From contig NZ_JAGSYH010000001.1 in assembly GCF_025685685.1 (NCBI RefSeq), forward strand, positions 62,001 through 126,000: a stretch of DNA of 64,000 nucleotides, in the 5' to 3' direction. This document shows positions 1-64,000 of the stretch, one piece after another. The notes beneath the pieces were generated by a model, which worked only from the letters and a program-made list of their open reading frames with translations, did not search any database and was not told where the DNA came from. The first letter of the stretch is position 1. Every line of letters begins with the position of its first letter. The translations under genes and the position numbers were made by a program. Source of the DNA: Acidicapsa dinghuensis (GTDB taxonomy: Bacteria > Acidobacteriota > Terriglobia > Terriglobales > Acidobacteriaceae).

Positions 1-525
1 GCGATGACAGTGCCTGCGGGCATCTTCAGCGTGGTGAAGTATCACAGTTTCTGGTATGCCGTAAACCTGATGGCAGCGGGTGGATTTGTAAGCTGGGCGG
101 GAGCGAGCAATCAGTTCCTGGGAGAGTTTCATCTTCGGGGATTGCTGGCGGCGACGGCGATTCACGGAATGATCTCGATACTGGTTGGGCTGTTGTATGT
201 GGCAATGCTGCATATGTTCCCGAAGTATCCGATCCTTTCCGCCGGTTTCGTAGTGCCATTGATCTTTACGGGGTTGATGCACACTGCGATCGGCGTGGTG
301 AGCCCGATTCTGAATCAACGGATTGAGTGGTTCTGGTTTGTGGCTTCACAGATTTTCTTTGGGCTGGTGTGCGGGTTTGTAGTGAACCTGCATGACAAGG
401 TGCGCACGCCGCAGTTTCAGGCGTTGCCGTTCGCGGTTCGCGCCGGCTTCGAAATGGGGCCGGGCACGGGTGCTCCGACAGATGATGCAGCCGGGAAGAA
501 GAATGAGGAAGAGAATCAGGCATGA
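1..525 (+). CDS. Membrane protein of the cytochrome cluster, 5'-truncated
   Basis: The reading frame is open to the left edge, so the gene probably begins outside the window; an internal ATG lies at position 4. The visible 170 or so residues contain about four hydrophobic segments (around residues 20-35, 47-70, 78-100 and 108-128) and end in a charged cytoplasm-like tail rich in Lys, Glu and Asn. No cofactor motif is visible. The stop codon overlaps the ATG of the next gene (ATGA), which puts it in one operon with the diheme cytochrome c, the Rieske protein, cytochrome b and CtaG. I infer a membrane subunit or assembly partner of that respiratory complex; the family is not recognised from this part alone. 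Confidence 0.7.
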   Translation, partial: AMTVPAGIFSVVKYHSFWYAVNLMAAGGFVSWAGASNQFLGEFHLRGLLAATAIHGMISILVGLLYVAMLHMFPKYPILSAGFVVPLIFTGLMHTAIGVVSPILNQRIEWFWFVASQIFFGLVCGFVVNLHDKVRTPQFQALPFAVRAGFEMGPGTGAPTDDAAGKKNEEENQA

Positions 526-1253
526 AGCTGCGCTTGCTAAGCATTCCGATGCTATTGGGTTCGCTGGCTGTGATTGGCTGCCAGACGCCGCCCGGTTATC
601 AGGCGATGAATTCGAATCGCGAAGCGGTGACACGTCCTGAACAAGTGGTGGATTTTGAGACGCTGTATGCACACAACTGTGCCGGTTGCCACGGAGAGCA
701 TGGACAGAATGGGGCGGCGATTGCGCTGGCCAATCCGGTGTATCTAGCGATGGCCAGTGAAGCGGATCTGAAGCGGATTATTTCTGGCGGTGTGCAGGGC
801 ACTGCGATGCCTGCGTTTGCAAAGTCGGCGGGAGGAATGCTGACGGATCAGCAGATCGATGCGCTTGTTCAAGGGATGGAGAAGTCGTGGTCGAATGCTT
901 CGCAGCTAGGTGAAGTGAAACCTCCAGCGTATGCAAGCACGAGTAAGGGCGACGCGGCGCATGGACAGGCCGCGTATGGTACGTACTGCGGTCGATGCCA
1001 CGGCAGCGATGGCGCAGGGATTGCGGACAAGCATATTGGGTCGATCGTGGATCCGACCTATCTGGCGCTAGTGAGCGATCAGGGGTTGCGCAGTGTGATC
1101 ATCAGTGGGCAGCCCGTGCAGGGCATGCCGGACTGGAAGTCGGCGAAGGTGGGCGATGCTACGCATGTACTGACCGATCAGGAGATTACCGATATTGTTG
1201 CGTGGCTGGCTTCGCATCGCGTGGAGACACCGGGCCAGGTATATCAGCACTAG
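522..1253 (+). CDS. Diheme cytochrome c lipoprotein
   Basis: This 243-residue protein starts with a signal peptide followed by a lipobox-like end (VIGC at about residue 20), so it is probably a membrane-anchored periplasmic lipoprotein. Two class I cytochrome c domains follow, each with a CxxCH heme site: CAGCH at about residue 53 and CGRCH at about residue 156. Each has a downstream methionine suited to be the distal ligand (TAMPAF and QGMPDW). It would carry electrons between the bc complex and a terminal oxidase. The start overlaps the upstream stop by four bases, and the Rieske gene follows after about 20 bases, so they are co-transcribed. The diheme composition is seen directly; the partner oxidase lies outside the window. 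Confidence 0.93.
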   Translation: MKLRLLSIPMLLGSLAVIGCQTPPGYQAMNSNREAVTRPEQVVDFETLYAHNCAGCHGEHGQNGAAIALANPVYLAMASEADLKRIISGGVQGTAMPAFAKSAGGMLTDQQIDALVQGMEKSWSNASQLGEVKPPAYASTSKGDAAHGQAAYGTYCGRCHGSDGAGIADKHIGSIVDPTYLALVSDQGLRSVIISGQPVQGMPDWKSAKVGDATHVLTDQEITDIVAWLASHRVETPGQVYQH

Positions 1254-1274
1254 TAAGAGGGATTGGGGACGGAT

Positions 1275-1910
1275 ATGAGCGAGCATTTGGAGCATCCAGA
1301 AGCAATGGATAGCGCGCCGGTGAAGACGCCGGAACAGAAAGCAGCGGAGCACTCGCGCAGGACGTTTCTCTTTAAGCTCTCTGTAGCATTGAACGCTGCG
1401 GTAGGTGCTGTGCTGGCGGTGCCGGTGGTGGGCTATCTGCTGGGTCCGACGATGAAGAAAAGCTCGGATGTAGGCGGCTGGGTTTCGCTTGGAACTCTTG
1501 ATGGCTTTCCCGTCGGTGAGACACGGCTGGCAGAGTTCGTGAGCCCGACGGCGCGGATTGGCGACGGAGAGACAGCGAAGACAGCGTGCTGGGTGCGCAG
1601 GATTGCGCAGCAGCAGTTCCAGGTGTTTGCGATCAATTGCGCGCATCTGAATTGCCCGGTGCGGTGGTTTCCGGAGTCGCATTTGTTTATGTGTCCGTGT
1701 CATGGCGGCGCTTATTACCAGGATGGGTCGAGAGCTTCGGGACCGCCGGAGCGCGGACTGTTTGAGTACCGCTATCAGGTGAGCGGGAATACGCTGTCGA
1801 TTCATGCGGGCGATATGCCAACGCTGTCGACGCAGGCGTCATGCGGAGGGGCGGACCGAGAGAAGAAATTGGTACAGATTCAATCGGCGGATACGAGGTC
1901 GGAAGCATGA
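1275..1910 (+). CDS. Rieske [2Fe-2S] protein
   Basis: This is the Rieske iron-sulfur subunit of a quinol:cytochrome c oxidoreductase. An N-terminal cytoplasmic stretch of about 35 residues leads into one transmembrane helix (residues about 35-60). The soluble head domain carries the cluster motifs CAHLNC (about residue 122) and CPCHGG (about residue 140), which supply the two Cys and two His ligands. I chose the ATG at 1275 over the in-frame TTG at 1263 because of the purine-rich GGGGACGG just upstream. The stop codon overlaps the ATG of cytochrome b (ATGA). Its position between cytochrome c and cytochrome b fits a bc1/b6f-type operon. Confidence 0.95.
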   Translation: MSEHLEHPEAMDSAPVKTPEQKAAEHSRRTFLFKLSVALNAAVGAVLAVPVVGYLLGPTMKKSSDVGGWVSLGTLDGFPVGETRLAEFVSPTARIGDGETAKTACWVRRIAQQQFQVFAINCAHLNCPVRWFPESHLFMCPCHGGAYYQDGSRASGPPERGLFEYRYQVSGNTLSIHAGDMPTLSTQASCGGADREKKLVQIQSADTRSEA

Positions 1911-3448
1911 GCGACGATAAGAAGCCGAGCAATCCACTGGTACGCGCCAGCGTGGGTGTATATGACTGGCTTGAGAAGCGGCTGGGACTCTTCGGGCCGA
2001 CGATCAAGGCGGCGATGCATCCGACGCCGGAGAACAACGCAAGCTGGATGTACGTATTTGGCAGCGCAGCAACTGTGTTGTTGGTGCTGCAAGTGGTAAC
2101 GGGCATTCTCCTCGCGCTGGTGTACAGCCCGTCGGCGAATGAGGCTTGGGGCAATCTGAATTTCATCAATCACAACATTGCGCTGGGGTGGTTTTTGCGC
2201 GCAATGCATGGATGGGGTTCGGATTTCATGGTCGCCATTGTGATTATTCACATGGTGCAGGTTTTTTTGTTCGGGTCGTACAAGTTTCCGCGCGAGTTTA
2301 CGTGGATTCTTGGCGTGGGTCTCTTGCTGCTGACGCTGGGCATGGCGTTTACCGGGCAGGTGATGCGCTTTGATCAGGATGCATACTGGGGCCTTGGTAT
2401 TGGTGCATCGATCATGTCCCGTGTGCCGTTTGTCGGCGCGCCACTGGTGCATCTGCTGCTGGGTGGTCCAATCATTGGGGCTGCTACGCTGTCACGATTT
2501 TTTGCGCTGCATGTGTTTGTGATTCCGGGCATTTTGCTTGGCGCGGCGGGACTGCATATCTGGATGACGCTGTTTCATGGCGTGAGTGACTGGCCGATGC
2601 CGGGACGCATCGTTACGAAGTCGACCTACCAGAAGGAGTATCACGAACTCGCTGAGAAGTCGGGCATTCCTTTTGTGCCGGATGCGGCGTGGAAGGATGC
2701 TGTTTTTGCTGCCGTGATCCTGCTGGCGGTGATGGCATGCGCTTATTTCTTCGGCCCCTTCGGACCGGGTGGGCAGCCTGATCCGACGATCATCCAGACG
2801 GCACCGAAGCCTGATCCTCCATTTCTGTGGCTGTATGCGCTGCTGGCGTTTTTGCCGCCGTCGATGGAAACGCCATTTCTGCTGATTGTTCCGGCGGTGG
2901 CGATTATCGCGATGCTTGCGCTGCCGTTGGTTTCGCCGGAAGGTGAGCGGCACTGGTCGCGCAGGCCGGTGGCGGTGCTGATGCTGCTTGTGATTGCGGT
3001 GGCACTGGGGGCGTTTCAGAAGCTTGGCATGTATACACCGTGGAGCCCTGTGATGGATGCGTGGTCAGGCGATGCGGTACCAGTGAAGTATCTGCATGAT
3101 CGCACGCCGCTGGAGCGGCAGGGCGCACTGGTGCTCCAGCAGAAGCAGTGCCGTAACTGCCATTCTCTAGACGGTACGGGCGGACTGCGTGGGCCGGCGC
3201 TCGACGGCATTGCTTCGCGGATGACGGAGGATCAGATGATCCGTCAGGTGCTGCAAGGCGGCGGAAATATGCCGGCTTATGGCAACGCGCTCAATCCTGC
3301 GGAGACGAAGGCGCTGGTGGCGTTTCTAATGACGCTGCGGGAAGGGAATCATGGGCCTGCGATCAATGCTTCGCGCAAGTTGACGGATACGAGCGAACTG
3401 CAGCGGCCGCAATGGCTCAACTCGAAACCGCTGCCGGAGACGCCATAG
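1907..3448 (+). CDS. Cytochrome b fused to a C-terminal cytochrome c domain
   Basis: The 513-residue protein combines a cytochrome b/b6-like membrane part with a C-terminal monoheme cytochrome c. The N-terminal half shows the four-helix heme b core with paired histidines (RAMHGWG, IIHMVQVF, FALHVFVIP, LHIWMTLFHG). A second set of helices (about residues 265-385) corresponds to the subunit IV-like region. The C-terminal domain carries CRNCH at about residue 415 and a later NMPAY methionine. Fusion of heme c to cytochrome b replaces a separate cytochrome c1, known in several bc variants of Gram-positive bacteria and acidobacteria. The ATG at 1907 was chosen because it overlaps the Rieske stop; a longer in-frame start at 1841 would lie inside the Rieske gene. 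Confidence 0.94.
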   Translation: MSDDKKPSNPLVRASVGVYDWLEKRLGLFGPTIKAAMHPTPENNASWMYVFGSAATVLLVLQVVTGILLALVYSPSANEAWGNLNFINHNIALGWFLRAMHGWGSDFMVAIVIIHMVQVFLFGSYKFPREFTWILGVGLLLLTLGMAFTGQVMRFDQDAYWGLGIGASIMSRVPFVGAPLVHLLLGGPIIGAATLSRFFALHVFVIPGILLGAAGLHIWMTLFHGVSDWPMPGRIVTKSTYQKEYHELAEKSGIPFVPDAAWKDAVFAAVILLAVMACAYFFGPFGPGGQPDPTIIQTAPKPDPPFLWLYALLAFLPPSMETPFLLIVPAVAIIAMLALPLVSPEGERHWSRRPVAVLMLLVIAVALGAFQKLGMYTPWSPVMDAWSGDAVPVKYLHDRTPLERQGALVLQQKQCRNCHSLDGTGGLRGPALDGIASRMTEDQMIRQVLQGGGNMPAYGNALNPAETKALVAFLMTLREGNHGPAINASRKLTDTSELQRPQWLNSKPLPETP

Positions 3449-3451
3449 ACG

Positions 3452-4291
3452 ATGTCTCTGGCGGTTGAAGAAATCTTCAACGAGTGGACGCTGCCGATCT
3501 GGCTGACATTATCGGTGTTGATTGCCGCGTTGCTATATGTGCGTGGCTGGTTTGCGATCCGGAAGACACGCAAAGAACAGTTCACCGATATGCACCTGAT
3601 GTCGTTCTTGTCAGGGCTGGCAATACTGTGGCTGGCGATCGGTTCGCCTATGGATGGATTTGCTGATGCGTTGTTGAGCGCGCACATGATTGAGCATCTG
3701 CTGCTAATGTCGGTGGTGCCGCCGTTGCTGTTGTATGGCATGCCGGTGGTGCCACTGTTGCGTGGATTGCCGCGCGTCGTAGTGAAGCGCGTTGGCGGCC
3801 CGCTGTTGAGGCGGCGATGGCTGCGTGCATTGGGGCATGGATTGGTGAAACCGCCGGTAGCGTGGCTGTTGATGAATTTGAGTCTGCTGGGGTGGCATGT
3901 GCCGACAGCTTACAACTTCGCTCTGGAGCACGAGAACTGGCATGTTGTGGAGCATCTGTGCTTTCTGAGCACGTCGCTGCTGTTCTGGTGGTGCGTGCTG
4001 CGGCCTTGGCCTGCAAAGAAAGAGGAGCAGAACTGGGGCATTCTGCTGTACCTGGTTACGGCTGATGCGGTGAACACGATGTTGTCGGCATTTCTCGCGT
4101 TCTGCGGGCGGCCAGTCTATTCCTACTACCTAACGCACGGGAACCTATTTCAGGTGTCGCAGCTGGATGACCAGGTGCTGGGCGCAGTGGTGATGTGGGT
4201 TTTCGGATCTACGGTCTTCCTGGTGCCCGCGGCTATGATCACGATGCGGCTTGCGGGGTTTCACAGCCATGAACGCCGGGCTCGAGCCTAA
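3452..4291 (+). CDS. ctaG: CtaG-type cytochrome c oxidase assembly protein
   Basis: The 279-residue protein has about seven hydrophobic helices and conserved histidines in membrane contexts (SAHMIEHLLLM, WHVVEHLCF), matching the caa3-type CtaG family, which acts in assembly of the copper centre of cytochrome c oxidases. It follows cytochrome b after a three-base gap. Its presence suggests that a caa3-type oxidase is encoded upstream, outside the window. The gene converges on the GH13 gene, and the two stop codons overlap by four bases. Confidence 0.9.
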   Translation: MSLAVEEIFNEWTLPIWLTLSVLIAALLYVRGWFAIRKTRKEQFTDMHLMSFLSGLAILWLAIGSPMDGFADALLSAHMIEHLLLMSVVPPLLLYGMPVVPLLRGLPRVVVKRVGGPLLRRRWLRALGHGLVKPPVAWLLMNLSLLGWHVPTAYNFALEHENWHVVEHLCFLSTSLLFWWCVLRPWPAKKEEQNWGILLYLVTADAVNTMLSAFLAFCGRPVYSYYLTHGNLFQVSQLDDQVLGAVVMWVFGSTVFLVPAAMITMRLAGFHSHERRARA

Positions 4292-7200
4292 CTGGATATC
4301 GACTGTTCTGAAGTTTCATCCGCGTCAATTTCCTCTTCAAGAATCAAGCTTGTGTTTTCGGTGGTTTTGCGGCTGACTTCCATAGTTGCGTTCGGACTGA
4401 GGTATTTGCGCAGGTCGAAGCTTGCGGCGTGAGCGCGTCGGATAGCCGATGCGACCTCTGCCTCAATGAGAGCGAGGGCGCGTAGATTGCGTGTGGGTTC
4501 TTCGGCTATGGCCAGGAGTGCGGGAAGCTGAATCCAACAGAGAAGCTCCTCGAAAAGTTCTTTGTTGAAGTACAGTTTGCCTTCGTGTTCGTTTACACCG
4601 ACGAGCCAGCGGACATCGGGATCGGACCAGAACTCTTCAGAGTCGAAGGTAGCAGTTGGATGATCGGACTGCAGCTGCAGAACATATACCATTGCGGCGT
4701 GATGCCAGGTCCGGGCGGGCTCCAATCCGATAGCTGAGAAGACCTCGGCGAGGGCGGAGCGCAAGTGGAGTTGCTCGAAGATGGTGAGATGGCTGCCTTT
4801 GGCGGGTACGCTCTGGAGAGTGATCCACGCGAGGACGGGAGCCCAGGTGCGCTCAAGCGAGATGCCTGGCGCGTTACTCGGAAGCACGAGCCGGATTGCA
4901 GAAGGCCAAGCGTCGGAGAAGCTGCGCTCCAGATGGGGTAGACGCGCAGCGGAATCGGCGAGGGTAGTCGAGGCTGCTGCGTAAATCTGTGCGAGAGACT
5001 TGGTCGGTGCAGTAGCCGCTGCGGAGCTCGAATTGGTTTCTTCGTTGTGTGTCAGAGAAGATTGCACTACAGCTTCGTGCAGCTCTTCCGGCAGGTGTTC
5101 TGCGATGCGTTCGAATACCTGACTGCTTTGCTCGAGGAATGCAGCCAGGCGAATGTCGAATCCGACGCGTATCGCGGTCGCATCGGATTCTGTCGGTTGT
5201 GATGGGGTCTCGATTATCGGCTCGGTTTCAGAGATGGCTTCTGAAAGTGGGGCTGTTTTTTCGGCAGCCGTCAAGGGAGTTTCGGTGGCCGGTTTCGCGG
5301 CGGAATCAAGTTGCTGCTTTCCGATCTGTGCTGCAAATCTGCGATGCGGGTCGGCAGCAACCTCGGCGAAGCGGTGAATATTGGTTAAGCTGATCGCTTC
5401 GCGCAGAGCCTGGCGAACAGGACGGAAACGTAGTTCAAGGAGAGCTTCGTTTACACTGGGAACGCCGCGACCGGCGAGTGCGTCGCAGAGCGCATCCCAT
5501 GGCTGCTCGGCGGTGGAGTACAGCTCACGCCAGTTAAGCAAGACGACGGTCTGGTAGTTGCGAAGGTCGAGCGTGAGACCGTGATGATAGAAATCGGAGG
5601 CGCGGCGAAGGTATTCAAGATCGCCGTGCGTATCGCGATAAGCGAAGATGGCACTACCGTTATCGGTGAGAGCCAGGCCTGTTGCGAGTGAGGTCTGACG
5701 CAGGTTGCCGCTGGACTTGTCCATGGATGCGGCGGAGGTGTGGATAGTGCCGCGCGTGCCGCCATAGCGATTGTTATAGATGACGAGGGAGCGCTGATCG
5801 TTGAGGCGGTTGGAGTAAACGAAGACATTCTCGTCTACGGTGCCGTGGTCGGTCCAGAAGTCGTAGAGAACGAAGTTATGGCTCTCGGCGAAGAGCGCGC
5901 GGTTGCGCAGCAGTGGGGCGATGAAGTGCATGTGACCGCCGACGAGGCCTTCATTGATCTGCTCCTTCATGCGGGCCTGTTTGAACTCCATCCCGTAACG
6001 TTCTGTGTAGCCCTCGATCTGACCATGCGCGAACATGGGCAGTCCGGGAAGCGTAACCAGCATGGTGCAGACGCCGAAGTATTTGTCGCCCCATCCGAAC
6101 TGGTCGATGGCGGTCTTTTCATCTGGATTGCTCATGAAGTTGACGTAACGCTTCATGATGTCGGGATCGAATTCGATGGTTTTCTTCAGGTAGGAGCGGA
6201 ACTTGGCGTTTTCCTCGTCACGCAGCATCACCATGAATGCACTGTTGTAAACGCGGTGCATGCCGAGGGTGCGAACGAAGTAGCCTTCGAGCAGCCAGAA
6301 AGCTTCCGCAAGCAGCAACGTGCCGGGAACTTCGGCGGCGACGCGGTCTACGACTTCACGCCAGAATTCGTGAGGCATGAGTGCGTCGAAGGCCTCCTGC
6401 GGCATGGCGTATTCGGCACGCGAGGGAATGGAGCCGCCTACGCCGGGCAATGGGAACCAGAGGCGCTGGACATGGCGCTTGGCGAGGACCATGGCGGCGT
6501 CAAAGCGGATGATGGGGAACTGGCGCGCAACGTGGAGGATGGTCTGGATGACGTGTTCGCGGATGCGAGCTTTGGAATAGTCGAGCTGCGCGGTGTCATT
6601 CCAGGCAAAGGAGGTGCCGTCGTTGCCGTGATAAACAAAGCGGGTCGAGCCGTCGTGATGATGGCGAAGGCGAAAGACGACGGCGGCGTCGGACTGATCG
6701 TAGTAGTGGTCTTCGATCTTGATTTCGGCGCGCGGGTCAGGAGAGATGTCAGGTCCGTTGAAAGAATAGGCCGGATAAGGGCTGTCGGGGCGGGAGATAA
6801 ACCATTCGGGATGGTCGATAACCCATGGCGAGTCGATGCCCATATGGTTGGGCACCATGTCGCTGGCCAGGCGTATGCCGAAGGCTGCTGCGCGGTCACG
6901 AAGATGGCTATATGCCGTCGTGCCTCCGAGGTCTTCGGCGATGTTGTATTCCTTGAGGGAATAGGCAGAGGCCACGGCATCGCTGTGGCCGCGCAGGCGC
7001 TTGATGGTGCGGGAGGCGATGCTACGTTCCCAGAGGCCGATGAGCCAAAGGCCAGTAATACCGCGTTCCGCGAGCAGGTGAAGCTCTTCATCTGGAATGT
7101 GGTCGAGATGGTGGATATGGCGGCCGTACTTCTGCGAAAGTTGCTCAAGCCAGACATACGTACTCTTGGCCATCAGGACGACATTGGGCATCCAGCTTTG

Positions 7201-8160
7201 ATCTGCGCTGAAGGCTTCATATTCGGTCAGAGGAGCTTGATAGTCGTGATCGTAGCGGCGGCGCCGGACACCGTCTGCATCGATGATGTATTCGCCGCCA
7301 AATTCCTGATCGAAACCGACGTATTCGTCCCCGATGAAGCCTTCACCGCCGAAACCGGGAGCGGCGTGACGATGCCAGTCTGGTTGAGGAGGGTTGAAGC
7401 GCATCCAGATAGCGAGGTCCTCTTCGCGGACTACGTCGATAGCAAGAAGAACACGACGCAGGTCTTCGCCGAGGTAGCGGGACCAGTTCTCGCGGATGAA
7501 GTCGAGCTGGCCCGTGAGAGAGTCGGGCGCAGAGCGCATGGGCGCGGAGAGCGCTTCGAAGAGGCTGCCTGCCTCGGGGGCGAGCGGCGGGCGGGTTCCG
7601 AGGTAGGCAGGTAAGCCCGAGGTGACGCCGGGGTATGGCGTCGAGGCTTTAAGCGCGGAGTCGTCGAAGAGTTCGCGGAAATTGCTGAAGGCTGGGTTGA
7701 TGTTGGTGAGCCAGAGCAGCATGAGCTCTTCGAGAGCTACTTCACGATTAGAGCGATTCTCAGTGTTGCCGGCGAGCCACTGGCTGGCGCTGAGATGACC
7801 CTGGTAGACATCGACGGTCGGAAAGTGCTCAACAAAGGAGAGAAGAAGATGATCGACATTTTCTGGACCAACCTTATCCGCGAACCAACGAAGCGCCTCA
7901 GAAAGAACGGCAGGGTCGACCTCTTCGCGGTAACGAGCTACCAACGCGTGATTCAGCTCATCGATCAGTCCCATGGCAAAAAGAGCACCGCCGTTGATGA
8001 TCTTTTCCGGAGCGTTGCCTGGGAGATGGAGCGCATTGAACTGTGCAGCCAGCTTGCGAGCCGCAGCCACATTGGCAAAGACCACGTTGCCCGTATAGCT
8101 GAAGAGGAGCCCGTCGAAGTCGAGTTGAGAACGAATAGCTCGGGAAATATGAAATTCCAT
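4288..8160 (-). CDS. Large GH13 alpha-amylase-family protein
   Basis: This 1290-residue protein has a GH13 catalytic barrel in its middle. Numbered from the longer GTG frame at 8190, region I is DMVPNHMGI (about residue 443), region II is IRFDAAMVLAKRH (about 563, carrying the nucleophile Asp), region III is LLAEAFW (about 627, acid/base Glu) and region IV is NPDEKT (about 687). Region IV lacks the usual NHD histidine. An N-terminal part of about 340 residues and a C-terminal part of about 450 residues, the latter Glu/Thr/Ala-rich near residues 990-1130, have no motif I recognise. No signal peptide is visible, so it is probably cytoplasmic and may act on glycogen- or trehalose-like alpha-glucans. 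I chose the ATG at 8160, preceded by GGAG, over the GTG at 8190. Confidence 0.85.
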   Translation of the reverse strand: MEFHISRAIRSQLDFDGLLFSYTGNVVFANVAAARKLAAQFNALHLPGNAPEKIINGGALFAMGLIDELNHALVARYREEVDPAVLSEALRWFADKVGPENVDHLLLSFVEHFPTVDVYQGHLSASQWLAGNTENRSNREVALEELMLLWLTNINPAFSNFRELFDDSALKASTPYPGVTSGLPAYLGTRPPLAPEAGSLFEALSAPMRSAPDSLTGQLDFIRENWSRYLGEDLRRVLLAIDVVREEDLAIWMRFNPPQPDWHRHAAPGFGGEGFIGDEYVGFDQEFGGEYIIDADGVRRRRYDHDYQAPLTEYEAFSADQSWMPNVVLMAKSTYVWLEQLSQKYGRHIHHLDHIPDEELHLLAERGITGLWLIGLWERSIASRTIKRLRGHSDAVASAYSLKEYNIAEDLGGTTAYSHLRDRAAAFGIRLASDMVPNHMGIDSPWVIDHPEWFISRPDSPYPAYSFNGPDISPDPRAEIKIEDHYYDQSDAAVVFRLRHHHDGSTRFVYHGNDGTSFAWNDTAQLDYSKARIREHVIQTILHVARQFPIIRFDAAMVLAKRHVQRLWFPLPGVGGSIPSRAEYAMPQEAFDALMPHEFWREVVDRVAAEVPGTLLLAEAFWLLEGYFVRTLGMHRVYNSAFMVMLRDEENAKFRSYLKKTIEFDPDIMKRYVNFMSNPDEKTAIDQFGWGDKYFGVCTMLVTLPGLPMFAHGQIEGYTERYGMEFKQARMKEQINEGLVGGHMHFIAPLLRNRALFAESHNFVLYDFWTDHGTVDENVFVYSNRLNDQRSLVIYNNRYGGTRGTIHTSAASMDKSSGNLRQTSLATGLALTDNGSAIFAYRDTHGDLEYLRRASDFYHHGLTLDLRNYQTVVLLNWRELYSTAEQPWDALCDALAGRGVPSVNEALLELRFRPVRQALREAISLTNIHRFAEVAADPHRRFAAQIGKQQLDSAAKPATETPLTAAEKTAPLSEAISETEPIIETPSQPTESDATAIRVGFDIRLAAFLEQSSQVFERIAEHLPEELHEAVVQSSLTHNEETNSSSAAATAPTKSLAQIYAAASTTLADSAARLPHLERSFSDAWPSAIRLVLPSNAPGISLERTWAPVLAWITLQSVPAKGSHLTIFEQLHLRSALAEVFSAIGLEPARTWHHAAMVYVLQLQSDHPTATFDSEEFWSDPDVRWLVGVNEHEGKLYFNKELFEELLCWIQLPALLAIAEEPTRNLRALALIEAEVASAIRRAHAASFDLRKYLSPNATMEVSRKTTENTSLILEEEIDADETSEQSISS

Positions 8161-8459
8161 GAAAACAGCTCCGAAAATCCTGAATTGCACACACTCTGGC
8201 GACTGCGAAGCGCAAGAGAAAGAATGATGCTACAACGGCAGCACGACTATTGACTTGCTGAATTGTATTCCTGCGGAAATGACGGTCGGTGCTATCTCTA
8301 CTCTATGAGGGTGTTTTTCGAAGGCGTCGAATTTCCTCAACCTCGATGGCGCGCTCTCTAAACGAGATCCGATCACTGTGTTACACTTAAGAAGTTGTTT
8401 AGCAAGATACTTGCGGCAGCTCAATCCCTGAGCAGCCCGGTTAAATAAAGAACCATTCT

Positions 8460-8537
<78 letters not shown>

Positions 8538-8601
8538 TACAAAACAAAGAACTTAAGTTTGTATGGCTCCTTCAGTGACAATCCACAATCCGATCCACAA
8601 A

Positions 8602-9777
8602 TTACTGCACTAGACGACTTCCAAGTCCTACTGCGTCTAGGAAAGCGCCCTGCGCTGCTTGCTTTTCGTCGCGATCATCCTGCGTGTAGAGATTCATGGT
8701 CGTGCGGATATCGCTATGCCGCAAGATTCCCTGAACCGTTTTCGGATCGACCTTCCCCTTATTCACGAGCCAGGTGCTAAGGCTGTGCCGCAGGTTGTGA
8801 AGACCGAAGCGTTGGCCCTTTGCAAGTACGATTCCGGCGCTGATTGCCGCCGGACGCAGATGGTCCTGCACGAAAGTCGATGCCCTGACTGGGACCTTGC
8901 CGTCCTTGATTAGCGACGGAAAGACGAAGTCGTCGATTTTCGAATAAGGGCTCTGCGCGCGCCATTCCTTCAAGTATTGCGCCAGTACCGGATGCATCGG
9001 CACGTAGCCGTTCGATGCCGCCGTCTTCGTTTCACCGTCGTGCCCCTTGGCCCATCTCTTCGATACACGGATTTGCTCGTCGGTCCACAGGATGTCTGAC
9101 CAGCGCAGCGAGACGATTTCAGACGCGCGAAGCGCTGTAGCAGCACAGGTCAGGACAAGCGTGTAATGGAGCGAGTTTGTCAGTTTATTGAGGATAGCCA
9201 GGGTTTGCTGGGGTGTGATGACGACTGCCTTGTAAAGGGACTGCGAACGCGTTTCGACATGCTCTACTGGATTTTTCTCGATGCGCTCATGCAGGATTCC
9301 GACCTTGTAGATGCGGTGCATAATTCCACGAATCTTTGAAACGGTCGTCCATGCCAGTCCGTTTGCGGTGTGAAGCGACTTCAGCCAACGCTGAATTTCC
9401 AGAGGCCCGATGTCGCTCGCGAGCTCATTACCCCAGCGGGCAATAAGGTAGTCCCGAACGTAATGCTCCACAATCGGGATGGTGTTGACTGACTTTGGAC
9501 GGACGGCATCTTCGCCAAAATCAGCCTTTAGGTAGTATTCCGCAAGAGTGTTGAAGCGAATGCGCGTTGCAGATTCTTCACTGTTGATCCGGATAAGCAA
9601 GCCGAGCCTGTCCACCTCGCGCCAGGCAGCCTTCTCACTTGGAAAATCCCTGAAAAGACCGACCGGCAAGGTGTTCTCCTTGCGACTGCCATCCGCCGTG
9701 TTGAGCCTGTACCGCAGCATCCAGACATCTCCGCTCTTGCGGGACACAATTCTGAGAGATCCTCTCTGATATGCCAT
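8602..9777 (-). CDS. Tyrosine recombinase (phage/ICE-type integrase)
   Basis: The 391-residue protein is a complete tyrosine site-specific recombinase. After an N-terminal arm-binding-like region and a SAM-like core-binding domain (about residues 60-170), the catalytic domain shows the box I arginine (ALRASEIVSLRW), the box II motif HNLRH, the late histidine in LRHSDI and the nucleophile tyrosine in MNLYTQ. It lies next to tRNA-Asp with its stop facing the tRNA, typical of an integrated element. The gene upstream (9784-10041) is a small HTH protein whose stop is six bases from this start, so both are probably co-transcribed. A truncated relative of both genes sits at 13194-13492. Confidence 0.93.
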   Translation of the reverse strand: MAYQRGSLRIVSRKSGDVWMLRYRLNTADGSRKENTLPVGLFRDFPSEKAAWREVDRLGLLIRINSEESATRIRFNTLAEYYLKADFGEDAVRPKSVNTIPIVEHYVRDYLIARWGNELASDIGPLEIQRWLKSLHTANGLAWTTVSKIRGIMHRIYKVGILHERIEKNPVEHVETRSQSLYKAVVITPQQTLAILNKLTNSLHYTLVLTCAATALRASEIVSLRWSDILWTDEQIRVSKRWAKGHDGETKTAASNGYVPMHPVLAQYLKEWRAQSPYSKIDDFVFPSLIKDGKVPVRASTFVQDHLRPAAISAGIVLAKGQRFGLHNLRHSLSTWLVNKGKVDPKTVQGILRHSDIRTTMNLYTQDDRDEKQAAQGAFLDAVGLGSRLVQ

Positions 9778-9783
9778 AACGTC

Positions 9784-10041
9784 TCATTTCAGTGAGGAAC
9801 GCCTAATGATTGGATGATACGCTCGTTCGCTTTCCGGTTGTCGTCGCTCTGATCCGACGCTTGGCTTGCCGATACAAGCGGCGAGTTCGGAAAGACGGAA
9901 TACCCATGTTTTCCGTACATCGCCTGTTCCGATCGCATAGGCACCGGAGATTCCGCGCCGCGCGAGTTCAATGAGAAACCGTCTACTGATTCCGACGAAC
10001 TTGGCGGCTTCCTGAGCTGATACGAAGGGTTCGGGGACCAT
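9784..10041 (-). CDS. Small HTH protein, excisionase-like
   Basis: The 85-residue protein begins PEPFVSAQEAAKFVGISRR, a typical MerR/excisionase-type helix-turn-helix in which the helix recognises DNA and a short wing follows (TWVFRLSELAACI). In integrative elements such proteins bend DNA for excision or regulate the integrase. The ATG at 10041 is preceded by a purine-rich stretch (GAGGAATTGTG on the coding strand); the frame extends 37 codons further upstream without a better start. It sits directly ahead of the integrase gene, consistent with an xis-int pair. A decayed copy is found at 13354-13492. Confidence 0.7.
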   Translation of the reverse strand: MVPEPFVSAQEAAKFVGISRRFLIELARRGISGAYAIGTGDVRKTWVFRLSELAACIGKPSVGSERRQPESERAYHPIIRRSSLK

Positions 10042-10326
10042 CACAATTCCTCCGGTCAGCGATTCATCGCTGATAGGAACACGTTCGCAAGCCCGTGTGC
10101 CTTCCGATGATTTTGTGTCACAGCATTTGCGGAGTCCAAGACTTTGAAGCAATAGAACTATTGCTTTTTTCTATTGCAGGCACACCGGGACTAATTCAGA
10201 GCGGGTACCTGAAGGTGCCCGATTGACAGTCTTGATTCATCCAAGGGACTCTAGTTTCGTCGTCGATTTTCACTGGGGCCTGCGCGATGTGCTTCTGCCA
10301 AAACTATCAGCCAGGAGATCAAACCT

Positions 10327-11280
10327 GTGTCGGACCTACTTGAATTCAGGCTGCTCAAATTCATCGTGGCGATCGCGGAAACGGCCAACTTTACGCGAGC
10401 TTCCGAGCGGTTATTCTTGGCGCAGCCAACACTCAGTCAACAGGTCATTGCTCTCGAAGAGGGGATCGGAGTTCAGATTTTTGTTCGACGACGGGAAGGC
10501 GTAAGTCTGACGCCGGCTGGGCAGATGCTCTACGCTTATGCGCAGGAGGCGCTGGAACTTCGAGATGAGGTTGTAAGCGCAGCTCGCGCGATGGATCGAG
10601 GCGAAATACCCGTCCTGCGCGTAGGCCTTTCAAGCTTTATCAACCCGGATTCCGTGCAATCATTGCGCCAAGCGTATACGCGTCTCTTCCCTGATAGTCC
10701 GATCCAAATGACGGGCGGTCATCCGGCACAGCTGCTCGACAGGATGGAAGGAAAGTCCCTCGATGCGGCGATCCTGCCACTGCCCGTGACTGGAGCGAAT
10801 TGGGTTGTATCACATGTCGCATCCGATCCTCTCGTAGTCTGCATGAGGGTGGACGATCCCTTGGCGTCAAGCCACGAGGTGCAACCATCGGAACTGGCAG
10901 GTCGGCTGAAAGTGTTTCGCGACCCGGAGACTCATCCTGCTGCACACCATCGCCTAATGGAAATGTTATTGGAAATCGGGATTCGGCCGGAAGCGTCGTG
11001 CCTGGCAGCGACGCCGGCAGACATTCAGATGATGGTGCAAAGCAGGTGTGGTCTTGCGCTCATCGACGAGAGAATCGCACTCGCATCCGACCTCACCTCC
11101 AGGCCAATTGCGGGAGCACGGTGGACGGCGGACACGGCATTTGTGCATCACATGAGCGCAAGTCATATTGCCCTCTCAATTCTCCTTCGACATCTTCCCA
11201 AAGCCAAGCGGACGACCGCCCGCAAGATGCCCACGCACCAGCGCCCATTGAAACCGATTCAGCTGGAACTGATGGCATAG
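10327..11280 (+). CDS. LysR-family transcriptional regulator
   Basis: The 317-residue protein has the LysR winged helix-turn-helix at residues 5-65 (FIVAIAETANFTRASERLF, then AQPTLSQQVIALEE, then GVSLTPAG) and a periplasmic-binding-protein-like effector domain from about residue 92. The start is GTG, with CAGGAG about ten bases upstream. It stands alone between the excisionase-like gene and a hypothetical gene on the opposite strand, so it may be cargo of the tRNA-Asp element. The target and the effector cannot be read from the sequence. Confidence 0.92.
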   Translation: MSDLLEFRLLKFIVAIAETANFTRASERLFLAQPTLSQQVIALEEGIGVQIFVRRREGVSLTPAGQMLYAYAQEALELRDEVVSAARAMDRGEIPVLRVGLSSFINPDSVQSLRQAYTRLFPDSPIQMTGGHPAQLLDRMEGKSLDAAILPLPVTGANWVVSHVASDPLVVCMRVDDPLASSHEVQPSELAGRLKVFRDPETHPAAHHRLMEMLLEIGIRPEASCLAATPADIQMMVQSRCGLALIDERIALASDLTSRPIAGARWTADTAFVHHMSASHIALSILLRHLPKAKRTTARKMPTHQRPLKPIQLELMA

Positions 11281-11380
11281 CGAACTGACGGGCTGGTTCG
11301 ATGGCTGCCGATCCAGAACACGCGAAGTGATCGTCTCAAAGAGTGATTTGGCCTGTGATTAACAGTTGCAAATATTGGGG

Positions 11381-12121
11381 CTATGCTGAGTAAAGGCACC
11401 AGCAATAGTCAGACCCATCCACCCGAGTTGTGTCGTTCCTGCCTTCGTGGGGGATCACGGCAACAACATTTCTTGGACCTTTGCCGTTGGGATATCGAAC
11501 GAAATCTACAGCGTTTCCCATGCCGTACGCCTGCCGCGAACCGTCTGAGAACACGACGGTAAAGATTGTGTAGCCCATACCCGACTCCCCATTTCTATAT
11601 ATTTCGTTCGCAAACTGAGCCGGGAGACGGAGTGGGCTCTCCGCTACCTCCGCAATGTCCTCCATCTTGATCCATCTCTTGCCGCGATCATTCTCTGGAT
11701 ACACACCCCAGTACTTGATATATGGATTCTCTGACACGATATAAACCGTATCGCAAGCCTCGCCGGATTTAAGAACTGCGCGACATGGGTAATAGAGGAG
11801 TTCACCGTCGTGGCTCGGTTCGATGCCTTTCAGCGCCTCCTGGACGTGGGGAGGCAATGGGGAGTATGTAACGTGTTTCTCTAGCAATTGTTCCTGCCAC
11901 ATGCCAGGCGCTGATTCCAATTCGTAGATGACGTCTCCCTGGACGGAAAACGTAATGCGACGAACCAAATCAGTTTGACCGCCGCATGCTACTTGCTCCT
12001 CTGATGGCGGAAAGCGAAGTCTATCGGGGAGCTGGAAAGCTCTCAACGTCCCGCTACCTTTGATACGTACAGATGAACGTATAGGGAACTTCGCGCTCTG
12101 AGGAATTCTGTCCGCAGTCAT
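11381..12121 (-). CDS. Hypothetical protein (246 aa)
   Basis: I do not recognise the family. The protein has 246 residues, no signal peptide and no membrane segment, with a mixed charged and aromatic composition. The central part (about residues 60-140) contains alternating short beta-like stretches, including TVYIVSENPYIKYWGVYPEN, and the C-terminus has several Trp, Tyr and Cys. It lies alone in the element region between the LysR gene and the VirB2/IS66 junction and may be cargo. That it is a real gene rests on its length, its ATG start and the lack of a competing frame. Confidence 0.55.
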   Translation of the reverse strand: MTADRIPQSAKFPIRSSVRIKGSGTLRAFQLPDRLRFPPSEEQVACGGQTDLVRRITFSVQGDVIYELESAPGMWQEQLLEKHVTYSPLPPHVQEALKGIEPSHDGELLYYPCRAVLKSGEACDTVYIVSENPYIKYWGVYPENDRGKRWIKMEDIAEVAESPLRLPAQFANEIYRNGESGMGYTIFTVVFSDGSRQAYGMGNAVDFVRYPNGKGPRNVVAVIPHEGRNDTTRVDGSDYCWCLYSA

Positions 12122-12359
12122 GCCTTATTATCGCTCGCTTGGGGATGACTGACGCATAATCGCCGAGTCGCTTATTGAGCGGAGCTCAATGGCGCAGCTT
12201 TGGTGTGAATCGGTGAGACCTATGAGGGGGCAATCCTCCGAGCAAATCCGCTATTGGCCAAAGCAATAGCGCCATAGATAAGAAGTCTTGGACGAAAAAT
12301 TCTGACGGCATTACCTTCCGAAACATGACGGCAAAGAACAATGCCGTTCGGAGGAGCCA

Positions 12360-12549
12360 ATGCCCCAAATATCCCACACCTTTGTCCCGCTTGCAAAGAA
12401 ACGGAAACGATTCGTCTCTAAGCCCAACCCCTACCACCTCGCACGCTTGTTCGCACCTTACCTATTCGCGATGGCATTTGCCACCGCAGCTCACGCGCAG
12501 GGAACGATGGACTTCTCGGGCGCACAAACACTGATGTCAACCTTCAAGA
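12360..12549 (+). pseudogene. VirB2/TrbC-like pilin, N-terminal fragment
   Basis: A good ribosome binding site (GGAGGAGCC) precedes an ATG. The product has a positively charged N-terminus, a hydrophobic segment (LFAPYLFAMAFATAAHAQ, a plausible signal peptide) and then [15 protein letters not shown], which resembles the start of mature VirB2/TrbC conjugative pilins. After about residue 63 the similarity stops where IS66 sequence begins in another frame; the two pilin transmembrane helices are missing. It is therefore a truncated remnant of a conjugation (type IV secretion) gene set. The family call is from memory of the motif, so moderate confidence. Confidence 0.6.
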
Positions 12550-13193
12550 CGCAAGTTCCACGAGATCCACCAGGTACATGCTTCACCGACCACGACCGAG
12601 GCTTTGAACCGCATCGGCGCACTCTATGCGATCGAGGAAGAGATTCGCGGCAAGCCTGTCGAGCATCGATTCACGATCCGCCAGTCGCGCGCCAGGCCAC
12701 TGCTCGATGATTTGCGCAAGTGGATGGAAAAGACGCTTCGCTCGCTTTCGGCCAAGAGTGAGACTGCGGCTGCGATCCGCTATGCACTCTCTCGCTGGCG
12801 AGCACTGAACCGTTACACGGATGATGGCCTGCTCGAGATCGACAACAACGCGGTCGAACGGGCGCTGCGTGCCGTTGCCCTTGGAAGGAAGAACTTCCTC
12901 TTTGCCGGATCCGATAACGGCGGACACCGCGCCGCCGCCATGTACACCCTGATCGGCTCAGCCAAGCTCAACGGGCTCGATCCGGAAGCTTACCTGCGCT
13001 CAGTCCTGGCTCAGATCGCCGACCATCCGATATCTCGCATACAGGAACTTCTGCCCTGGAACCTGGCTGCTTCTCTCCAGACCCACTCTTCCCAGGCTGC
13101 TTAGACACTCATACTAAGCGTCCATCTAAAAATAGATGGACACCTATTAAGAGACTTCCCACCCCGTCAAGGGTGGGACAATCGGACGCTTAC
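12550..13193 (+). mobile_element. IS66-family element, right-hand remnant
   Basis: The open frame from 12550 to the TAG at 13102-13104 encodes the C-terminal part of an IS66 TnpC transposase, recognisable by [32 protein letters not shown] and FAGSDNGG. The element's right end is visible: on the minus strand the sequence ending at 13193 begins GTAAGCGTCCG, as IS66 terminal repeats do. The left end, tnpA, tnpB and the N-terminal half of tnpC are missing. A 9-bp perfect stem (13120-13128 with 13133-13141, AAAA loop) follows the stop codon. The left border fuses to the VirB2-like fragment and the right border abuts the integrase remnant, so the element marks a deletion junction. Confidence 0.85.
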
Positions 13194-13353
13194 TGTCCAC
13201 CTGACGCCATGCCGTTTTCTCTGTTGGTAAATTCCTGAGGAGACCCACAGGCAAAGTGTTTTCCTTGCGGCTGCCTTCCGCTGGGCTGAGTTGATACCGA
13301 AGCATCGCAAATTTGCGAGACACGTTTCTGAGTGATCTCGTCTGATATGCCAT
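13194..13353 (-). pseudogene. Integrase remnant (5' end only)
   Basis: Read on the minus strand from 13353, the product starts MAYQTRSLRNVSRK and continues with GSRKENTLPVGLLRN, clearly related to the first 55 residues of the intact integrase at 8602-9777. It ends exactly where the IS66 right end begins, so about 330 codons have been lost. It also lacks a few residues after the first 14. It was part of a second, related element inserted at the same locus. Confidence 0.85.
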
Positions 13354-13492
13354 AACGTCTCATTTCAGTAGGGAACGCCTAATGATTGGATGATGTAATC
13401 GCTCGCCTTCCAGAGGTCGACGCTGAGCCCCATCGCTCCGCTGACCGATAGCTGTGGCGAGTTCCGAAAGACGGAAAACCCATGTCTTCCGC
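13354..13492 (-). pseudogene. Remnant of the HTH/excisionase-like gene
   Basis: This stretch matches the 3' part of the small HTH gene at 9784-10041: shared blocks include CGCCTAATGATTGGATGAT and the GTTC-CGAAAGACGGAA segment. The match has several substitutions and indels and ends near 13492, before the helix-turn-helix region. Together with the integrase remnant it is a degraded second copy of the xis-int module in the same orientation. Confidence 0.75.
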
Positions 13493-13973
13493 AAATCTGA
13501 GTGTGCCGGGACATGCATTACGTTGTGGACTTGAGACATCCGTCACAAGCCCCTTGCGATGGCGTTGTTTCACGTTAAGGGGCACGAGAAAATATATATC
13601 CAGTCGTCGAGTCCGTGAGAATGTGAAAATCCAGAGGGGATTTTCAAAGAGTGTGGAAGGGGGGATGAAATGCATTGCAACAAGAAAGATCAATTAGTCG
13701 AATCCGTGAGGTAATGCGGCATTGCGTTGGGAGTCGACCGTCAAAACAATGCAGAAAAGCTCTAGCTAGCGGCATTCAACTGATTAGGTACATAGATGTC
13801 GGCAATGGCGATTTTTTCCGATAAAAGCAAAAGACCTCCGCAAACACAAGCTACGCAGTCTGTATTGATATCGTGCACAGGGCGTTACGGCGACAAGAAG
13901 GGAACGATCTCTCGGCGCGGAATCATCCTTTTTGCAGTCTTTCAGTGAATCTCGGTCGTAATTCGTGACTGTG
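13493..13973. other. Gene-free stretch between element scar and repeat protein
   Basis: About 480 bases with no supported gene. Short open frames here lack start sites and protein-like composition. Base composition is lower in GC than the surroundings, as expected for decayed element sequence. I found no copy of the tRNA-Asp 3' end that would mark the far attachment site. Confidence 0.5.
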
Positions 13974-16900
13974 CTACTTCACAATAAGCGTGACCGTTCC
14001 TGAATTTGTCACCTGATGAGTCTGGGGTGGCGAAGTCTGCGTCGATCCTCCTCCTCCGCATCCTCCTGCGGCAACTACCATCGCGGCAACAAGTCCGATC
14101 GAGACGATGAGCCAGACACGCATCGCTCGCCGCCGTTTCCTCAGCGCGAACGGAGCCAGCATGATCGGCAACAGGACGAACCCTGTGGCAGCGCCCGGCA
14201 GCATCTCCGTAAAGACCGCAGTGATCTGATACGTGCCGCTCGGAGTCGTAGCCGCCGTCGTGATCACCAGGGAACTGCTCTGTGTCGAATAGCTGCATGC
14301 CGCGCCAACCGGCAAGTTGAGGCAGTTTACGCTGACGTTGGTTGCAGACGACGGCAGTGTCACGGCATACGTTGCAGTACTGCCCGCGGTCACGGTCACA
14401 GTGGGCGACGGGAACGAAGGAAAGCCATTACCTCCGGCCGAATCGATTTCGAATTCCAACGTGTTGGACGTCCCTCCGCCTGGAGCCGGTGTCTGTACGC
14501 TCACGGAAGCAATTCCAGCGCTTGCCACATCTCTTGCCGAAACCTGCGCTGCCAGTTGCGTGGTGCTTACGAACTGGGTCGTCATCGCGTTCGCGCCCCA
14601 CAGGATCGTGGACGCCGGAGTGAATGCGGTTCCGTTCACCGTCAGCGTAAACGCCCCTGCGCCCGCGGATACGAATGCCGGGGAGAGGCTGCTCAACGCC
14701 GGCGCAGAGGGGTTGGCGCTGATGACATATGCCGCGCTCGCCACGGAACTAGGATTGTATCCAGCTGCCAGGGCAATGGCGTTGATCGTTTCTGAAGAGC
14801 TGACGGCGATGGGTCCGGAATACAGCGACGACGACGACGTGGGCGTGCTGCCATCCAGGGTGTAGTAGATGGCGGCATTCGCGGTAGCGTCGGTGATAGT
14901 CACGTTTGGCGCGTAGTTATATGCGCCACCGGGAAGACTGAACACCGGAGTAGCCGCGCTCTGCGCTGCGAACATTACTTTACGAACCCGGTAGTTGTAG
15001 CTGTCTGCGAAATAGAGGTTGCCGGAGCCATCGAAGCCGAGGCCCGAGGGGCCGTACAGCTCTGCTGCAAGCGCGGCTCCCCCGTCCCCGCTAAAACCGC
15101 CGAAGCCTATACCTGCAACCCGGGCGATGATTCCCGAGCTTGCATTGACTTCGCGGATCGTGCCCGGCCAGTTGGAGATGTACAGGTTGCCGGCAGAGTC
15201 CAAGCCAATCCATTCCGGATCGATTTCCGCGCTGGTTGCAGGGCCCCCGTCGCCGGTAGCTCCGAAGATCTCGCTAATCCCTGCGACCGTCGTGATTAAG
15301 CCGGTCGAGGCAGTCACTTTGCGCACAGTTCCAGTTCCCCAGGCGGTGAGATAGATGTTGTCGTTGGTATCGACCGCCAATACACTTGGGCTCTCGATTC
15401 CGGCACTGGTGGCAGTTCCTCCATCGCCACTCAAGATATTTGTTCCATCTCCGGCAACAGTGGTGATAATGCCGGTCTTCGCTGATACCTCGCGAATCAC
15501 GTAGTGTTCTGTGTCGGCAATGAAGATGTTGCCGGCAGCGTCGACAGCAACGGCGATGGGAGCAGCCAGAGAAGCGGCAGTCGCCGGGCCGCCGTCGCCT
15601 ATGTTCCCTTCGGCCAATGTTCCATTTCCCGCAACCGTGGTGATGATGCCGGTAGCCGCGTTGACCATGCGGATTCTGCCATTGACAGAGTCCGCTATGT
15701 AGAGATTGCCTGTGCTGTCGAGTGCAATCCCCATGGGCTCTGCGAGAGATGCACTGGTGGCCGGGCCGCCGTCGCCGCCAGATCCAGCGTATCCACTACT
15801 GGAACCGGCAAACACCGAAGCTTTGCCGGTAGCTGCCGAAATCAGCCACACAACATTGTTGTAGATATCCGAAACATAGACATTGCCCGCCTTGTCGACG
15901 GCAACGCCCTGCAGATAATTGAATTCCGCGTCAAGCGCAGGTCCGCCGGCTCCAGAAAATCCGGAGACCCCGGATCCGGCAATGGTGGCGATCTGCGGCG
16001 AAGACGCTGCGATCGTGTACGTAGCCGAAGCCACCGCGCTGGTGAGAGAGCCGGGCGCCGTGGCGATCGCCTTGATCGTCACCTTGCCGGCGACGCCGAT
16101 CGGCAGGCTGTACCCGGGCGAACTTCCAGTTAGAGGAGTACTTCCGTCGACGGTTACGTAGATGGATGCTCCAGGTGTAGCATCCGCGACGGTCACGGTT
16201 TGCAGACTTGCGTAAGTGCCGCTGGATACGCTGAACGTGGGCGTAGCGGCCGGAGCACTCGGCGCCGCTGCGGTAAATACTTCGCGGATACGATTGCTTC
16301 CTTGGTCGGCGATGAGAATATTTCCCGCGTTATCCACCGCGATGCCTTGTGGAACACACAGCGATGCGCTGGTTGCGCTTCCGCCATCGCCTCCATACGA
16401 TGCGCACTCAGAGCCATTGCCAGCTACCGTGGAAATATTCCCGGTGCCTGCAGCTACCATGCGAATCACGTTGTTTCCAGAGTCGGAGATATACAGATTC
16501 GAGGCATTGTCCGTGGCGACTGCGACTGGCTCGCTGAGTTGCGCGCTCGCCGCCGGTCCGCCATCTCCTGAATAGCCCCCTTGCGGATACCCATTCACCA
16601 CCTTGACCACGCCTGCCACTGTCGAAATGGTGCTGCTGCCGGTGATGACGCCACTTGTGGCCGTAATTTTGCGAACAACGTCGTTACCGCTGTCTGCGAT
16701 GTAAAGGTTGCCGCTCTTGTCGAACGCCAGCCCCTCGGGATTGCGGAAAGAAGCGCTGCTGGCCGGTCCGCCATCTCCGGCGTATCCGTTCATGCCATTT
16801 CCCGCGATTGTCTGGATGATCCCGTTGCTCGCCGTTACTTCGCGAATGCTTCCGGCTGTTTCTTCAGAGAGATAGAGATTACCGGCGCTGTCCATGGCCA

Positions 16901-19900
16901 GGCCTGTCACGTAGCCAATGCTGGCAGCCGTCGCCGGTCCGCCATCTCCCAGAGCCGTTGCATTCGGGTTGCCGGTATAGGTGGTGATGATGCCGCTTGC
17001 CAGGTTCATTTTCCGAATCACTACATTGCTGTCGTCCGCGATGTACAGATTACCCTGCGAATCCAGCAGCAGCGCTTGTGGATATGCCAATTCCGCGTTC
17101 GTTGCAGGCCCTCCGTCTCCTTTGTATCCGACCTTGCCTGTTCCGGCAATTGTGGTCACTACTCCCGTATTCGCCGCCACCTTTCGAATGACATGGTTAT
17201 CTGAGTCGCTGAAATAGACATTGCCCGAGCCGTCCCGGACAGCATTGTACGGATAATCGATTTGTGCAAGCGTTGCAGAACCGTTGTCGCCCAGGTATCC
17301 GAGCGTTCCACTGCCGGCAATCGTGTAGATGAACGATGTAGAAGAGGATCCGATGACATACTGCGCTGATGCCGCAGGGCTCAGCGAATAGCCGTATGCA
17401 AGGGCGGCCACCACCAGAGTCTCGGAAGAAGAAACAGCAATGGGACCGGTGTAGAGATTGGAGCTCACCGTTGGAGGGGTCCCGTTCGTTGTGTAGTAGA
17501 GCTTTGCTCCCGGAGTGGAGTCGGTGACTGTCACCGTCTGCTGCGCGGCGTAGTAGCCGGACGCCAGCGAAATCGTTGGGGTAGCCGTCGCAGGTAGTTG
17601 CAGAGAATACTGCGCGTACGCGTAAAAGCTGTTCGCGTAGCCCGTTTCGGTCGCGTACGCCTCGATCGAGGTAGCCCCTGCGCCGGACACAGTGATGGGG
17701 CCCGTATAAGGTACGAATCCACTCGTCGAGAGCGCTCCCGAGGCCCAATAGTAGATTGTTGCTCCTGGAATGGACTCGCTCAATGTAATCGTCTGTACCG
17801 ATGTGTACGTGCCCGCTGCAGGCGAGAATGTCACCGGCGCCAGCCCCGGCGACAGCGCAGCGGTGATGGAATCGCTCGCCGGGTAGTTACCGTCTCCCGA
17901 GTAGCTTGCCTTCACGTTATGCGTTCCCACGCCCACCGGTGCAATTCCATTTACGGTTGCGGTGGTCGTCTGGCTCGGCTCGGCCAGCAGGATGGACGCC
18001 GTCTGGCTGTACCGTGTCAGCATTGCCAGGTCGGCAACGCCGTCGCTATTGAAATCAGCGGCGGCAAGGGCAAACGGGCCGACTGTGGTCTGGCTTACCG
18101 TCGGAATGGTGGTTGTTTCTGCAAATGTTCCGTTCCCGTTACCCAGAAACAGATCGATCTGATCGTTGTACGTATCCAGCCCCGCCAGGTCCATCTTGCC
18201 GTCGTGATTGAAGTCCCCCATCAACAGACTTTCGCCGGAGCCGGAATTGTTGCTGGTCGGTCCGTTGAAGCTCCCGTCTCCGTTTCCCAGATACAGCCCC
18301 ACCCCGCCGCTATAACCAAAGGCCAGGTCCAGCTTGCCATCTCCATTGAAGTCGCCGGCGACAATGGAATAGGCAAAGGAATCGGCGGCGAGCGGTGTGG
18401 GCGTTGCGAATGTCCCGTCTCCCTTGCCAAGAAACACCATCGCGCCGCCCGGCCCGAAATACTCGCTGGCCACCAGATCTGGAATGCCGTCGCCATTAAA
18501 GTCTCCGGTCGCTACCGTACTAAATCCTTGATCCGATGCAAGATTCGGTCCGAGGATCTTAAAGGTTCCGTCGCCATTGCCCAGAAGAACGGTGACTCCA
18601 CCGGAATTGACATAGTCGCCTACGACAGCGAGGTCCAGCTTGCCGTCTCCGTTGAAGTCGGCGCTGACCATGGCTCCTGTGATGCCATCGCCACCCACAA
18701 TGCCCTGTTGAAATGCCAGACTCGTTTGCGGCGCGGCAAAGGTTCCATCTCCATTTCCTAACAGCGTCACCACAATGCTGGACGACGTACTGTTTTCCCA
18801 GGTAAGTACCGCCACGTCCGCCTTGCCGTCTCCATTGAAATCGCCGCAGACGAGATAACCGTTCTGATCGTTCGAGAGCGCCAAAGTGGTTGCCGGACCG
18901 GCCGTGAAGGTGCCATCTCCGTTGCCGAAGAAAATTGTCAACCCGCTCGGACCGTTGTAGGTTGAGATGGACCAGAGAACGGCCAGGTCCGGGATGCCAT
19001 CGCCGTTGAAATCTCCAGTCACCTGAGCCATAGGGTCGTTATCGAAGGTTGGAGTCTGCGAAATCTCCCACCCCATTCCAGCCTGACTCGTACCCAGAGA
19101 TGCTGTCCCCAGCACCGTATTTCCAAAGCTGGTATCGATGAATGAGACCTTCCCGGTCAACGGCGCGGTTCCGCCAAATCCGTCCACCGTCGCGGTCAGT
19201 GAGTACTGTCCCGGGTTTCCCTGGACGGCGATCGCTGTCTGATCGGTATAAACAGGCTTGGGCGCCGGACCGACGGTGAGCGAAGCAGCACTCGACGCAC
19301 TGCTCATGCCCCATCCATCCTCAACAAAGATGGCCTTGTAGCTGTGCTGGCCTGCTCCCGGAACGAATTGGAAGGACGCCGTTCCGTTGGCGGAAAGTAT
19401 CGCCGTTCCCAGCAGGTGAACATCCGTGCAGTATGTCGCCGTAGCATCACAGAAGTTGACTTGCCCAGCCGTGACCGCGCTGGCCCCGGCTTTTACCGTT
19501 GCGGTCAGCTTTACCACCGTGTTCGGAGCAACGCTGGTCACCGCTTTTCCGCTGGAAGTAATACTCAGCGAAGTTGTTGTCGCAGGAGGCACGCCCCACA
19601 AAGGAATGGTTCCTGAAAAACTGGCGTTGTATTGGTTATCTCCCCCGTAGTTCGCATCGACTTGATGCTGGCCGGCAATGGGCAGGGATACGTTCGCTGT
19701 CGCCGTTGTCGTTTCTGTCGGTTTGGTGAGGTATACCCCGAGAGAGCTATCGTAATAGCCGCCGGCAACGATATCCGGGTATCCATCTCCATTGAGATCG
19801 CCCACGCCAACTTCGAGATAGTAAGGAACACTGAGACCCGATACGACCAGAAAACTCTTGCTGGGTGAGCCGCTCCCATCGTTCAACAGAACGGTGGCGG

Positions 19901-21434
19901 TCCCGTTCGAGTCTCCCAAAACCACGTCCGGCGTGCCGTCCTGGTTGAAATCTGCGACCTGGATCCAGGTGACGGCCGTTTCATTCGAACTCGGGCTCGA
20001 GGACGGCGCGTTGAAGGTGCCGTCTCCGTTACCGGTGAGTATCGTCACCGTCTCGGCGACGCCCCCCGAGCCGCCCGTCGCGACCGCCAGATCAACCTTG
20101 CCATCGCCGTTAAAGTCCGCTACGGCTACAGGAGAACCAGGACTTCCCGAATGCACTATCCCCGCCGCTGCAAAGGTGCCATCCCCGTTTCCAGTAAGAA
20201 TAGCAATCGTGTCACCGCTCTCCGAGACTGCCAGATCGGCCTTGCCGTCTCCGTTAAAGTCTCCTGTTGCGATGCGGGTCGGAACGTCGGAGATCGGAGG
20301 CAGGGTTGCTTGCGCGGTAAAGGTCCCATCGCCGTTACCCCGCAGAATATCCACCACCGCATTCTGAGTGTCGATCACCGCCAGGTCGGGAATGCCATCG
20401 CCATTGAATTCTCCGGTGATGATCTGCGGGATATCGACGAGGGTGCCGGGTACGGTGGCTGCAACCGGTGCTGCGAAGGTGCCATCCCCTTTTCCCAGCA
20501 GAATCGATATCACGTTCGAGCCGTACATCGGTACGGCCAGGTCGGGAATGCCATCCCCATTGAAGTCGGCGACAACGATCGGGTAGTTGGTTGGCCCCTG
20601 CAGGGAGGGAGTGGCTGCCTGAGTAAAGCTCCCATCACCGTTGCCGAGGTAGATCGAAACGTAATTGGAACCCAAAATCAGATCGGGAATCCCGTCTCCG
20701 TTGAGGTCTGCCACCGTCTCGAAATAGTTGTCCAAGCCGCCCGGCAGCGATTTCGGATTTGGCCATGCGATGCCAGGAGCAGCCGCTCCCAGCTGTCCTG
20801 TTGCCAGCACCGAATTCCCAGTGCTGGTATCCAGAAACGATACGGGGCCGGCAATCGCTATAGTCCCTCCGGCCTCGGTTACTGTCGCGGTAAGCTGGTA
20901 ACTTCCCCAACCTCCCGTTTCTGCAATCGCTGTTGTGCTTGCGAGGGTCCCTACGGTCCCAGTTACCGTCAGTTGTGTAGCAGCAGAAAAACTCGCTGCT
21001 TCGCTGGTTGTTCCCGGAAAAACTGCTTTATAGCTATGCGAACCGATGCCCGGCCGAAGCTTCAACACCGCCGTGCCTGCTGATGTTACCTGCGCCACGC
21101 CCAATACGTGAATATCTGTGCAATACTCCGCTGTCGCGTCGCAGAAGTTTACCTGACCCGCATAGATCGTTCCCGATGCTGGAGTTACCTTTGCCGTCAG
21201 CGTGACGGTCGTTCCCTTGGTGACGTTAGTGGTGCTGCCCGTTCCAGTGGTGACTGTCAATGTAGTTGTGGTGGACGTCTTACTTGCCGCTTCGACCGGA
21301 ATGGCCCAATCCATCGCTGACGAAGTTACCCAAAAGCCAGTCAACATGATGGTAAGCAAGGCAGCAATGTGTCGGAGTTGCAACCCAAGACGCAAAACAT
21401 CCGCATGGCAAACACGCGCAAACAGCTTAGTCAT
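13974..21434 (-). CDS. Giant secreted FG-GAP/NHL/Ig-repeat surface protein (2486 aa)
   Basis: The protein begins with a signal-anchor-like hydrophobic segment and continues as a mosaic: Ig-like bacterial domains, two blocks of FG-GAP/VCBS repeats with the calcium-binding-like motif DFNGDGIPDLAV (about residues 230-570 and 790-1130), chitobiase C-terminal-like domains (YYTTNGTPPT and YYTLDGSTPT), and about a dozen NHL beta-propeller repeats (GDGGPATSA, GNLYIADS) around residues 1370-2190. The C-terminus has a hydrophobic segment, a basic RKRRR cluster, a second hydrophobic segment ending AAGGCGGGG, and a short tail. I infer a cell-surface adhesion or glycan-binding role; the ligand is unknown. 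GGGGGATGG precedes the ATG. Internal DNA repetitiveness follows from the repeats. Confidence 0.88.
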   Translation of the reverse strand: MTKLFARVCHADVLRLGLQLRHIAALLTIMLTGFWVTSSAMDWAIPVEAASKTSTTTTLTVTTGTGSTTNVTKGTTVTLTAKVTPASGTIYAGQVNFCDATAEYCTDIHVLGVAQVTSAGTAVLKLRPGIGSHSYKAVFPGTTSEAASFSAATQLTVTGTVGTLASTTAIAETGGWGSYQLTATVTEAGGTIAIAGPVSFLDTSTGNSVLATGQLGAAAPGIAWPNPKSLPGGLDNYFETVADLNGDGIPDLILGSNYVSIYLGNGDGSFTQAATPSLQGPTNYPIVVADFNGDGIPDLAVPMYGSNVISILLGKGDGTFAAPVAATVPGTLVDIPQIITGEFNGDGIPDLAVIDTQNAVVDILRGNGDGTFTAQATLPPISDVPTRIATGDFNGDGKADLAVSESGDTIAILTGNGDGTFAAAGIVHSGSPGSPVAVADFNGDGKVDLAVATGGSGGVAETVTILTGNGDGTFNAPSSSPSSNETAVTWIQVADFNQDGTPDVVLGDSNGTATVLLNDGSGSPSKSFLVVSGLSVPYYLEVGVGDLNGDGYPDIVAGGYYDSSLGVYLTKPTETTTATANVSLPIAGQHQVDANYGGDNQYNASFSGTIPLWGVPPATTTSLSITSSGKAVTSVAPNTVVKLTATVKAGASAVTAGQVNFCDATATYCTDVHLLGTAILSANGTASFQFVPGAGQHSYKAIFVEDGWGMSSASSAASLTVGPAPKPVYTDQTAIAVQGNPGQYSLTATVDGFGGTAPLTGKVSFIDTSFGNTVLGTASLGTSQAGMGWEISQTPTFDNDPMAQVTGDFNGDGIPDLAVLWSISTYNGPSGLTIFFGNGDGTFTAGPATTLALSNDQNGYLVCGDFNGDGKADVAVLTWENSTSSSIVVTLLGNGDGTFAAPQTSLAFQQGIVGGDGITGAMVSADFNGDGKLDLAVVGDYVNSGGVTVLLGNGDGTFKILGPNLASDQGFSTVATGDFNGDGIPDLVASEYFGPGGAMVFLGKGDGTFATPTPLAADSFAYSIVAGDFNGDGKLDLAFGYSGGVGLYLGNGDGSFNGPTSNNSGSGESLLMGDFNHDGKMDLAGLDTYNDQIDLFLGNGNGTFAETTTIPTVSQTTVGPFALAAADFNSDGVADLAMLTRYSQTASILLAEPSQTTTATVNGIAPVGVGTHNVKASYSGDGNYPASDSITAALSPGLAPVTFSPAAGTYTSVQTITLSESIPGATIYYWASGALSTSGFVPYTGPITVSGAGATSIEAYATETGYANSFYAYAQYSLQLPATATPTISLASGYYAAQQTVTVTDSTPGAKLYYTTNGTPPTVSSNLYTGPIAVSSSETLVVAALAYGYSLSPAASAQYVIGSSSTSFIYTIAGSGTLGYLGDNGSATLAQIDYPYNAVRDGSGNVYFSDSDNHVIRKVAANTGVVTTIAGTGKVGYKGDGGPATNAELAYPQALLLDSQGNLYIADDSNVVIRKMNLASGIITTYTGNPNATALGDGGPATAASIGYVTGLAMDSAGNLYLSEETAGSIREVTASNGIIQTIAGNGMNGYAGDGGPASSASFRNPEGLAFDKSGNLYIADSGNDVVRKITATSGVITGSSTISTVAGVVKVVNGYPQGGYSGDGGPAASAQLSEPVAVATDNASNLYISDSGNNVIRMVAAGTGNISTVAGNGSECASYGGDGGSATSASLCVPQGIAVDNAGNILIADQGSNRIREVFTAAAPSAPAATPTFSVSSGTYASLQTVTVADATPGASIYVTVDGSTPLTGSSPGYSLPIGVAGKVTIKAIATAPGSLTSAVASATYTIAASSPQIATIAGSGVSGFSGAGGPALDAEFNYLQGVAVDKAGNVYVSDIYNNVVWLISAATGKASVFAGSSSGYAGSGGDGGPATSASLAEPMGIALDSTGNLYIADSVNGRIRMVNAATGIITTVAGNGTLAEGNIGDGGPATAASLAAPIAVAVDAAGNIFIADTEHYVIREVSAKTGIITTVAGDGTNILSGDGGTATSAGIESPSVLAVDTNDNIYLTAWGTGTVRKVTASTGLITTVAGISEIFGATGDGGPATSAEIDPEWIGLDSAGNLYISNWPGTIREVNASSGIIARVAGIGFGGFSGDGGAALAAELYGPSGLGFDGSGNLYFADSYNYRVRKVMFAAQSAATPVFSLPGGAYNYAPNVTITDATANAAIYYTLDGSTPTSSSSLYSGPIAVSSSETINAIALAAGYNPSSVASAAYVISANPSAPALSSLSPAFVSAGAGAFTLTVNGTAFTPASTILWGANAMTTQFVSTTQLAAQVSARDVASAGIASVSVQTPAPGGGTSNTLEFEIDSAGGNGFPSFPSPTVTVTAGSTATYAVTLPSSATNVSVNCLNLPVGAACSYSTQSSSLVITTAATTPSGTYQITAVFTEMLPGAATGFVLLPIMLAPFALRKRRRAMRVWLIVSIGLVAAMVVAAGGCGGGGSTQTSPPQTHQVTNSGTVTLIVK

Positions 21435-21883
21435 TCAGACCATCCCCCGATGGAAGCGAAAAGATTCCGTGCGCTATGAGAATGCCACGGCCCCGATTTG
21501 CAAGATTGTTGCGAAAGTGTAGCATCTAAACCTCGATTCGAGTAAGGGGTGTTTTATCAACAGTTGAAGAACGCTTGCCTAAGGGCAAGTAGCATCGGGC
21601 CAAACTCTTTGTTTCGGTCAATGAGCTAGTAATACGAAGAATGCCGCCGGAGCCTAAGTGAGAGGATCAAGCGCCAGTTTCGAATCTGACGCGCCAACAA
21701 CGCAGTCAGGAACGAATTACTCCCCTGGTTGATCTCGCGATCATGGATTTTATCGAGTGTTCGGGAACCTTAATTGGCGATAACAGTCAGTATGGAGTGA
21801 CCGGCGCCGATGCGCTGATCGTGGGTTAGGCTGTGTCTTCAAAAGAACGCACAGTTCAGAGCCACAAGCGGAGGGGAGCAGGT
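21435..21883. other. Intergenic region with hairpin and IS110 left flank
   Basis: About 450 bases without a gene. A hairpin lies at 21574-21589 (CTTGCC, loop TAAG, GGCAAG). The promoter of the 2486-aa protein should lie near 21450-21540. The right part probably contains the left end of the IS110 relic, but no clear terminal boundary can be seen. Confidence 0.4.
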
Positions 21884-22203
21884 CATGCACGAGAAGTTGC
21901 GATTTTTAGGTTTGGATGTCGATGCGGAGACGATCGCCGCAGCGATCGCAGAGCCGGATGGCTAGGTGCGATGCCTAGGAACTATCCGGAACCGCGTGGA
22001 ATCACTACGCAAGCTAATCAAGAAGCTCTTGACCCGGCGGAAAAGATGAAGGCCCGCTATGAAGCGGGAGCGACAGGCTACGTCGTGTACCGGCAACTGG
22101 CGAGGTTGGGCGTTCACTGCGAGGTGGTGGCGTCTAGGCCGGTACCGATTAAAGCAGGCAATTGAATAAAGACGGATCGGCGCGTGACAGAGAGCGCCGC
22201 CAC
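21884..22203 (+). pseudogene. IS110-family transposase, decayed N-terminal part
   Basis: A ribosome binding site (GGAGGGGAGCAGG) precedes an ATG whose product starts MHEKLRFLGLDVDAETIAAA, the DEDD-type start of IS110 transposases. A TAG interrupts it at about residue 27. The frame then continues with LGTIRNRVESLRKLIKKL, shifts frame near 22040 and continues with ARYEAGATGYVVYRQLARLG and, after another stop, IKTDRR, all diagnostic IS110 motifs in the right order. The rest of the transposase is absent. The relic lies just beyond the 3' end of the 1700-aa repeat gene. Confidence 0.8.
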
Positions 22204-22423
22204 AAAAGTCCAGGTCTGGTTTATCTGCTCGACCACATTGAGCTGACGGCCGACGATCGAATGAAATCCGCCGGTTTAGAACTTCATTCGACGAAGCAGC
22301 TCGATGGGACTAGATCTTGGCCGAGCCACATCTGTCGTGGAATTGTGCTTTGGCCTTCCATGAGAAGACCTTTAACACGATTCCTGAACCCACCATTCTC
22401 GAAGCGGGCGTCGATTGGAGTTT

Positions 22424-25400
22424 TTAACGACGTCCTATTCTTCGCCGAGCCAAAGCGGTTGCGGTCGACGATGTGCTGGATCCGTATTTACTGCTGCCAT
22501 CCGGGGTATAGCTGGCGCTGACCGAATCGCCGGCAGTTAAGGAAAGACCGGTATACGGGACGGAGATTTGAGTCCCGCTCAGCATCACTCCAGTGTTATT
22601 ACTGAAGCAATTGGAAACCACTAAATCGGGAGTGCCGTCGAGGTCGATATCTCCTACTGCGGAAGAGTAAGGACCCGTACCAACCTTGAACGGGCCGGAG
22701 AGCGTATACGTCGAGCCTGAAGGTATCAGCAGGTCGACCGAACCATCGGTGTAGTTGGTGACGACAAGTTCTTCAATGCCGTTGAAATCTGCAAAGTTGA
22801 CGTCATCGGGCCCTTTGCCAACGCCGGTGACCTTGGGAGCTGCAAAGGTGCCGTTGCCGTTGCTGTTGTATACGCTGACGGTATCGTCGTTGTAGTTGGC
22901 AACGGCCAGTTGCAGGCTGCTGCCTGAGCTCTGCATCGCAAGCGCCTCAGGGCCTGAATGTACGCCGCTGCCTACGGTGAACGAAGTCTTGGTAAAGGTC
23001 CCATTCTCGTTATTCAACAGAGTGGTGACCGTCCCGTCGTTATAGTTGGCCACGGCCAAATCGGTGTACCCGTCTCCATTGAAGTCGCCGGCTCGAATAG
23101 CAACCGGATCGTGTCCGACTGAGATGGCCGGCGATTGCAAAGTTAATGATCCCGAGCCGTTGCCCAAGAGGATGCTCACGTTGTTGTCGTTTCCGTTGAC
23201 TACCGCGACATCCAAATGACCGTCGTGGTTGAAGTCGCCGGTGGTAAGCGACAAGGTGTAGTTCGTCGCCGAGCCGACGGTGTAAAAGGTGGGTGTCTGG
23301 AAGGTTCCGTTGCCATTACCCAGAAGGACAGCGATCTCATTCACGTTGAAGCTGCCCACGATCAGGTCGAGCGTGCCGTTGCCGCGCAGGCTTACCAGAT
23401 GAGCCTCCGCCGGACCAAAGCCTGTGACTATGGGGATGTCTGTCGCCGCCTGGAAGGTTCCGTCCCCGTTGCCCAACTGCACGCGGATCGAGTCGGTCTG
23501 GTAGAGTGACGCGATCAGATCGAGCTTGCCGTCGCCGTTAATGTCACCGAGCTCGGTCCAGTCGGGAAGCGAGTTTGTGCCTGTGCTGGTAGTTACCTGC
23601 GGCTGTACCGCCGTGACAGCATTGGAAGTATTCAGCGTAACTGGAGCTGTGATCGGGTTGCCTGTAGTCAGGTCGGTGAAGGCAAGCTGTCCGCTTGGCG
23701 GCGTCAACCCAAAGCCGAAGACATCAATGGTAGCCGCGGTTGCGCTTAACGAGGCGAGCGACGTCAGCGATTTGCCGAGATTTGTCAGCTGGAAGTTGTT
23801 CGTTAACGAGCCAGCACTGGCCTGCACGTTGTATGGACCGCCCGGAATACCGTTGGCAGTCATGAAACCGGAACTCGCCTGTCCGAGGCCGTTCGTCACT
23901 GCGGCAGTGGTCGTTAATGCATTCGAGAAAAGCAGACTTGATGTGAGCCCCGTCGGCGCAGTAAAAGTCACCGTCACACCGGGGACCGGATTTGAGCCGG
24001 CATCGGTTACCAGTGCGATCAACGGGTTTACGAAGTTCGTATCAATCGTCGCGCTTTGATTATTACCGCTGCTTAGGGTCACGGCGGTCGGCACTTGCAC
24101 CACGGTCACGACATCAGTCGACGACACGGCCGTAGCCGAACTGGTATGAGTCACATCGCCGCCACCCCATGCGTTCGCGGTGTTGCTTACCAAGATCGGT
24201 GAATTGGCCGGTACGTTCACGACTAGGAAGATCGATGAATTGGACCCACCGGATATCCCCGCTGTCGTAGTGCAAGTGATCGCAGTGGTGCCGCTGCAAC
24301 TCCATGCACTGCCTGTGGATGTGTACGAGTTGAGCGTGTAGCCTGAGGGCAGCGAATCCGACACAGAGATAGTGCCGTAGGTTGAGCCGGAGGATGCTGT
24401 GTTTTGCACGTCTATGTTCCATCGGGCCGTCTGGCCCTGCGTGAAGGTGCCCGTATGGGTCTTCACAACTGCCAGCACCGCAGCCGGCAAAATCGTCACT
24501 GAGTCGGTATTGGAAGTTGTGGCGTTGGCTCCGCCGCCGCTTACCGAGACCTGGTTCGAGATACTTGTGGTGGTGCTCGCGGTCGGGCTTACATTCACGT
24601 CGATCACCAGCGCTGGGTAACTGCTGTCCTGGGCCACGGCGGAGTCGTTCTGGCACGTCACCGTCTGTCCGACCGCTGAGCAGCTCCAGCCGGTGCCCGA
24701 GAAGCCCGCGTAAGAGAAGGCAGAGTTCAGCGTATCGGTGACGGTAAACGCGTTAGCGCTGTTCGTCGTGGGATTGCCCGTCGCGCCCGGTCCGTTGTTG
24801 GTAATGCTGACTATGAACGGCACGTCCTGCTGGCCCTGTGTGAAAGTAGCAGTGTGTGACTTGGTCACAGATACGGATGGCTGATTCACTGTGATACCCA
24901 CGCACCAGCCGGAGAGGTTGCTCACCTCGCCCCCTCCAGTGGGGCCGCCATCATCCATGTAGAGACTCCAGGTTCCGTTTCCGTTATAGGTGCTGGAACT
25001 GGTGCCACCAAAAACTCCTGCCTCATTCGCGTTGCCCAGAATAGCGGTCCCGGTGGTCGCAGCTTTGTTGGTCGGAGTGAACGGGTTCGAAGCCAACGGC
25101 GGTCCCACCGGCGGGTTGGCGCAATCGCTTGCATTGGGCGGGCATTGCGGGTAGGTGAGGCTCGTGTTCAAGCTCGTCGGCTTGAAGCTGCCGGAAGAAG
25201 AGAGATTTCCGGTGACCAGACTTGACGCCGTATCGGAGAAGGTAAGGTTGATTGTTGGGGCTGAGGAGACATTGGTGCCCGTCAGCGAGAAGAAATCGAG
25301 ATTATTGCCGCTCGGGCCAACCAGCAGCGAGAGCAGATCACCCTGATCTTTGGTGCTGAAGTTATCCAGAGAGACCGTCACCGCATTCACTGTGCCCGGC

Positions 25401-27526
25401 AAATTAGTCACGAAGATGTTCGAAGGATAAGGCGAAGCCGCGCCCGCGTCGACGCCAAGGCCCGGGACCGTGATTGCGCCAGTATTGCAGAACGTGTACG
25501 GCCCGGCCCCCGATCCAGTACTGGGATTGGTCGTCGCTGTGTCAACGCGTTGGTCGAACGTCGCAGAGCTAATACCGAACTCGGTTCCAGTGTCGGTCCC
25601 GCTGTAGCTGGCGACGATATGGTGCGTGCCTTCCGCCAGCGTTGTGCTCAGCGTCGCCACGCCATTTGAAACTGCGCCAGAACCCAGGTTGGTGCTGCCG
25701 TCGACGAAGGTGACCGTGCCCGCATTCACTGTCAATCCAGAGCTGTCGGTGACAGAAACCGTGGCGGTGAGATTGACGCTAGCCGTTGTGGCGGGCGGGG
25801 TGAATTTAGCTGGATTCGGTGATCCGCTGACTGTCGTCGCGGTCGGATGCGCATTCACCTGCGTTGTGAAATTAAGGCACCAGGAGCCGATCGTCCCGAG
25901 GGTTCCACTTTCGATTATCCGGTTGTCGAGATACAGGCTCCAGGTACCACTCACCCCGCCGCCTCCGAACTCAGTTAGGAAGGTGCCCGAACCGGTGGGA
26001 GCGGCAGTGACGAAGGACGTCGGCGCAGGAGAGGGGAACAAGTCTGAATTGCTCGAGCCTACCTCATCGTGATTGTCAGTCGGCAGACAGGTGGAGCAGG
26101 TTGGAGCGGAGAATGCAGGAATCTGCGATGTACCCGTGTCAGATAGCGTAAGAGAACCGCTGCTGAAGGGGTTCCCCGCCCAGGAGAGAAACTCGAAGGC
26201 GTTGCCGGAACTCGAGAGATTCGTAGTGTTGGAACCAGGCGCCTGCAACAGAAAACCAAGGTCGTCCAATTCTTGGCCGTTCTGCAGATTGAAACCATTC
26301 AGGCTCACAGTAACGCTCTCGATGGTGCCGCTGAGAGTAGGCTCAGTGTCGCCGGGAATGTTTGTAGGGCCCAGAACGATCATTGATGGATACGGAGTCC
26401 CGCCGGCGTTGGACGAGACCGTGATTCCTCCGGTGTTACAGAAAGTCCCGTTGCTCGGGTTCGTCGCGTGGTTGACCGCGATCTGGCTTTCTGTGTTCGA
26501 GGCGGCGCTGGCCGCGAATCCAGTTCCACCGTTGTAAACGGCATCCACGTTGTGAGTGCCTTCGGTTGCGAATGTTGTGGTAAGGGTGGCATTTCCCGAC
26601 GAATCTACGCTGGCAGTCACGAGATTTGTGTTGGTGGTATTGTCATGCAGCGTCACCGTGCCAGTCGTCGCAGGACCGCTATTGTCTGATTTCTCCACAT
26701 GAGCAGTGAAGGAAACAGAACTCCCGGTCCCCGACGTAAAGGCTGGGTTCGGAGAGCCCGCCTGCAGTGTCGTTGTAGTGGCAGCATTGCCGCCTGTAAC
26801 GACGAACGTAATGCTCCAGGACGAGATAACCGTGGGGTTATCGTCGTTCCCTTGGTCCACGGCAAACAATCTCCAAGTCCCGTTCAGACTCCCGGCCGCA
26901 TTTGCTGTCCCGCCGGTGAGAGACCCGAACGTACTCGTGAATGTGCTGGTGCCCGTGCCGCCCGTACCGTTGCCCGCGATGCTATATCCCGAGCTTCCAG
27001 GACCCGGCGAGGGGAAATTATCCGCCGTGCCGGCGTTGTAGTGGGCAGGTTGGTAGGCGGACGAAAACGGGGTGGGGCATACGCTAGCGTTAGGAAACAG
27101 AGCGCTCGCCGAATCTTCAAGCGTCACCGTGAAGCCGCCATTGGAGGCAGCCGTGACCATCGCCTGGGTCGTTCCGCAAGCGTCGGATAGCATGTCCAAC
27201 ATGTGTGTTCCGTCGGGTGACTGGATGAGGAGCGCGGGATCGATAAAGCTTTGGTCCAGATCGAGGGCGCTGTAGGTGATCGTCACCGACATCGACGTTA
27301 AGGTACCGGAAAGGCCGCTGACGGTGATGCAGGCGGCATTGGTGCAACTTGAGGGTGCAGCCGAACTTGGGTACACAGAGGGGACCGTGTTGCCAGAGCC
27401 TTGAGTGATACTGATCGACCCTGAGTTAGAGAATGTCTGCGCACAGAGGATTCCGGTCGACAGAACTAACAGAAAGCTTAGGGATATGACAGACCGAACG
27501 GCCGTCTTCGCTCTCATTTCGTGCAT
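22424..27526 (-). CDS. Giant secreted Ig/P-domain/VCBS-repeat protein (1700 aa)
   Basis: The protein starts with a clear signal peptide (SLSFLLVLSTGILCAQ). Three regions resemble the P-domain (proprotein-convertase-like beta-sandwich) seen at the ends of secreted proteases (WRLFAVDQG, WSLYLDNR, WSLYMDDGG). They alternate with Ig-like Big_3/5-type domains (FTAHVEKSDNSGPATTGTV), then DUF11-type repeats (about residues 880-1140), and finish with FG-GAP/VCBS repeats (DFNHDGHLDVAV, DFNGDGYTDLAV). The last ten residues (ARRRIGRR) look unlike the preceding Ig domain, so the C-terminus may be truncated or altered near the adjacent IS110 relic. GGAGGGAAC precedes the ATG. A surface or extracellular matrix role is inferred; no enzyme motif is visible. 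Confidence 0.85.
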   Translation of the reverse strand: MHEMRAKTAVRSVISLSFLLVLSTGILCAQTFSNSGSISITQGSGNTVPSVYPSSAAPSSCTNAACITVSGLSGTLTSMSVTITYSALDLDQSFIDPALLIQSPDGTHMLDMLSDACGTTQAMVTAASNGGFTVTLEDSASALFPNASVCPTPFSSAYQPAHYNAGTADNFPSPGPGSSGYSIAGNGTGGTGTSTFTSTFGSLTGGTANAAGSLNGTWRLFAVDQGNDDNPTVISSWSITFVVTGGNAATTTTLQAGSPNPAFTSGTGSSVSFTAHVEKSDNSGPATTGTVTLHDNTTNTNLVTASVDSSGNATLTTTFATEGTHNVDAVYNGGTGFAASAASNTESQIAVNHATNPSNGTFCNTGGITVSSNAGGTPYPSMIVLGPTNIPGDTEPTLSGTIESVTVSLNGFNLQNGQELDDLGFLLQAPGSNTTNLSSSGNAFEFLSWAGNPFSSGSLTLSDTGTSQIPAFSAPTCSTCLPTDNHDEVGSSNSDLFPSPAPTSFVTAAPTGSGTFLTEFGGGGVSGTWSLYLDNRIIESGTLGTIGSWCLNFTTQVNAHPTATTVSGSPNPAKFTPPATTASVNLTATVSVTDSSGLTVNAGTVTFVDGSTNLGSGAVSNGVATLSTTLAEGTHHIVASYSGTDTGTEFGISSATFDQRVDTATTNPSTGSGAGPYTFCNTGAITVPGLGVDAGAASPYPSNIFVTNLPGTVNAVTVSLDNFSTKDQGDLLSLLVGPSGNNLDFFSLTGTNVSSAPTINLTFSDTASSLVTGNLSSSGSFKPTSLNTSLTYPQCPPNASDCANPPVGPPLASNPFTPTNKAATTGTAILGNANEAGVFGGTSSSTYNGNGTWSLYMDDGGPTGGGEVSNLSGWCVGITVNQPSVSVTKSHTATFTQGQQDVPFIVSITNNGPGATGNPTTNSANAFTVTDTLNSAFSYAGFSGTGWSCSAVGQTVTCQNDSAVAQDSSYPALVIDVNVSPTASTTTSISNQVSVSGGGANATTSNTDSVTILPAAVLAVVKTHTGTFTQGQTARWNIDVQNTASSGSTYGTISVSDSLPSGYTLNSYTSTGSAWSCSGTTAITCTTTAGISGGSNSSIFLVVNVPANSPILVSNTANAWGGGDVTHTSSATAVSSTDVVTVVQVPTAVTLSSGNNQSATIDTNFVNPLIALVTDAGSNPVPGVTVTFTAPTGLTSSLLFSNALTTTAAVTNGLGQASSGFMTANGIPGGPYNVQASAGSLTNNFQLTNLGKSLTSLASLSATAATIDVFGFGLTPPSGQLAFTDLTTGNPITAPVTLNTSNAVTAVQPQVTTSTGTNSLPDWTELGDINGDGKLDLIASLYQTDSIRVQLGNGDGTFQAATDIPIVTGFGPAEAHLVSLRGNGTLDLIVGSFNVNEIAVLLGNGNGTFQTPTFYTVGSATNYTLSLTTGDFNHDGHLDVAVVNGNDNNVSILLGNGSGSLTLQSPAISVGHDPVAIRAGDFNGDGYTDLAVANYNDGTVTTLLNNENGTFTKTSFTVGSGVHSGPEALAMQSSGSSLQLAVANYNDDTVSVYNSNGNGTFAAPKVTGVGKGPDDVNFADFNGIEELVVTNYTDGSVDLLIPSGSTYTLSGPFKVGTGPYSSAVGDIDLDGTPDLVVSNCFSNNTGVMLSGTQISVPYTGLSLTAGDSVSASYTPDGSSKYGSSTSSTATALARRRIGRR

Positions 27527-27912
27527 ATGTTCCCTCCGAGGTGTGAGCGCTGCTACACTTCACCTACTCCAGGCCAGGCTTGGAATGGCAATTGGACCGA
27601 GATGAACCCCTCGCATGTGCAAGTTGAAATTGTGGGAGTGACGTGCAAGCGGGGCTGGAACGCGGGAAGTGTAGCACAACCAGTCAAGACAAGGAATAAA
27701 AGAAAAAAGCAGCCTTCGCACACCATTAAGTCAGGCGTAACTGCGCCGACATATGAGGTTCTGTTATCTATTTTTATTTTTCCGTTTTTTTCTTGCGAAC
27801 CAGCAGAATTCCGTAGTACGGTTTGTGACTGCCACATCGCACACTTTAAACGCTGACCTCAAAAAATCCGCAGCCGATCAATTCGGAATCCTGAGTTTGG
27901 GAGGAATGATCT
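27527..27912. other. Divergent intergenic region
   Basis: About 385 bases between the 1700-aa gene (leftward) and the tail-collar operon (rightward). It should hold both promoters. An AT-rich stretch at about 27760-27800 stands out. No gene is supported; short frames on both strands have non-coding composition. Confidence 0.4.
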
Positions 27913-28410
27913 ATGTCTCAGCCCTATGTCGGTGAGATACGGATGTTTGGTGGTAACTTCGCGCCAGCAGGCTGGATGTTTTGCCAGGGGCAGTTGCTCC
28001 CCATCTCCGAATACGAAGTCCTGTTCAACCTCATCGGCACCACCTATGGCGGCGATGGCCAATCCACGTTCGCTCTTCCGGACCTGAGAGGCAGGATCCC
28101 TGTGCATATGGGGTCTGGGTTCGTCCTCAGCCAGAGCGGCGGTTCGGAAAACGTTACTCTGACGTCGACCACGGTACCGGCGCACACCCATACGGTCCTG
28201 GCCACGACGAATCCGAATACTGCTTCTCTCCCAGGCGGCAATTACCTGGCTGCGGGCCCCGACGTCTACGATCAGAACAAACCCGGAACAGCAACGATGG
28301 CCGCGGCGATTTCGTCCGTTGGGGGTAGCCAGCCGCACAGCAATTTCCAACCCTACCTGTGCGTCAGTTTTATTCTCTCTCTCTTCGGAGTATTCCCCAG
28401 TCAGAGTTAG
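27913..28410 (+). CDS. Tail-collar domain protein 1
   Basis: The 165-residue protein belongs to the phage tail-collar (microcystin-dependent protein, MdpB-like) family. It shows the family signature in order: VGEIRMFGGNFAPAGWMFC, GQLLPI, LIGTTYGGDGQSTFALPDLRGRIP, HTH and the C-terminal PYLCVSFILSLFG-FP. GGGAGGAATGATCT precedes the ATG. It is the first of three paralogues separated by 24 and 18 bases, all in one operon with a GNAT enzyme. Family members occur both in tailed phages and as free-standing chromosomal genes; no other phage genes are near, so this is probably a chromosomal set. Confidence 0.9.
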   Translation: MSQPYVGEIRMFGGNFAPAGWMFCQGQLLPISEYEVLFNLIGTTYGGDGQSTFALPDLRGRIPVHMGSGFVLSQSGGSENVTLTSTTVPAHTHTVLATTNPNTASLPGGNYLAAGPDVYDQNKPGTATMAAAISSVGGSQPHSNFQPYLCVSFILSLFGVFPSQS

Positions 28411-28434
28411 CCGAGAGTTAAAGGAGAACCGCGG

Positions 28435-28932
28435 ATGAGTACGCCATTCCTATCTGAGATCAAGATTTTCAGCTTTGGTTTCGCGCCCAAGGGTTGGGCG
28501 CTTTGCAACGGGCAACTGCTGCCCATCAACCAGAACCAGGCCATCTTCTCTCTGCTCGGGACTACTTACGGCGGCGATGGCCGAGTTAATTTCGGGTTGC
28601 CGAATCTGCAGGGCCGTATCCCCACACACATGGGCAACGGACAAACTCTTGGAGAACGCGGTGGCGAGCCGAATCACACGCTGTCGATCGCCGAGATCCC
28701 CAACCACACTCACACCTGGGCTGCGACCAATAGCGCCGCTAACGCACCCGGTCCGACCTCCAATCTGTTGGGGGCGGCCCCGGAATATAACGGCTCCGCC
28801 AGCAATCTTGTGGCTATGTACCCCGGCACGTTAGCGACTGTTGGGGGAAGTCAGCCGCATGAGAATATGCAGCCTTACCTCACGTTGAATTTCTGCATCG
28901 CGTTGCAGGGAATATTCCCCAGTCAGAACTAG
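28435..28932 (+). CDS. Tail-collar domain protein 2
   Basis: Second paralogue, also 165 residues, with FGFAPKGWALCNGQLLPI, LLGTTYGGDGRVNFGLPNLQ and a C-terminus ending GIFPSQN. It keeps the same domain layout as the first copy but has diverged strongly in the middle (residues 85-140), where the exposed loops would lie. AAAGGAGAACC precedes the ATG. Confidence 0.9.
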   Translation: MSTPFLSEIKIFSFGFAPKGWALCNGQLLPINQNQAIFSLLGTTYGGDGRVNFGLPNLQGRIPTHMGNGQTLGERGGEPNHTLSIAEIPNHTHTWAATNSAANAPGPTSNLLGAAPEYNGSASNLVAMYPGTLATVGGSQPHENMQPYLTLNFCIALQGIFPSQN

Positions 28933-28950
28933 CCGTCAGGAGAACGCAAC

Positions 28951-29487
28951 ATGGCAGATCCGTTTGTAGCCGAGATAAGGATTTTCCCGTTCAACTTTGC
29001 GCCCAAAGGGTGGGCGTTTTGCAACGGCCAGCTTCTATTGATTGCCCAGAACACGGCAGTCTTCTCCCTGCTTGGAACCACATACGGCGGAGACGGGAAA
29101 AGTAATTTTGCGCTGCCCAATCTGCAGGGAAACGCTCCCATGTTTCCTGGCCAAGGTCCCGGCCTTAGCCTGCATGATCTTGGCGAAACAGGCGGCTCGA
29201 ATACTGTCAGCCTGCTCACCTCCGAGATCCCGATTCACACTCATACCATCAATTGCGTCGACGGCTCCAGAGTTGGAGGGCAGACCGGCCAACCAGGCAA
29301 CTCAATTCTTGTAAAGACTGGGGGTGCACCGGCAAATGCTTACGCCAACAACGCCGTGCCGAATCAGTCTATGGCCGCGAATATGGTGTCGCCAGTGGGC
29401 GGTAGTCAACCGCATAACAACATGATGCCGTATCTTACGCTCAATTTCTGCATCGCCTTGCAAGGAGTTTTCCCGCCGCGCAGTTAG
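28951..29487 (+). CDS. Tail-collar domain protein 3
   Basis: Third paralogue, 178 residues, with FNFAPKGWAFCNGQLLLI, LLGTTYGGDGKSNFALPNLQ and HTHTINC. It is longer than the other two because of an insertion in the variable loop region (about residues 108-135). CAGGAGAACG precedes the ATG. The tight spacing suggests the three products form a complex or are made together; this is inference. Confidence 0.9.
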   Translation: MADPFVAEIRIFPFNFAPKGWAFCNGQLLLIAQNTAVFSLLGTTYGGDGKSNFALPNLQGNAPMFPGQGPGLSLHDLGETGGSNTVSLLTSEIPIHTHTINCVDGSRVGGQTGQPGNSILVKTGGAPANAYANNAVPNQSMAANMVSPVGGSQPHNNMMPYLTLNFCIALQGVFPPRS

Positions 29488-29542
29488 CAGACTTTCTCAG
29501 CCAGAAACCGGTTCGAAGGCCGGTCTGCAGTTTACTTGAGCT

Positions 29543-30025
29543 ATGTCGACTCTTGCTGTTCGCCCTGCGCTGCCGCAGGATGAGATATTTCTGTACGACC
29601 TCTACTCGGCTATCCGCGGTCCAGAGTTCGCGATCGCGCCGATCTCGGCGACGCAAAAAGAACACCTCATCCGGATGCAGTTTCAAGCTCAGATGTCGGC
29701 GTATGCGCAGATGTACCCGAACTCTTGTTACCACTTGGTGCTGCTCGACGGCAAGCCGGCAGGCCGGTTGTGGTTCGCGCCAGGAGACGGCGAGTTTCAT
29801 TTGGTGGATATCGCCGTCCATCCGAAGCTGCAAAGCAAAGGAATAGGAACCGTGCTGATCCAACGGCTGCAACAGGAAGCCACCAAAGCTAGGCTGCCCA
29901 TTCGCTGTTCCGTGTTTCGGTTTAATCCTGGCTCTTTGCGCTTCCATCAACGCCAGGGATTCTCCATCGTACGGGAGGATCAGACGCACTATTACCTGGA
30001 GTGGCGTCCCGTGCCGTTGCTGTAG
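29543..30025 (+). CDS. GNAT-family N-acetyltransferase
   Basis: The 160-residue protein has the GNAT fold: the central beta-strand and acetyl-CoA loop are seen as VDIAVHPKLQSKGIGTVLIQRL (motif A, with Q-x-x-G-I/G form) and a C-terminal FHQRQGFSIVREDQTHYYLEW. It follows the third tail-collar gene by 55 bases, in the same direction. The recurring collar-plus-GNAT arrangement suggests it may modify the collar proteins or an associated molecule; the substrate is not known. Confidence 0.9.
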   Translation: MSTLAVRPALPQDEIFLYDLYSAIRGPEFAIAPISATQKEHLIRMQFQAQMSAYAQMYPNSCYHLVLLDGKPAGRLWFAPGDGEFHLVDIAVHPKLQSKGIGTVLIQRLQQEATKARLPIRCSVFRFNPGSLRFHQRQGFSIVREDQTHYYLEWRPVPLL

Positions 30026-30083
30026 CAACGTAAAGAAGGTCTACGCATTGGTGGAATCGGTCGTGCCGCGTTCAACGTGAGGG

Positions 30084-30614
30084 CTAGGGCTCAACCTGAG
30101 ACTGGATGGCCGCCTCTATTGCGGCGCCAATCAAGCTCCGTGTCCACGCCTCGCAAACCTCGACGAGGCGAGCTCGCAGTTCTTCGGCGTCGGCGTAGCG
30201 AAACACGCTCAGGTCCTTGCGCTCTTCCAATTCTCGGCGAAACGCCAAGATCTCCGCGTCGCTTTCGTGGAGTGCATCTTTCAAGCAGATCACGATATCG
30301 CGCATCGGCATGGCAGAATCATCCCGGCACTCGGCTGCCAGCATAAACAGTTTGCGAAAGAGATCGCGCGGTCCCCAGTCATCCTGAAAGATCTGAATAA
30401 AGTAAGAGCTCCAGCGGGCGTTGTCTGAAACAATGCTCCGATATGTTGCGATGTGCTCGTTATCCCGCAGACCGACCGAAACCAGCAATATCTTTGCCGG
30501 CATGGCCGTCGTTTCGTTGACCTCTGCGATGACGTCGTAACAGACCTGGCGATCCACATCGAGATCTCCGGGGGCGGAAATAAACACACGGTAGGTGTCG
30601 AATCCGTGAGGCAT
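30084..30614 (-). CDS. DUF4062-like hypothetical protein
   Basis: The 176-residue protein begins YRVFISAPGDLDVDRQVCYD, the N-terminal signature of a TIR/DUF4062-like fold found in signalling and NTPase-linked proteins (strand, small loop, acidic helix). The rest has a strand-helix pattern ending in a long C-terminal helix (about residues 115-170). There is no transmembrane segment and no fused NTPase. It converges on the GNAT gene with a 58-base gap and is read away from the peptide cluster. The role is unknown; the family link is by motif only. Confidence 0.6.
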   Translation of the reverse strand: MPHGFDTYRVFISAPGDLDVDRQVCYDVIAEVNETTAMPAKILLVSVGLRDNEHIATYRSIVSDNARWSSYFIQIFQDDWGPRDLFRKLFMLAAECRDDSAMPMRDIVICLKDALHESDAEILAFRRELEERKDLSVFRYADAEELRARLVEVCEAWTRSLIGAAIEAAIQSQVEP

Positions 30615-31151
30615 AGAGAGGGATCAGCATAATCGAAACAACCGGGTAACTACAATATGGCGTATTCAGCGAATTGCTGCTCTTGGCAATAGGTAAGATT
30701 CCTACTGGGTGAATCGCATAACAAATGCAACTTCGAGAAAGCTTGAGTTACGACGACGGCATTGCAGACTGAGTGGTCTCAATCTATACTTGCGGCACCG
30801 TCGATCAGGTGTTGGCTGGAAGCCGTGGAGTCTGCACGTTCGGCGGTCCCTCTCAAGGGCGTTCGTCTATGACCGGTTGCAGTGGAAGACTTCGACCTCT
30901 GCGGGAGCCCCAATATCACGGTATCCAACTGCCTCGGCAGAGATTAGGAGTTAAGCTGTCCGAGACCTGGGTTTCAGTGCTTATGCCGGGTTCGTTTCAC
31001 TTCCGGCGCGGCAATCCAGATCATTCCCTCGCCGAACAGTACCGACACGGATTCATCAAGCAATTCCGAAGACGTCAGGACACCGTCACTAGGTGCAATG
31101 ACGCCGAGAGCATGATTCATGTAGTTGTGAGGAAAGGAGGTCAATTCGGAT
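30615..31151. other. Long leader/intergenic region before the peptide cluster
   Basis: About 540 bases with no supported gene; the open frames here have non-coding composition. It must carry the promoter(s) of the peptide gene and of the DUF4062-like gene. A very strong ribosome binding site (AAAGGAGGTC, 31132-31141) lies at its right end. I see no known riboswitch fold. Confidence 0.45.
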
Positions 31152-31346
31152 ATGGAAGATAAACCGGAAGAGATGCCGACTCAGGAAGGACAGGATGTTG
31201 CACCCACATCTTCGCCCGGGGATGAGATAACGACGGAGACTTCAACTCGGCGCGAACTCATCGAACGCTACGGCAAATATGCCCTTGTAGCAACTCCATT
31301 ACTGTTGTTTGCTTCGAAGGCACACGCGATCCACAGCAAACCGTAG
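31152..31346 (+). CDS. Small peptide, possible RiPP-like precursor (64 aa)
   Basis: A near-perfect ribosome binding site precedes the ATG, so this short gene is probably translated strongly. The N-terminal 30 residues are acidic and flexible (Glu, Asp, Pro, Thr). The C-terminal half reads TRRELIERYGKYALVATPLL followed by LFASKAHAIHSKP, a basic-hydrophobic segment that could be a recognition or membrane helix. It lies directly upstream of a nucleotidyltransferase and an HprK-like kinase on the same strand. In lasso-peptide clusters such as paeninodin, an HprK-like kinase phosphorylates a serine at the end of the precursor; here Ser62 is near the C-terminus. No precursor-processing enzyme is adjacent, so the RiPP idea is inference. 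Confidence 0.7.
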   Translation: MEDKPEEMPTQEGQDVAPTSSPGDEITTETSTRRELIERYGKYALVATPLLLFASKAHAIHSKP

Positions 31347-31474
31347 GCCGAACAGGCCGCCATAGTGCAGTCCCCGTCGACGCGAGCGACCCCTCCCCTG
31401 GGCTGCACGATCGAACCATCGCAACTTAGCGATCTGGCGCAACTCGTCCATTCACTTATTAAGGAATAATCGAC

Positions 31475-32641
31475 ATGTCAGCGTCGAGAACCTTTGGAAT
31501 TGCAATGCGTGCGAATACAACGGTCGCACCTAGACGATGCAGTCATGAGCCGGTTGACGAAGCCGCTTTGCTCATTACGTGTTTGCGCGGGCTGCCATGC
31601 ATCGTTCCAGAAGATACGAACTGGGAGCTCCTACTCGATCTGGCAAGAGAGAATGGCGTACTTCTCCTCCTCCAGCAAGCGCTGCTTGCGCTAGGCGCCG
31701 ATGTGCCTGGTTTCTTCCGCGACGCCGCTGCGGAGTGCCGGGCCGCTGCCGAACGGCTTGCAGGTGAACTGGAGTGCTTGCTGCGCGGCTTTCAGGGACT
31801 TCATGTTGAAGCACTAGCGTTCAAGGGGCCGACGTTGGCGCTAGCGCTTTACGGGGATGTCACGCTACGTTCATCCAACGACCTCGACCTGCTTGTGCGC
31901 CATGACGATTTTCTGCGCTGTGAAGTGTGGCTGATAAACCAGGGCTTCATCGCTTTGGGTCCGGCAAGCGAACATGACCGCAGATTTGTTCGCGACGGGC
32001 TTCTTGTCGAATTGCATTTTGAGCTTGCCGCATACAGGGATTTCCCATTGGATGTTGACGGTATCTGGCGACGTTCTCGTCCCGCCGATTTTTGTGGCCA
32101 GTTTGTTCGGGCGATGTCCGATATCGATCTGGTTCTGTATCTCTGTGCCCACGGCTTGAAGCATGGCTTTTCAAGGCTGATCTGGATCCTCGATGTTGCG
32201 CGGTCACTCCATGGGTGGCATCGCAACGCTTATGAAGAGATGATGCGGCAGGCGCGAAGACAGGGTCTGGAGCCGCACCTGCTCATCGGTTGCGAGGTTG
32301 TCCGCTCAATGTTTCCACAACAATTGCCGGAAGCGTTGGATGCGGTGATCATCATGTCGCCCAAAGCAGCCAAGCGTGCGCGCCACGCTGCAGCGAGGCT
32401 CTTCTCGGAGAACCTGGAAGTTGTGATTAATGATTTCCGTAGCTTCTATCTGCAGGCGGAGCCGGGCGCCCTAAAGCGATGGCGCTATCGATTTGGTTAC
32501 CTCGGGCCCACCTACACTGATTATCTATGGGCGCGGAGCCACCGGATCTACCCAGGGCTTATGGTCATTCTCAGGCCCTTTCGGCTGCTGCACAAATATG
32601 GTTTGGGGAGGGTATGGCGAGTTTTATTTCCGGAGCAATAG
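31475..32641 (+). CDS. Nucleotidyltransferase family protein
   Basis: The 388-residue protein belongs to the uncharacterised nucleotidyltransferase family NTP_transf_5. The signature is FKGPTLALALYGDVTLRSS followed by NDLDLLV (about residues 115-140), where the acidic pair should bind metal; a helical C-terminal part follows. AAGGA precedes the ATG at 31475. It sits between the 64-aa peptide and the HprK-like gene. Members of this family recur beside HprK-like kinases in peptide-modification and PEP-CTERM-type clusters. The substrate is unknown; transfer of a nucleotide to a peptide or a small molecule is inference. Confidence 0.85.
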   Translation: MSASRTFGIAMRANTTVAPRRCSHEPVDEAALLITCLRGLPCIVPEDTNWELLLDLARENGVLLLLQQALLALGADVPGFFRDAAAECRAAAERLAGELECLLRGFQGLHVEALAFKGPTLALALYGDVTLRSSNDLDLLVRHDDFLRCEVWLINQGFIALGPASEHDRRFVRDGLLVELHFELAAYRDFPLDVDGIWRRSRPADFCGQFVRAMSDIDLVLYLCAHGLKHGFSRLIWILDVARSLHGWHRNAYEEMMRQARRQGLEPHLLIGCEVVRSMFPQQLPEALDAVIIMSPKAAKRARHAAARLFSENLEVVINDFRSFYLQAEPGALKRWRYRFGYLGPTYTDYLWARSHRIYPGLMVILRPFRLLHKYGLGRVWRVLFPEQ

Positions 32642-32719
32642 CGCGTTGAATCTCATCGGCTTGCTTGCGAGTTGGGCTGCAGTCAGTGAAGCAGTTTTCT
32701 CTCGGAGGTTGCATCTGCT

Positions 32720-33883
32720 ATGCATGTTGTAGAGGAATGTTCGATTGCAGTCTACGACGTTGAGGGCGTTGCGTGCGCCTGCCCGCGTCAATGGCTCTAC
32801 CTGCTCGGGGAGGGCGGCGTGGTTTACTCCGAGCTGCAGAACCGTTTTGCCGGTCTTAATCCTGCGGGAGTTTCTGCGTATCGCGCTTTTGAAGCAGGCG
32901 CCTCATTGGAAGATTTGCGCACGATACCTGATGCGGATCACTTCACCTCCACTTCAGGCGAGGAACTTCAAACTGTCTATAAGCTGTCTCAAGGCACCTT
33001 CCCCGACGAGGATGCATCACCGGAATGGCCGACCCTGAATCTTTCTTCATGCGGAGATCCAGCGAACGTCACCATCGAAATCGATGGCAATCCTATATCT
33101 CTTCGTTACCCACCGGGACGGCTTGCGCGCTTGTGCCTGGATTACTTCCGGGGCTGCCCGATCACCAACAGGCAGCCACGCTGCTACCTTTCTGCACAGC
33201 AGACGGGAAACGGCTGGGCGATCTACGTCAACGACTGTGAGTTCCTGGTCTTGCAAAGGAAACAACAGCTTGGACTGGGCCTGATGCACGCAGCGCGATC
33301 CTTCCTAAATGTCCAGGGCGATTACGATGTCGCCTTCCACGCCGCGATGGCGGCGCAAGAGGACCGCGGCATCCTGCTTTGCGCCGCGCGCGAGTGCGGC
33401 AAGAGCACCCTCGCCGCGCATCTTGTGGCTCAAGGATTCGACCTCTTGACCGACGAGCCAGCTCTCTTGGATCTCGATACGTGGTCGGTCAAGTCTCTCA
33501 GCGTACCTATCAGCCTGAAGCAGGGAAGTTGGCCCGTCCTGCAGCGGCAGTGGCCGGATCTCGCCAGCGCGCCAGTTCATATCCGCTCAGACGGCACAAA
33601 GATCCGACTGGCGCATCCGTCGAAAGAGCGTTGCTCATCCAGGGCTCGCCGCTTGACACAGATTGTATTTCCCCACTACTGTCCGGGCTCTAAGGCGCGA
33701 GTTGAATCCATGTCGCCGTTCCAGACGCTTCGTTGTCTCATCGACGGAGGAATGTTGCTTCATAGGCGTGTAGCGCGAGACGGCTTCGAGAAGTTTCTGA
33801 GATTGATTAGCCTGACTCCAGCATATGAAATTCACTATCCTTCGCTGCAGGAAGCCGACAGGATGCTTCGTGAGGCGATATAA
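32720..33883 (+). CDS. HprK-like kinase
   Basis: The 387-residue protein carries an HPr-kinase-like P-loop near residue 225 (AARECGKSTLAAHLV) and a DEPALLDLD segment like the HprK Walker B region. The first glycine of the classical P-loop is alanine here. The N-terminal 110 residues have no recognised domain. GGAGG at 32704-32708 precedes the ATG. The real HprK phosphorylates a serine of HPr in the sugar phosphotransferase system; no HPr or PTS gene is present, so this copy probably acts on another protein, and the neighbouring 64-aa peptide is the natural candidate. This is inference from context. Confidence 0.8.
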   Translation: MHVVEECSIAVYDVEGVACACPRQWLYLLGEGGVVYSELQNRFAGLNPAGVSAYRAFEAGASLEDLRTIPDADHFTSTSGEELQTVYKLSQGTFPDEDASPEWPTLNLSSCGDPANVTIEIDGNPISLRYPPGRLARLCLDYFRGCPITNRQPRCYLSAQQTGNGWAIYVNDCEFLVLQRKQQLGLGLMHAARSFLNVQGDYDVAFHAAMAAQEDRGILLCAARECGKSTLAAHLVAQGFDLLTDEPALLDLDTWSVKSLSVPISLKQGSWPVLQRQWPDLASAPVHIRSDGTKIRLAHPSKERCSSRARRLTQIVFPHYCPGSKARVESMSPFQTLRCLIDGGMLLHRRVARDGFEKFLRLISLTPAYEIHYPSLQEADRMLREAI

Positions 33884-34374
33884 GAGACTGTATAAGTTGC
33901 GTCTTGATAAGCATCCCAGCAACAAAATATCTAGTTGTCCCTGGCCCGAATGTCGTCTGGTTTCAAAAAGAACCATGGCACTTGATTCGATGTGCCGCCG
34001 AAAGGCTTGATTGCGGTCGAAGTCCAATTCGGCATCTGTGTACACGTCGCCACGGGCATACGTCGATGGGCTAGAGCGATCAGGGCGGCAGGTCGATCAT
34101 CTGAACAACCTTGCTTGTACAGATGATCGTGCGAATTCGCCGCTTGCAAGAACATCTTTGCCTGCAGCTTCGGCAGCCAGAAGCAATTCTTCGTCTGAGA
34201 TCATAGTTGTAGTCTGGCGCTCAAATCACAATAATTTGGAGCGCACTTCATCACGCAGTGCTGAGTCATCGTTTCCGGATGCTAATCAGGACTGTCAACT
34301 TCTAAAGCACAGTCTTTCAATTTGCTTGATTGTTGGGAAATGAGTGGGAGCCGCATAATGTGGCCCCCAACAGG
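33884..34374. other. Gene-free stretch after the HprK-like gene
   Basis: About 490 bases between two convergent genes. Frames here are short and lack ribosome binding sites and protein-like composition. I see no RNA gene or clear terminator, though a terminator for both neighbours is expected. Confidence 0.4.
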
Positions 34375-35211
34375 CTAGCTTCTAATGAACTCTAAGATGT
34401 CGGCATTGATGTCATCGGCGTGTGTGGTCATCAAGCCATGCGGATAGCCCGGATAAACCTTGAGTGTTCCATGCTTGAGCAGCTTAGCCTGTAGCAATGC
34501 AGCCTCTTTGTAGGGGACGACCTGGTCATCGTCCCCCTGGAGCACGAGTGTAGGGACTGTGATGTTCTTTAGATCATCTGTCTGATCGGTCTCAGAAAAT
34601 GCCTTGATGCCTTCATAATGAGCGAGCGCGCTACCCATCATTCCTTGTCGCCACCAGTTCTCGATGATGCCTTGTGAGGATTTCGCACCGGACCGGTTGA
34701 ACCCATAGAAAGGTCCGGTGGGCACATCAAGGAAAAACTGCGCCCTATTTGCGGTCAACGCTTTGCGAAAACCATCAAACACCTCAATCGGCGTGCCGCC
34801 GGGGTTCTTATCCGTCTTCACCATCAGCGGTGGAACCGACGCGAGTAGCACAGCCTTGGCTACACGGCCCTGTGGCTCCCCATACTTGGCAACATACCGC
34901 GCAACCTCGCCGCCGCCGGTCGAGTGCCCAACGTGGATAGCATTCTTCAGGTCCAAGTGTTCGGCAACCGCTGATGCGTCAGCAGCATAATGGTCCATAT
35001 CATGGCCGGTGCTTATTTGTGAAGAACGCCCGTGCCCGCGTCTGTCGTGCGCGACGACACGATAACCTTGGGCCACGAAGAATAACATCTGCGCATCCCA
35101 ATCATCTGAGGACAGCGGCCAGCCATGATGAAAGGCGATGGGCTGAGCATCTTTTGGGCCCCAGTCCTTGTAGAAAATTTCTGCTCCGTCTTTGGTTGTA
35201 ACAAATCCCAT
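34375..35211 (-). CDS. Alpha/beta hydrolase, non-heme haloperoxidase/esterase type
   Basis: The 278-residue protein has the alpha/beta hydrolase fold: oxyanion region FHHGWPLSSDDW, nucleophile elbow GHSTGGGE (Ser about residue 97), acid in LQGDDDQVVPY and catalytic histidine in YPGYPHGLMTTH. The family of bacterial cofactor-free chloroperoxidases/aryl esterases matches. I chose the ATG at 35211, preceded by GGAGAGGATG, over the longer frame starting at 35289. It is followed by an oxidoreductase gene on the same strand. Confidence 0.9.
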   Translation of the reverse strand: MGFVTTKDGAEIFYKDWGPKDAQPIAFHHGWPLSSDDWDAQMLFFVAQGYRVVAHDRRGHGRSSQISTGHDMDHYAADASAVAEHLDLKNAIHVGHSTGGGEVARYVAKYGEPQGRVAKAVLLASVPPLMVKTDKNPGGTPIEVFDGFRKALTANRAQFFLDVPTGPFYGFNRSGAKSSQGIIENWWRQGMMGSALAHYEGIKAFSETDQTDDLKNITVPTLVLQGDDDQVVPYKEAALLQAKLLKHGTLKVYPGYPHGLMTTHADDINADILEFIRS

Positions 35212-35311
35212 ATCATCCTCTCCTGTGTTTGATTGCGTCGTTGTCGATGCGCGCTTCTTGGTTAACGGCTTGAACATCCACGGAAGCATAGATCGCGGTA
35301 ACAGAACCGAA

Positions 35312-36229
35312 TTATCGAATTAGAATTACGAGCTTGCCGGGATTGCCGGAGATCGAGCCACTATAAGCCTGGTCTGCTTCTTCCATTGGCAACTCAGCTT
35401 TGACAAAAGCTATCAACTGCCCAGAATCGAAAAGCTTACCCAGTGAAGCAAGCTGATCTCCATTTTGTTCAACGATAAAGAAAGCGTTCTTTACCCGCGG
35501 ATCAGTGCTCGATTCCGCATCAGCAGCAATCGTAATTAACCTGCCGCTTGATTGGAGAATATCCAAAGATCTGTTTAATGTTTCTCCTCCTACGGTATCG
35601 AAGATCACGTCGACCATGCCCACCTCTTCAAAACGGCGTTCACGATAATCGATGACTTCATTCGCTCCAAGCTTTTTTACAAAATCTATGTTGGCTTTGG
35701 ACGCCGTGGCAATCACATACGCGTCTTGCAGTTTTGCTAGTTGAACAGCGAAGAGTCCTACTGCACCAGCGCCGCCATGGATGAGGACTCGTTCGTCTTT
35801 TCGTAATTTTGCGTGATCGTGTAGTCCCTGCCAGGCCGTGAGGGAACCAATAGGAACTGAGGCCGCTTCAATGAAGGAGAGAGAGGATGGCTTCAGTGAG
35901 ATATTCGATGGTTTCGTGATGCAGAACTCAGCAATCGCTCCCTCCGCGAACCAATCGTTCAAGCCAAAAACAACATCGCCCAGACGGTAGCGGTTCACTC
36001 CCGCACCTAATCCGGCAACAACGCCTGAGAATTCGTGTCCTGGGATCGCTTTGGATCGTACCGAGCCGTCTGCATAATGTGTGGTGGGATACCAAAGTTT
36101 CTCTGTAAGAGTCACTCCAGCGGCGTAGATCTGAATTAGGATTTCGCCTGCTTGTGGCTGCGGAACCAGACGTGTTGACAGCCGTAGAGTCAATTTGTCA
36201 GTAAACTCCATTGCTTTCATCTCTGCCAT
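35312..36229 (-). CDS. Medium-chain NADP-dependent oxidoreductase (quinone-reductase type)
   Basis: The 305-residue protein is a zinc-independent medium-chain dehydrogenase. The N-terminal GroES-like domain holds PGHEFSGVVAGLG, and the Rossmann domain holds HGGAGAVGLFAVQLAKL (nucleotide-binding Gly motif, about residues 150-165). The C-terminus matches quinone oxidoreductases. AGGGGTGAAG precedes the ATG. It lies about 100 bases upstream of the alpha/beta hydrolase gene in the same direction, so the two may be co-transcribed; the substrate is unknown. Confidence 0.9.
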   Translation of the reverse strand: MAEMKAMEFTDKLTLRLSTRLVPQPQAGEILIQIYAAGVTLTEKLWYPTTHYADGSVRSKAIPGHEFSGVVAGLGAGVNRYRLGDVVFGLNDWFAEGAIAEFCITKPSNISLKPSSLSFIEAASVPIGSLTAWQGLHDHAKLRKDERVLIHGGAGAVGLFAVQLAKLQDAYVIATASKANIDFVKKLGANEVIDYRERRFEEVGMVDVIFDTVGGETLNRSLDILQSSGRLITIAADAESSTDPRVKNAFFIVEQNGDQLASLGKLFDSGQLIAFVKAELPMEEADQAYSGSISGNPGKLVILIR

Positions 36230-36462
36230 TGCTTCACCCCTGTGAACCCAACTCCATAAAGTCTAACCTGCATGTCTCGGACAGAGATTGCTTCGACGTC
36301 GAGTGCATATCTGGTTGAACCTTCTATCGTCACCATTGCGCCTCCGGGGTCGGAACCTAGCCGCGGGTAGGGGATTGCAACGACATAAATACATTCTTTT
36401 CGAACATTGAGCCTATCGCCGATAGAGGGTGTTGAGTGCTTTTCGAAGATGCTTATCCGCAT
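36217..36462 (-). CDS. Possible small hypothetical protein (81 aa)
   Basis: A short frame whose 3' end overlaps the start of the oxidoreductase by 13 bases. The product has regular beta-like alternation (IYVVAIPYPRLG, AMVTIEGSTRYALDVEAISV) and no low-complexity stretch, so it could be real and translationally coupled. There is no clear ribosome binding site before the ATG, and I recognise no family, so it may be a chance frame. Confidence 0.3.
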   Translation of the reverse strand: MRISIFEKHSTPSIGDRLNVRKECIYVVAIPYPRLGSDPGGAMVTIEGSTRYALDVEAISVRDMQVRLYGVGFTGVKQWQR

Positions 36463-36596
36463 TGATTCAACGCAGCAAGTGGTGAACGCATCGGTTAACG
36501 AATGGCCATGTCCGAAATTGCTGTATTCATGTCATGGTGATTCGCTCAAGGCCAAGCTACCGTAATTTCTGTGAGAAGACTCACAGGAGAAATGCA

Positions 36597-37265
36597 ATGA
36601 CTACTTCAAATTCTGGACTTGCTTCGGTGAAGTCAATCACCGGTCTCACTATCCCTGATACAAAACTGGTGCGAGAGATTATGGAGTTTATTCGGGACAC
36701 AGAGACAGAGCTACTCTTCAACCACTCCAGCCGTGTCTACTACTTTGGGGCGATCGCCGGTAAACAGCGCGGGCTGAACTTTGACCCTGAACTGCTCTAC
36801 GCAGGCGCGATGTTCCACGATATCGGTCTGATGGCGAGCCATAGTAGTCCTGCAGACCGCTTCGAGGTGGATGGAGCAAATGCGGCTCGCGACTTCCTTA
36901 GGTCTCGCGGCATTCCACAGCAAGATATTGATACGGTTTGGACTGCGATTGCTTTGCATACAACTCCAGGCGTCCCCGAGTACATGCATCCAGTTGTCGC
37001 ACTTGTAACAGCGGGCGTAGAGATGGATGTGCTTGGATTGACCTACTCTCAGTATTCCGACCAGGTGCGTAACGCTGTCGTCTCTGAGTACCCTCGCACT
37101 CCAAACTTTAAGGAAGACATTATTCAAGCGTTCTACAACGGCATCCATAAGAAACCCGACACCACCTTCGGCAATGTAAAAGCGGATGTACTCGCAGACA
37201 AAGATCCGAAGTTTGTGCGCGGCAACTTCTGCAGTGTCATTCGCGGCTCCGGCTGGATCAGCTAA
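36597..37265 (+). CDS. HD-domain hydrolase-like protein
   Basis: The 222-residue protein has an HD domain: HSSRVYYFG, then the MFHDIGLM pair (His-Asp, about residue 82) and a later conserved His (ALHTTPGV). Such proteins act as metal-dependent phosphohydrolases or, in cyanamide hydratase-like members, as hydratases. I used the ATG at 36597 because ACAGGAGAAATGC sits in front of it; the longer frame from 36534 has no such signal. It lies between the oxidoreductase (opposite strand) and the GlxA-type regulator. Confidence 0.85.
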   Translation: MTTSNSGLASVKSITGLTIPDTKLVREIMEFIRDTETELLFNHSSRVYYFGAIAGKQRGLNFDPELLYAGAMFHDIGLMASHSSPADRFEVDGANAARDFLRSRGIPQQDIDTVWTAIALHTTPGVPEYMHPVVALVTAGVEMDVLGLTYSQYSDQVRNAVVSEYPRTPNFKEDIIQAFYNGIHKKPDTTFGNVKADVLADKDPKFVRGNFCSVIRGSGWIS

Positions 37266-37293
37266 GCCCCGTCAGTATTCAAGCTTTAATCAA

Positions 37294-37319
37294 AGGCCTC
37301 ATTCGAAAAAGTGAGGCCT
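37294..37319 (+). terminator. Terminator-like hairpin after the HD gene
   Basis: A perfect 8-bp stem (AGGCCTCA / TGAGGCCT) with a 10-base AT-rich loop sits 29 bases after the HD stop codon. No T-run follows, so it may be a weak or Rho-assisted terminator. The next 290 bases up to 37608 hold no supported gene. Confidence 0.5.
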
Positions 37320-37608
37320 GCTCACGCAGTCAATTCTTGAAATCAATTTGTCAGCTTCCTCGATTAAAAGATCGAGGAGGAAAATGAGGCATAATGCGAT
37401 CCGATCTGGTCATGTGCGCATCGAAGTGCATTCCAAACCGATATTTGCTGACACACGCAACCGCCAAAGCGACTCGGGCTTTCCATCGAACGAATACACG
37501 AATCGCGGAAACCACGAACGATGTTTAGAGCAATTTGGTATCAAGAATATGGCAAACATTCTGTCAACGCAGTCTGAAGTGATGCTGACGCTTGCATAGA
37601 ATGAAGGC

Positions 37609-38556
37609 ATGAGAAGAATTGTGATCACAGGTCCTCCACCAGTCCAAGTCTTGGATGTGACCGGTCCACTGGAAGTCTTCTCGAATGTTCCGGATTATCA
37701 AATAGAGATTGTCGCCACTGATGGCTCGGCCCAACTCCAGACCAATCGAGGCATCAATCTGGGGGGCGCAGTACCTCGCGATTGTATCTCCGGTTCCATC
37801 GACACGCTTGTCGTTGCCGGTGGCCCAGGCGCAGAGAGTGGCCAGTACGATGAGGCATATCTTCGCTGGATTTCAGAGATGGCAGGCAGATCTCGACGTA
37901 TAGCATCGATCTGCACAGGTGCGTTCATTCTTGCGGCTGCAGGTCTCCTCGATGGGAAGCGGGTTGTGACACATTGGAATTTCTGCGATCGGCTCGCGCG
38001 AGAGTTCCCTAAAGTGAACGTTCTGCCGAATCCCATTTTTCTTCGCGATGGCACAATCTACACCTCAGCAGGCATTACAGCTGGAATCGATCTTTCACTC
38101 GCGTTAGTGGAGGAAGATCACGGACACCAGGCTGCTCTTGCGGTGGCGCGGCAGTTGGTCATGTTCCTTGTGCGTCCTGGTGGTCAGGCTCAGTATAGTC
38201 ACATGCTCTCTCGGCAGGCGACAATGCACGAACCTCTGCGAGAACTGCAAGTCTACATGCTTGAGAACCTGCGTGCAGACCTATCTGTTGAAGCTCTGGC
38301 CGACAAGATGGGGATGAGTCCACGACACTTCGCACGCGTTTGCCTGCGCGAGACGAAGATGAACCCAGGGCAGTTTGTTGATCGTCTGCGTGTGGAAGCT
38401 GCGCAGCAGATGATTGATAGATCTTCTATGGGGTTGAAGGAGATTGCTGACGCATGTGGTTTCGGATCTGCAGATTCGATGCGTCGCACATTCCAGCGCG
38501 TGATGGGGATTACCGCGGGCGAGTATACGCAACGATTTAAGCGCGCATACTCCTGA
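37609..38556 (+). CDS. GlxA-family regulator (DJ-1/PfpI domain plus AraC HTH)
   Basis: The 315-residue protein joins an N-terminal DJ-1/PfpI class I glutamine amidotransferase-like domain, with the conserved nucleophile-type cysteine in IASICTGAFILAAAG (about residue 102), to a C-terminal AraC/XylS double helix-turn-helix (LSVEALADKMGMSPRHFARV and DACGFGSADSMRRTFQRVMG). Such regulators are transcriptional activators. It may control neighbouring genes such as the HD protein; target sites are not visible. Confidence 0.92.
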   Translation: MRRIVITGPPPVQVLDVTGPLEVFSNVPDYQIEIVATDGSAQLQTNRGINLGGAVPRDCISGSIDTLVVAGGPGAESGQYDEAYLRWISEMAGRSRRIASICTGAFILAAAGLLDGKRVVTHWNFCDRLAREFPKVNVLPNPIFLRDGTIYTSAGITAGIDLSLALVEEDHGHQAALAVARQLVMFLVRPGGQAQYSHMLSRQATMHEPLRELQVYMLENLRADLSVEALADKMGMSPRHFARVCLRETKMNPGQFVDRLRVEAAQQMIDRSSMGLKEIADACGFGSADSMRRTFQRVMGITAGEYTQRFKRAYS

Positions 38557-38677
38557 CTCTGTCCTAATGTCCGAAAAGGGCTCCGCAACGGTATCGGACT
38601 TCGCATCCGCACTGCTTAAAACAAGCATTGCGATGTTTTCATCGTAAGGAGTCTATCGACCCTGAAATTCTGCTGCT

Positions 38678-39961
38678 CTACTCTTCGGACGGTTGCAATT
38701 CACCGGAGAGCGGCGCATCCTCGGCTTGCCTCCTGCCGTAGGCCCTATAACGAAAGACCTTCGTCTGGCGCAACGCATCCAGTGTCCAAGTAGTGCTCCA
38801 ATGTACACCGAATTCGAGAAGCAACATGGCGCCAGCGAGCACGAGCAAAGCGAAACAAAATAAACCCGTACCGAAGCTACCGGTAAGATCTTTCAGAGCG
38901 CCGATCGCAGAGGGAAGGAAGAATCCGCCCAATCCTCCAGCCGCCCCAATGATTCCGGTCATGATCTCAATATGAGCAGAGTACCGTTGCGGAGCGATTT
39001 GGAAAACAGCACCATTGCCCATTCCGAGCATGCCCATCGCCAGGAAAAGCATCGGTACAACAAGAGAAACGGGAGGAAGACTGCTGATGACTGTGAGAGC
39101 GATAGAGACGCCCGCAAGCAATAAAAGTAAAAGACGATAGCCTCCAATTCTGTCGGCAATCCAACCGCCAACCGGGCGGAGGAAGCTTCCTGCGACGATA
39201 ACAAGCGTGGCAAAATCGCCCGACTGTACTTTGCTTAAGTGATACTGATCGTGAAAGAACATCGTGAGAAAACTCGACAACCCGACAAAGCCGCCAAAGG
39301 TAAGGCTATAGAGAAAGCAGAGCCGCCAGGTGTCAACCGTGATGAGCAGTTGAGCATATTGCGGCCATTGTTTTGGAGCGGATCGGTTTGGACTATCTTT
39401 TGCAAATAGAAAGAAAAACGCGAGCACGCAACAGACAGGAATCAACGCGAGCGCGAAGACAGAGTGCCAACCATAATGCTGAGCCAGACGCGGACCGAAG
39501 AATGTGGCGATTAGCGAACCGGCGTTGCCTGCTCCTGCAATACCCATCGCCAAGCCCTGATGTTCGGCAGAGTACCAGCGTCCAGCCAGCGGCAGAGCCA
39601 CGGCGAAACTAGCGCCGGCAATGCCAAGCAGAAATCCGATGAGATAGAACTGCCATAATTGCGAAGCAAAGTGCCACCCAACGATTAGTGGAATCAGCGA
39701 AAATAAAAGGCCGGTTAAGCCGGCGCGGCGTCCTCCGATGCGGTCGGCCACGACTCCAAGAATAGGACGAAAAAATGAACCGCCCAATAATGGAATAGCG
39801 GTCAATAGTCCTTTCTGCGTTGCTGAAAGGTGCATCTGTTCCGCAATAAAAGGAGTCAAAGGTCCGAAGAGAACCCACACCATAAAGCTGACGTCGAAAT
39901 AGAGAAAGGCAGAGACGAGCGTGGGAAGATGGCCGCTCGCAAGAAACGATTTCTTGTTCAT
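38678..39961 (-). CDS. narK: NarK-type nitrate/nitrite transporter (MFS)
   Basis: The 427-residue membrane protein has about twelve hydrophobic helices and the NarK-family marks: WVLFGPLTPFIAEQMHLS near the start, GGSFFRPILGVVADRIGGRRAG and a second half with GSFLRPVGGWIADRIGGYR. AGGAG precedes the ATG. It is the last gene of the minus-strand nitrate operon, about 120 bases after the nitrate reductase gene. In this setting it would import nitrate and possibly export nitrite. Assignment to the assimilatory NasA-like branch rests on context. Confidence 0.9.
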   Translation of the reverse strand: MNKKSFLASGHLPTLVSAFLYFDVSFMVWVLFGPLTPFIAEQMHLSATQKGLLTAIPLLGGSFFRPILGVVADRIGGRRAGLTGLLFSLIPLIVGWHFASQLWQFYLIGFLLGIAGASFAVALPLAGRWYSAEHQGLAMGIAGAGNAGSLIATFFGPRLAQHYGWHSVFALALIPVCCVLAFFFLFAKDSPNRSAPKQWPQYAQLLITVDTWRLCFLYSLTFGGFVGLSSFLTMFFHDQYHLSKVQSGDFATLVIVAGSFLRPVGGWIADRIGGYRLLLLLLAGVSIALTVISSLPPVSLVVPMLFLAMGMLGMGNGAVFQIAPQRYSAHIEIMTGIIGAAGGLGGFFLPSAIGALKDLTGSFGTGLFCFALLVLAGAMLLLEFGVHWSTTWTLDALRQTKVFRYRAYGRRQAEDAPLSGELQPSEE

Positions 39962-40084
39962 TTGAGATGAACTCCTATATCGATGGCGATCAACAGAATC
40001 ATTGAATAATTTGGTGCAACAAGTGCGTTTGCCGGGCTGGTCTTTAAACGAAAGTTGCGTGACCTGGTATGTTCACGATCTGAG

Positions 40085-42289
40085 CTATGCGGGATTGCCT
40101 GAAGAACGTTCTACGCGGACAGCGCATTGCTTATAGTTAGGTTCGCGCGAGATGGGGTCGAATGCGCTTTGAGTGATTTGATTCGCATTCGTTTCAGCAA
40201 AGTGGAATGGCAGAAAGACCTGCCCTGGAGCAACAATCTCGGTGATACGCAACTCGATTTTGCTTACGCGCCCGCGCGCAGAAATCACCTCGACCCGATC
40301 ATGCGCCTGAAGATTAAGTTGCTGTGCGTCCTTTGGATTCATTTCGAGCCACGCGCGCGGTGACATACGCTGCAGAATGGATATGGCTCCTGTCTTGGTG
40401 CGTGTATGCCAGTGCTCCACAGTGCGGCCGGTGTTGAGGATCAACGGAAATTCAGAATTTGGCTGTTCCGGAAATGGTTCCCATCTAGTCGACAAGAGGC
40501 GCGCCCGCCCATCATCGGTTTCGAATTGCCCATTGCTGTAGAGCCGGCGCGAAGCGGTCGCCCTCGATTTCTCTCCGATAGGATATGGCCACTGAACACC
40601 GCACGATTGATCGAGTAGCTCGTAGGTCATGCCAGAGTAGTCGCAGAGGCGACCTGCGGACACGCGACGCCACTCATCGAAGGCATCGCGCGGCTCACGC
40701 CAGTCGGGAAACAGTTCTTCCCGACAACCCAGATGTTCAGCGACGGCGAGGAAGATATCGAAGTCTGAGCGCGCTTCCGCAGGCGGCGCAACAGCAGCAT
40801 TCACCTTGCTTACACGGCGCTCAGAATTGGTGTAGGTGCCTTCTTTTTCGCCCCAGATTGCTGCGGGAAGGACGAGGTCGGCCAGTTCCGTCGTAGGAGT
40901 GGGATGAAATCCGTCCTGCACAACAAGAAAATCCAGATTCCCGAGCGCGTGTTTCAGCACGTCGATGTTCGGGAATGAAACCAGCGGGTTGGTTCCGAGA
41001 ATCCAAAGCGCGCGAATCTTGCCGGCTACGGCACCCTCGATGATATCGGGGTAGGCGAGACCACGCTGCGTTGGAATGCGCTCCGCTGATATGTTCCACA
41101 AGCGGGCAATCTCCCGGCGATCCATTTCGCTTTCAAACTTGCGATATCCAGGAATGCCCGAGGTGAACCCGGTCTCGCGCGTGCCCATTGCGTTGCACTG
41201 ACCGGTGATGGAGAAAGGAGAAGCTCCTTTGCGTCCGATGTTCCCAGTGATTAGCGCGAGGTTGTTGATAGCGTTTACGGTTTCGGTGCCTTTGGTACTG
41301 TGGTTCACCCCCATCGTCCAGCCGATGAACGCGGCCTTTGCGTTGGCATAAAGGAGCGCGGTCTTGCGAATTAGCTCCGGTTCGAGGCCTGTGATCTGCG
41401 CAGCGTAGTCGAGTGTGTATGGAGTCAGAGACTCCCGTAAATCTTCCAATCCCGACGTATGTGATGCGACAAAGCTCTTGTCATAGAGATCTTCGTCGAT
41501 GACGATGCGCAGCAGGCCATTGATGAGCGCCAGATCGGAGCGCGGTTTCACGGGCAGATAGATGTCCGCCATCATTGCAGTTTTGGTTACGCGCGGGTCG
41601 ACGACAATTAGTGTCTTGGATTGGTTTGCCTCTAGCCGCGTGCAAAGGATGGGATGGTTCTCTGCGACGTTGGCTCCGATGAGCAAGATTACGTCTGCAT
41701 GTTCCAGATCTTCGTAAGCGCCGGGTGGCCCATCGCTGCCGAAGGATCGCTTATATCCAGCCACGGCTGTGGACATGCAGAGCGTGGTGTTGCCGTCGTA
41801 ATTCCGTGTACCGAAACCAAGCTGCACCAGTTTGCCCAGCGCATAGAACTCCTCGGTTACAAGCTGACCAGTGCTGATGATGCCCAGTGACTCCGGTCCG
41901 TATTTGCACTGTACCGCGCGGAACTGCTCGACCATTGTCCCAATTGCATCATCCCAATTCACGCGCTCAAGCTGGCCATTCTTGCGCAGAAGCGGAAACC
42001 TGGCGCGCCCCTCCGCTTCAATCGTGTAGTGTTCCGCCAGTCCTTTGGGACAGAGCTTGCCGGCATTCACCGGATGGGCACGATTACCGCGCACGCTCAC
42101 AACATGGCCATCCTTGACGCCCAACTGCATTCCGCAACCGACAGAGCAATAGCCGCACGTGCTATTGACCCAGCGATCAGCCTGCTTGCGCGAAGACGTA
42201 AAGCCCAGCACGGGGTCTTCACTATAGCTGTACTTTGAGGAGCGGATATCGAGGCCGGCTTTACGCGCGAACCAGCGCATCAGGCTCAT
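40085..42289 (-). CDS. Molybdopterin nitrate reductase, assimilatory (NasC/NarB-like)
   Basis: The 734-residue protein is a molybdenum bis-MGD oxidoreductase. A [4Fe-4S] site is formed by CGYCSVGC (about residues 45-52) and LCPKG (about residue 80). The molybdenum cysteine is in LCMSTAVAGYKRSFG (about residue 172), and the C-terminal domain holds NTGRTVEHWHTRTKTG. There is no twin-arginine signal, so it is cytoplasmic, like assimilatory nitrate reductases. Its start codon overlaps the stop of the DmsBC-like gene (ATGA), so translation is coupled. It should reduce nitrate to nitrite; electrons probably come from the DmsBC-like partner, which would make this a quinol-linked form, unlike NADH- or ferredoxin-linked NasC/NarB. 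That last point is inference. Confidence 0.88.
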   Translation of the reverse strand: MSLMRWFARKAGLDIRSSKYSYSEDPVLGFTSSRKQADRWVNSTCGYCSVGCGMQLGVKDGHVVSVRGNRAHPVNAGKLCPKGLAEHYTIEAEGRARFPLLRKNGQLERVNWDDAIGTMVEQFRAVQCKYGPESLGIISTGQLVTEEFYALGKLVQLGFGTRNYDGNTTLCMSTAVAGYKRSFGSDGPPGAYEDLEHADVILLIGANVAENHPILCTRLEANQSKTLIVVDPRVTKTAMMADIYLPVKPRSDLALINGLLRIVIDEDLYDKSFVASHTSGLEDLRESLTPYTLDYAAQITGLEPELIRKTALLYANAKAAFIGWTMGVNHSTKGTETVNAINNLALITGNIGRKGASPFSITGQCNAMGTRETGFTSGIPGYRKFESEMDRREIARLWNISAERIPTQRGLAYPDIIEGAVAGKIRALWILGTNPLVSFPNIDVLKHALGNLDFLVVQDGFHPTPTTELADLVLPAAIWGEKEGTYTNSERRVSKVNAAVAPPAEARSDFDIFLAVAEHLGCREELFPDWREPRDAFDEWRRVSAGRLCDYSGMTYELLDQSCGVQWPYPIGEKSRATASRRLYSNGQFETDDGRARLLSTRWEPFPEQPNSEFPLILNTGRTVEHWHTRTKTGAISILQRMSPRAWLEMNPKDAQQLNLQAHDRVEVISARGRVSKIELRITEIVAPGQVFLPFHFAETNANQITQSAFDPISREPNYKQCAVRVERSSGNPA

Positions 42290-44016
42290 GCCGCCTCCTG
42301 CGCCAAGTACTCGCTGGCCATGTTCGTGGGAACCACCGTTACGAAAAAAAGATAACGGCCAATGAATTCACTACTGACCATCAATAATGCGATCGTGATC
42401 CGAATCCAGGTAGTAGCCGCGAGCGGCAGGAGCGCAGTGCCTGTACACGCCAACGCGATGCGAATCAGCAAATGATTCGAAAAGACTCCGGTAAGCAGCT
42501 GCCATGAACCGTGCAATTCGTGCACCTTGGACCGGCCCAGGCGTGCCAGTTTGAGTCCGATGGTCATAAGTGCAAGGATGAAGCCCCAAAAGACCGCGTA
42601 TCGTGCGTCTTCTGCACCACGAGTGAGAATGTCGGCTCCGCAAGCTCCTAACAACACAGTTGTGCTTCCGAACTCAGCAACAGTGAGTGGTGACTTCCAT
42701 GCAGGGCGTCCCGGCACTAGATAGAGTCTCGCGCTCACCGCGACTCCGCACATTCCAAGGACAGCCGTCAACGCACCCAGCCAGCTTGTGCCGCGAACGC
42801 CAAACCAGAGAGTTGCCGAATAAGCTGTTGCCGCAAGGGCGAACAGTGTGAAGAGGAGCACCTCGCGGCTGAGCCACGACCGGCGCCACATCTTCAAGGC
42901 ACGCATCGCGTGGATAGGTCTGCCGAGATGCAAAGTGGATGCCGTAAGGGCGAGCATCGCCATCAGAAGAGCGACCAGCGCCGCGGTACGATGCGATTGG
43001 GCCGCAAAAACCTGCAAGCAACAGATGGCAGTGAATGCGCCGACGGAGAGTTGGGTAAGTACTGTCATCACAATCAACGGCCAGTGCGCATGCTCCGGGT
43101 GAAGCTGATTCAGATCAACTTTGCTCACATCGGCTGGCAGCTTTGCCGGGAGAGTAATGCGCGTCGTCGAGATGCTGTCATCGGCTGAAGGCATGCCTGG
43201 AGAGTTGGCTGGCCCCCGGTAATGTTCTCGCCATTCGGCGACCTTTACTATTTCGATACGAATAGCATCTTCAGGGCATGCGGCGGCACACGCAGGCTCT
43301 TGACCTCGTGTAAGCCTTCCATAACACATGTCGCATTTGCCCACCACGCCGCGCTCGGCGTTGTACTGCGGTACACCATAGGAGCAGTTCCACGTGCAGT
43401 ATTGACAGCCGATGCAGGCATCCGCACTGTGGCGCACAATTCCAGTCAGGCCGTCCTTGGTGTACGCTTCCACTGGGCATCCAGTCATGCAAGTGGGTTC
43501 AAGGCAGTGATTGCAGCCCATCGACAGGTAGTGGCGACGCGTCTGTGGGTATACGCCGCCTTCGATTTCACCGACACGCCGCCAGAGAATATCTGCAGGG
43601 TTGCCGTTTTGTTCATTGCAGGCTACGACACAGCACTTGCAACCGATACATTTCGTCATGTCGAAATGAAAGCGATATTGTTCGCCATGCCCAGGAGTGC
43701 GGGGCATGCGATTTTCCGCACCTACTCCACAGGAAGAGGGTGCTGATATTTCAGCCTGATCCGTCGGCACAAGGGAGCTCGCGTTAGTCAGGCGAAGAAA
43801 ATTTCCGTCTTCGTAAATTTGTGTAAGCAGAGGAAGTTCCAAGCTGGCTCCTGTTAATTGCGAAGAGATGTTGAGGCACAGTTTCCCGCAGGCGTCTACA
43901 CAGTGAGTGTGGCGCTGTAGTGTCAGAAGAATGTGCGTGCGATCATCGGCCGCTCGGGCCGGGCTCTTCGCGGAGCCAACTGATTCCGACTCCCGTGTTT
44001 CGGAGGCTGCCGGCAT
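42286..44016 (-). CDS. DmsB-DmsC-type fusion: four-cluster ferredoxin plus membrane anchor
   Basis: The 576-residue protein joins a DmsB-like electron-transfer part to a DmsC-like anchor. The first part carries four cysteine groups for [4Fe-4S] clusters: CIGCKCCVVAC, CNHCLEPTCMTGC, CIGCQYCTWNC and CDMCYGRLTRG with CAAAC. From about residue 325 to the end there are roughly eight membrane helices, as in DmsC, which takes electrons from menaquinol. It would hand electrons to the nitrate reductase encoded next. The ATG at 44016 lies in a hairpin (CCGGC/GCCGG, 44010-44026) that could hide the start; no better start was found in the first 110 residues. It is the first gene of the nitrate operon. 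Confidence 0.85.
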   Translation of the reverse strand: MPAASETRESESVGSAKSPARAADDRTHILLTLQRHTHCVDACGKLCLNISSQLTGASLELPLLTQIYEDGNFLRLTNASSLVPTDQAEISAPSSCGVGAENRMPRTPGHGEQYRFHFDMTKCIGCKCCVVACNEQNGNPADILWRRVGEIEGGVYPQTRRHYLSMGCNHCLEPTCMTGCPVEAYTKDGLTGIVRHSADACIGCQYCTWNCSYGVPQYNAERGVVGKCDMCYGRLTRGQEPACAAACPEDAIRIEIVKVAEWREHYRGPANSPGMPSADDSISTTRITLPAKLPADVSKVDLNQLHPEHAHWPLIVMTVLTQLSVGAFTAICCLQVFAAQSHRTAALVALLMAMLALTASTLHLGRPIHAMRALKMWRRSWLSREVLLFTLFALAATAYSATLWFGVRGTSWLGALTAVLGMCGVAVSARLYLVPGRPAWKSPLTVAEFGSTTVLLGACGADILTRGAEDARYAVFWGFILALMTIGLKLARLGRSKVHELHGSWQLLTGVFSNHLLIRIALACTGTALLPLAATTWIRITIALLMVSSEFIGRYLFFVTVVPTNMASEYLAQEAA

Positions 44017-44220
44017 TCTGAGCCGGTAAGGAACGAAGCGAATTCGGAGAACTCACTTCGCTCGGGAGTAGTTGCGTCAGAGCATAACGATAATTTAGAT
44101 TCTGTGCAAGCGGAAATCGAAATCGCGCTGTTTGGGCGGGTACTTGCAGTGTCTTTATCGCATTCCGGCAAGTCTATTCTTAGTGTCTTAAGGGAACGGC
44201 GGAAGAAAGCCGCTGAGATA

Positions 44221-44234
44221 AACTGAAGTCAGTT
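44221..44234. promoter_or_regulatory. Inverted repeat in the nitrate-operon/hemD divergent region
   Basis: AACTGAAGTCAGTT is a 6-2-6 perfect inverted repeat in the middle of the 320-base divergent region (44017-44336) between the DmsBC-like gene and the HemD-GAF-ANTAR gene. Its position suits an operator for either gene. Two further stems lie just downstream toward hemD: 44261-44279 (AAATCA/TGATTT) and 44278-44292 (TTCTTC/GAAGAA). Confidence 0.4.
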
Positions 44235-44336
44235 GATCGACCCGAGGGGCGTAGAGTGTCAAATCACCGGTTCTGATTTCTTCTATGAAGAAGAACTTGT
44301 GGGCTTGTTTCGTATTCCCATTTAACGAGTTACTGT

Positions 44337-46004
44337 ATGGCGACGACAAACTTCAGCGGCATTCGTGTCCTCAGTCTTGAGTCGCGCCGCGCCGTTGAAG
44401 CGGGCAAGCTGATTCGCATGTATGGAGGCGAACCGCTCTCCGCTCCCGCGATGCGGGAAATCCCCCTGAATTCCGATGGGCCTGTGATCGAGTTTGCTGA
44501 AGCGTTGATAAGCGGAGCATTCGATCTCGTCATTTTCACGACGGGCGTCGGCGTTCGAACCCTTATCAAGACAGTTTCAGAGCGCACTGACCGCGAGAAG
44601 TTTCTCAGTGCGCTGCGTTCCGCGAAGATTGCCGCTCGTGGGCCGAAATCATCCAGCGCTCTCCGCGAGGCTGGAATTCCCGCCACAGTAGTCGCCCCGG
44701 AACCATTCACATGGCGTGCTCTCGTACAAGCGATTGAGGAAAAATTTGGAGGTGATCTGAATGGAATGAACATCGCCGTTCAGGAATATGGCACCTCCAA
44801 TCCCGAACTTCTCACCGCTCTTGCAGAAAAGAGCGTTTCGATTACGCGGGTGTTGGTCTATCAGTGGGCTCTGCCAGAAGATATGCAGCCGTTGCGCGAG
44901 GCTGTCATTGCACTAGCTCACGGGCATGTCGATGTCGTGCTCTTTATGAACGCTGGACAGGTTGCGCATCTCTTCCTCATGGCGGAGCGCATGGGGTATA
45001 CCGAGGCGCTTTATGAGGGGTTTCGTTCCACTGTGATCGGCTCTATTGGGCCGAGCACGACCGAGGGCCTCTCCATGTATCGGCTCACTCCCGACTTCGA
45101 ACCATCGCAGTCGAAGATGGGGTTTCTCGTCAAGGAAATTGCCGAAAATGCTGAGAAGCTGCTGAAGCAAAAGCGTGCGGCGGCTTCTCTTCATGTCTCG
45201 AACAGCACCACAGGGGCGATAAGCCCGCTTCTCACGAATGATTTCGCTGGTTCTCAGGTTGCCAAGCCCGCGATCTCCGGCGTGGACTTCCTTCACGAGA
45301 TTGGCAGCCGGATGGCGGCATCTGATCCACTGCACAGCGTGCTGAATCGAATTGTCGACTTCGCATGTTCTCTCATCCAATGCGATTCCTGTTTTGTCTA
45401 TGTCCTGGAAGGCGATCAACTGGTATTGCGCGCGTCGAAGAATCCTCACTCTGACCTTGTCGATCGTCTTGGCATATGGCTCGGCCAGGGAATCACAGGG
45501 TGGGTCGGTTGGCATCGCGAACCCGTCGCCATTCCTGAAAAAGCTCTCAAAGATCCGCGTTTCCAGCGCTTCAAGAACCTGCCGGAAGACACCTTCGAAG
45601 CATTCCTTTCAGTACCGATCCTGTGTCGCAGTAAATTGATCGGCGTGATCAACTTGCAACACCGTAAGCCTTATTACCACAGCGAGCAGGAAGTGCGGTT
45701 GCTTACGTTAGCAGGATATCTCGTCGGTGCCGAATTGGAGCGGGCCCGGCTGGAAAGCGAGAATCTGGAACTCTCCGACCGCCTGGAATCCCGGAAGCAG
45801 ATTGAGAAAGCCAAGGGAGTGTTGCAGCGCGACTTCGGGCTCGATGAAGATACTGCCTACAAAGCCCTGCAGCGCGAGAGCAGGCAGCGCCGCAAATCAA
45901 TGCGCGACATCGCTGAAGCAATCCTGCTGAATGACGATCTGCGTAAAACGCGGTGGTCATTGGCGGGCCAGGTGAGCGAAGAAGATGTGTCTTCTGGAGC
46001 ATAA
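44337..46004 (+). CDS. HemD-GAF-ANTAR fusion regulator/enzyme
   Basis: This 555-residue protein has three parts. Residues 1 to about 265 resemble uroporphyrinogen-III synthase (HemD), with the typical start RVLSLESRRAVEAGKL and TTGVGVRTL. HemD makes the common precursor of siroheme, heme and cobalamin. Residues about 320-470 are a GAF sensor domain (CDSCFVYVLEGDQLVLRAS, GQGITGWV). Residues about 480-541 are an ANTAR domain (IEKAKGVLQRDFGLDEDTAY and SMRDIAEAIL), which binds paired hairpins in nascent RNA and prevents termination. It is encoded divergently from the nitrate operon and directly upstream of the siroheme nitrite reductase. It may therefore sense a ligand by GAF, control nitrite reductase mRNA by ANTAR and supply the siroheme precursor. 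The coupling is inference. Confidence 0.85.
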   Translation: MATTNFSGIRVLSLESRRAVEAGKLIRMYGGEPLSAPAMREIPLNSDGPVIEFAEALISGAFDLVIFTTGVGVRTLIKTVSERTDREKFLSALRSAKIAARGPKSSSALREAGIPATVVAPEPFTWRALVQAIEEKFGGDLNGMNIAVQEYGTSNPELLTALAEKSVSITRVLVYQWALPEDMQPLREAVIALAHGHVDVVLFMNAGQVAHLFLMAERMGYTEALYEGFRSTVIGSIGPSTTEGLSMYRLTPDFEPSQSKMGFLVKEIAENAEKLLKQKRAAASLHVSNSTTGAISPLLTNDFAGSQVAKPAISGVDFLHEIGSRMAASDPLHSVLNRIVDFACSLIQCDSCFVYVLEGDQLVLRASKNPHSDLVDRLGIWLGQGITGWVGWHREPVAIPEKALKDPRFQRFKNLPEDTFEAFLSVPILCRSKLIGVINLQHRKPYYHSEQEVRLLTLAGYLVGAELERARLESENLELSDRLESRKQIEKAKGVLQRDFGLDEDTAYKALQRESRQRRKSMRDIAEAILLNDDLRKTRWSLAGQVSEEDVSSGA

Positions 46005-46071
46005 GCCAGCCTACGGATCCAACAGGGTACTTGTGTCTGAAGGCAACTTTGCATAAGATACTTCTCAAGGT

Positions 46072-46123
46072 GAGACTCGGCTGTCTCCCTTTCCTGCTAG
46101 CCCTGCACCATGCCGTGCCAGGG
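46072..46123 (+). promoter_or_regulatory. Paired hairpins in the nitrite reductase leader, possible ANTAR target
   Basis: Two stems lie in the 245-base leader between the ANTAR gene and nirA. The first is GAGAC/GTCTC (46072-46087) with hexaloop TCGGCT. The second is CCCTGCAC/GTGC-C-AGGG (46101-46123) with one bulged C and hexaloop CATGCC. Known ANTAR targets are two tandem hairpins with six-base loops that conserve A at position 1 and G at position 4. Here both loops have six bases and G at position 4, but not A at position 1. No poly-T terminator follows, so the assignment is weak. Confidence 0.35.
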
Positions 46124-46249
46124 TATTCGAACTAAAAATCACTGCGTCACGCGCTGCAACGTGCAACGCTCGCTGCCGTTATCGCCGTCATTTCAGGCGA
46201 TCGTCGAGACGCTTCAGCACAACTGTTTCACAAGCAAAGGGCATTCGGC

Positions 46250-48034
46250 ATGGAATCTCTTGCACCCAACAATCCGGCGGCATTCAATTCCGACCAGAAG
46301 GAATATCTTCTCGGTTTCTTTGCGGGCGCAATGCAGCGGGCCGTTCGGCCGTTCGCAGGCTACACCGCAGCAGGTCTGCTGACGGATGATCCCGCGTTGG
46401 GCTCTGTCAATTGCGCAGAGCCAGCGGAGGAAACTGTTCACGGGACGCCCGCATCGGACCTGAGCCGGGAAGAACTGTGGAAGTATGAGCAGAACCCTCT
46501 CGATATCTGGGACAAGATTATCGCGCATGCGGACGAGGACCGCGCTCCCGAAGCCGAAGACGTTTTTCGATTCAAGTACCATGGCTTGTTCTACGTAGCT
46601 CCCGCGCAGGACTCGTTCATGCTGCGGCTGCGTGTGCCTGGCGGGATTATCAAGGCGCATCAGATGCGAGGTTTGGCTGATATAGCTGAACAGTGGGGAG
46701 CAGGCCGCGCTGATATCACAACGCGCGCGAATCTGCAGATACGCGCGTTCCAGCCGAAGAACATTGTGCGCGTCCTAACAGGCGTGCAAGCGCTCGGGCT
46801 CACGTCGCGCGGCTCCGGCGCCGATAACATCCGGAACATTACGGCTTCACCCCTTTCCGGCATTGATCCGAATGAATTAATAGACGTGAACCCGTTTGCA
46901 CTAGCTCTCCATCACTACATTCTGAATTCGCGTGACCTCTATGAATTGCCGCGCAAATTCAATGTTGCATTCGATGGTGGTGGCACTATCAGTGTAGTCG
47001 CCGATACCAATGACATTGGCTTTTGCGCGGTGCGCATTGGCGAGGGGCGCATTGTTCCGGCTGGTGTGTATTTTCGTGTACTGCTTTGCGGCATCACAGG
47101 ACATAAGCAGTTTGCTTCTGACTGCGGACTGTTGTTGCGTCCTGAGCAGTTGATCGCTGTCGCCGCTGCCATGATTCGCGTATTCATCGAACATGGCGAT
47201 CGCACCGACAGGAAAAAAGCGCGGTTCAAATATCTGGTTGATAAATGGGGAGTGGATCGGTTTCTTTCCGAGACGGAGAAGCGCCTTGCCTTTCCTTTGT
47301 TGCGCGTATCTGCTGAAGAGTGCGAACCGCTGAGCCAGGTCAATCGCGCGGCGCATATAGGAGTTCACCCGCAGATTCAGGAGGGACTACATTACCTCGG
47401 CGTATCTGTTCCGGTTGGACGACTGCCAGTGAACCAAATGCGCGCTCTGGCCGATATTGCCGAAGAATTCGGCAACGGGGAGTTGAGACTGACTGTTTGG
47501 CAAAATCTCATTATTCCGAACATTTCTTCAGAACGGGTAGACGCAGCTGTTGGATGTCTCCATGCTGCGGGGCTTGACTGTGCTGCGGGAGCGGTTCTGC
47601 GCGGGACCGTGGCGTGCACTGGAAACCGTGGCTGCCGCTACGCGGCAACCGACACCAAGACGCATGCCATTGAACTCGCGAACCTTCTCGATGCCAGGTG
47701 GAAGATTGATCAGCCGATCAATCTTCACGTCACGGGCTGCCCCCACTCTTGTGCGCAACATTATGTTGGAGACATCGGCCTTTTAGGTGCCAAAGTCAAA
47801 GGTGAGGAAGGCTATCAAGTTGTGATCGGCGGTGGATGCGACCAGGATCAAGGTCTGGCACGCGAACTGATTCCTTCTGTCGCCTACTCTGAGCTTCCTC
47901 CAATGCTGGAAGGCCTTTTTGCGGCATTCGAAGAACTGCGCAATCCAAGCGAGTCTTTCGTTGATTTCAGCCGTCGGCATACCATTCCTGAACTGCAATC
48001 GTTTCTGACCTTGAAGGAGTCCGTCTCGCAATGA
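46250..48034 (+). CDS. nirA: Nitrite/sulfite reductase, siroheme (NirA-like)
   Basis: The 594-residue protein has two copies of the nitrite/sulfite reductase ferredoxin-like half-domain and the siroheme [4Fe-4S] cysteines: ACTGNRGCRYA (about residues 455-462) and GCPHSCAQHY (about residues 497-501). It reduces nitrite to ammonium (or sulfite to sulfide) with six electrons. The context with nitrate reductase and NarK points to nitrite. AAAGGGC lies upstream of the ATG. The downstream flavoprotein gene overlaps its stop (ATGA), so its electron donor is likely that NADPH flavoprotein and not ferredoxin. Confidence 0.9.
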   Translation: MESLAPNNPAAFNSDQKEYLLGFFAGAMQRAVRPFAGYTAAGLLTDDPALGSVNCAEPAEETVHGTPASDLSREELWKYEQNPLDIWDKIIAHADEDRAPEAEDVFRFKYHGLFYVAPAQDSFMLRLRVPGGIIKAHQMRGLADIAEQWGAGRADITTRANLQIRAFQPKNIVRVLTGVQALGLTSRGSGADNIRNITASPLSGIDPNELIDVNPFALALHHYILNSRDLYELPRKFNVAFDGGGTISVVADTNDIGFCAVRIGEGRIVPAGVYFRVLLCGITGHKQFASDCGLLLRPEQLIAVAAAMIRVFIEHGDRTDRKKARFKYLVDKWGVDRFLSETEKRLAFPLLRVSAEECEPLSQVNRAAHIGVHPQIQEGLHYLGVSVPVGRLPVNQMRALADIAEEFGNGELRLTVWQNLIIPNISSERVDAAVGCLHAAGLDCAAGAVLRGTVACTGNRGCRYAATDTKTHAIELANLLDARWKIDQPINLHVTGCPHSCAQHYVGDIGLLGAKVKGEEGYQVVIGGGCDQDQGLARELIPSVAYSELPPMLEGLFAAFEELRNPSESFVDFSRRHTIPELQSFLTLKESVSQ

Positions 48035-49824
48035 CCCCTACTATTCCCTTCATTCCCGACAACGCTCCTTTCACGCAAGAGCAGAGAGCCTGGCTCAACG
48101 GATTGCTCGCAGGGATGTTTTCGAGCGCACCACAGGCGGCAGTTACAGCTAAGCCATCGAGACGCGTTGCGGTGCTCTATGGCTCGCAATCGGGAACGGC
48201 GGAGAGCATGGCACGGAAGCTAGCCAAGGAATTGAAGGCGCAGGGCCACGCACCCGCTCTTTCCACGCTGGTAGGTTATACGCCAGCGGCTCTTGCCACG
48301 GAATCGTGCGCGCTGATCCTTGCAAGCACGTACGGCGATGGCGATGCCCCAGACGGCGTACAGCCCTTCTACGAACAGCTCTGCTTGGAACACTTCCCGT
48401 GCATGGATAAACTGTCTTATGCAGTCTTCGCGCTCGGCGATCGGCATTACGAGCACTTCTGCAAGTTCGGTAAGGATCTCGATTCCAAACTCGCCTCCCT
48501 GGGTGCGAACCGCCTTGCAGACCGCGTCGATTGCGATGTGGATGTAGAAGCCCCGTTTGCTCAATGGAAAACGGCGATGATTGCACGCCTAAATGAGGAT
48601 TCGCCTCTTTCATCGAGAAAGGCACCAGGAATAACGAAGCAATTGAACGCCCTACAATTGGCGGAATCTTCCGGAAATCCCGAAGCTCCAACAGCTAAGG
48701 CGTTCACCCGCGATCATCCATTGCTCGCGTCCGTAATCGATAAGAAATCTCTGACACATGTGGCATCCACAAAGTCCACACTTCATGTCGCCCTTTCGAT
48801 CGAAGGCACAGGACTTCGATATGAAGCCGGTGATGCCTGTGGCGTTATCCCAACGAATGATCTAAACCTCGTCGCTGAGATACTGCAGAAAATGCGCTTT
48901 AATGGCAATGAGCGCGTTCCGGGTGTAAAGACAAGTACTACAACTCTTCACGATGCCTTGACGCATGAACGCCAAATTACCCGCCTGAATCGCAAGATCA
49001 TTCAAGGATTTGCCACTCGTGGCAATTGCACGCCGCTTCTGGATCTTCTATTGCCTGAACATCAAATCGATCTCGATGCCTATGCTTACGATCGTGGCCT
49101 CATCGATCTGCTTACCGAGTACCCTGGCGTAATTGACGATCCCAACGAACTAGTGGGTTTGCTGCCTAAGCTCACACCAAGGCTTTATTCCATCTCGTCC
49201 AGTCCGGCTGCGCATGTTGGCCAGATCCATACAACAGTCGCCGTTGTGCGCTTCACAGCCCACAATCGCGATCGTGGCGGCGTATGTTCCACATACTTTG
49301 CAGACCGAACTTCTGTTGCGGACCGGCTCCCGATTTATATTCAGCCCAACAAGAAATTCAAATTACCGTCTGACTCAGACGCACCCATCATCATGATTGG
49401 CCCAGGAACCGGTATTGCCCCGTTTCGAGGCTTTCTGCATGAACGCCGGGCGCTTGGTCATAAAGGTAAGAACTGGCTCTTCTTTGGTGAACGAAGCTCA
49501 GCTACTGATTATTTATATCGAGATGAACTTGAATCGATGTATGTGGACGGTCATCTGGCGCGCTTGGATACTGCGTTCTCGCGTGACCACAGTCACAAAG
49601 CGTACGTTCAGGACCGAATGATCGAGCAGGCGCAGCAGTTTTGGAGCTGGCTACAAAACGGTGCGAGTATTTATGTTTGTGGCGACGCCTCGCGGATGGC
49701 GAAAGACGTGCATAGCACCCTCTGTCGAATCGTACAGGAACAAGGTGCAATGTCGGGGCAAGCCGCGGAAGAGTATGTCGGTATTCTCAAAGAGGATCAT
49801 CGATATCATCGCGACGTGTATTGA
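48031..49824 (+). CDS. CysJ-like NADPH flavoprotein reductase
   Basis: The 597-residue protein resembles the alpha subunit of sulfite reductase. The flavodoxin-like FMN domain carries LYGSQSGTAESMA (about residue 48) and STYGDGDAPDG. The FAD domain carries RLYSISSSPAAHVGQ (about residue 383). The NADPH domain carries MIGPGTGIAPFRGFL (about residue 455), and the C-terminus ends in Tyr. It passes electrons from NADPH through FAD and FMN to a siroheme enzyme. Overlap of its start with the nirA stop indicates translational coupling and a stoichiometric complex. CysJ is the sulfite-reducing counterpart; here the partner is probably nitrite reductase, so I give no gene symbol. Confidence 0.9.
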   Translation: MTPTIPFIPDNAPFTQEQRAWLNGLLAGMFSSAPQAAVTAKPSRRVAVLYGSQSGTAESMARKLAKELKAQGHAPALSTLVGYTPAALATESCALILASTYGDGDAPDGVQPFYEQLCLEHFPCMDKLSYAVFALGDRHYEHFCKFGKDLDSKLASLGANRLADRVDCDVDVEAPFAQWKTAMIARLNEDSPLSSRKAPGITKQLNALQLAESSGNPEAPTAKAFTRDHPLLASVIDKKSLTHVASTKSTLHVALSIEGTGLRYEAGDACGVIPTNDLNLVAEILQKMRFNGNERVPGVKTSTTTLHDALTHERQITRLNRKIIQGFATRGNCTPLLDLLLPEHQIDLDAYAYDRGLIDLLTEYPGVIDDPNELVGLLPKLTPRLYSISSSPAAHVGQIHTTVAVVRFTAHNRDRGGVCSTYFADRTSVADRLPIYIQPNKKFKLPSDSDAPIIMIGPGTGIAPFRGFLHERRALGHKGKNWLFFGERSSATDYLYRDELESMYVDGHLARLDTAFSRDHSHKAYVQDRMIEQAQQFWSWLQNGASIYVCGDASRMAKDVHSTLCRIVQEQGAMSGQAAEEYVGILKEDHRYHRDVY

Positions 49825-50000
49825 CCAGGATGACAAGAACACGCTTTAACTTTGATGCAGCTTAGCCAGCGAATAGAACATTCCGTTGCGGCTCTTTCGA
49901 CGACAAGTGCGTTACTGTGACAAACACTACAGGCTGCGATTTTGATCCGGGCTGCCTGATCCCGGCTAGAAATCTTTCACGCTGCAAGCCGAAGATCAGT

Positions 50001-50032
50001 GCTTTGTTTCCTCAAAGACGAGGAAACAGAGC
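50001..50032. terminator. Convergent terminator hairpin
   Basis: A 13-bp stem (GCTTTGTTTCCTC paired with GAGGAAACAGAGC, one G-T wobble) with loop AAAGAC lies between the flavoprotein gene and the convergent SpoIIE gene. It should end transcription from both sides although no long T-run follows. The loop has A at position 1 and G at position 4, as in ANTAR targets, but a single hairpin at a 3' end does not fit that role. Confidence 0.6.
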
Positions 50033-50094
50033 ATCCAATGCGCGTTGAAAGAGCCTGAACTATACGCGGGATGATCGGGCTGGACTAACTCCGT

Positions 50095-52308
50095 TCAAGC
50101 AGCGATGGCAGTAGCCAATCGTCTGATGGTCAGTACCGTAATGTCGTCTTCCTGGCCAAAAGCTCTGGCAGCGTCGGCAATGAAGAAAGCAGATTGGCCG
50201 CTCAGGTTGCGGACCCTGTCGAAGCCAAACAGTTCACCGTCGGACTTGCGTGCCTCGGGAACTCCGTCAGAGATCATCAGCAGGCGATCGCCTGGGTGTA
50301 GATACAGATGTGTTTCTTCATAGGAGACGAACGGAGTGACACCCAAGGGCAATCCCCCCGGAAGCTCTATCTCCTGGCTGTTCAGGTATGGAGGAGGATG
50401 TCCGGCGCTTGCAACGATCACTCCGCCGTCCGGTTGAAAGTAGGCAACCAGGCAGGTCGTAAAACTCGAATTACCAACCAGAACATCGTTCAATGCGGCA
50501 AGAGTCTTCGCCGGACTGGTTTGTGGCGCGCGTCGTAACGCTCCCATCAGCATGGAAACGTTCATCGCAGCCTGTAAGCCGTGTCCCGCTACATCTCCCA
50601 GGACAATCAGCAGCCCTCCATCGGGAGTAGGTTTGATGTGGAAGAAGTCGCCGCCCACCTCCGCGGCCGGGTTGTAGACCGTATCCACGTCGAATCCGGG
50701 TGTATTCGGAGTTTCGCGAGGAATCATGAGCTCCTGTACGCTGCGTGCTGCAGCCAGTTCGCTTGAGGCGCGCTCTCGTTCACGATGGATGCGCAGAAAG
50801 CGGACGAAAATGATGAGAATAATGACGAAGATACCAACAAAATCACCAACGTCGGCCAGGTGAATCGGAACAGGACCTACCTCGAAGCTAAGCGGCGATT
50901 GAACGGGGGCGCCGACCCAACTCGACGCGGCGGCTGTAGATGCCAGTTCAATCATGCCGACAACACTAAGAAGTAGGGGCAGAAGCAGAAGAGCAGCTTC
51001 GTAGTTCCGTTTAAAGGCTGCGATCGTTAAGGTCAATCCAACGAAAATGATCCACGCACAGATCCAGAGAAGGCAGAAGAGAATCGAGACGACAAGCATT
51101 ATGCCTAGCGCCTTGCTTCCGCTGCGAAGAAGAAGGAACAGCGGCCCTAGGGTCAACAAAAGAGGGGAAGTGTATCGAAGCGCAAGGATATACCAGCGTT
51201 TGCGAAGGGAAAGGAAAGAGACCAGAAACTCAAAGTATAGAAATGCCGAGATGAGCAGGAGCTGAAAGAAGTATGCGGCCATATAAATCTGATCGATTTG
51301 GCCGAGGCTGCCAATCAAACCCAGGTAGGCAAGTGGTGCAACGCAGATCATCTGAAGCCCCAGCCACAGGTATTCGGCATGATCGCGTTGAGTCCAGAAC
51401 AGAACCAGCAGGAAAAGAGCCAACAGCAGTTTCAGTCCGGCGTCTACAAGTGCAGGTAGACGCTCGAATAGGATGGCGTGATACCAGAGTTGGAGATGGT
51501 CGACTAAATCCTGGCGCGACCCGATGAAAAAGGTTCGATGAGCAAAGAACGAAGTGTAAGCGTCCAGACCAAAGGGCACGAATGGAATGCGCGCAGCCAG
51601 AACAACATCCGTCTGATCGTCTGGAATATTGATCGGATAAATGCGGGAGATCTGTTGGTAGGATTCCTGGTTTTCTCCGTTAGGGCCTTCTGGGTTTACA
51701 AGCTCTCCATTGACGAAAAGATCCATACCTATGCCGACAGAATCGCTAAACGAAACCTGTGCATTCCTGGAGACGGGCACGCGCACGAATACCACGAGCG
51801 GTCCGTGGTGTTGGGGCAGTTTGATGTGGATGCGAAACCAGGCAAATGGGCGTCCATGCGGCCCATGTAGGTGGTCGTGCTGATCTTTAGGACGATGGTC
51901 TTCGTCGTTATCGGCGGCCGACTCATCAACTTCGGCTAGGGCTTGCTTGGCATCACGAATAGGCCAGTTTGAGTCGTCAAAGTTTGTTTTGGCTGGATCG
52001 ATTCCAGGCGAGATGCCAAGGCGCCAATTGTGATCGAGCGCGAGCGGCCGCCCCATGCCAGAGGCGTCAAAAACGACCTGCGTTCCCGGTGTCGGCACCT
52101 CGCCGGAGGGTGGATGAACCCGCGGGTGAGGAAGGAGAAATCCAGGCGAACTTTCGTGAGGACGAAGAGGATGGTCAGGGCTTTGGTGGGCGGATTGTGG
52201 GTGCACTGCAGCCGGGACGAGAAACAGGGAAATGAGAGCGAGAGATCGGATCTTCGTAGCCGTTGGAAGCGACAACCTCATTCGGCGCAAAAATTGCGAA
52301 ACGTGCAT
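50095..52308 (-). CDS. SpoIIE-type PP2C phosphatase with membrane sensor
   Basis: The 737-residue protein starts with a signal peptide and an extracellular domain of about 250 residues (beta-rich, resembling 7TMR-DISM-type sensors). About seven membrane helices follow (residues about 285-500). The C-terminal PP2C/SpoIIE domain shows AAEVGGDFFHI, LGDVAGHGLQAA and ISDGVPEARKSDGELFG with the metal-binding aspartates. It would dephosphorylate a partner, commonly an anti-anti-sigma factor, in response to an outside signal. GAGGG precedes the ATG. No anti-sigma partner of this class lies next to it. Confidence 0.9.
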   Translation of the reverse strand: MHVSQFLRRMRLSLPTATKIRSLALISLFLVPAAVHPQSAHQSPDHPLRPHESSPGFLLPHPRVHPPSGEVPTPGTQVVFDASGMGRPLALDHNWRLGISPGIDPAKTNFDDSNWPIRDAKQALAEVDESAADNDEDHRPKDQHDHLHGPHGRPFAWFRIHIKLPQHHGPLVVFVRVPVSRNAQVSFSDSVGIGMDLFVNGELVNPEGPNGENQESYQQISRIYPINIPDDQTDVVLAARIPFVPFGLDAYTSFFAHRTFFIGSRQDLVDHLQLWYHAILFERLPALVDAGLKLLLALFLLVLFWTQRDHAEYLWLGLQMICVAPLAYLGLIGSLGQIDQIYMAAYFFQLLLISAFLYFEFLVSFLSLRKRWYILALRYTSPLLLTLGPLFLLLRSGSKALGIMLVVSILFCLLWICAWIIFVGLTLTIAAFKRNYEAALLLLPLLLSVVGMIELASTAAASSWVGAPVQSPLSFEVGPVPIHLADVGDFVGIFVIILIIFVRFLRIHRERERASSELAAARSVQELMIPRETPNTPGFDVDTVYNPAAEVGGDFFHIKPTPDGGLLIVLGDVAGHGLQAAMNVSMLMGALRRAPQTSPAKTLAALNDVLVGNSSFTTCLVAYFQPDGGVIVASAGHPPPYLNSQEIELPGGLPLGVTPFVSYEETHLYLHPGDRLLMISDGVPEARKSDGELFGFDRVRNLSGQSAFFIADAARAFGQEDDITVLTIRRLATAIAA

Positions 52309-52598
52309 CGTGCCCTCACTTTACAGCAGACGGGTGGCGCTTCCAACCGGAAGTATGCCTGCATAGACGGCAGGTGTTCCTGAACAGGCTACAGTTTGGG
52401 AACAGGCAAGGACGGAAAGCATCTGATCCGAACCATCGGACCAGAATATTCGACGGCTTACGGCAGGGACGAGCGGTTGACAGCAGGCCAACTTGTTTTC
52501 AGTCGAAATTGTATGACGAACAGGTGCATACTGTCGTCTAACGTTATGAAGTTGTGTCTGATCGTTGGCACGGCTCGTCTGCGCAGGAGGCGACTCAC

Positions 52599-53912
52599 AT
52601 GAAAACAGCTGATCTGATTCGCAAGAGTGGGCTCCCAATGGGACTTCTGGCCAGCGTGTTTTGGGCTGGCGGGGTGGTGGCTCAAGGCCAGAGCGGATCG
52701 CAGACGGGAACCTCCAGCAGTTCGACGCAGCCAAGCCAGACGGGTACCCAGGCTGGAACCTCAACTACAGCGGATACACAGAAATCTTCCGGGACACAGG
52801 GTACCGCTGTGTCCACGGATAATTCCACTGCGGATAAAAGCTCCAAACCGGCCGACGCGACGATCTCAACCGATGGCAAGGACGACAGTAAGGACTCCGG
52901 CAAGAATAAGAAGGACACGAAAGATGTTGCGACCGCTCCAACCCCGGTGGTGGAGCCCGGCAGCCAGATGGAGAAGGTGAAGCCCGGAAGCATTGACGAT
53001 GTAAGCGCGGTAGGGAACAGGGACATCGGCGGCCGCGGCGTAGGCAACTGGTACTCTACGGACTCTGAAATCAAGATGGGCCGTCAATACGCGGCGGAGA
53101 TCGAGAAAAGCACCAAGTTCATCACCGATCCGGTCGTTACGGAATATGTGAACCGCATCGGCCAGAACATCGTCAAGAATTCCGACTGCAAGGTGCCATT
53201 CACCATCAAGGTAATCGATACGGACGAGATCAACGCCATGGCTCTGCCGGGTGGTTTCTTCTATGTAAACTCCGGCCTGATCCTGAATGCGGATGAGGAA
53301 GCCGAACTAGCCGGCGTAATGGCGCACGAAGTGGCGCATGTCTGCGCCCACCACGCCGCGCGGGAGATGACGCGCGCCAACTACGCGCAGCTGGGTACAA
53401 TTCCTCTGATCTTCATTGGTGGCTGGACTGGTTACGGAATCTACGAGGCCGCATCGATCGGCGTCCCGATCACCTTCCTGCACTTCTCACGCGAGTTCGA
53501 GGCACAAGCGGACTATCTTGGCGTGCAATACATGTACCGCGCCGGATACGATCCTCAAGCCTACATCAGCTTCTTTGAAAAGATACAGGCGCTGGAAAAG
53601 AGAAAGCCGGGGCTGGTAGCAAAGACCTTTTCCGATCACCCGCAGACTCCAGATCGCATTGGGCATACACAGGAAGAGATTGCCCACATCCTGCCGGCAA
53701 AAGACGAATACATGGTCACGACCTCTGAGTTCGATGACGTCAAGGCCCGCCTGGCACGAATTGAGAACAAGCGGCGGCTCAATGACAAAGGCACCAAGAA
53801 GCCGTCGTTGCGTCGCGCGAATACAAAAGATGATTCGTCAGCACAAGGGCAGCAGGACCCGAATTCGAACACGAGTGACCAGCCAACCCTACATAGACGT
53901 GAGGACAATTAG
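52599..53912 (+). CDS. M48-family zinc metalloprotease, secreted
   Basis: The 437-residue protein has a signal peptide (LPMGLLASVFWAGGVVAQ) followed by a low-complexity Gln/Ser/Thr-rich and then Lys/Asp-rich linker (about residues 28-115). The catalytic domain holds the zinc motif HEVAH (about residue 242) and the third ligand region EFEAQADYLG (about residue 296). AGGAGG precedes the chosen ATG at 52599; the frame is open further upstream. It is a periplasmic or envelope M48 protease, probably in protein quality control. The C-terminal 60 residues are charged and disordered. Confidence 0.92.
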   Translation: MKTADLIRKSGLPMGLLASVFWAGGVVAQGQSGSQTGTSSSSTQPSQTGTQAGTSTTADTQKSSGTQGTAVSTDNSTADKSSKPADATISTDGKDDSKDSGKNKKDTKDVATAPTPVVEPGSQMEKVKPGSIDDVSAVGNRDIGGRGVGNWYSTDSEIKMGRQYAAEIEKSTKFITDPVVTEYVNRIGQNIVKNSDCKVPFTIKVIDTDEINAMALPGGFFYVNSGLILNADEEAELAGVMAHEVAHVCAHHAAREMTRANYAQLGTIPLIFIGGWTGYGIYEAASIGVPITFLHFSREFEAQADYLGVQYMYRAGYDPQAYISFFEKIQALEKRKPGLVAKTFSDHPQTPDRIGHTQEEIAHILPAKDEYMVTTSEFDDVKARLARIENKRRLNDKGTKKPSLRRANTKDDSSAQGQQDPNSNTSDQPTLHRREDN

Positions 53913-54096
53913 TAGAAATCAGGATCAATCGAGAGTGGACGCGAAGCCGGGTTTACAGCCCGGCTTCCTCGTTTCAGAGAACTGCTCTCAATATTGATCC
54001 TGGCGTTATACTGTGGTGGAACCGCTGGAGAGGTTTTAGGACTACCGGGCGTGCGGACGTCAAGGCCGTTGCACTTGGGAGCGGTTTGGTGGACCT

Positions 54097-54414
54097 GTGA
54101 AAAAGATCTTGATTGGCGCTGTCGTTTTTCTATTCATTGTGGTGCTGACGGATCTGGCCAACCGCGTTCCGGCAGACTCCGGCTCCGGTACCGCCTTCAG
54201 CCTGAAGGCGCAAAAAGTGGTTGCCTGTTCGCCCAGGGAGATTGTGCTGGTCGATCCGCACCAGACCGCAACGCGTCTCGATAAAGACGGAAGCTGGCCT
54301 GACTGCTCGACATTTCAGGCAAATCAGGTGCAGGACTTCTATCTCTCCCGTGGAGCGAAAACCCATTTCTTGGGATTTGAAAAGTCGGCCTGGTGGCGCA
54401 CTGCGGTCAAGTAA
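54097..54414 (+). CDS. Small secreted hypothetical protein
   Basis: A 105-residue product with a clear signal peptide (KKILIGAVVFLFIVVLTDLA) and two cysteines (ACSPRE, PDCSTF) that could form a disulfide after export. The start is GTG, with a GGAG-like stretch upstream. No family recognised. It is the last plus-strand gene before a hairpin and the opposing sigma-factor operon. Confidence 0.65.
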   Translation: MKKILIGAVVFLFIVVLTDLANRVPADSGSGTAFSLKAQKVVACSPREIVLVDPHQTATRLDKDGSWPDCSTFQANQVQDFYLSRGAKTHFLGFEKSAWWRTAVK

Positions 54415-54451
54415 ATTATCAGCAAACACGGATGCGTGGGTCACAAAATAA

Positions 54452-54480
54452 AGCCCGCATCAACGCAGGCTAATTTCTTT
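54452..54480. terminator. Bidirectional terminator-like hairpin
   Basis: AGCCCGC/GCAGGCT stem with one mismatch and loop ATCAAC, followed on the plus strand by AATTTCTTTA. It lies between the convergent hypothetical gene and the anti-sigma gene. Confidence 0.6.
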
Positions 54481-54514
54481 ATCTCTGATCGGTGAAAGAG
54501 GCTGCTGAAGGAAC

Positions 54515-54751
54515 TCAGCAACCGTGTTTGCAGCGGGCGATGATTGCGTCGTGGAGCCGTTTGCGAATCGTATCCGGCAGGTCGTAGACCTCATGCGAGC
54601 GGTAGATCTCGATGGTTTTGCGCGTCGTGCTGAGAGTCACCTCACAGTGTTCGCAGCCGCTCAGATGCTCTTGCAATTGCGCGCGCGTCTCAGCGGGCAG
54701 GGAGTCGTCAATCAGCTCATCGAGGAGCGCAATAAACTCAGTGCAGGTCAC
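54515..54751 (-). CDS. Zinc-finger anti-sigma factor
   Basis: The 78-residue protein has a zf-HC2 type zinc-binding anti-sigma motif: TCTEFIALLDELID at the start and HLSGCEHC in the middle (His, then Cys-x-x-Cys). It would bind the ECF sigma factor encoded directly upstream; the two frames overlap by four bases (54748-54751). No membrane segment follows, so it is a soluble, probably redox- or zinc-responsive anti-sigma factor. Confidence 0.85.
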   Translation of the reverse strand: MTCTEFIALLDELIDDSLPAETRAQLQEHLSGCEHCEVTLSTTRKTIEIYRSHEVYDLPDTIRKRLHDAIIARCKHGC

Positions 54752-55371
54752 TTCTCACCAGCCTTCTTCTTGCGGAAGTAGCGGCTCAATCGCTCGCGCA
54801 ACTGTAGCCGCGCTCGCAACAACCGCGATTTTACAGCAGGAACGCTCAACCCGAGTGTTTCTGCCGTTTCTTCCGTGGAAAGTCCATCCACGTCACGCAA
54901 AACAAACACGATCCGGAATCCTTGCGGCAATCCCTGGATCGTCTTACGTAGGATCTCGGCTAGTTCCGCCTGGCTGTAATTCTGCTCCGGATTGGGACTC
55001 CAGTCGGCAAGATCTCGTGGGACGCTGCCTTCTTCGGTCTCAATATCGTCGTCAATCGAAACCATTTTTCCCGTGCGCCGCTTGCGCAGCCGCATGAGCG
55101 ATTCATTCACCGCGATTCGCACCAGCCAGGTATAAAACTTACTGTTGCCCTGGAACTGGTCGAGCTTCTCGTAAGCCTTGAGAAACGCGTCCTGCACGAT
55201 GTCCTGCGCGTCCTCACGGTTTTGCGTAATATGCTGCGCAATACGGAAGATCTGCCGGTCGTACTTATTGACGAGCGTCTCGAAAGCCTGAACATCGCCC
55301 GCGCGAGCACTGTTTACCAGTGCTACATCGGGATGCTGCTCGTTTTCTCCTATTTGTTGGATGGTAGCCAT
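54748..55371 (-). CDS. ECF-family RNA polymerase sigma factor
   Basis: The 207-residue protein shows sigma region 2 (FETLVNKYDRQIFRIAQHI, then DAQDIVQDAFLKAYEKL) and region 4 (QGFRIVFVLRDVDGLSTEE, then ETLGLSVPAVKSRLLRARL). It is an extracytoplasmic-function sigma factor. Its stop overlaps the start of the anti-sigma gene, so both are made together and the pair is self-contained. Confidence 0.93.
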   Translation of the reverse strand: MATIQQIGENEQHPDVALVNSARAGDVQAFETLVNKYDRQIFRIAQHITQNREDAQDIVQDAFLKAYEKLDQFQGNSKFYTWLVRIAVNESLMRLRKRRTGKMVSIDDDIETEEGSVPRDLADWSPNPEQNYSQAELAEILRKTIQGLPQGFRIVFVLRDVDGLSTEETAETLGLSVPAVKSRLLRARLQLRERLSRYFRKKKAGEK

Positions 55372-55517
55372 GCAGGTTGGTTGCGAAAAATCGCTGCCTT
55401 TCCATCGGAGGGGCGCCGGCCCACCTTCAAAACCCTAGTGTACTGGACGAGATAGCTCTATCCAAAACTCCGGACAGAGAGTAATTGTGCAGCGAGATTT
55501 AACTGCAATGAAACAGA

Positions 55518-56486
55518 CTAGGAGAATGCGGGGGAGGGAAGCGCCAGTTCCCACTCCTGCCCGGTGAGATGCTTGCCGAAATTGGTATGTGGCGTTTCTT
55601 TTACCAATCGGAAGCCCGCCTTTGCGTAGATCCTGTGCGCTGCCGTGAGAATGCTCTGGGTCCATAAAACTACACGGGTATAGCCCGCAGTTTCGGCAAA
55701 GCGAAGACATTCGCGGACGAGGGTCTCTCCAAGACCCAACCCGCGGGCGGCAGGCTCGATATAGAGAAGGCGCAGACGGGCGGTATCCAGTTCGGTCGGA
55801 TGCTTTACGAGGAAGATGTGGCCGACGCTGGCTCCATCGATTTCCGCAATCCAGCAGCGCTCGCGAGCAGGGTCGTAGCTTGTCAGAAATTCGCCAACGA
55901 TCTTCGCTACCAGAGATTCAAATTCCTCATTCCAGCCATATTGGCGGGCATACCCAGTACTTTCGCTGTAGACCACCCAGCCCATGTCTCCCACGCGGTG
56001 CGGTCGAAGCGTAACGATCGGTCGGCCTGTTTCGTTAGAGACAAGCAGCCGCTCAATGGTCTGCATGCCGTTCAGCAGTTCAGATCTGGCGGTCAGTGGC
56101 AAGCTTTCCAGCACGTCCATCGCCTGCCTCTCGGAGCGGCTATCAAGCTGAGTGAATGCAGATTTGCCCTTGCGGGTGAGGGAAATGATCGACGCTCGCG
56201 CATCGTGAGGCGATGGCTTGCGAGCCGTCAGGCCATCGCTCTCAAACCTGGCAAGGATGCGGCTGAGGTAGCCGGGGTCCAGACTCAAGGCTTCGGCAAT
56301 TGCGCGAGCGTTCGCCGCTTTTCGTGTGGCAATTTCATACAGAATGCGAGCCTCGGTCAGCGAAAAACTAGTCTCCAGCAAGCCTTCGTTAAGCGTGCCG
56401 ATGAATCGCGTATATATGCGATTGAAGCGCCTGAATGCGGCGGCTCCGTGAGTCAGATCGTCCTGAGTCGGGATTGTTTCTGTCAT
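55518..56486 (-). CDS. MarR-GNAT fusion regulator
   Basis: The 322-residue protein joins a MarR winged helix-turn-helix (residues about 10-150: TEARILYEIATRKAANARAIAEAL, and LARFESDGLTARKPSPHDAR) to a GNAT acetyltransferase (residues about 160-320: EPAARGLGLGETLVRECLRF and YTRVVLWTQ). This architecture is known in many bacteria. A 17-bp perfect inverted repeat lies 22 bases upstream of the start and is a likely autoregulatory operator. Confidence 0.93.
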   Translation of the reverse strand: MTETIPTQDDLTHGAAAFRRFNRIYTRFIGTLNEGLLETSFSLTEARILYEIATRKAANARAIAEALSLDPGYLSRILARFESDGLTARKPSPHDARASIISLTRKGKSAFTQLDSRSERQAMDVLESLPLTARSELLNGMQTIERLLVSNETGRPIVTLRPHRVGDMGWVVYSESTGYARQYGWNEEFESLVAKIVGEFLTSYDPARERCWIAEIDGASVGHIFLVKHPTELDTARLRLLYIEPAARGLGLGETLVRECLRFAETAGYTRVVLWTQSILTAAHRIYAKAGFRLVKETPHTNFGKHLTGQEWELALPSPAFS

Positions 56487-56507
56487 GTTGCCATTATCAT
56501 CAAAAAT

Positions 56508-56524
56508 AATTGACTAAGTCAATT
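56508..56524. promoter_or_regulatory. MarR-type operator
   Basis: AATTGACTAAGTCAATT is a perfect 8-1-8 inverted repeat. It lies 22 bases before the MarR-GNAT start and in the divergent region shared with the lytic transglycosylase gene. Its TTGAC half-site form fits MarR-family binding sites and could overlap a -35 element. Confidence 0.7.
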
Positions 56525-56660
56525 AAATACATCCGCCCAAAAGCTGGTTCGATTCATTTCGGAAATGTTTGTCCAAAAGAAAACGAGTGGAACGTAACGG
56601 GAGTGGTTCGTTCCTGCCGGCCTGCGCGCAGAAATTTAGAAATGCCGTTAAAGTGGATGC

Positions 56661-59153
56661 ATGGCGGTATCTCGGGGCGATTCTCTTGTCCGGATGGGTT
56701 CTGCGGGCGGTTTCGTTTGCGCCCGCATTTGTATGTTCTTTCGGTCGGTCTGGCTAAAGCGGCTTCGCGTGGCAGCTGCTGTAATGGCTGGATGCTTGAT
56801 CCTGGCTACTGGAGAACCGGCCAGGCCATTCGGCAACACGCAAACGGCTACTGCGAAGAAGAAGCATCACACTGCCGTCAAGCCCAAGACTGTCAGTTCG
56901 AAAACGTCTGCAAGTAAGAAGACAGTCAAAGCCAGAACCCGCCGCCGGCGCGGGAGTCGCGCTGCACGTGCCCGTGAAGCCGCAAAATTGCGCGTGGCGT
57001 TTGTTGCCTCAACAGAACTGCGACCCATGGCGCAACAACTGGCCGCTACAAGAACTGCTGCGGCGTATGCAGGCGTGACGGCATTTGCGCATTCCCACAC
57101 TGGCGAAAAAGCTGCGGCAGCCTATCTCGCCTTGGGGCACGCGTACCTGGCCGACAACCATTACGACGAAGCGGCTCAGAACTTTCGCATGGCCAAGGCT
57201 GCTGGCGATTCGCTGGCGGATTATGACGACTATTTAGGTGCGAAGGCTCTGCATGGCGCAGGAAATGACGCCGCTGCCGAGGCTCTTTTGAAGGGTTTCG
57301 CCGATCGTTATCCTGACAGCATCTTTGTCGATGACACGCCGGAGCTCGAAGCGCAGGTGTTACTTGGTGTGAAGGATCCAGCGGGGGCTCGAAAAGCCCT
57401 TCTGGCAGCTCCGGAATCATCCGATCGCCCCGGCTATCAACTTGTGCTTGCAGAGATTGATCAGACCCAGGGGCAAACTGACGAAGCAGTCAAAGTCTAC
57501 AAGAATGTGCTTTTGAGCTGGCCGCTTTCCTATGAAGGCCAAACGGCTCGGGCCAAGCTGACCCAGCTTGGCATGGAGTCGACGTTGACGGTAGCCGAGC
57601 TGCGCAGTCTCGGTGATGCCTATTACAAGGCCGGTAAGTATGATGAAGCCTCCGACCAATATCACGCACTTGCGCGCTCTTTCGGAATATCTGCCGAGCA
57701 GAGAAATGAGTTCGCCGTTGCGGCAGCGGCGTGCGATTTAAAGCTGAAGAAGTTGACCCGCGAAGAAGCGGAAGCTCTGCCGCAGACCAATGATGAAAAC
57801 GGCGCACGCCGCCTCTACCTGCTGATGGAGTTAGCGCGTAATCGCGACGACGAGACAGCGCAGCAAAGCTATGTGGATATGCTTACGACGAGCTTTCCGC
57901 ATAGCCAGTGGCTTGCCGAGGCGCTTTTCTCTAGCGGCAATATGTACTTGCTGAAGAAAGACTATCCGCAAGCCGTGAAGTATTACAGCGACCTTGCCGA
58001 ACAGTTTCCGGATAATTCGAACGCTGCTGCAGCACACTGGCGGGCAGGTTGGTGGTCTTACCGGCAAGGACTCTATCCGCAGGCAGAGAAAATCTTTACG
58101 GATCAGATCCGGTTATATCCGTCAGCCAAGGAGACCGTCAGCGCGCTTTATTGGCGCGCACGGATGTACGAAGAACAGGATCATCAGCCGGGCTTAGCCG
58201 CAGCTCACTACAGGACGATAGTAAAAGCCTATTCGCACTATTTCTACGCGAATATGGCTAGTATGCGTCTGACAGCTCTCGGCGATCCAACTCCGGTATC
58301 CATTCCGGCTCTCGATAAATTCGCCGCGCAGCCTGTGCCCAGGCTGGACGCAACATTTCCAGCAGACGATCCGCATCTGGTCAAAGCCCATCTGCTCGTG
58401 AATGCAGGGCTCACGGAGTATGTGCCCGAAGAAATCGCGGCGGCGCCGGGCAGCGAGTCATGGAGCAAGATCGCCGAAGCGCAGCTCTACGCTTCCTATG
58501 GAGACGCTTTCCACGCGATGCGTGTGTTAAAGCGTGCGTTACCGTATGCCAGTTCCGCGCCTATCCAGTCCATACCACTTGCCTACTGGCGCATTCTCTT
58601 CCCGCAGCCTTATTGGGATACGATTCAGGCCGAGTCTGCCAAGAACGGGCTCGATCCGTATTTTGTTGCTTCCTTGATAAGGCAGGAATCGGAGTTCAAC
58701 CCTTCGGCTATCTCTCATGCCAACGCTTACGGGCTGATGCAATTGTTGCCTTCGGTCGGTAAGCAGATGGCGCGTGAAGAGGGCCTTGGCTCGATAGAGA
58801 CTCGTCAATTGCTCGATCCCGTCCTCAACATTCGTCTCGGCACACGCTACCTGCGTGAGACGATGGAGCACTTCGGTCGTGTTCCGGAATATGCGTTGGC
58901 TGCCTATAATGCGGGCGAAAACCGCGTGACAGATTGGCAGGCCGCCGGTCCATATACAGGTATCGACGAATTTGTTGAGTCGATACCTTTCTCCGAAACA
59001 CGTGAATACGTGGAAGCAATCGTGCGCAATCAGGAGATGTACCGCGATATCGATCGATTCGCCAAGGTTGCTAACACTACACAGCGCGCAGAAGCGACAA
59101 CAGCCTCAGCAGGAATCCGCGGTATCGATGGGCGGGACTCTCAGCGGCCGTAG
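56661..59153 (+). CDS. Soluble lytic transglycosylase (Slt70-like)
   Basis: The 830-residue protein has an N-terminal signal-like segment (VAAAVMAGCLILATG near residue 35), a Lys/Arg-rich linker, a long alpha-solenoid with TPR-like repeats (about residues 100-640) and a C-terminal SLT domain. That domain has the catalytic Glu in IRQESEFNPSAIS (about residue 675), YGLMQLLP and ALAAYNAGENRV. It cleaves peptidoglycan glycan strands with formation of 1,6-anhydro ends. The ATG at 56661 is uncertain; a later one at 56733 would place the signal peptide at the start. The divergent MarR operator region is upstream. Confidence 0.9.
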   Translation: MAVSRGDSLVRMGSAGGFVCARICMFFRSVWLKRLRVAAAVMAGCLILATGEPARPFGNTQTATAKKKHHTAVKPKTVSSKTSASKKTVKARTRRRRGSRAARAREAAKLRVAFVASTELRPMAQQLAATRTAAAYAGVTAFAHSHTGEKAAAAYLALGHAYLADNHYDEAAQNFRMAKAAGDSLADYDDYLGAKALHGAGNDAAAEALLKGFADRYPDSIFVDDTPELEAQVLLGVKDPAGARKALLAAPESSDRPGYQLVLAEIDQTQGQTDEAVKVYKNVLLSWPLSYEGQTARAKLTQLGMESTLTVAELRSLGDAYYKAGKYDEASDQYHALARSFGISAEQRNEFAVAAAACDLKLKKLTREEAEALPQTNDENGARRLYLLMELARNRDDETAQQSYVDMLTTSFPHSQWLAEALFSSGNMYLLKKDYPQAVKYYSDLAEQFPDNSNAAAAHWRAGWWSYRQGLYPQAEKIFTDQIRLYPSAKETVSALYWRARMYEEQDHQPGLAAAHYRTIVKAYSHYFYANMASMRLTALGDPTPVSIPALDKFAAQPVPRLDATFPADDPHLVKAHLLVNAGLTEYVPEEIAAAPGSESWSKIAEAQLYASYGDAFHAMRVLKRALPYASSAPIQSIPLAYWRILFPQPYWDTIQAESAKNGLDPYFVASLIRQESEFNPSAISHANAYGLMQLLPSVGKQMAREEGLGSIETRQLLDPVLNIRLGTRYLRETMEHFGRVPEYALAAYNAGENRVTDWQAAGPYTGIDEFVESIPFSETREYVEAIVRNQEMYRDIDRFAKVANTTQRAEATTASAGIRGIDGRDSQRP

Positions 59154-59421
59154 TGGTTCCGCTCACATCCTCGAACACGAGCAGAATAGGATCGACGAGC
59201 ACTGGAAAGCATGCACAAGGAGATGCCAACTTGACACATCGCAGTTGAAATTAACAAGTATGTTATTGACGCTTTCAGAACAACAGGCAACACTGGCATC
59301 ACGTATAACCGCAACTGATGAGTAAAGACAGGGTTCCATTGCATAGGTAGGTGCTTGATACGCAAGACTGCGGCTCACCTTTTGTCGCATAGCAGGTCGA
59401 ATTCACCCAACGGAGGGCAGA

Positions 59422-59685
59422 ATGACGGCTGAATTGCAGTTCCTCGAAGCATGGATTCCCGAGAAGATGGAACCTGGCACGGTCTTCCTTTTAGAAGGTC
59501 CGAATGCCGTAGGGCAAGGCGGCAATCCTTTCGTCGCTGTCCTTGCATGTCCCGGATGTGGCACCGTGGGCCTGATCACTCGACGGCAACTGCACGGATT
59601 CGAAACCATGATCTGCGGCGGCGACAATTGCTCAGCAGAATTCGGCTTCGATGGCGAGACAATCCGTTACCGCGCTCCACAATAG
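59422..59685 (+). CDS. Small zinc-ribbon-like hypothetical protein
   Basis: An 87-residue product with two Cys pairs, CPGCG and CGGDNC, likely a zinc ribbon. A good GGAGGGC site precedes the ATG. It has no recognised family; the cysteines suggest a small metal-binding or nucleic-acid-binding protein. Confidence 0.7.
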   Translation: MTAELQFLEAWIPEKMEPGTVFLLEGPNAVGQGGNPFVAVLACPGCGTVGLITRRQLHGFETMICGGDNCSAEFGFDGETIRYRAPQ

Positions 59686-59776
59686 CTCGCGCCATCTGTA
59701 TAGATCAGTAAGGCTCGCTGCATTGCTGTGCCTGTATCATTCAAGGTGTTCGACGTTTTCCAAATTTGAGGTTACA

Positions 59777-60511
59777 GTGCATAAGAGTCTCTTGAAGCTC
59801 TTTTGTTTTCGGTTGTGCGTGTCGCTTGGTTTCGTTTTTCTGGGATTTGCATCTGCTATGTCTTTGGCCGCGCAAGACGCGGCAAAGATTCCCGAAGAGA
59901 TTGAATGGACATGGGAGGTGCGTCCCGCGCACGCGGATGCCAAACTTCCGAATGTCCTCTTGCTTGGCGACTCGATTACGCGCAACTACTTTCCAGAGGT
60001 GACACAAGATCTCACCGGGGTAGCCAATGTTTACCTGATGGCTTCCTCAACCTGCGTAGGCGATCCACGCATCGAGCACCAGATCGCTGAGTTTGCCACG
60101 ATGGAGGGCGTAAGGTTCCAGGTTGTGCATTTCAATAACGGCATGCATGGCTGGGGTTATTCTGAGGCGCAGTATAAAGCTGCTTTTCCGGCGTTCATGC
60201 GGACTGTCCGTGCTCTGACTTTGGAATCCAGCACCCTCATATGGGCCAGCACAACGCCTGTGCGCATAGACAAAGAAGTTGGCCCGACAAACGCCCGCGT
60301 GGATGAGCGCAACAAGATCGCCCTTGCTCTCATCACATCGGCGAAAATTTCCTTGGATGACCAGCATGCTTTGATGATGGAGCATAGAGACCTCTACAAA
60401 GACGACATCCATTTCAATGACGCAGGATCGAAAATTCAAGGCGACCAGGCGGCCGCACAGATTCGTGCAGCACTCAGTATGAACCGCTTGCCCAAAGCGC
60501 AGGCGCGGTAA
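59777..60511 (+). CDS. SGNH/GDSL-family hydrolase, secreted
   Basis: The GTG start at 59777 with GAGG five bases ahead gives a 244-residue protein with a signal peptide (FRLCVSLGFVFLGFASAMS). SGNH blocks are visible: LLLGDSITRNY (Ser, block I), FNNGMHGW (block III Asn) and DDIHFNDAG (Asp and His of block V). It is probably an extracytoplasmic esterase; the substrate, such as acetylated glycan or lipid, is unknown. The frame is open upstream but only the GTG site is preceded by a ribosome binding site. Confidence 0.85.
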   Translation: MHKSLLKLFCFRLCVSLGFVFLGFASAMSLAAQDAAKIPEEIEWTWEVRPAHADAKLPNVLLLGDSITRNYFPEVTQDLTGVANVYLMASSTCVGDPRIEHQIAEFATMEGVRFQVVHFNNGMHGWGYSEAQYKAAFPAFMRTVRALTLESSTLIWASTTPVRIDKEVGPTNARVDERNKIALALITSAKISLDDQHALMMEHRDLYKDDIHFNDAGSKIQGDQAAAQIRAALSMNRLPKAQAR

Positions 60512-60646
60512 AATAAGCTATACGTGAGCCATTGTTTGGAGATCAGAGATATATCTGCATTACCGGCAAATCTCATTCCAGTATCGAAATTGAGAAACCG
60601 GCCCTAAAAAACAGCCGTGTAGAAATCACATGATTCGAACAACTCA

Positions 60647-60688
60647 GCCCGGATGGCGAAATCGGCAGACGCAGCGGACTTAAAATCC
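60647..60688 (+). pseudogene. tRNA-Leu(UAA), 5' part only
   Basis: The segment has the tRNA-Leu acceptor start GCCCGGA, the D arm and the anticodon loop with TTAAAATCC, and then breaks off into unrelated AT-rich sequence at 60689. The anticodon is TAA and there is no intron. The 3' half is not found in the window. Its D-arm and anticodon sequence is repeated almost exactly in the intact tRNA-Leu at 62108, so the two flank the integrase gene as direct repeats. Confidence 0.85.
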
Positions 60689-60804
60689 AAGTTATGCATG
60701 AATAAAATGTCTAAAATCAATTGCTTGTAGCTTTACTTTTTATTTCACATCTGCTACACAATTACACATGTGCACGGCATTTTTGAGGCGCGAAGGAGCT
60801 ACCA

Positions 60805-62086
60805 ATGTCCGAAACCCTAGAAAGCCCAAAACCCAAAGCAGAAACCCACAAAACCATGGGCGGCAAGGTCAACATCTACCGCCGCGAAAATAGCGACAAC
60901 TGGCAGTGCTCGACTTTCCTTAACGGGCGCAACTGGCGAGTCTCAACGCACGAAGACAGCCTCGGTCGAGCGAAGGACTTCGCCGAAGATTGGTATCTCG
61001 CCTTGCGCGGCAAAGCGCACGCCGGGCTTCTCGAAAAAAAATACCCGACGGCAAGGCAAGAAATTCAAGGAAGCCGCTGCGAAATTCCTCGAAGAGGCTC
61101 CTATCCTCACGCAGGGCCAGCGCGGCCCGACTTGGCTAAATCAGCATGAGTCGAAACTGAGCGGTATCATCCTTCCATTTCTGGGCGAGAAATACCTGAC
61201 CGAAATCACATCCGGCGTCATTCAGGAATACCGCATCTGGCGCGCGCAGAATTGCAAGACAGGCGGCACTCCGGCGCGGAGCACGGTACACAAGGAGATC
61301 GTCTGTATTCGTCAGGTACTGAAAACGGCCAGGAGACACGGTTGGATCGAGTACCTCCCCGACATGTCGGTACCCTACAAAACTTCCGGCAAGATCGTGC
61401 ACCGGGCGTGGTTCTCGCCGGAGGAGTACAAGAAGCTCTACGAGGCGACGCGCCGGCGCGCGAATGAGCCGAAGCAGGCGCGCTTCAAATGGGAATGTGA
61501 ACAGCTGCACGATTACGTGCTATTCGCGGTGAACACCGGGCTACGGCCCGATGAGGCGTGGGGGCTGCAATTCCGCGACGTCAGTGTTGTGAAGGACGAC
61601 GCCACCGGCGAAAAGATCCTTGAGATCGAGGTGAGAGGTAAACGAGGCGTTGGCTATTGCAAGAGCATGCCGGGCGCGGTCAGGCCGTTCGAGCGCCTAA
61701 AGAGTCGCCAACGCCCCTTGCGAATCGACGAGCCTGGACGAGGAGGAACAAACAAGGAGACTCGCTTGCCTGAGCCTACGGACCTGCTCTTTCCTAAATG
61801 GCAGCGCGAATTGTTTAAGACGATTCTCGACGAAGAGAAATTGAGAGCTGATCGAGATGGCCAAGCGCGAACAGCGTACAGCCTCCGCCATACCTATATT
61901 TGCCTGCGCCTGATGGAAGGAGCCGATATTTACCAAATTGCTAAGAACTGCAGGACTTCTGTCGAGATGATCGAGAAGTTCTATGCCTCCCACATTAAAA
62001 CCAGGCTTGATGCGGCCGCGATCAATATCACGCGGAAGAAGAAGGTTGCGAGGCAGGCGGCAAAGGAACTTCGCACCGGCACTTAG
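60805..62086 (+). pseudogene. Tyrosine integrase, single frameshift at an A8 run
   Basis: The first frame (from the ATG at 60805, preceded by GAAGGAGC) encodes the arm-binding N-terminus (GGKVNIYRRENSDNWQCSTF) and then runs into AAAAAAAA at 61034-61041, after which the catalytic part is in the +1 frame. With seven A residues the protein would be continuous, about 427 residues: LLEKNTRRQGKKFKEAAAKF, then ILPFLGEKYLTEIT, the box I arginine in NTGLRPDEAW, RHTYICL with the box II arginine, and the nucleophile tyrosine in FYASHI. The box II histidine position holds Tyr. It may be a mutation, a sequencing error or slippage. It lies between two tRNA-Leu copies and so belongs to a tRNA-Leu-targeting element. 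Confidence 0.85.
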
Positions 62087-62107
62087 CCTTATACTTAAGG
62101 TGACCAT

Positions 62108-62455
62108 GCGGGCGTGGCGAAATCGGCAGACGCACCGGACTTAAGCGCAACTTGAGTGCTCGTCGGGAAATCGGCGATGCAGAACTGCTCAAATTCGGGG
62201 AACCCTTTGAAATGGCAACCCCGAGCCAAGCCCCGACGGAGAACTCCGGAGGGGAAGGTGTAGAGACTAGACGGGCAGCACCTACCGCCGAACGGCGACG
62301 GACCGAACGGTTACGGTGAAGGTATAGTCCAGACCACAAAACTGTCGGAGCGTCCCTTGGACGCGTTCTCCGGCAGCGCGGCGAAAGCCGCAGATGGTAA
62401 GAAAATCCGTTGGGGCGCAAGCCCCGTGAGGGTTCAAGTCCCTCCGCCCGCACCA
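62108..62455 (+). tRNA. tRNA-Leu(UAA) with group I intron in the anticodon loop
   Basis: The 5' exon (62108-62142) carries acceptor GCGGGCG, the D arm and the anticodon stem up to U34. The 3' exon (62402-62455) restores the anticodon loop CTTAAAA (TAA), a variable arm (TTGGGGCGCAAGCCCC) and the T arm, and closes the acceptor with CGCCCGC, A and CCA. The exons fit a complete leucine tRNA; position 27-43 is a C-U mismatch. The intron sits between U34 and A35, the same place as in cyanobacterial and plastid tRNA-Leu(UAA). Confidence 0.92.
62143..62401 (+). ncRNA. Self-splicing group I intron
   Basis: The 259-nt intron ends with G (omega-G, 62401), as group I introns do. P1 forms between the exon-intron sequence ACTT|AAG and the internal guide CTTGAGT at 62151-62157, with a U-G wobble exactly at the 5' splice site. 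The conserved P7 halves GACTA (62265-62269) and TAGTC (62325-62329, in GGTATAGTCC) are present. There is no ORF inside, so it depends on RNA folding alone. I infer autocatalytic splicing. Confidence 0.9.
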
Positions 62456-62509
62456 CACTTCTTAGGCGCTCAGGGATTAGTGCCAAAGACGCAACTTAAC
62501 CTTGCTTCA

Positions 62510-63148
62510 TCAATATGCATTGTTAAGGTCGTCGAGCATTTGGTCAGCCGCCGTTGTCGCTATATCCAAGGCCTCAAGATAATCAGCAAGCCGCCCCATC
62601 ATTTCTGAGAAGTGGCGAATATTAAACACATCGAGGTTCGCCGGCAGCGACGGATTACCATCTTTTGACGCCCAGTACCTGAAGGTCATGGAAATTGGGT
62701 CTACCTCAGATAGTTGGCGGATATACTCGCGTGTGCCCTCTACGTCCGCGCTGTTTGGCTTCTCCCAGCCAACAGCTTCACAAATGCTTTCAAATATCGG
62801 TTCCAGATCGTGCCAGAGCAGATCTAGTTTGTGTTTCCCGAGATGCTCACGCTCTTGGCTTGTCAGCTCACGCCTCAGAACGCCGGGTACACAATAAATG
62901 ACTCTTTTCAGCGCTAGTTCGATATGATGTCGGTATAGGAAAACAATTGGATATGCCAGTGTGTTGCACTCGGCCTGATTGGCCATAGCGTATTGCACTA
63001 GGCGGTCAGCCGCGCGCCGATAGCCGAGCGTGTAGGCATTTGGAGCCGATCTCAGACGAGCATTACCCGGATCGTCTACTTGATCGCGCCGAAAAAGCCG
63101 ATCGCTCTTTTGGGGTCGAGGCGGTCGTAATGTGAAATCAAATGGCAT
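62510..63148 (-). CDS. HEPN-like hypothetical protein
   Basis: The 212-residue protein has a helical core with IVFLYRHHIELALKRVI (about residues 68-84), a motif common to HEPN-type and related helical proteins. The remaining helices contain many acidic residues, and no catalytic R-x4-6-H pair is certain. It lies next to the tRNA-Leu scar, so it could be element cargo; a defence-related role is only a possibility. Confidence 0.5.
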   Translation of the reverse strand: MPFDFTLRPPRPQKSDRLFRRDQVDDPGNARLRSAPNAYTLGYRRAADRLVQYAMANQAECNTLAYPIVFLYRHHIELALKRVIYCVPGVLRRELTSQEREHLGKHKLDLLWHDLEPIFESICEAVGWEKPNSADVEGTREYIRQLSEVDPISMTFRYWASKDGNPSLPANLDVFNIRHFSEMMGRLADYLEALDIATTAADQMLDDLNNAY

Positions 63149-63165
63149 GGCTCGAATCGATGATG

Positions 63166-63978
63166 CTATTTGGGTTCCTTTCGACGTTCGAACCGCGTTG
63201 ATTCAATCATGCGACGCACATTGAACTCGAACTCATCCTCATCAGGAAGAGGCTCTGTGGAAAGGGTGTATCTACCCAGCGTCATGTTTATGCGCTTCAG
63301 TCCCCATTGCGCGTTCGTGTGTCCTTGCTCGGCGGCGAAGCTGAAGAATCGTGCCGCTTCTTCCAAATCCTGTTCGACACCATCGCCCTCTTCGAAAAGG
63401 AGACCCAGGTGAAATTGTGCCTCAGCGTCGCCCTGCTCTGCTGATCTTGAGAGCCACCTTGAGGCTTCCTGAGCGTCGCGCGGAACGCCGTTGAACCCGA
63501 CTGTGTACATTCTTCCCAGCGTGAATTGAGCATCCCGGTGTCCCTGCTCTGCAGCTTTGCGGCACCATTTTGCTGATTCGGCATGATCCACCGGAAATGC
63601 TTGGCCGTTACCATAGAGGACACCGAGGTGATACTGCGCGTCAGGGTGTCCCTTTTCTGCGGCGCTCAGATACCACTTAGCAGCTTCCCTCCAGTTCTTC
63701 GCCAATCCAATACCGTGCTCATACATTGTGCCGAGCTTGTCCTGGGCAGGTGGGAATCCCAGTTCGGCCCCCTTCCGAAACCATTTGGCTGCGGTTGGTG
63801 AATCCTGAGGGACGCCATGGCCATGGAGATAATGATGTCCGATGGCGTACGTTGCCTGCACATGAGCCGGATCGGTAGACACCACTCGCTCAAGACATTG
63901 GAAGCACTCTAGGTACTGCGATTGGTCGGTCAGCGTGAGTGCTCTATGATACCAATACTCAGCTGCGTTTTCGGTCAT
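63166..63978 (-). CDS. Sel1-repeat protein
   Basis: The 270-residue protein starts with a TPR-like helical pair, then has five Sel1-like repeats (about residues 45-235) with the consensus A-W-x-x-x-A-A-E-x-G-x-x-x-A-Q, for example AKWYLSAAEKGHPDAQYHLG and ASRWLSRSAEQGDAEAQFHL. Such solenoids bind proteins. No signal peptide is visible. It lies directly upstream of the HEPN-like gene in the same direction, 17 bases apart, so they are probably co-transcribed. Confidence 0.9.
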   Translation of the reverse strand: MTENAAEYWYHRALTLTDQSQYLECFQCLERVVSTDPAHVQATYAIGHHYLHGHGVPQDSPTAAKWFRKGAELGFPPAQDKLGTMYEHGIGLAKNWREAAKWYLSAAEKGHPDAQYHLGVLYGNGQAFPVDHAESAKWCRKAAEQGHRDAQFTLGRMYTVGFNGVPRDAQEASRWLSRSAEQGDAEAQFHLGLLFEEGDGVEQDLEEAARFFSFAAEQGHTNAQWGLKRINMTLGRYTLSTEPLPDEDEFEFNVRRMIESTRFERRKEPK

Positions 63979-64000
63979 GTCGGCTCCCTCGGCTTAGTAT

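Follow-up and report, generated by a model that had tools for sequence, protein, structure and literature searches.

A conserved 64-residue peptide gene beside an HprK-like kinase and a nucleotidyltransferase: a candidate linear RiPP-like system in Acidobacteriota and Alphaproteobacteria

The locus described here raises the question of whether a very short open reading frame, encoded ahead of an HprK-like kinase and a nucleotidyltransferase, is the substrate on which these two enzymes act. It lies in a 64,000-nucleotide stretch of the Acidicapsa dinghuensis genome, hereafter the window, and its features are collected in Table 1. The first-pass annotation of this DNA had described a strong ribosome binding site, a short peptide and two enzymes in the same direction, and this description is borne out, with a Shine-Dalgarno sequence (AAGGAGGT) and all the genes on the + strand.

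Table 1. Features of the peptide locus, numbered from the first letter of the window
Feature	Position	Strand	Basis or remark
Block conserved with the congener G755	22424..33883	.	Same gene order in G755
Shine-Dalgarno sequence AAGGAGGT	31134..31141	+	10 nt before ATG 31152; sequence
64-aa candidate precursor peptide	31152..31346	+	Profile rank, purifying selection against G755, kinase adjacency elsewhere
Conserved 36-codon segment, residues 29-64	31236..31343	+	dN/dS about 0.03 against G755
Twin arginine R33-R34	31248..31253	+	Invariant among family peptides
V46-A-T-P49-L-L51 motif	31287..31304	+	Spacing of 16 residues from the first Arg to Pro; similar to the RRE-binding [Y/W]xxPx[LVIAFY]
A57-H-A59, signal-peptidase-like A-x-A	31320..31328	+	Sequence; kept in G755
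Ser62, candidate phosphorylation site (inferred)	31335..31337	+	Identical in G755
Nucleotidyltransferase NTP_transf_5	31475..32641	+	PF14907, E 8e-47
RRE-like domain fused to HprK-like kinase	32720..33883	+	TIGR04352 E 1.5e-28
RRE/PqqD-like N-terminal domain, residues about 15-90	32762..32989	+	Strands, then three helices
Kinase domain, residues 200-387	33317..33880	+	H207, P-loop K228, D245; HprK/PEPCK fold

The peptide gene and its conserved segment

The open reading frame, 64 codons long from its ATG, is a real gene. With a leave-one-out profile built from 13 peptides, all from loci other than the window, it ranked first among the 759 open reading frames of the window (E 1e-6; the runner-up had 0.89), and comparison with the congener G755, found via a search with a neighbouring gene, revealed purifying selection, with dN 0.038 and dS 1.26 over the C-terminal 36 codons. 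On these two grounds, a chance open reading frame was rejected. The congener peptide also has 64 residues from the matching ATG, a 76-residue reading being possible as well, and GGGAGGT likewise stands upstream of its start.

The constraint is unevenly distributed. Between the two species, 33 of 36 residues are identical in the C-terminal part, including the final four (HSKP), against 9 of 27 in the N-terminal part (Fisher p 1.5e-6). Both enzymes are 64-67% identical, with dN values of 0.22-0.235, which leaves the peptide tail under tighter constraint than any other part of the system. Of the acidic leader-like half and the conserved C-terminal segment that had been described previously, only the second is thus conserved. 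The division into leader and core also has to be redrawn, since the conserved segment, which runs to the end of the peptide (ETSTRRELIERYGKYALVATPLLLFASKAHAIHSKP), itself resembles a leader or signal rather than a core. Judged from its sequence, TRRELIERYGKYALVATPLL is best read as the leader or signal, and the likely core would be the very short tail after AHA. In the window this tail reads IHSKP and contains a single Ser or Thr, Ser62.

The elements of the conserved segment follow the order RR, hydrophobic-xxPx-hydrophobic motif, AxA and short tail, and the twin arginine followed by the motif was present in 19 of 19 tabulated peptides. In 13 of the 14 window-type peptides the proline lies 16 residues after the first arginine, compared with 11-13 residues in the TIGR04352-type set. 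Among 26 comparison twin-arginine open reading frames, filtered out of the fetched loci, the xxP motif was found in two, one of them itself a family peptide, and at a spacing of 16 in none. Several family peptides start the motif with Tyr (YTAPIM, YTAPVL, YSVPVI, YAAPFT), the window peptide having VATPLL; the RREs of lasso and LPP systems bind [Y/W]xxPx[LVIAFY] (PMC13381572). The A-x-A and a tail come after the motif, and this tail starts with x-S in many family peptides. Pfam and NCBIfam scans returned no named family for these peptides and, within the literature and family libraries searched, the precursor family appears new.

The two enzymes and their association with the peptide

The nucleotidyltransferase of the window carries the residues K117, R132, D136 and D138, invariant across 13 homologues. 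The second enzyme scores 99.7 bits against TIGR04352 (HprK-related kinase A), about half of the cut-off of 200, and a structure comparison restricted to its kinase domain returned PEPCK (Z 17) and HprK as the sole matches. The likeness to lasso-type phosphorylating enzymes proposed in the first-pass annotation holds for fold and gene content.

The N-terminus of this kinase is predicted to be an RRE-like domain on the basis of a family profile, shuffled sequences and an AF2 model. By sequence alone, the assignment is weak, although none of 500 shuffles reached its leave-one-out score of 10.7 bits; two window-type kinase N-termini aligned by hhalign with separate PqqDs gave a weak match (E 0.016, probability 3%). 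The family profile, made of 12 window-type kinases, 11 of them peptide-linked, matched solved RREs with its N-terminal third (TfuB1 5e-8, TbiB1 1e-7, LppB 3e-4) and solved HprKs with its C-terminal half. An AF2 model based on an alignment with the congener shows strands and then three helices, with a pLDDT of about 85 between residues 20 and 60; this is the topology that PMC13381572 describes for RREs.

A conserved peptide gene travels with the kinase and the nucleotidyltransferase, both enzymes with named domains. The first distant relatives were located directly upstream of PqqD-HprK kinases in the acidobacteria G288 and G628. A tblastn search of plasmids with the window peptide gave no match, a profile from two sequences run over the phylum returned mostly noise except G628, and the G628 peptide, as query on genome contigs, matched only itself. 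A peptide-only profile, blind to the enzymes, was run over 399 genomes and gave four strong matches (E about 1e-13 or better), in G082, G288, G213 and the window genome, all of which adjoin an HprK-like kinase. G213, recovered only by this blind scan, also has the nucleotidyltransferase; the weaker matches were ordinary Tat proteins. By our own tally, the peptide is present at 11 of the 14 acidobacterial kinase loci with strong scores and at 8 of the 9 loci on alphaproteobacterial plasmids, in both cases usually with the nucleotidyltransferase. The plasmid members, hosted by Leisingera, Ensifer, Sinorhizobium, Rhizobium, Methylobacterium and Parasedimentitalea, adjoin HprK-like kinases and, for the most part, NTP_transf_5 genes too. 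The search for the peptide motif in genomes with the same gene pair, suggested in the first-pass annotation, has been run with a positive outcome: RR-peptides adjoin HprK-like kinases, in most cases together with NTP_transf_5, in both Acidobacteriota and Alphaproteobacteria.

The association extends to loci above the TIGR04352 cut-off, which in a sample of 376 genomes were found in four (G580, G556, G638 and G453). In all four, a small RR-AxA open reading frame, recognised partly by eye and pattern and not by profile, is the first gene of the HprK and nucleotidyltransferase set, and in three of them (G580, G556, G453) a PqqD gene lies in between.

Other arrangements were observed around related loci. 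A PqqD protein with an RR...AxA-like C-terminus, a leader-like peptide fused to an RRE, adjoins an HprK-like kinase and an NTP_transf_5-like gene at locus L142 (2652-3053, - strand). At two acidobacterial loci, PEP-CTERM-like proteins, called by eye with no relevant family match, are encoded directly upstream of the RR-peptide (L138, 4386-5108; L034, 7269-7997).

A proposed route and its rivals

We consider it probable that these genes form a small linear RiPP-like system, in which leader docking would be followed by tail phosphorylation, a nucleotidyltransferase step and Tat- or Sec-type export. Related enzymes are known to act on peptides: LppK, LppB and LppN of Bacillota work on a linear peptide and place several phosphates on core Ser3 (PMC13381572), pseudomycoidin is phosphorylated and glycosylated by PsmK/PsmN (PMC9266682), and lasso peptides are tailored by HprK and NTP enzymes (PMC8498205).

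For the window, we infer docking, the modified residue, the second-step chemistry, cleavage and export as follows. The 64-residue peptide would be the precursor and its conserved segment (RRELIERYGKYALVATPLL) the recognition leader, which the RRE-like N-terminal domain of the kinase would dock through the hydrophobic-xxPx-hydrophobic motif. Ser62, within the few residues that follow AHA, would then receive one or more phosphates from the HprK-like kinase domain, and NTP_transf_5 would add a nucleotidyl or sugar group onto this phosphate. The RR-hydrophobic-AxA part would direct export by the Tat or Sec route, with cleavage by the housekeeping signal peptidase, and the modified tail IHSKP would be released or stay anchored in the membrane. 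Ser62, the candidate site put forward in the first-pass annotation, is retained in the congener, but some family peptides have a residue other than Ser adjoining AxA.

Several observations count against the RiPP-like reading. Five residues are short for a core, and the residues directly following AxA are not always Ser or Thr in the family (GPNNR in G580). The window kinase has E246 (D-E) where most relatives have D-D. No peptide was seen beside the kinase at three strong acidobacterial loci, G499, G461 (at a contig edge) and G426, nor at the Methylosinus locus L033. In addition, solo RR-peptides are encoded on S. meliloti pSymB-type replicons (L102, 6974-7282; L103, 6998-7273) in DNA-repair gene regions (LigD, Ku), with no adjacent kinase or nucleotidyltransferase.

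The best surviving alternative, even though we consider it unlikely, is that the peptide is an unmodified small protein, Tat-exported or membrane-anchored, and that the substrate of the enzymes is something else, for instance a precursor of a surface polysaccharide, their only tie to the peptide being shared regulation. The window peptide does have the sequence features of a Tat substrate (RR, a hydrophobic stretch and A-x-A, the classic signal-peptide layout), TatC is present in the host genome, the weaker profile matches are ordinary Tat proteins and exosortase genes lie beside some related loci. However, the motif with Pro at 16 is largely missing from ordinary twin-arginine open reading frames, an RRE or PqqD, which is a peptide-binding module, is found in or beside the kinases, and the related enzymes work on peptides (PMC13381572, PMC9266682).

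The gene neighbourhood brings in a further candidate. The block shared with the congener contains an FG-GAP/Ig secreted protein (- strand), three Collar-domain proteins, a GNAT, a 176-residue protein (- strand), the peptide, the nucleotidyltransferase and the kinase; beyond it, no similarity to the window was detectable in G755 over 19.5 kb upstream and about 7 kb downstream. The Collar genes were absent from the other congeners sampled, and the kinase from the three sampled for it, so the 22.4-33.9 kb block is accessory. The three tandem phage-tail Collar-domain (PF07484) proteins and the following GNAT acetyltransferase (27913-29487), which lie with the peptide module in one 11-kb block, share their order with the congener with a dN of about 0.1. 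The window also encodes two very large secreted FG-GAP/Ig-like proteins (13974-21434 and 22424-27526), and very large repetitive or surface proteins are found near the related kinase loci L033, L047, L048, L034 and L035. A possible island end lies at 8461-10152, where a tRNA-Asp adjoins a tyrosine integrase (PF00589, 8602-9777, - strand) and a helix-turn-helix protein; a search for an attachment-site repeat of this tRNA in the window, and for another full-length copy elsewhere in the genome, found neither.

In a second alternative, the peptide and the three Collar-domain proteins encoded upstream would together form a toxin-antitoxin, regulatory or phage-tail-like device, regulated by the kinase; this would fit the Collar genes, GNAT and 176-residue gene keeping their order in the congener. 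We hold it to be improbable, since none of the loci checked for Collar proteins had one and a divergent gene separates the Collar genes from the peptide in the window. Slightly less probable still would be a remnant of, or in-trans tailoring for, a lasso peptide encoded elsewhere in the genome: two lasso-like loci (L164, L165) do lie on contig C12 of the host, one with a lasso B2 (73 bits) and a PqqD-type protein, and lasso peptides are tailored by such enzymes (PMC8498205), but the RR-peptide, kinase and nucleotidyltransferase set occurs in unrelated genomes without nearby lasso genes, and the peptide is under strong constraint of its own.

Returning to the linear RiPP-like system, its wider form is more tentative. 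It is possible, and we put it forward with some reserve, that a RiPP-like class of Acidobacteriota and Alphaproteobacteria, including Sinorhizobium meliloti, uses one and the same segment as docking leader for an RRE-fused kinase and as Tat/Sec signal. If so, a peptide could be phosphorylated and receive a sugar or nucleotide in the cytoplasm, and then be exported directly without a dedicated peptidase or transporter, and the missing precursor of the NCBI 'HPr-rel-A' systems would be supplied. The peptide would also offer a testable substrate for HprK-like kinase and nucleotidyltransferase pairs named in databases only by homology, and some of the loci occur in rhizobia amenable to experiment (S. 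meliloti Ak57, R. tropici CIAT 899). As a lead only, the location of LPP clusters in capsule loci and the exosortase adjoining two of the acidobacterial kinase loci suggest a cell-surface role.

Comparison with known systems

A literature search that covered few subscription journals found no paper naming HPr-rel-A or describing RR-leader precursors for HprK-like kinases, and the window locus is in a branch without a name in existing database models. As had been noted from the start, no lasso cyclase, leader peptidase or transporter is found in the 22.4-33.9 kb block, whose genes were typed except that of the 176-residue protein. Paeninodin and pseudomycoidin (PadeK, ThcoK, PsmK, PsmN) share with the window a C-terminal Ser phosphorylated by the kinase, as would be the case here, and a nucleotidyltransferase homologue, which adds hexose; contrary to paeninodin-type lasso clusters, the block has neither lasso B2 or C enzymes nor a lasso-type leader. 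Tat signal peptides share the twin Arg, the weakly hydrophobic stretch and the A-x-A, whereas the window peptide has in addition the hydrophobic-xxPx-hydrophobic motif, a long variable N-terminus and almost no mature protein.

The HPr-rel-A system of NCBIfam (TIGR04352, and TIGR04353 for PqqD) is similar in its PqqD-type domain, HprK-like kinase and nucleotidyltransferase, and in the small RR-AxA open reading frame placed first at the four above-cut-off loci sampled. The window system is not a member by model score (99.7 of 200 bits), has no separate PqqD (TIGR04353) gene in the block and differs in its Pro spacing (16 against 11-13).

The LPP system, known from the lpp cluster of Paenibacillus alginolyticus (Popov et al. 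2026, PMC13381572), also has an HprK-like kinase, an NTP-transferase and an RRE, together with a short linear precursor with a variable tail and no macrolactam cyclase. In the window the kinase has the corresponding His, Lys and Asp (H207, K228, D245), and the RRE-like domain is an N-terminal fusion to it. A Pro-containing leader motif lies about 15 residues before the modified Ser in LPP, and 13 before Ser62 in the window. However, the RRE of LPP is a discrete protein, a dedicated SipW-like peptidase and an MsbA-like exporter accompany it, and the LPP leader (YxxPxVLxHQxIxFETxxS) resembles that of the window (RR...VxxPxL...AxA) only in VATPLL at the Pro position. Without an SpI-like peptidase or MsbA-like transporter in the cluster, and with a different leader, the window system is not LPP by definition, and the two belong to different phyla, LPP being from Bacillota. 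The window system would nevertheless work like both LPP and HPr-rel-A, which would add to the linear phosphopeptide RiPPs a group from outside Bacillota whose leader is different. The set conserved in soil bacteria and rhizobia looks like a little-studied route to phosphorylated, probably exported, peptides.

Follow-up and report, generated by a model that had tools for sequence, protein, structure and literature searches.

Three described regulators offer the closest comparisons for the gene considered here. In Klebsiella, NasR brings an ANTAR output to a nitrate assimilation operon, where its target consists of tandem hairpins whose hexanucleotide loops are closed by a C:G pair and have G as their fourth base (G4) (PMC7496416; PMC3369931). 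The classical ANTAR target is described as two hairpins (PMC3369931), and selection with NasR favored A1/G4 loops closed by a C:G pair (PMC7496416). In the reported EutV-RNA structure, G4 is the sole base-specific contact, made by R142, K149, E160 and Y164, and A1 is untouched (PMC8934654). NnaR of Streptomyces and Mycobacterium is a regulator of nitrate/nitrite assimilation with a HemD-like N-terminus, in genomes that hold another HemD too (PMC6277429), and its output is an OmpR-type DNA-binding domain (PMC11162112). The HemD part of NnaR is reported to be enzymatically inactive (PMC6277429; PMC11162112), and one of these accounts calls the ligand of the HemD module an open question and the architecture restricted to Actinomycetes (PMC11162112).

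The window, a 64,000-nt stretch of the Acidicapsa dinghuensis genome, contains a gene in which an RNA-binding ANTAR domain is joined to a HemD of a second type, and which therefore unites a NasR-type output with an NnaR-type HemD module. The gene, its domains and its neighbors are as follows.

38678–39961, minus strand: NarK-type nitrate/nitrite transporter (profile search)
40085–42289, minus strand: NasA-like molybdopterin nitrate reductase (domain/profile search)
42286–43842, minus strand: Fe-S/membrane anchor protein, DmsB-DmsC-like (true start probably at TTG 43842)
44337–46004, plus strand: HemD-GAF-ANTAR fusion protein, 555 aa (frame and domain matches)
44406–45131, plus strand: HEM4 domain, a HemD of the second type (residues 24–265, 121 bits)
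45330–45737, plus strand: GAF domain, with PtsP GAF domains as closest solved relatives (residues 332–467, 59 bits)
45768–45926, plus strand: ANTAR RNA-binding domain PF03861 (residues 478–530, 63.8 bits against a cut-off of 27.3)
46250–48034, plus strand: nirA, nitrite reductase (NF007126, score far over the cut-off)
48031–49824, plus strand: CysJ-like flavoprotein (4-nt overlap with nirA)

ORF and Pfam profile searches bear out the initial annotation on two counts, in that HEM4, GAF and ANTAR lie in one uninterrupted frame of 555 codons, each match exceeding its Pfam cut-off, and the gene stands between nitrate and nitrite reduction genes, with the nas operon on the minus strand and nirA-cysJ on the plus strand. 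The ANTAR domain is the only one in the 6.2-Mb genome. For the GAF domain, sequence search placed the PtsP GAF domains nearest and also matched NifA. A PDB fold search with the fusion returned U3S and PtsP GAF folds and no novel fold, and an AlphaFold2 model based on 18 sequences had a mean pLDDT of 68, with a poor GAF part. The Fe-S/anchor gene probably starts at TTG 43842, which is preceded by AGGAG, rather than at ATG 44016, because likeness to several relatives begins at residue 59.

The fusion aligns over its full length with those of 17 related loci at 57–90% identity, and the same three-domain frame in related loci rules out a sequencing accident. HemD and GAF-ANTAR also occur together at 24 more distant loci. 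With relatives drawn from whole genomes and named contigs, and 6 duplicate loci dropped, 45 distinct fusion loci were obtained; the named fusion contigs come from Acidobacteria, most of them with the title Acidobacteriaceae or Acidobacteria bacterium. Within the fetched stretches, 37 of the 45 loci adjoin nitrate/nitrite genes (nirA in 33, a nas gene in 34), and the fusion lies upstream of nirA on the same strand, as in the window, at 12 loci and divergent from nirA at 21. The other eight (L036, L037, L038, L070 and L088–L091) have neither nirA nor nas: L037 and L038 are close to contig ends, and the fusions of L070 and L088–L091 have other or unknown surroundings, with no nitrate genes in the fetched stretch (neighbors of four scanned). 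At L036 (8000–9200, equal to L114 9770–10705), nirA-cysJ is present only as fragments, and the fusion and the leader element described below are retained.

Second copies of the fusion at L088 (7013–8554), L089 (9153–10742) and L091 (2373–3929) have no adjoining nitrate genes, and each is followed by a frame of 513–529 aa without a Pfam match. At L040 (9574–11191, genome G031), an apparent frameshift in a G-rich stretch breaks the GAF part of the fusion, and at L092 (8176–11883) a GAF-ANTAR gene without HemD comes after the glycine cleavage gene gcvP.

The fusion also tracks NirA across this family of soil bacteria. Among 74 family genomes, a non-random and mutually related draw for which one source covered all genomes with ANTAR matches and only some without, NirA scored above the cut-off in 23, every one of which has the fusion, and in 0 of the 45 that lack it. 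The 51 genomes without NirA thus comprise these 45 and six that carry the fusion (G002, G004, G012, G013, G119 and G187), the first three of which are 84–87% complete. In another family of the same order (L046, genome G046), the two modules are encoded apart from each other at a nirB locus, by a GAF-ANTAR gene divergent from nirB and a HemD gene downstream of it, and the hairpins TGGCAC[CTCGCC]GTGCCA and GCTC[CATGAC]GAGC start 94 and 59 nt ahead of nirB.

New here is a probable RNA target of the fusion, which we recognize in both flanking leaders. The nirA and nas leaders each bear tandem hairpins in which a C:G pair closes a hexanucleotide (once 7-nt) loop with G4.

46031–46059, plus strand: TTGTGT-17-TAAGAT, probable promoter of nirA (picked by eye in the alignment, where relatives conserve it; not in the consensus scan)
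46072–46087, plus strand: nirA leader hairpin P1 GAGAC[TCGGCT]GTCTC (alignment and folding)
46100–46124, plus strand: nirA leader hairpin A GCCCTGCAC[CATGCC]GTGCCAGGGT (alignment, covariation and covariance model)
44081–44109, minus strand: probable nitrate operon promoter TTGCAC-17-TATGCT (by eye; the consensus scan does not list it)
44010–44026, minus strand: nitrate operon leader hairpin CCGGC[TCAGAAT]GCCGG, with a 7-nt loop (folding and relatives)
43962–43977, minus strand: nitrate operon leader hairpin B GGCTC[CGCGAA]GAGCC (folding, relatives and model match)

When close nirA leaders are aligned, a conserved −35/−10 pair is followed by P1, GAGAC[UNNGNN]GUCUC, and then by hairpin A with the loop CAUGCC; distant nirA leaders have hairpin A plus a further hairpin B, GCUC[CNNGNN]GAGC. 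The window has P1 and A without B in its nirA leader, and the 7-nt-loop hairpin and B in its nas leader. Hairpin B recurs in 14 of 15 nas leaders, a Y1/G4 7-nt-loop hairpin lies upstream of it in 11 of the 15, and an additional stem-loop lies downstream of it in several relatives. C..G hexaloops occur in all 21 divergent-type nirA leaders, against 2.45 expected from shuffles, and window-type nirA leaders have T..G and C..G hexaloops in 11 of 12 each, against 1.24 and 1.62. A..G hexaloops were seen in 0 of 12 window-type and 5 of 21 divergent-type nirA leaders (1.26 and 1.69 expected). We looked for the classical A1/G4 pair of hairpins and rejected it for the window type, since none of the 12 leaders has it and loop position 1 is C or U.

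The arms of hairpin A covary, and their observed pairing was reached by 0 of 2000 shuffles for 19 sequences and by 0 of 5000 for 12 non-redundant ones, a count that used the 19 of 33 nirA leaders with a recognizable hairpin A and left out 14. In a tool-based count on 13 leaders, three pairs had changed on both sides, a number matched by 10 of 500 shuffles, and hairpin B was unchanged. The overall stability of the window leaders is not unusual (z −0.99 and −1.11), a promoter scan gave nothing beyond chance in the window or L072, and an Rfam search of 43700–46400 returned one match, far under its gathering score.

A covariance model (R1) was built from 13 nirA leaders with the window left out. 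In the 6.2-Mb genome to which the window belongs, its top match is the nirA leader (46100–46148, E 0.006), and nas hairpin B ranks third (E 1.7). The searched loci contain 20 other nirA leaders; R1 matched 17 of them with E no higher than about 0.1, and L104, L081 and L118 did worse. Of 11 further genomes, nine have nir genes, and in eight of these the nir leader came top, with second place in G296; two of the eight successes are training genomes, which leaves 6 of 7 nir-bearing genomes outside training. The nirA leader of G008, untrained and on another contig, scored 53.6 bits, and in G119 and G187, which have the fusion and no NirA above the cut-off, R1 found nothing below E 0.019. Chance-looking matches went down to E of about 0.006 (L104 3606–3659, L120 3425–3480), and weak matches were therefore counted only if best in the genome or inside a leader. 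The element was not found in G038, G054 and G056, class or order relatives with nitrate/nitrite genes, nor ahead of narFeS in L118. The hairpin B pattern has 10 matches (5+5) genome-wide against 13 (8+5) for the reversed pattern, so we claim no wider regulon; its match at window position 54715 is taken as chance.

The ANTAR domain appears equipped to read such loops. With the correspondence to EutV read by hand through alignment to 6wsh, the equivalents of the G4-contacting residues, R486, K493, E504 and Y508, are identical to those of EutV (PMC8934654) and invariant in 18 fusion sequences. EutV K143, K147 and R175 correspond to K487, K491 and R519, position 491 being K or R among the fusions, whereas four other RNA contacts differ (R168 to Q512, M172 to R516, N173 to Q517 and R177 to S521), so that the Met172 plug of EutV is Arg516 here. 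EutV further differs in its REC input and A1 loops. As in the NasR targets, P1, A and B all have the C:G closing pair and G4, whereas NasR has a NIT-domain sensor, A1 loops and an intrinsic terminator after its hairpins.

Conserved leader hairpins of the shape gripped by ANTAR domains thus lie beside the fusion, which therefore most likely controls these genes by holding RNA. Our main reading, to which we assign a probability of roughly 0.77, is that the fusion regulates nitrate and nitrite assimilation as a one-component, RNA-binding protein that acts via the leader hairpins of nas and nirA-cysJ. The architecture and its conservation, gene linkage, NirA co-occurrence, leader hairpins and retained G4-contact residues are read from the sequences themselves, and from them we infer hairpin binding by ANTAR, the sign of its effect, the ligands, and a possible antitermination output. 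The fusion would probably dimerize through the long helix before ANTAR; GAF and HemD would form the sensory part, the former probably for nitrogen status or nitrate, the latter probably reading a porphyrin-pathway metabolite. At the 5′ ends of the nirA-cysJ and the divergent nas transcripts, ANTAR would then grip the C:G-closed, G4-loop hairpins of the leaders, and this grip may decide whether the transcripts are completed or used. A nitrogen-status ligand for GAF is our presumption from the PtsP and NifA-type families. In targets of the NasR/EutV type an intrinsic terminator overlaps the second hairpin. The terminator scan found no intrinsic terminator beyond chance in the window leaders or L072, and therefore antitermination, Rho-dependent control and translation are all candidate outputs. 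ANTAR control of nitrite reductase expression, as the initial annotation had proposed, is supported by the conserved G4-loop hairpins of the nirA leader and the retained G4-contact residues, and those of the nas leader extend this support to nitrate reductase. If the binding holds, the ANTAR target rule widens from A1-G4 to Y1-G4 and gains a searchable RNA model.

Alternatively, the repeats might be DNA operators (inverted repeats) for some other DNA-binding regulator, with the ANTAR protein acting elsewhere. This would fit the invariance of the hairpin B arms (GCTC/GAGC) in 13 leaders, arms which the search pattern itself fixes. However, the arms of hairpin A vary with compensation, its asymmetric loop retains C1 and G4, the probable promoters are upstream of the repeats, and otherwise dissimilar hairpins agree in nothing but the size of the loop, its C:G closure and G4, which are the features read by ANTAR. 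We therefore regard the operator explanation as very improbable.

What the HemD part contributes is a separate matter. It is not the housekeeping enzyme but a member of a second HemD group, to which the N-terminus of NnaR is akin. A second HEM4 protein of the genome, encoded in a hemA-hemC-hemD operon, scores 203 bits against 124 for the fusion, and a high- and a low-scoring HEM4 are both present in 16 of 19 genomes. G020 and G029, whose GAF-ANTAR lacks a HemD-like part, have only the high-scoring HEM4, and G014 (88% complete) has only the low-scoring one. In a tree of 49 HemDs (midpoint root), canonical HemDs make up one side (100/99), fusion HemDs form one group (95/84) beside standalone relatives, and NnaR sits on its own long branch, its placement unsettled. 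With NF005568, the fusion and its standalone relatives score 127–153 bits, NnaR of two Mycobacteroides genomes 564–565, and canonical HemDs of two Nitrospirota-type genomes 73–78; NnaR of L176 contains Trans_reg_C. ARGxK and a Tyr followed by Arg/Gln-Trp are common to the fusion, its standalone relatives and NnaR, in place of the IGPAT-like and AYxT motifs of canonical HemD, and Tyr175 is invariant across all HemD groups. The fusion part resembles uroporphyrinogen-III synthase in its HEM4 fold, whereas it groups apart from the housekeeping HemD that the same genomes encode, has altered motifs and is fused to GAF-ANTAR.

Second-type HemDs also occur in other company. In other Acidobacteria they are fused to uroporphyrinogen decarboxylase (HemE; L047 9637–11634, L122 6168–8132), and on a contig titled Deltaproteobacteria (L125 2524–8840) one lies within 6.5 kb of a NirA-like and a precorrin-2 dehydrogenase-like protein.

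The HemD part might sense a metabolite of the siroheme pathway, such as hydroxymethylbilane, uroporphyrinogen III or siroheme itself, and gate the nitrate/nitrite reductase RNA through ANTAR, which would tie production of the siroheme enzyme to the ability of the cell to make its cofactor; we put this forward tentatively, at somewhat less than even odds. Were it true, Acidobacteriaceae would have in the fusion a counterpart of NnaR that works on RNA, and its targets, with C/U1-G4 loops and without an intrinsic terminator, would make up a new class for ANTAR domains. It is unlikely, by our estimate, that the domain is instead an active uroporphyrinogen-III synthase devoted to siroheme for the nitrite reductase, enzyme and gene control being combined in one protein. 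The nearest solved structure is the Thermus U3S, which has in common with it the signature TTGVGVR, ARGxK, YG, and VY or PY; Tyr175 and GPxT are retained, and both the HemE fusions and the L125 relative near NirA and the precorrin-2 dehydrogenase-like protein speak for catalysis. Against it stand the stronger canonical hemD in its operon and the coexistence of both kinds in 16 of the 19 genomes, the replacement of canonical TSxN, RAxxAR and FTSSS in the residue comparison, and the reported inactivity of the NnaR counterpart (PMC6277429; PMC11162112). With the Thermus enzyme as closest solved structure, the residues do not tell whether activity has been lost. Of the two findings that together would have spoken against the coupling of cofactor supply in the initial annotation, another hemD is present, in the operon, and a loss of key residues is not clear. 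That the part is a mere relic of fusion, without catalytic or sensory role and with GAF as sole sensor, seems improbable: the genome does have a canonical HemD elsewhere, and at distant loci GAF-ANTAR is better conserved than the HemD part, but the latter still shows 45–60% identity in 24 of 24 distant fusion loci, and L046 retains a related HemD as a separate gene beside nirB.

An NnaR-like HemD module with an RNA-binding output in another phylum, its probable RNA targets located, makes the question of HemD sensing testable. A literature search for ANTAR with HemD or uroporphyrinogen-III synthase, with most subscription journals outside its scope, found no paper.

The neighboring enzymes have features of their own. 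The nirA-cysJ pair (46250–49824) is kept beside most fusion loci, and NirA and the CysJ-like flavoprotein possibly form an NADPH-fed nitrite reductase of mixed ancestry. The partner of the nitrate reductase (42286–43842) resembles DmsB fused to a DmsC-type membrane anchor, which suggests that the quinol pool supplies an assimilatory nitrate reductase here.

Follow-up and report, generated by a model that had tools for sequence, protein, structure and literature searches.

A group I intron probably makes an element-borne replacement tRNA-Leu(UAA) gene of Acidicapsa dinghuensis immune to the integrase of its own element

Group I introns of tRNA-Leu(UAA) genes are classical in cyanobacteria and plastids. 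Replacement of a tRNA gene upon integration is known from mycobacteriophages, in which the host tRNA is destroyed and a tRNA carried by the element takes its place, an arrangement termed tRNA-dependent lysogeny (Guerrero-Bustamante and Hatfull 2024, PMC10865867); in phage Gaia a tRNA-Leu(CAA) gene lies directly downstream of the integrase (PMC10865867). Phage-like islands of Sinorhizobium meliloti integrate in the middle of a tRNA-Leu(UAG) gene, which is replaced by a foreign tRNA-Leu of the element (PMC11476347). For archaea, introns have been proposed to protect tRNA genes from integrases (Randau and Soll 2008; Sugahara et al. 2012; PMC3293823; PMC4033280).

The locus described here, from the soil acidobacterium A. 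dinghuensis, can be compared with each of these systems. Its intron lies in the same gene, at the same U34/A35 place and with the same kind of catalytic core as the cyanobacterial and plastid introns; those, however, reside in native tRNA genes with vertical or lateral inheritance, whereas here the tRNA is the cargo of an element that destroys the native gene. Like the Sinorhizobium islands, the element is inserted in the middle of a tRNA-Leu gene and brings its own tRNA-Leu replacement; the islands come from two strains, concern another isoacceptor and are described with no mention of an intron. No intron is reported for mycobacteriophage tRNA-dependent lysogeny either (PMC10865867), whereas the replacement genes here appear to be shielded by a group I intron or by a mutated core. 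The archaeal intron-bearing and split tRNAs share with our locus the idea that an intron within the attachment site keeps the tRNA working while removing the target, with a possible benefit to the element itself, but in archaea a protein endonuclease takes the intron out, and ours is a group I intron. A literature search found no paper that joins tRNA replacement and intron protection in bacteria, and this combination appears to be new.

The window, a stretch of 64,000 nucleotides, corresponds to C9:62001-126000. A first-pass annotation made from its sequence had assigned 62108-62455 to a tRNA-Leu(UAA) gene interrupted by a group I intron; these positions proved to be the exact limits of the tRNA gene with its CCA. 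The Rfam group I model RF00028, which had been suggested as a check, matched at 62132-62347 (+) with 57.1 bits (E = 7e-12), above the gathering score of 50; a genome-wide search found this one match in 6.17 Mb. Exon 1 (62108-62142, +) ends at U34, the 259-nt intron (62143-62401, +) ends with G62401, the omega-G of the first-pass annotation, and exon 2 (62402-62455, +) begins with A35 and encodes the CCA. The anticodon loop reads C32 U33 U34, intron, A35 A36 A37 A38. The exons had been correctly recognised as those of a tRNA-Leu, and when joined they fold as an 89-nt tRNA-Leu(UAA) with a single C27-U43 mismatch. In P1, formed by 62139-62145 paired with 62151-62157 (+), the U-G wobble noted at the 5' splice site is U62142-G62154, a pair found in all 26 genes of an alignment of homologues. 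Across these 26 homologues the catalytic core of the intron is invariant or near-invariant, and both sides have changed in 31 of the 76 predicted pairs (exons included), the pairs coming from standard folding without the P3/P7 pseudoknot; RF00028 aligns over its entire length. Judged by its class, the intron, which we take to be akin to the cyanobacterial tRNA-Leu introns, should splice itself out in vivo and so give a functional tRNA.

A candidate -10 box of the replacement tRNA, TATACT (62090-62095, +), lies 12 bp before the first tRNA base and 3 bp past the stop codon of the preceding integrase gene, and is also kept in AB60 and G022. Plain ARAGORN did not call the intron-bearing tRNA gene in the window; with an intron allowed it called the gene Phe(AAA) and placed the intron three bases off. 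Annotators should be warned that standard tRNA finding misses or mislabels intron-bearing tRNA genes.

The native tRNA-Leu(UAA) gene of this genome is split. A genome search with the anticodon-arm sequence revealed a perfect copy 1.4 kb upstream of the intron-bearing gene, which is part of the 5' half of the host's own gene as it was before insertion, without an intron, GCCCGGATGGCGAAATCGGCAGACGCAGCGGACTTAAAATCC (attL, 60647-60688, +). Past 60688 the sequence continues as unrelated element DNA. The host 3' half (attR), GCAGCGGACTTAAAATCCGCAGG...CTCCGGGCACCA, lies outside the window at C9:181692-181754, 59 kb from the 5' half, and the two halves when joined give a perfect 87-nt tRNA-Leu(UAA) with the acceptor stem GCCCGGA, unlike that of the element-borne tRNA. 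The identity between attL and attR extends over 18 bp, GCAGCGGACTTAAAATCC (60671-60688), and contains the attachment core GACTTAAAA (60677-60685, +), which comprises the anticodon loop plus nt 30-31; 18 bp is the common length at this locus and 9 bp that conserved across the family. TRNA-associated copies of the core occur on C9 at 122677 (the window copy), 161920 and 181698. A degraded tRNA-Leu(UAA) copy with the core at C9:161896-161978 suggests a second integration, with two elements in tandem.

Among the 48 tRNA matches of the genome there is no other intact tRNA-Leu(UAA) gene, the remaining tRNA-Leu genes in the list having the anticodons CAA, UAG, CAG and GAG. UUA codons are in use, with 107 of them in 35 neighbouring ORFs. 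A separate type II tRNA gene at C9:613831-613916 (L050), to which ARAGORN assigned the anticodon UUA, would decode the UAA stop codon and is possibly a degenerate Leu or Ser tRNA.

The position of the complete gene bears on whether this is a classical island that rebuilds its target at one junction, the intron-bearing tRNA being the rebuilt gene. Integrase relatives that target Arg, Phe or Met tRNAs do have an intact tRNA at the junction. Here, however, no functional tRNA is rebuilt at either junction, attL and attR both being partial genes, and the intron-bearing tRNA, complete and distinct from both, lies 1.4 kb within the element. Classical target restoration is refuted by these two partial genes, and we give it practically no weight.

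The integrase adjoins the tRNA as the first-pass annotation had stated, although its gene is frameshifted. A tyrosine integrase of about 400 amino acids in relatives, it spans 60805-62086 (+), starting 117 bp beyond attL and stopping 22 bp before the intron-bearing tRNA, but is read in the window as two ORFs, 60805-61149 and 61364-62086. One extra A in a run of eight (61034-61041) shifts the frame relative to AB60 and rules out an intact gene. The extra base could be a true mutation, slippage or a sequencing error; because the integrase is frameshifted, this copy of the element is probably immobile. The best score with the Pfam Phage_integrase model was 15.7 bits, below the cut-off of 27.1, which is a score threshold and not a structural defining feature. 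A profile search of the PDB with the integrase sequence gave no match, but a fold search with the AlphaFold model of the AB60 homologue (pLDDT 82) gave 58 matches at E ≤ 0.001, the best 50 of which were chains of XerH, XerA, Tn1549 Int, lambda Int, Cre and integron integrase. Residues R235, K267, R349, H350 and Y381, assigned as catalytic by motif position, are invariant in 26 integrase homologues. The protein thus belongs to a divergent family of tyrosine recombinases.

The element spans about 59 kb between the two tRNA halves (C9:122.7-181.7 kb) and enters the window at 60689. It encodes a TrwC relaxase, a TrwB coupling protein, a Dnd-like DNA phosphorothioation set, a BrxC/D-like ATPase, a ResIII helicase, HipA and a kinase-TPR protein, a content consistent with a mobilizable element carrying defence genes. 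No phage structural families were found among the 20 element proteins examined. In contrast to the mycobacteriophage systems, the hosts of this family are Acidobacteriota, Proteobacteria and Planctomycetota, the window element has a relaxase and a coupling protein, and no relatives of the integrase were found in a phage collection. IMG/VR held one integrase relative, without a resolvable downstream tRNA, and relatives also occur on a few rhizobial plasmids.

An intact empty site was found for a related element. In Edaphobacter lichenicola M8US30 (G062, locus L128) an element of about 33 kb is flanked by DNA that matches strain M8UP30 (G074) with 86.7% identity over 5.8 kb and 76% over 4.6 kb. 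The M8US30 tRNA halves, when joined, equal the intact intronless tRNA-Leu(UAA) gene of M8UP30 at 90/90 nt, so that M8UP30 holds the empty site of its relative's element. The arrangement of the window is itself conserved in AB60, where the module from attL through the integrase and the intron-bearing tRNA to CCA has 87% DNA identity to the window over 1.8 kb, the integrase is intact and a matching attR lies about 50 kb off. The left flank of the window is syntenic with intact intronless tRNA-Leu(UAA) genes in three genomes of the same genus (G001, G005 and G011), and also with intron-bearing loci of G003, G009 and G010. In G003 the severed host half still lies directly upstream of the intron-bearing tRNA and the integrase is gone.

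These comparisons bear on another reading of the locus, in which the intron-bearing gene is the native chromosomal tRNA and an unrelated integrase is adjacent by chance. The integrase gene does lie close by, although it points at the 5' side of the tRNA, which is not the usual arrangement. The native gene is instead the split one, with the acceptor GCCCGGA, syntenic with intact intronless genes in relatives, and the module recurs in other genomes; chance adjacency is refuted by the empty site and the conserved module, leaving this reading a vanishingly small probability. The link to a mobile element outside the cyanobacteria, which had been proposed from the window alone, is borne out by the split host gene and the module.

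One scan with the integrase gave 81 loci of related integrases, 80 on genome contigs and one on a viral contig, in Acidobacteriota, Proteobacteria and Planctomycetota. A severed 5' half of tRNA-Leu(UAA) or tRNA-Leu(CAA) lies upstream of the integrase in 65 of the 81, terminating directly past the anticodon loop. At 50 loci, the window included, a complete tRNA was resolved downstream of the integrase, usually within 200 bp; 32 of these replacements have a group I intron and 18 have none. RF00028 scored above its cut-off also in L144, L157, L177, L180, L187, L188 and L194. The intron is present in every one of the 30 UAA-targeting elements whose adjacent replacement was resolved. L189, the sole intronless UAA replacement, was counted apart from these 30 as its upstream site is no clear tRNA half; its core is mutated. 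CAA-targeting elements mostly carry an intronless tRNA-Leu(CAA) replacement, and L188 carries an intron-bearing one. There is one mismatch, L133, which is inserted in a CAA gene yet brings a UAA intron gene.

Several members of the family depart from this layout. In the Acidobacteriota loci L122-L127, L132, L135-L139 and L141 a tRNA-Leu(CAA) gene is split and there is no replacement beside the integrase. Two such genomes, G074 and G075, were found to have no intact tRNA-Leu(CAA) gene and no detected group I intron, with an intact UAA gene present; the lack of a replacement is as expected, because tRNA-Leu(UAA) can read UUG in place of tRNA-Leu(CAA). At L100, L101 and L102 (G038, G043 and G025) a full tRNA-Leu is preceded, at a distance of 2.8-6.5 kb, by a separate copy of its 5' half, and these elements seem to rebuild their target by donating the 5' half, the opposite of the usual layout. 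The attR of several UAA elements (L205, L206 and L207) includes element-supplied tRNA nt 7-38 and little or nothing of the 5' acceptor strand, possibly a relic of an earlier target-rebuilding stage. The near-identical elements L181 and L182 occupy targets with different left stems, so the integrase does not read the left stem strictly.

Group I introns of this kind are not confined to the elements, and the first-pass view that such an intron is unusual in a non-cyanobacterial, mobile-element-associated setting needs correcting: RF00028 matched in 35 of the 299 genomes sampled from the Terriglobia, the class of A. dinghuensis, and in 21 of 190 Alphaproteobacteria. Many of these matches lie in tRNA-Leu(UAA), and many, but not all, are tied to the integrase family or its remnants. 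Among 25 Terriglobia loci, 12 have an integrase or a remnant, five more have a severed half upstream, and about eight have neither. At five of the 13 integrase-free Terriglobia intron loci a severed tRNA half is still present 50-95 bp upstream, and others are syntenic with the intron-bearing locus. In Alphaproteobacteria a minority of intron-bearing tRNA-Leu(UAA) loci are linked to an integrase. With many intron-bearing tRNA-Leu(UAA) genes lacking a nearby integrase, we reject the idea that the intron is exclusive to the elements. At two integrase-free loci, L034 and L242, a contiguous GACTTAAAA has been regained at the start of the intron; on sequence grounds this fits relaxed constraint, in two cases only.

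Separately, the genome G028 (L032, L040 and L041) has a tRNA-Met(CAU) gene with a group I intron in its anticodon loop, and two more copies of the intron plus 3' half beside an attachment-like sequence, TTGGGCTCATAACC. Its elements appear to have integrated into the intron-containing tRNA-Met, and since they used such a gene, introns are not protective against every integrase; universal protection by introns is rejected.

We then compared the state of the core among the replacement genes, which almost never hold an intact one. None of the 32 intron-bearing replacements has its own 9-bp core in contiguous form, and removal of the intron would restore it in nearly all of them, constant exon sequence in these genes being also demanded by the P1 pairing. 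The attachment core is known for 17 of the intronless replacements, and 14 of these are without their own core owing to changes at nt 30, 31 or 32 that retain stem pairing; L166, L173 and L174 keep it intact. The general core GA(C/T)T(T/C)AAAA is missing from 13 of 18 intronless replacements, whereas all 27 ordinary tRNA-Leu(CAA) genes sampled from Alphaproteobacteria have it (Fisher p = 1e-7, with no correction for relatedness; the sample of 27 was collected by similarity to a query that itself contains the core). At least eight changes of intron state are required on the integrase tree. The tree has five well-supported independent pairs, too few for significance alone, and the intron follows the target isoacceptor in about four of them and the reverse in none; the L151 row is frameshifted and its long branch is meaningless.

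If an element that splits a tRNA-Leu(UAA) gene has to bring a shielded copy, those that show no adjacent replacement should hide an intron-bearing copy elsewhere. Two elements fit this description, one in Oricola indica (L184) and one in Breoghania corrubedonensis (L191): each has an integrase beside a split tRNA-Leu(UAA) with no adjacent replacement, and both hold the predicted gene. In Breoghania it lies at C2:396383-396578, between attL at 402656 and attR at 371097, and in Oricola at C38:401420, on the element side of attR. Restoration of the 3' half was considered for these two loci and rejected, as no working tRNA-Leu is formed there and the intron-bearing gene is elsewhere in the element.

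The same data allow a neutral account to be weighed, in which the captured tRNA-Leu(UAA) already had a widespread intron that hitchhiked with it, and the coincidence with the core arises because both favour the conserved anticodon loop. The intron occupies this site in cyanobacteria and plastids as well (PMC4033280) and intron-bearing tRNA-Leu(UAA) genes exist without an integrase, while the GCGGGCG acceptor and very similar exons of the element-borne intron tRNAs suggest few captures. Against this, the intron is essentially always present in element-borne UAA replacements but occurs in roughly 10% or fewer of sampled genomes, and the tree needs its eight changes between intron and no intron. 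Intronless replacements, moreover, have core mutations absent from the 27 ordinary genes, and the two hidden intron tRNAs were predicted before they were found. We regard hitchhiking as unlikely.

We favour, with good though incomplete confidence, an explanation by tRNA-dependent integration: the intron would protect the replacement gene from the element's integrase. What the sequences show directly is a split host gene, an element, an intron-bearing tRNA that is the only tRNA-Leu(UAA) found, and a conserved architecture. The integrase would recombine the short core in the anticodon arm of the host tRNA-Leu(UAA) gene, cutting it into two non-functional halves, 5' and 3', with no rebuilding. 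The replacement behind the integrase, the only tRNA-Leu(UAA) found, would then be left to read UUA codons, its intron splicing itself out after transcription to yield a normal tRNA. In the DNA the intron would hold the halves of the integrase site 259 bp apart, so that the replacement would be neither cut by its own integrase nor hit by a sibling element. Were the intron absent, attL and the core of the replacement would form direct repeats around the integrase, and recombination between them could delete the integrase gene; a sibling element arriving later could put the last tRNA-Leu(UAA) gene out of action. For the cell, the probable outcome is a functional tRNA encoded by a gene that has ceased to be a target, and the comparisons of sequence suggest that the intron is kept because the target is abolished. 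The first-pass suggestion that the intron might block the integrase target fits the comparative data well in this respect, but the intron-bearing gene is the element-borne replacement and the true target was the intronless, split tRNA-Leu(UAA).

The main benefit may be that rival elements belonging to this family are kept from destroying the sole tRNA-Leu(UAA), rather than that the resident integrase is stopped, a version compatible with the favoured explanation. The three core copies on C9 (122677, 161920 and 181698) point to repeated integration here, the same benefit has been proposed for archaeal tRNA introns (Sugahara et al. 2012, PMC3293823), and integrase-free relatives retain the intron. 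Replacements are, however, tied to the isoacceptor of the resident integrase, and sequence alone cannot separate protection against others from self-protection; we hold this version as possible but tentative.

The persistence of introns at tRNA anticodon loops, and their shielding from integrases, has been debated for archaea without a direct test. In the bacterial system the introns are linked to elements in many cases, one pair of strains supplies an empty site, and core mutation provides a second solution for comparison. The proposed explanation would give the intron a clear job and would explain how an element can kill an essential host tRNA without killing the host. We further incline to the view that group I introns have been repeatedly recruited as a target-immunity device by a large family of bacterial integrative elements, and that part of the scattered non-cyanobacterial tRNA-Leu introns may be a fossil record of such elements.
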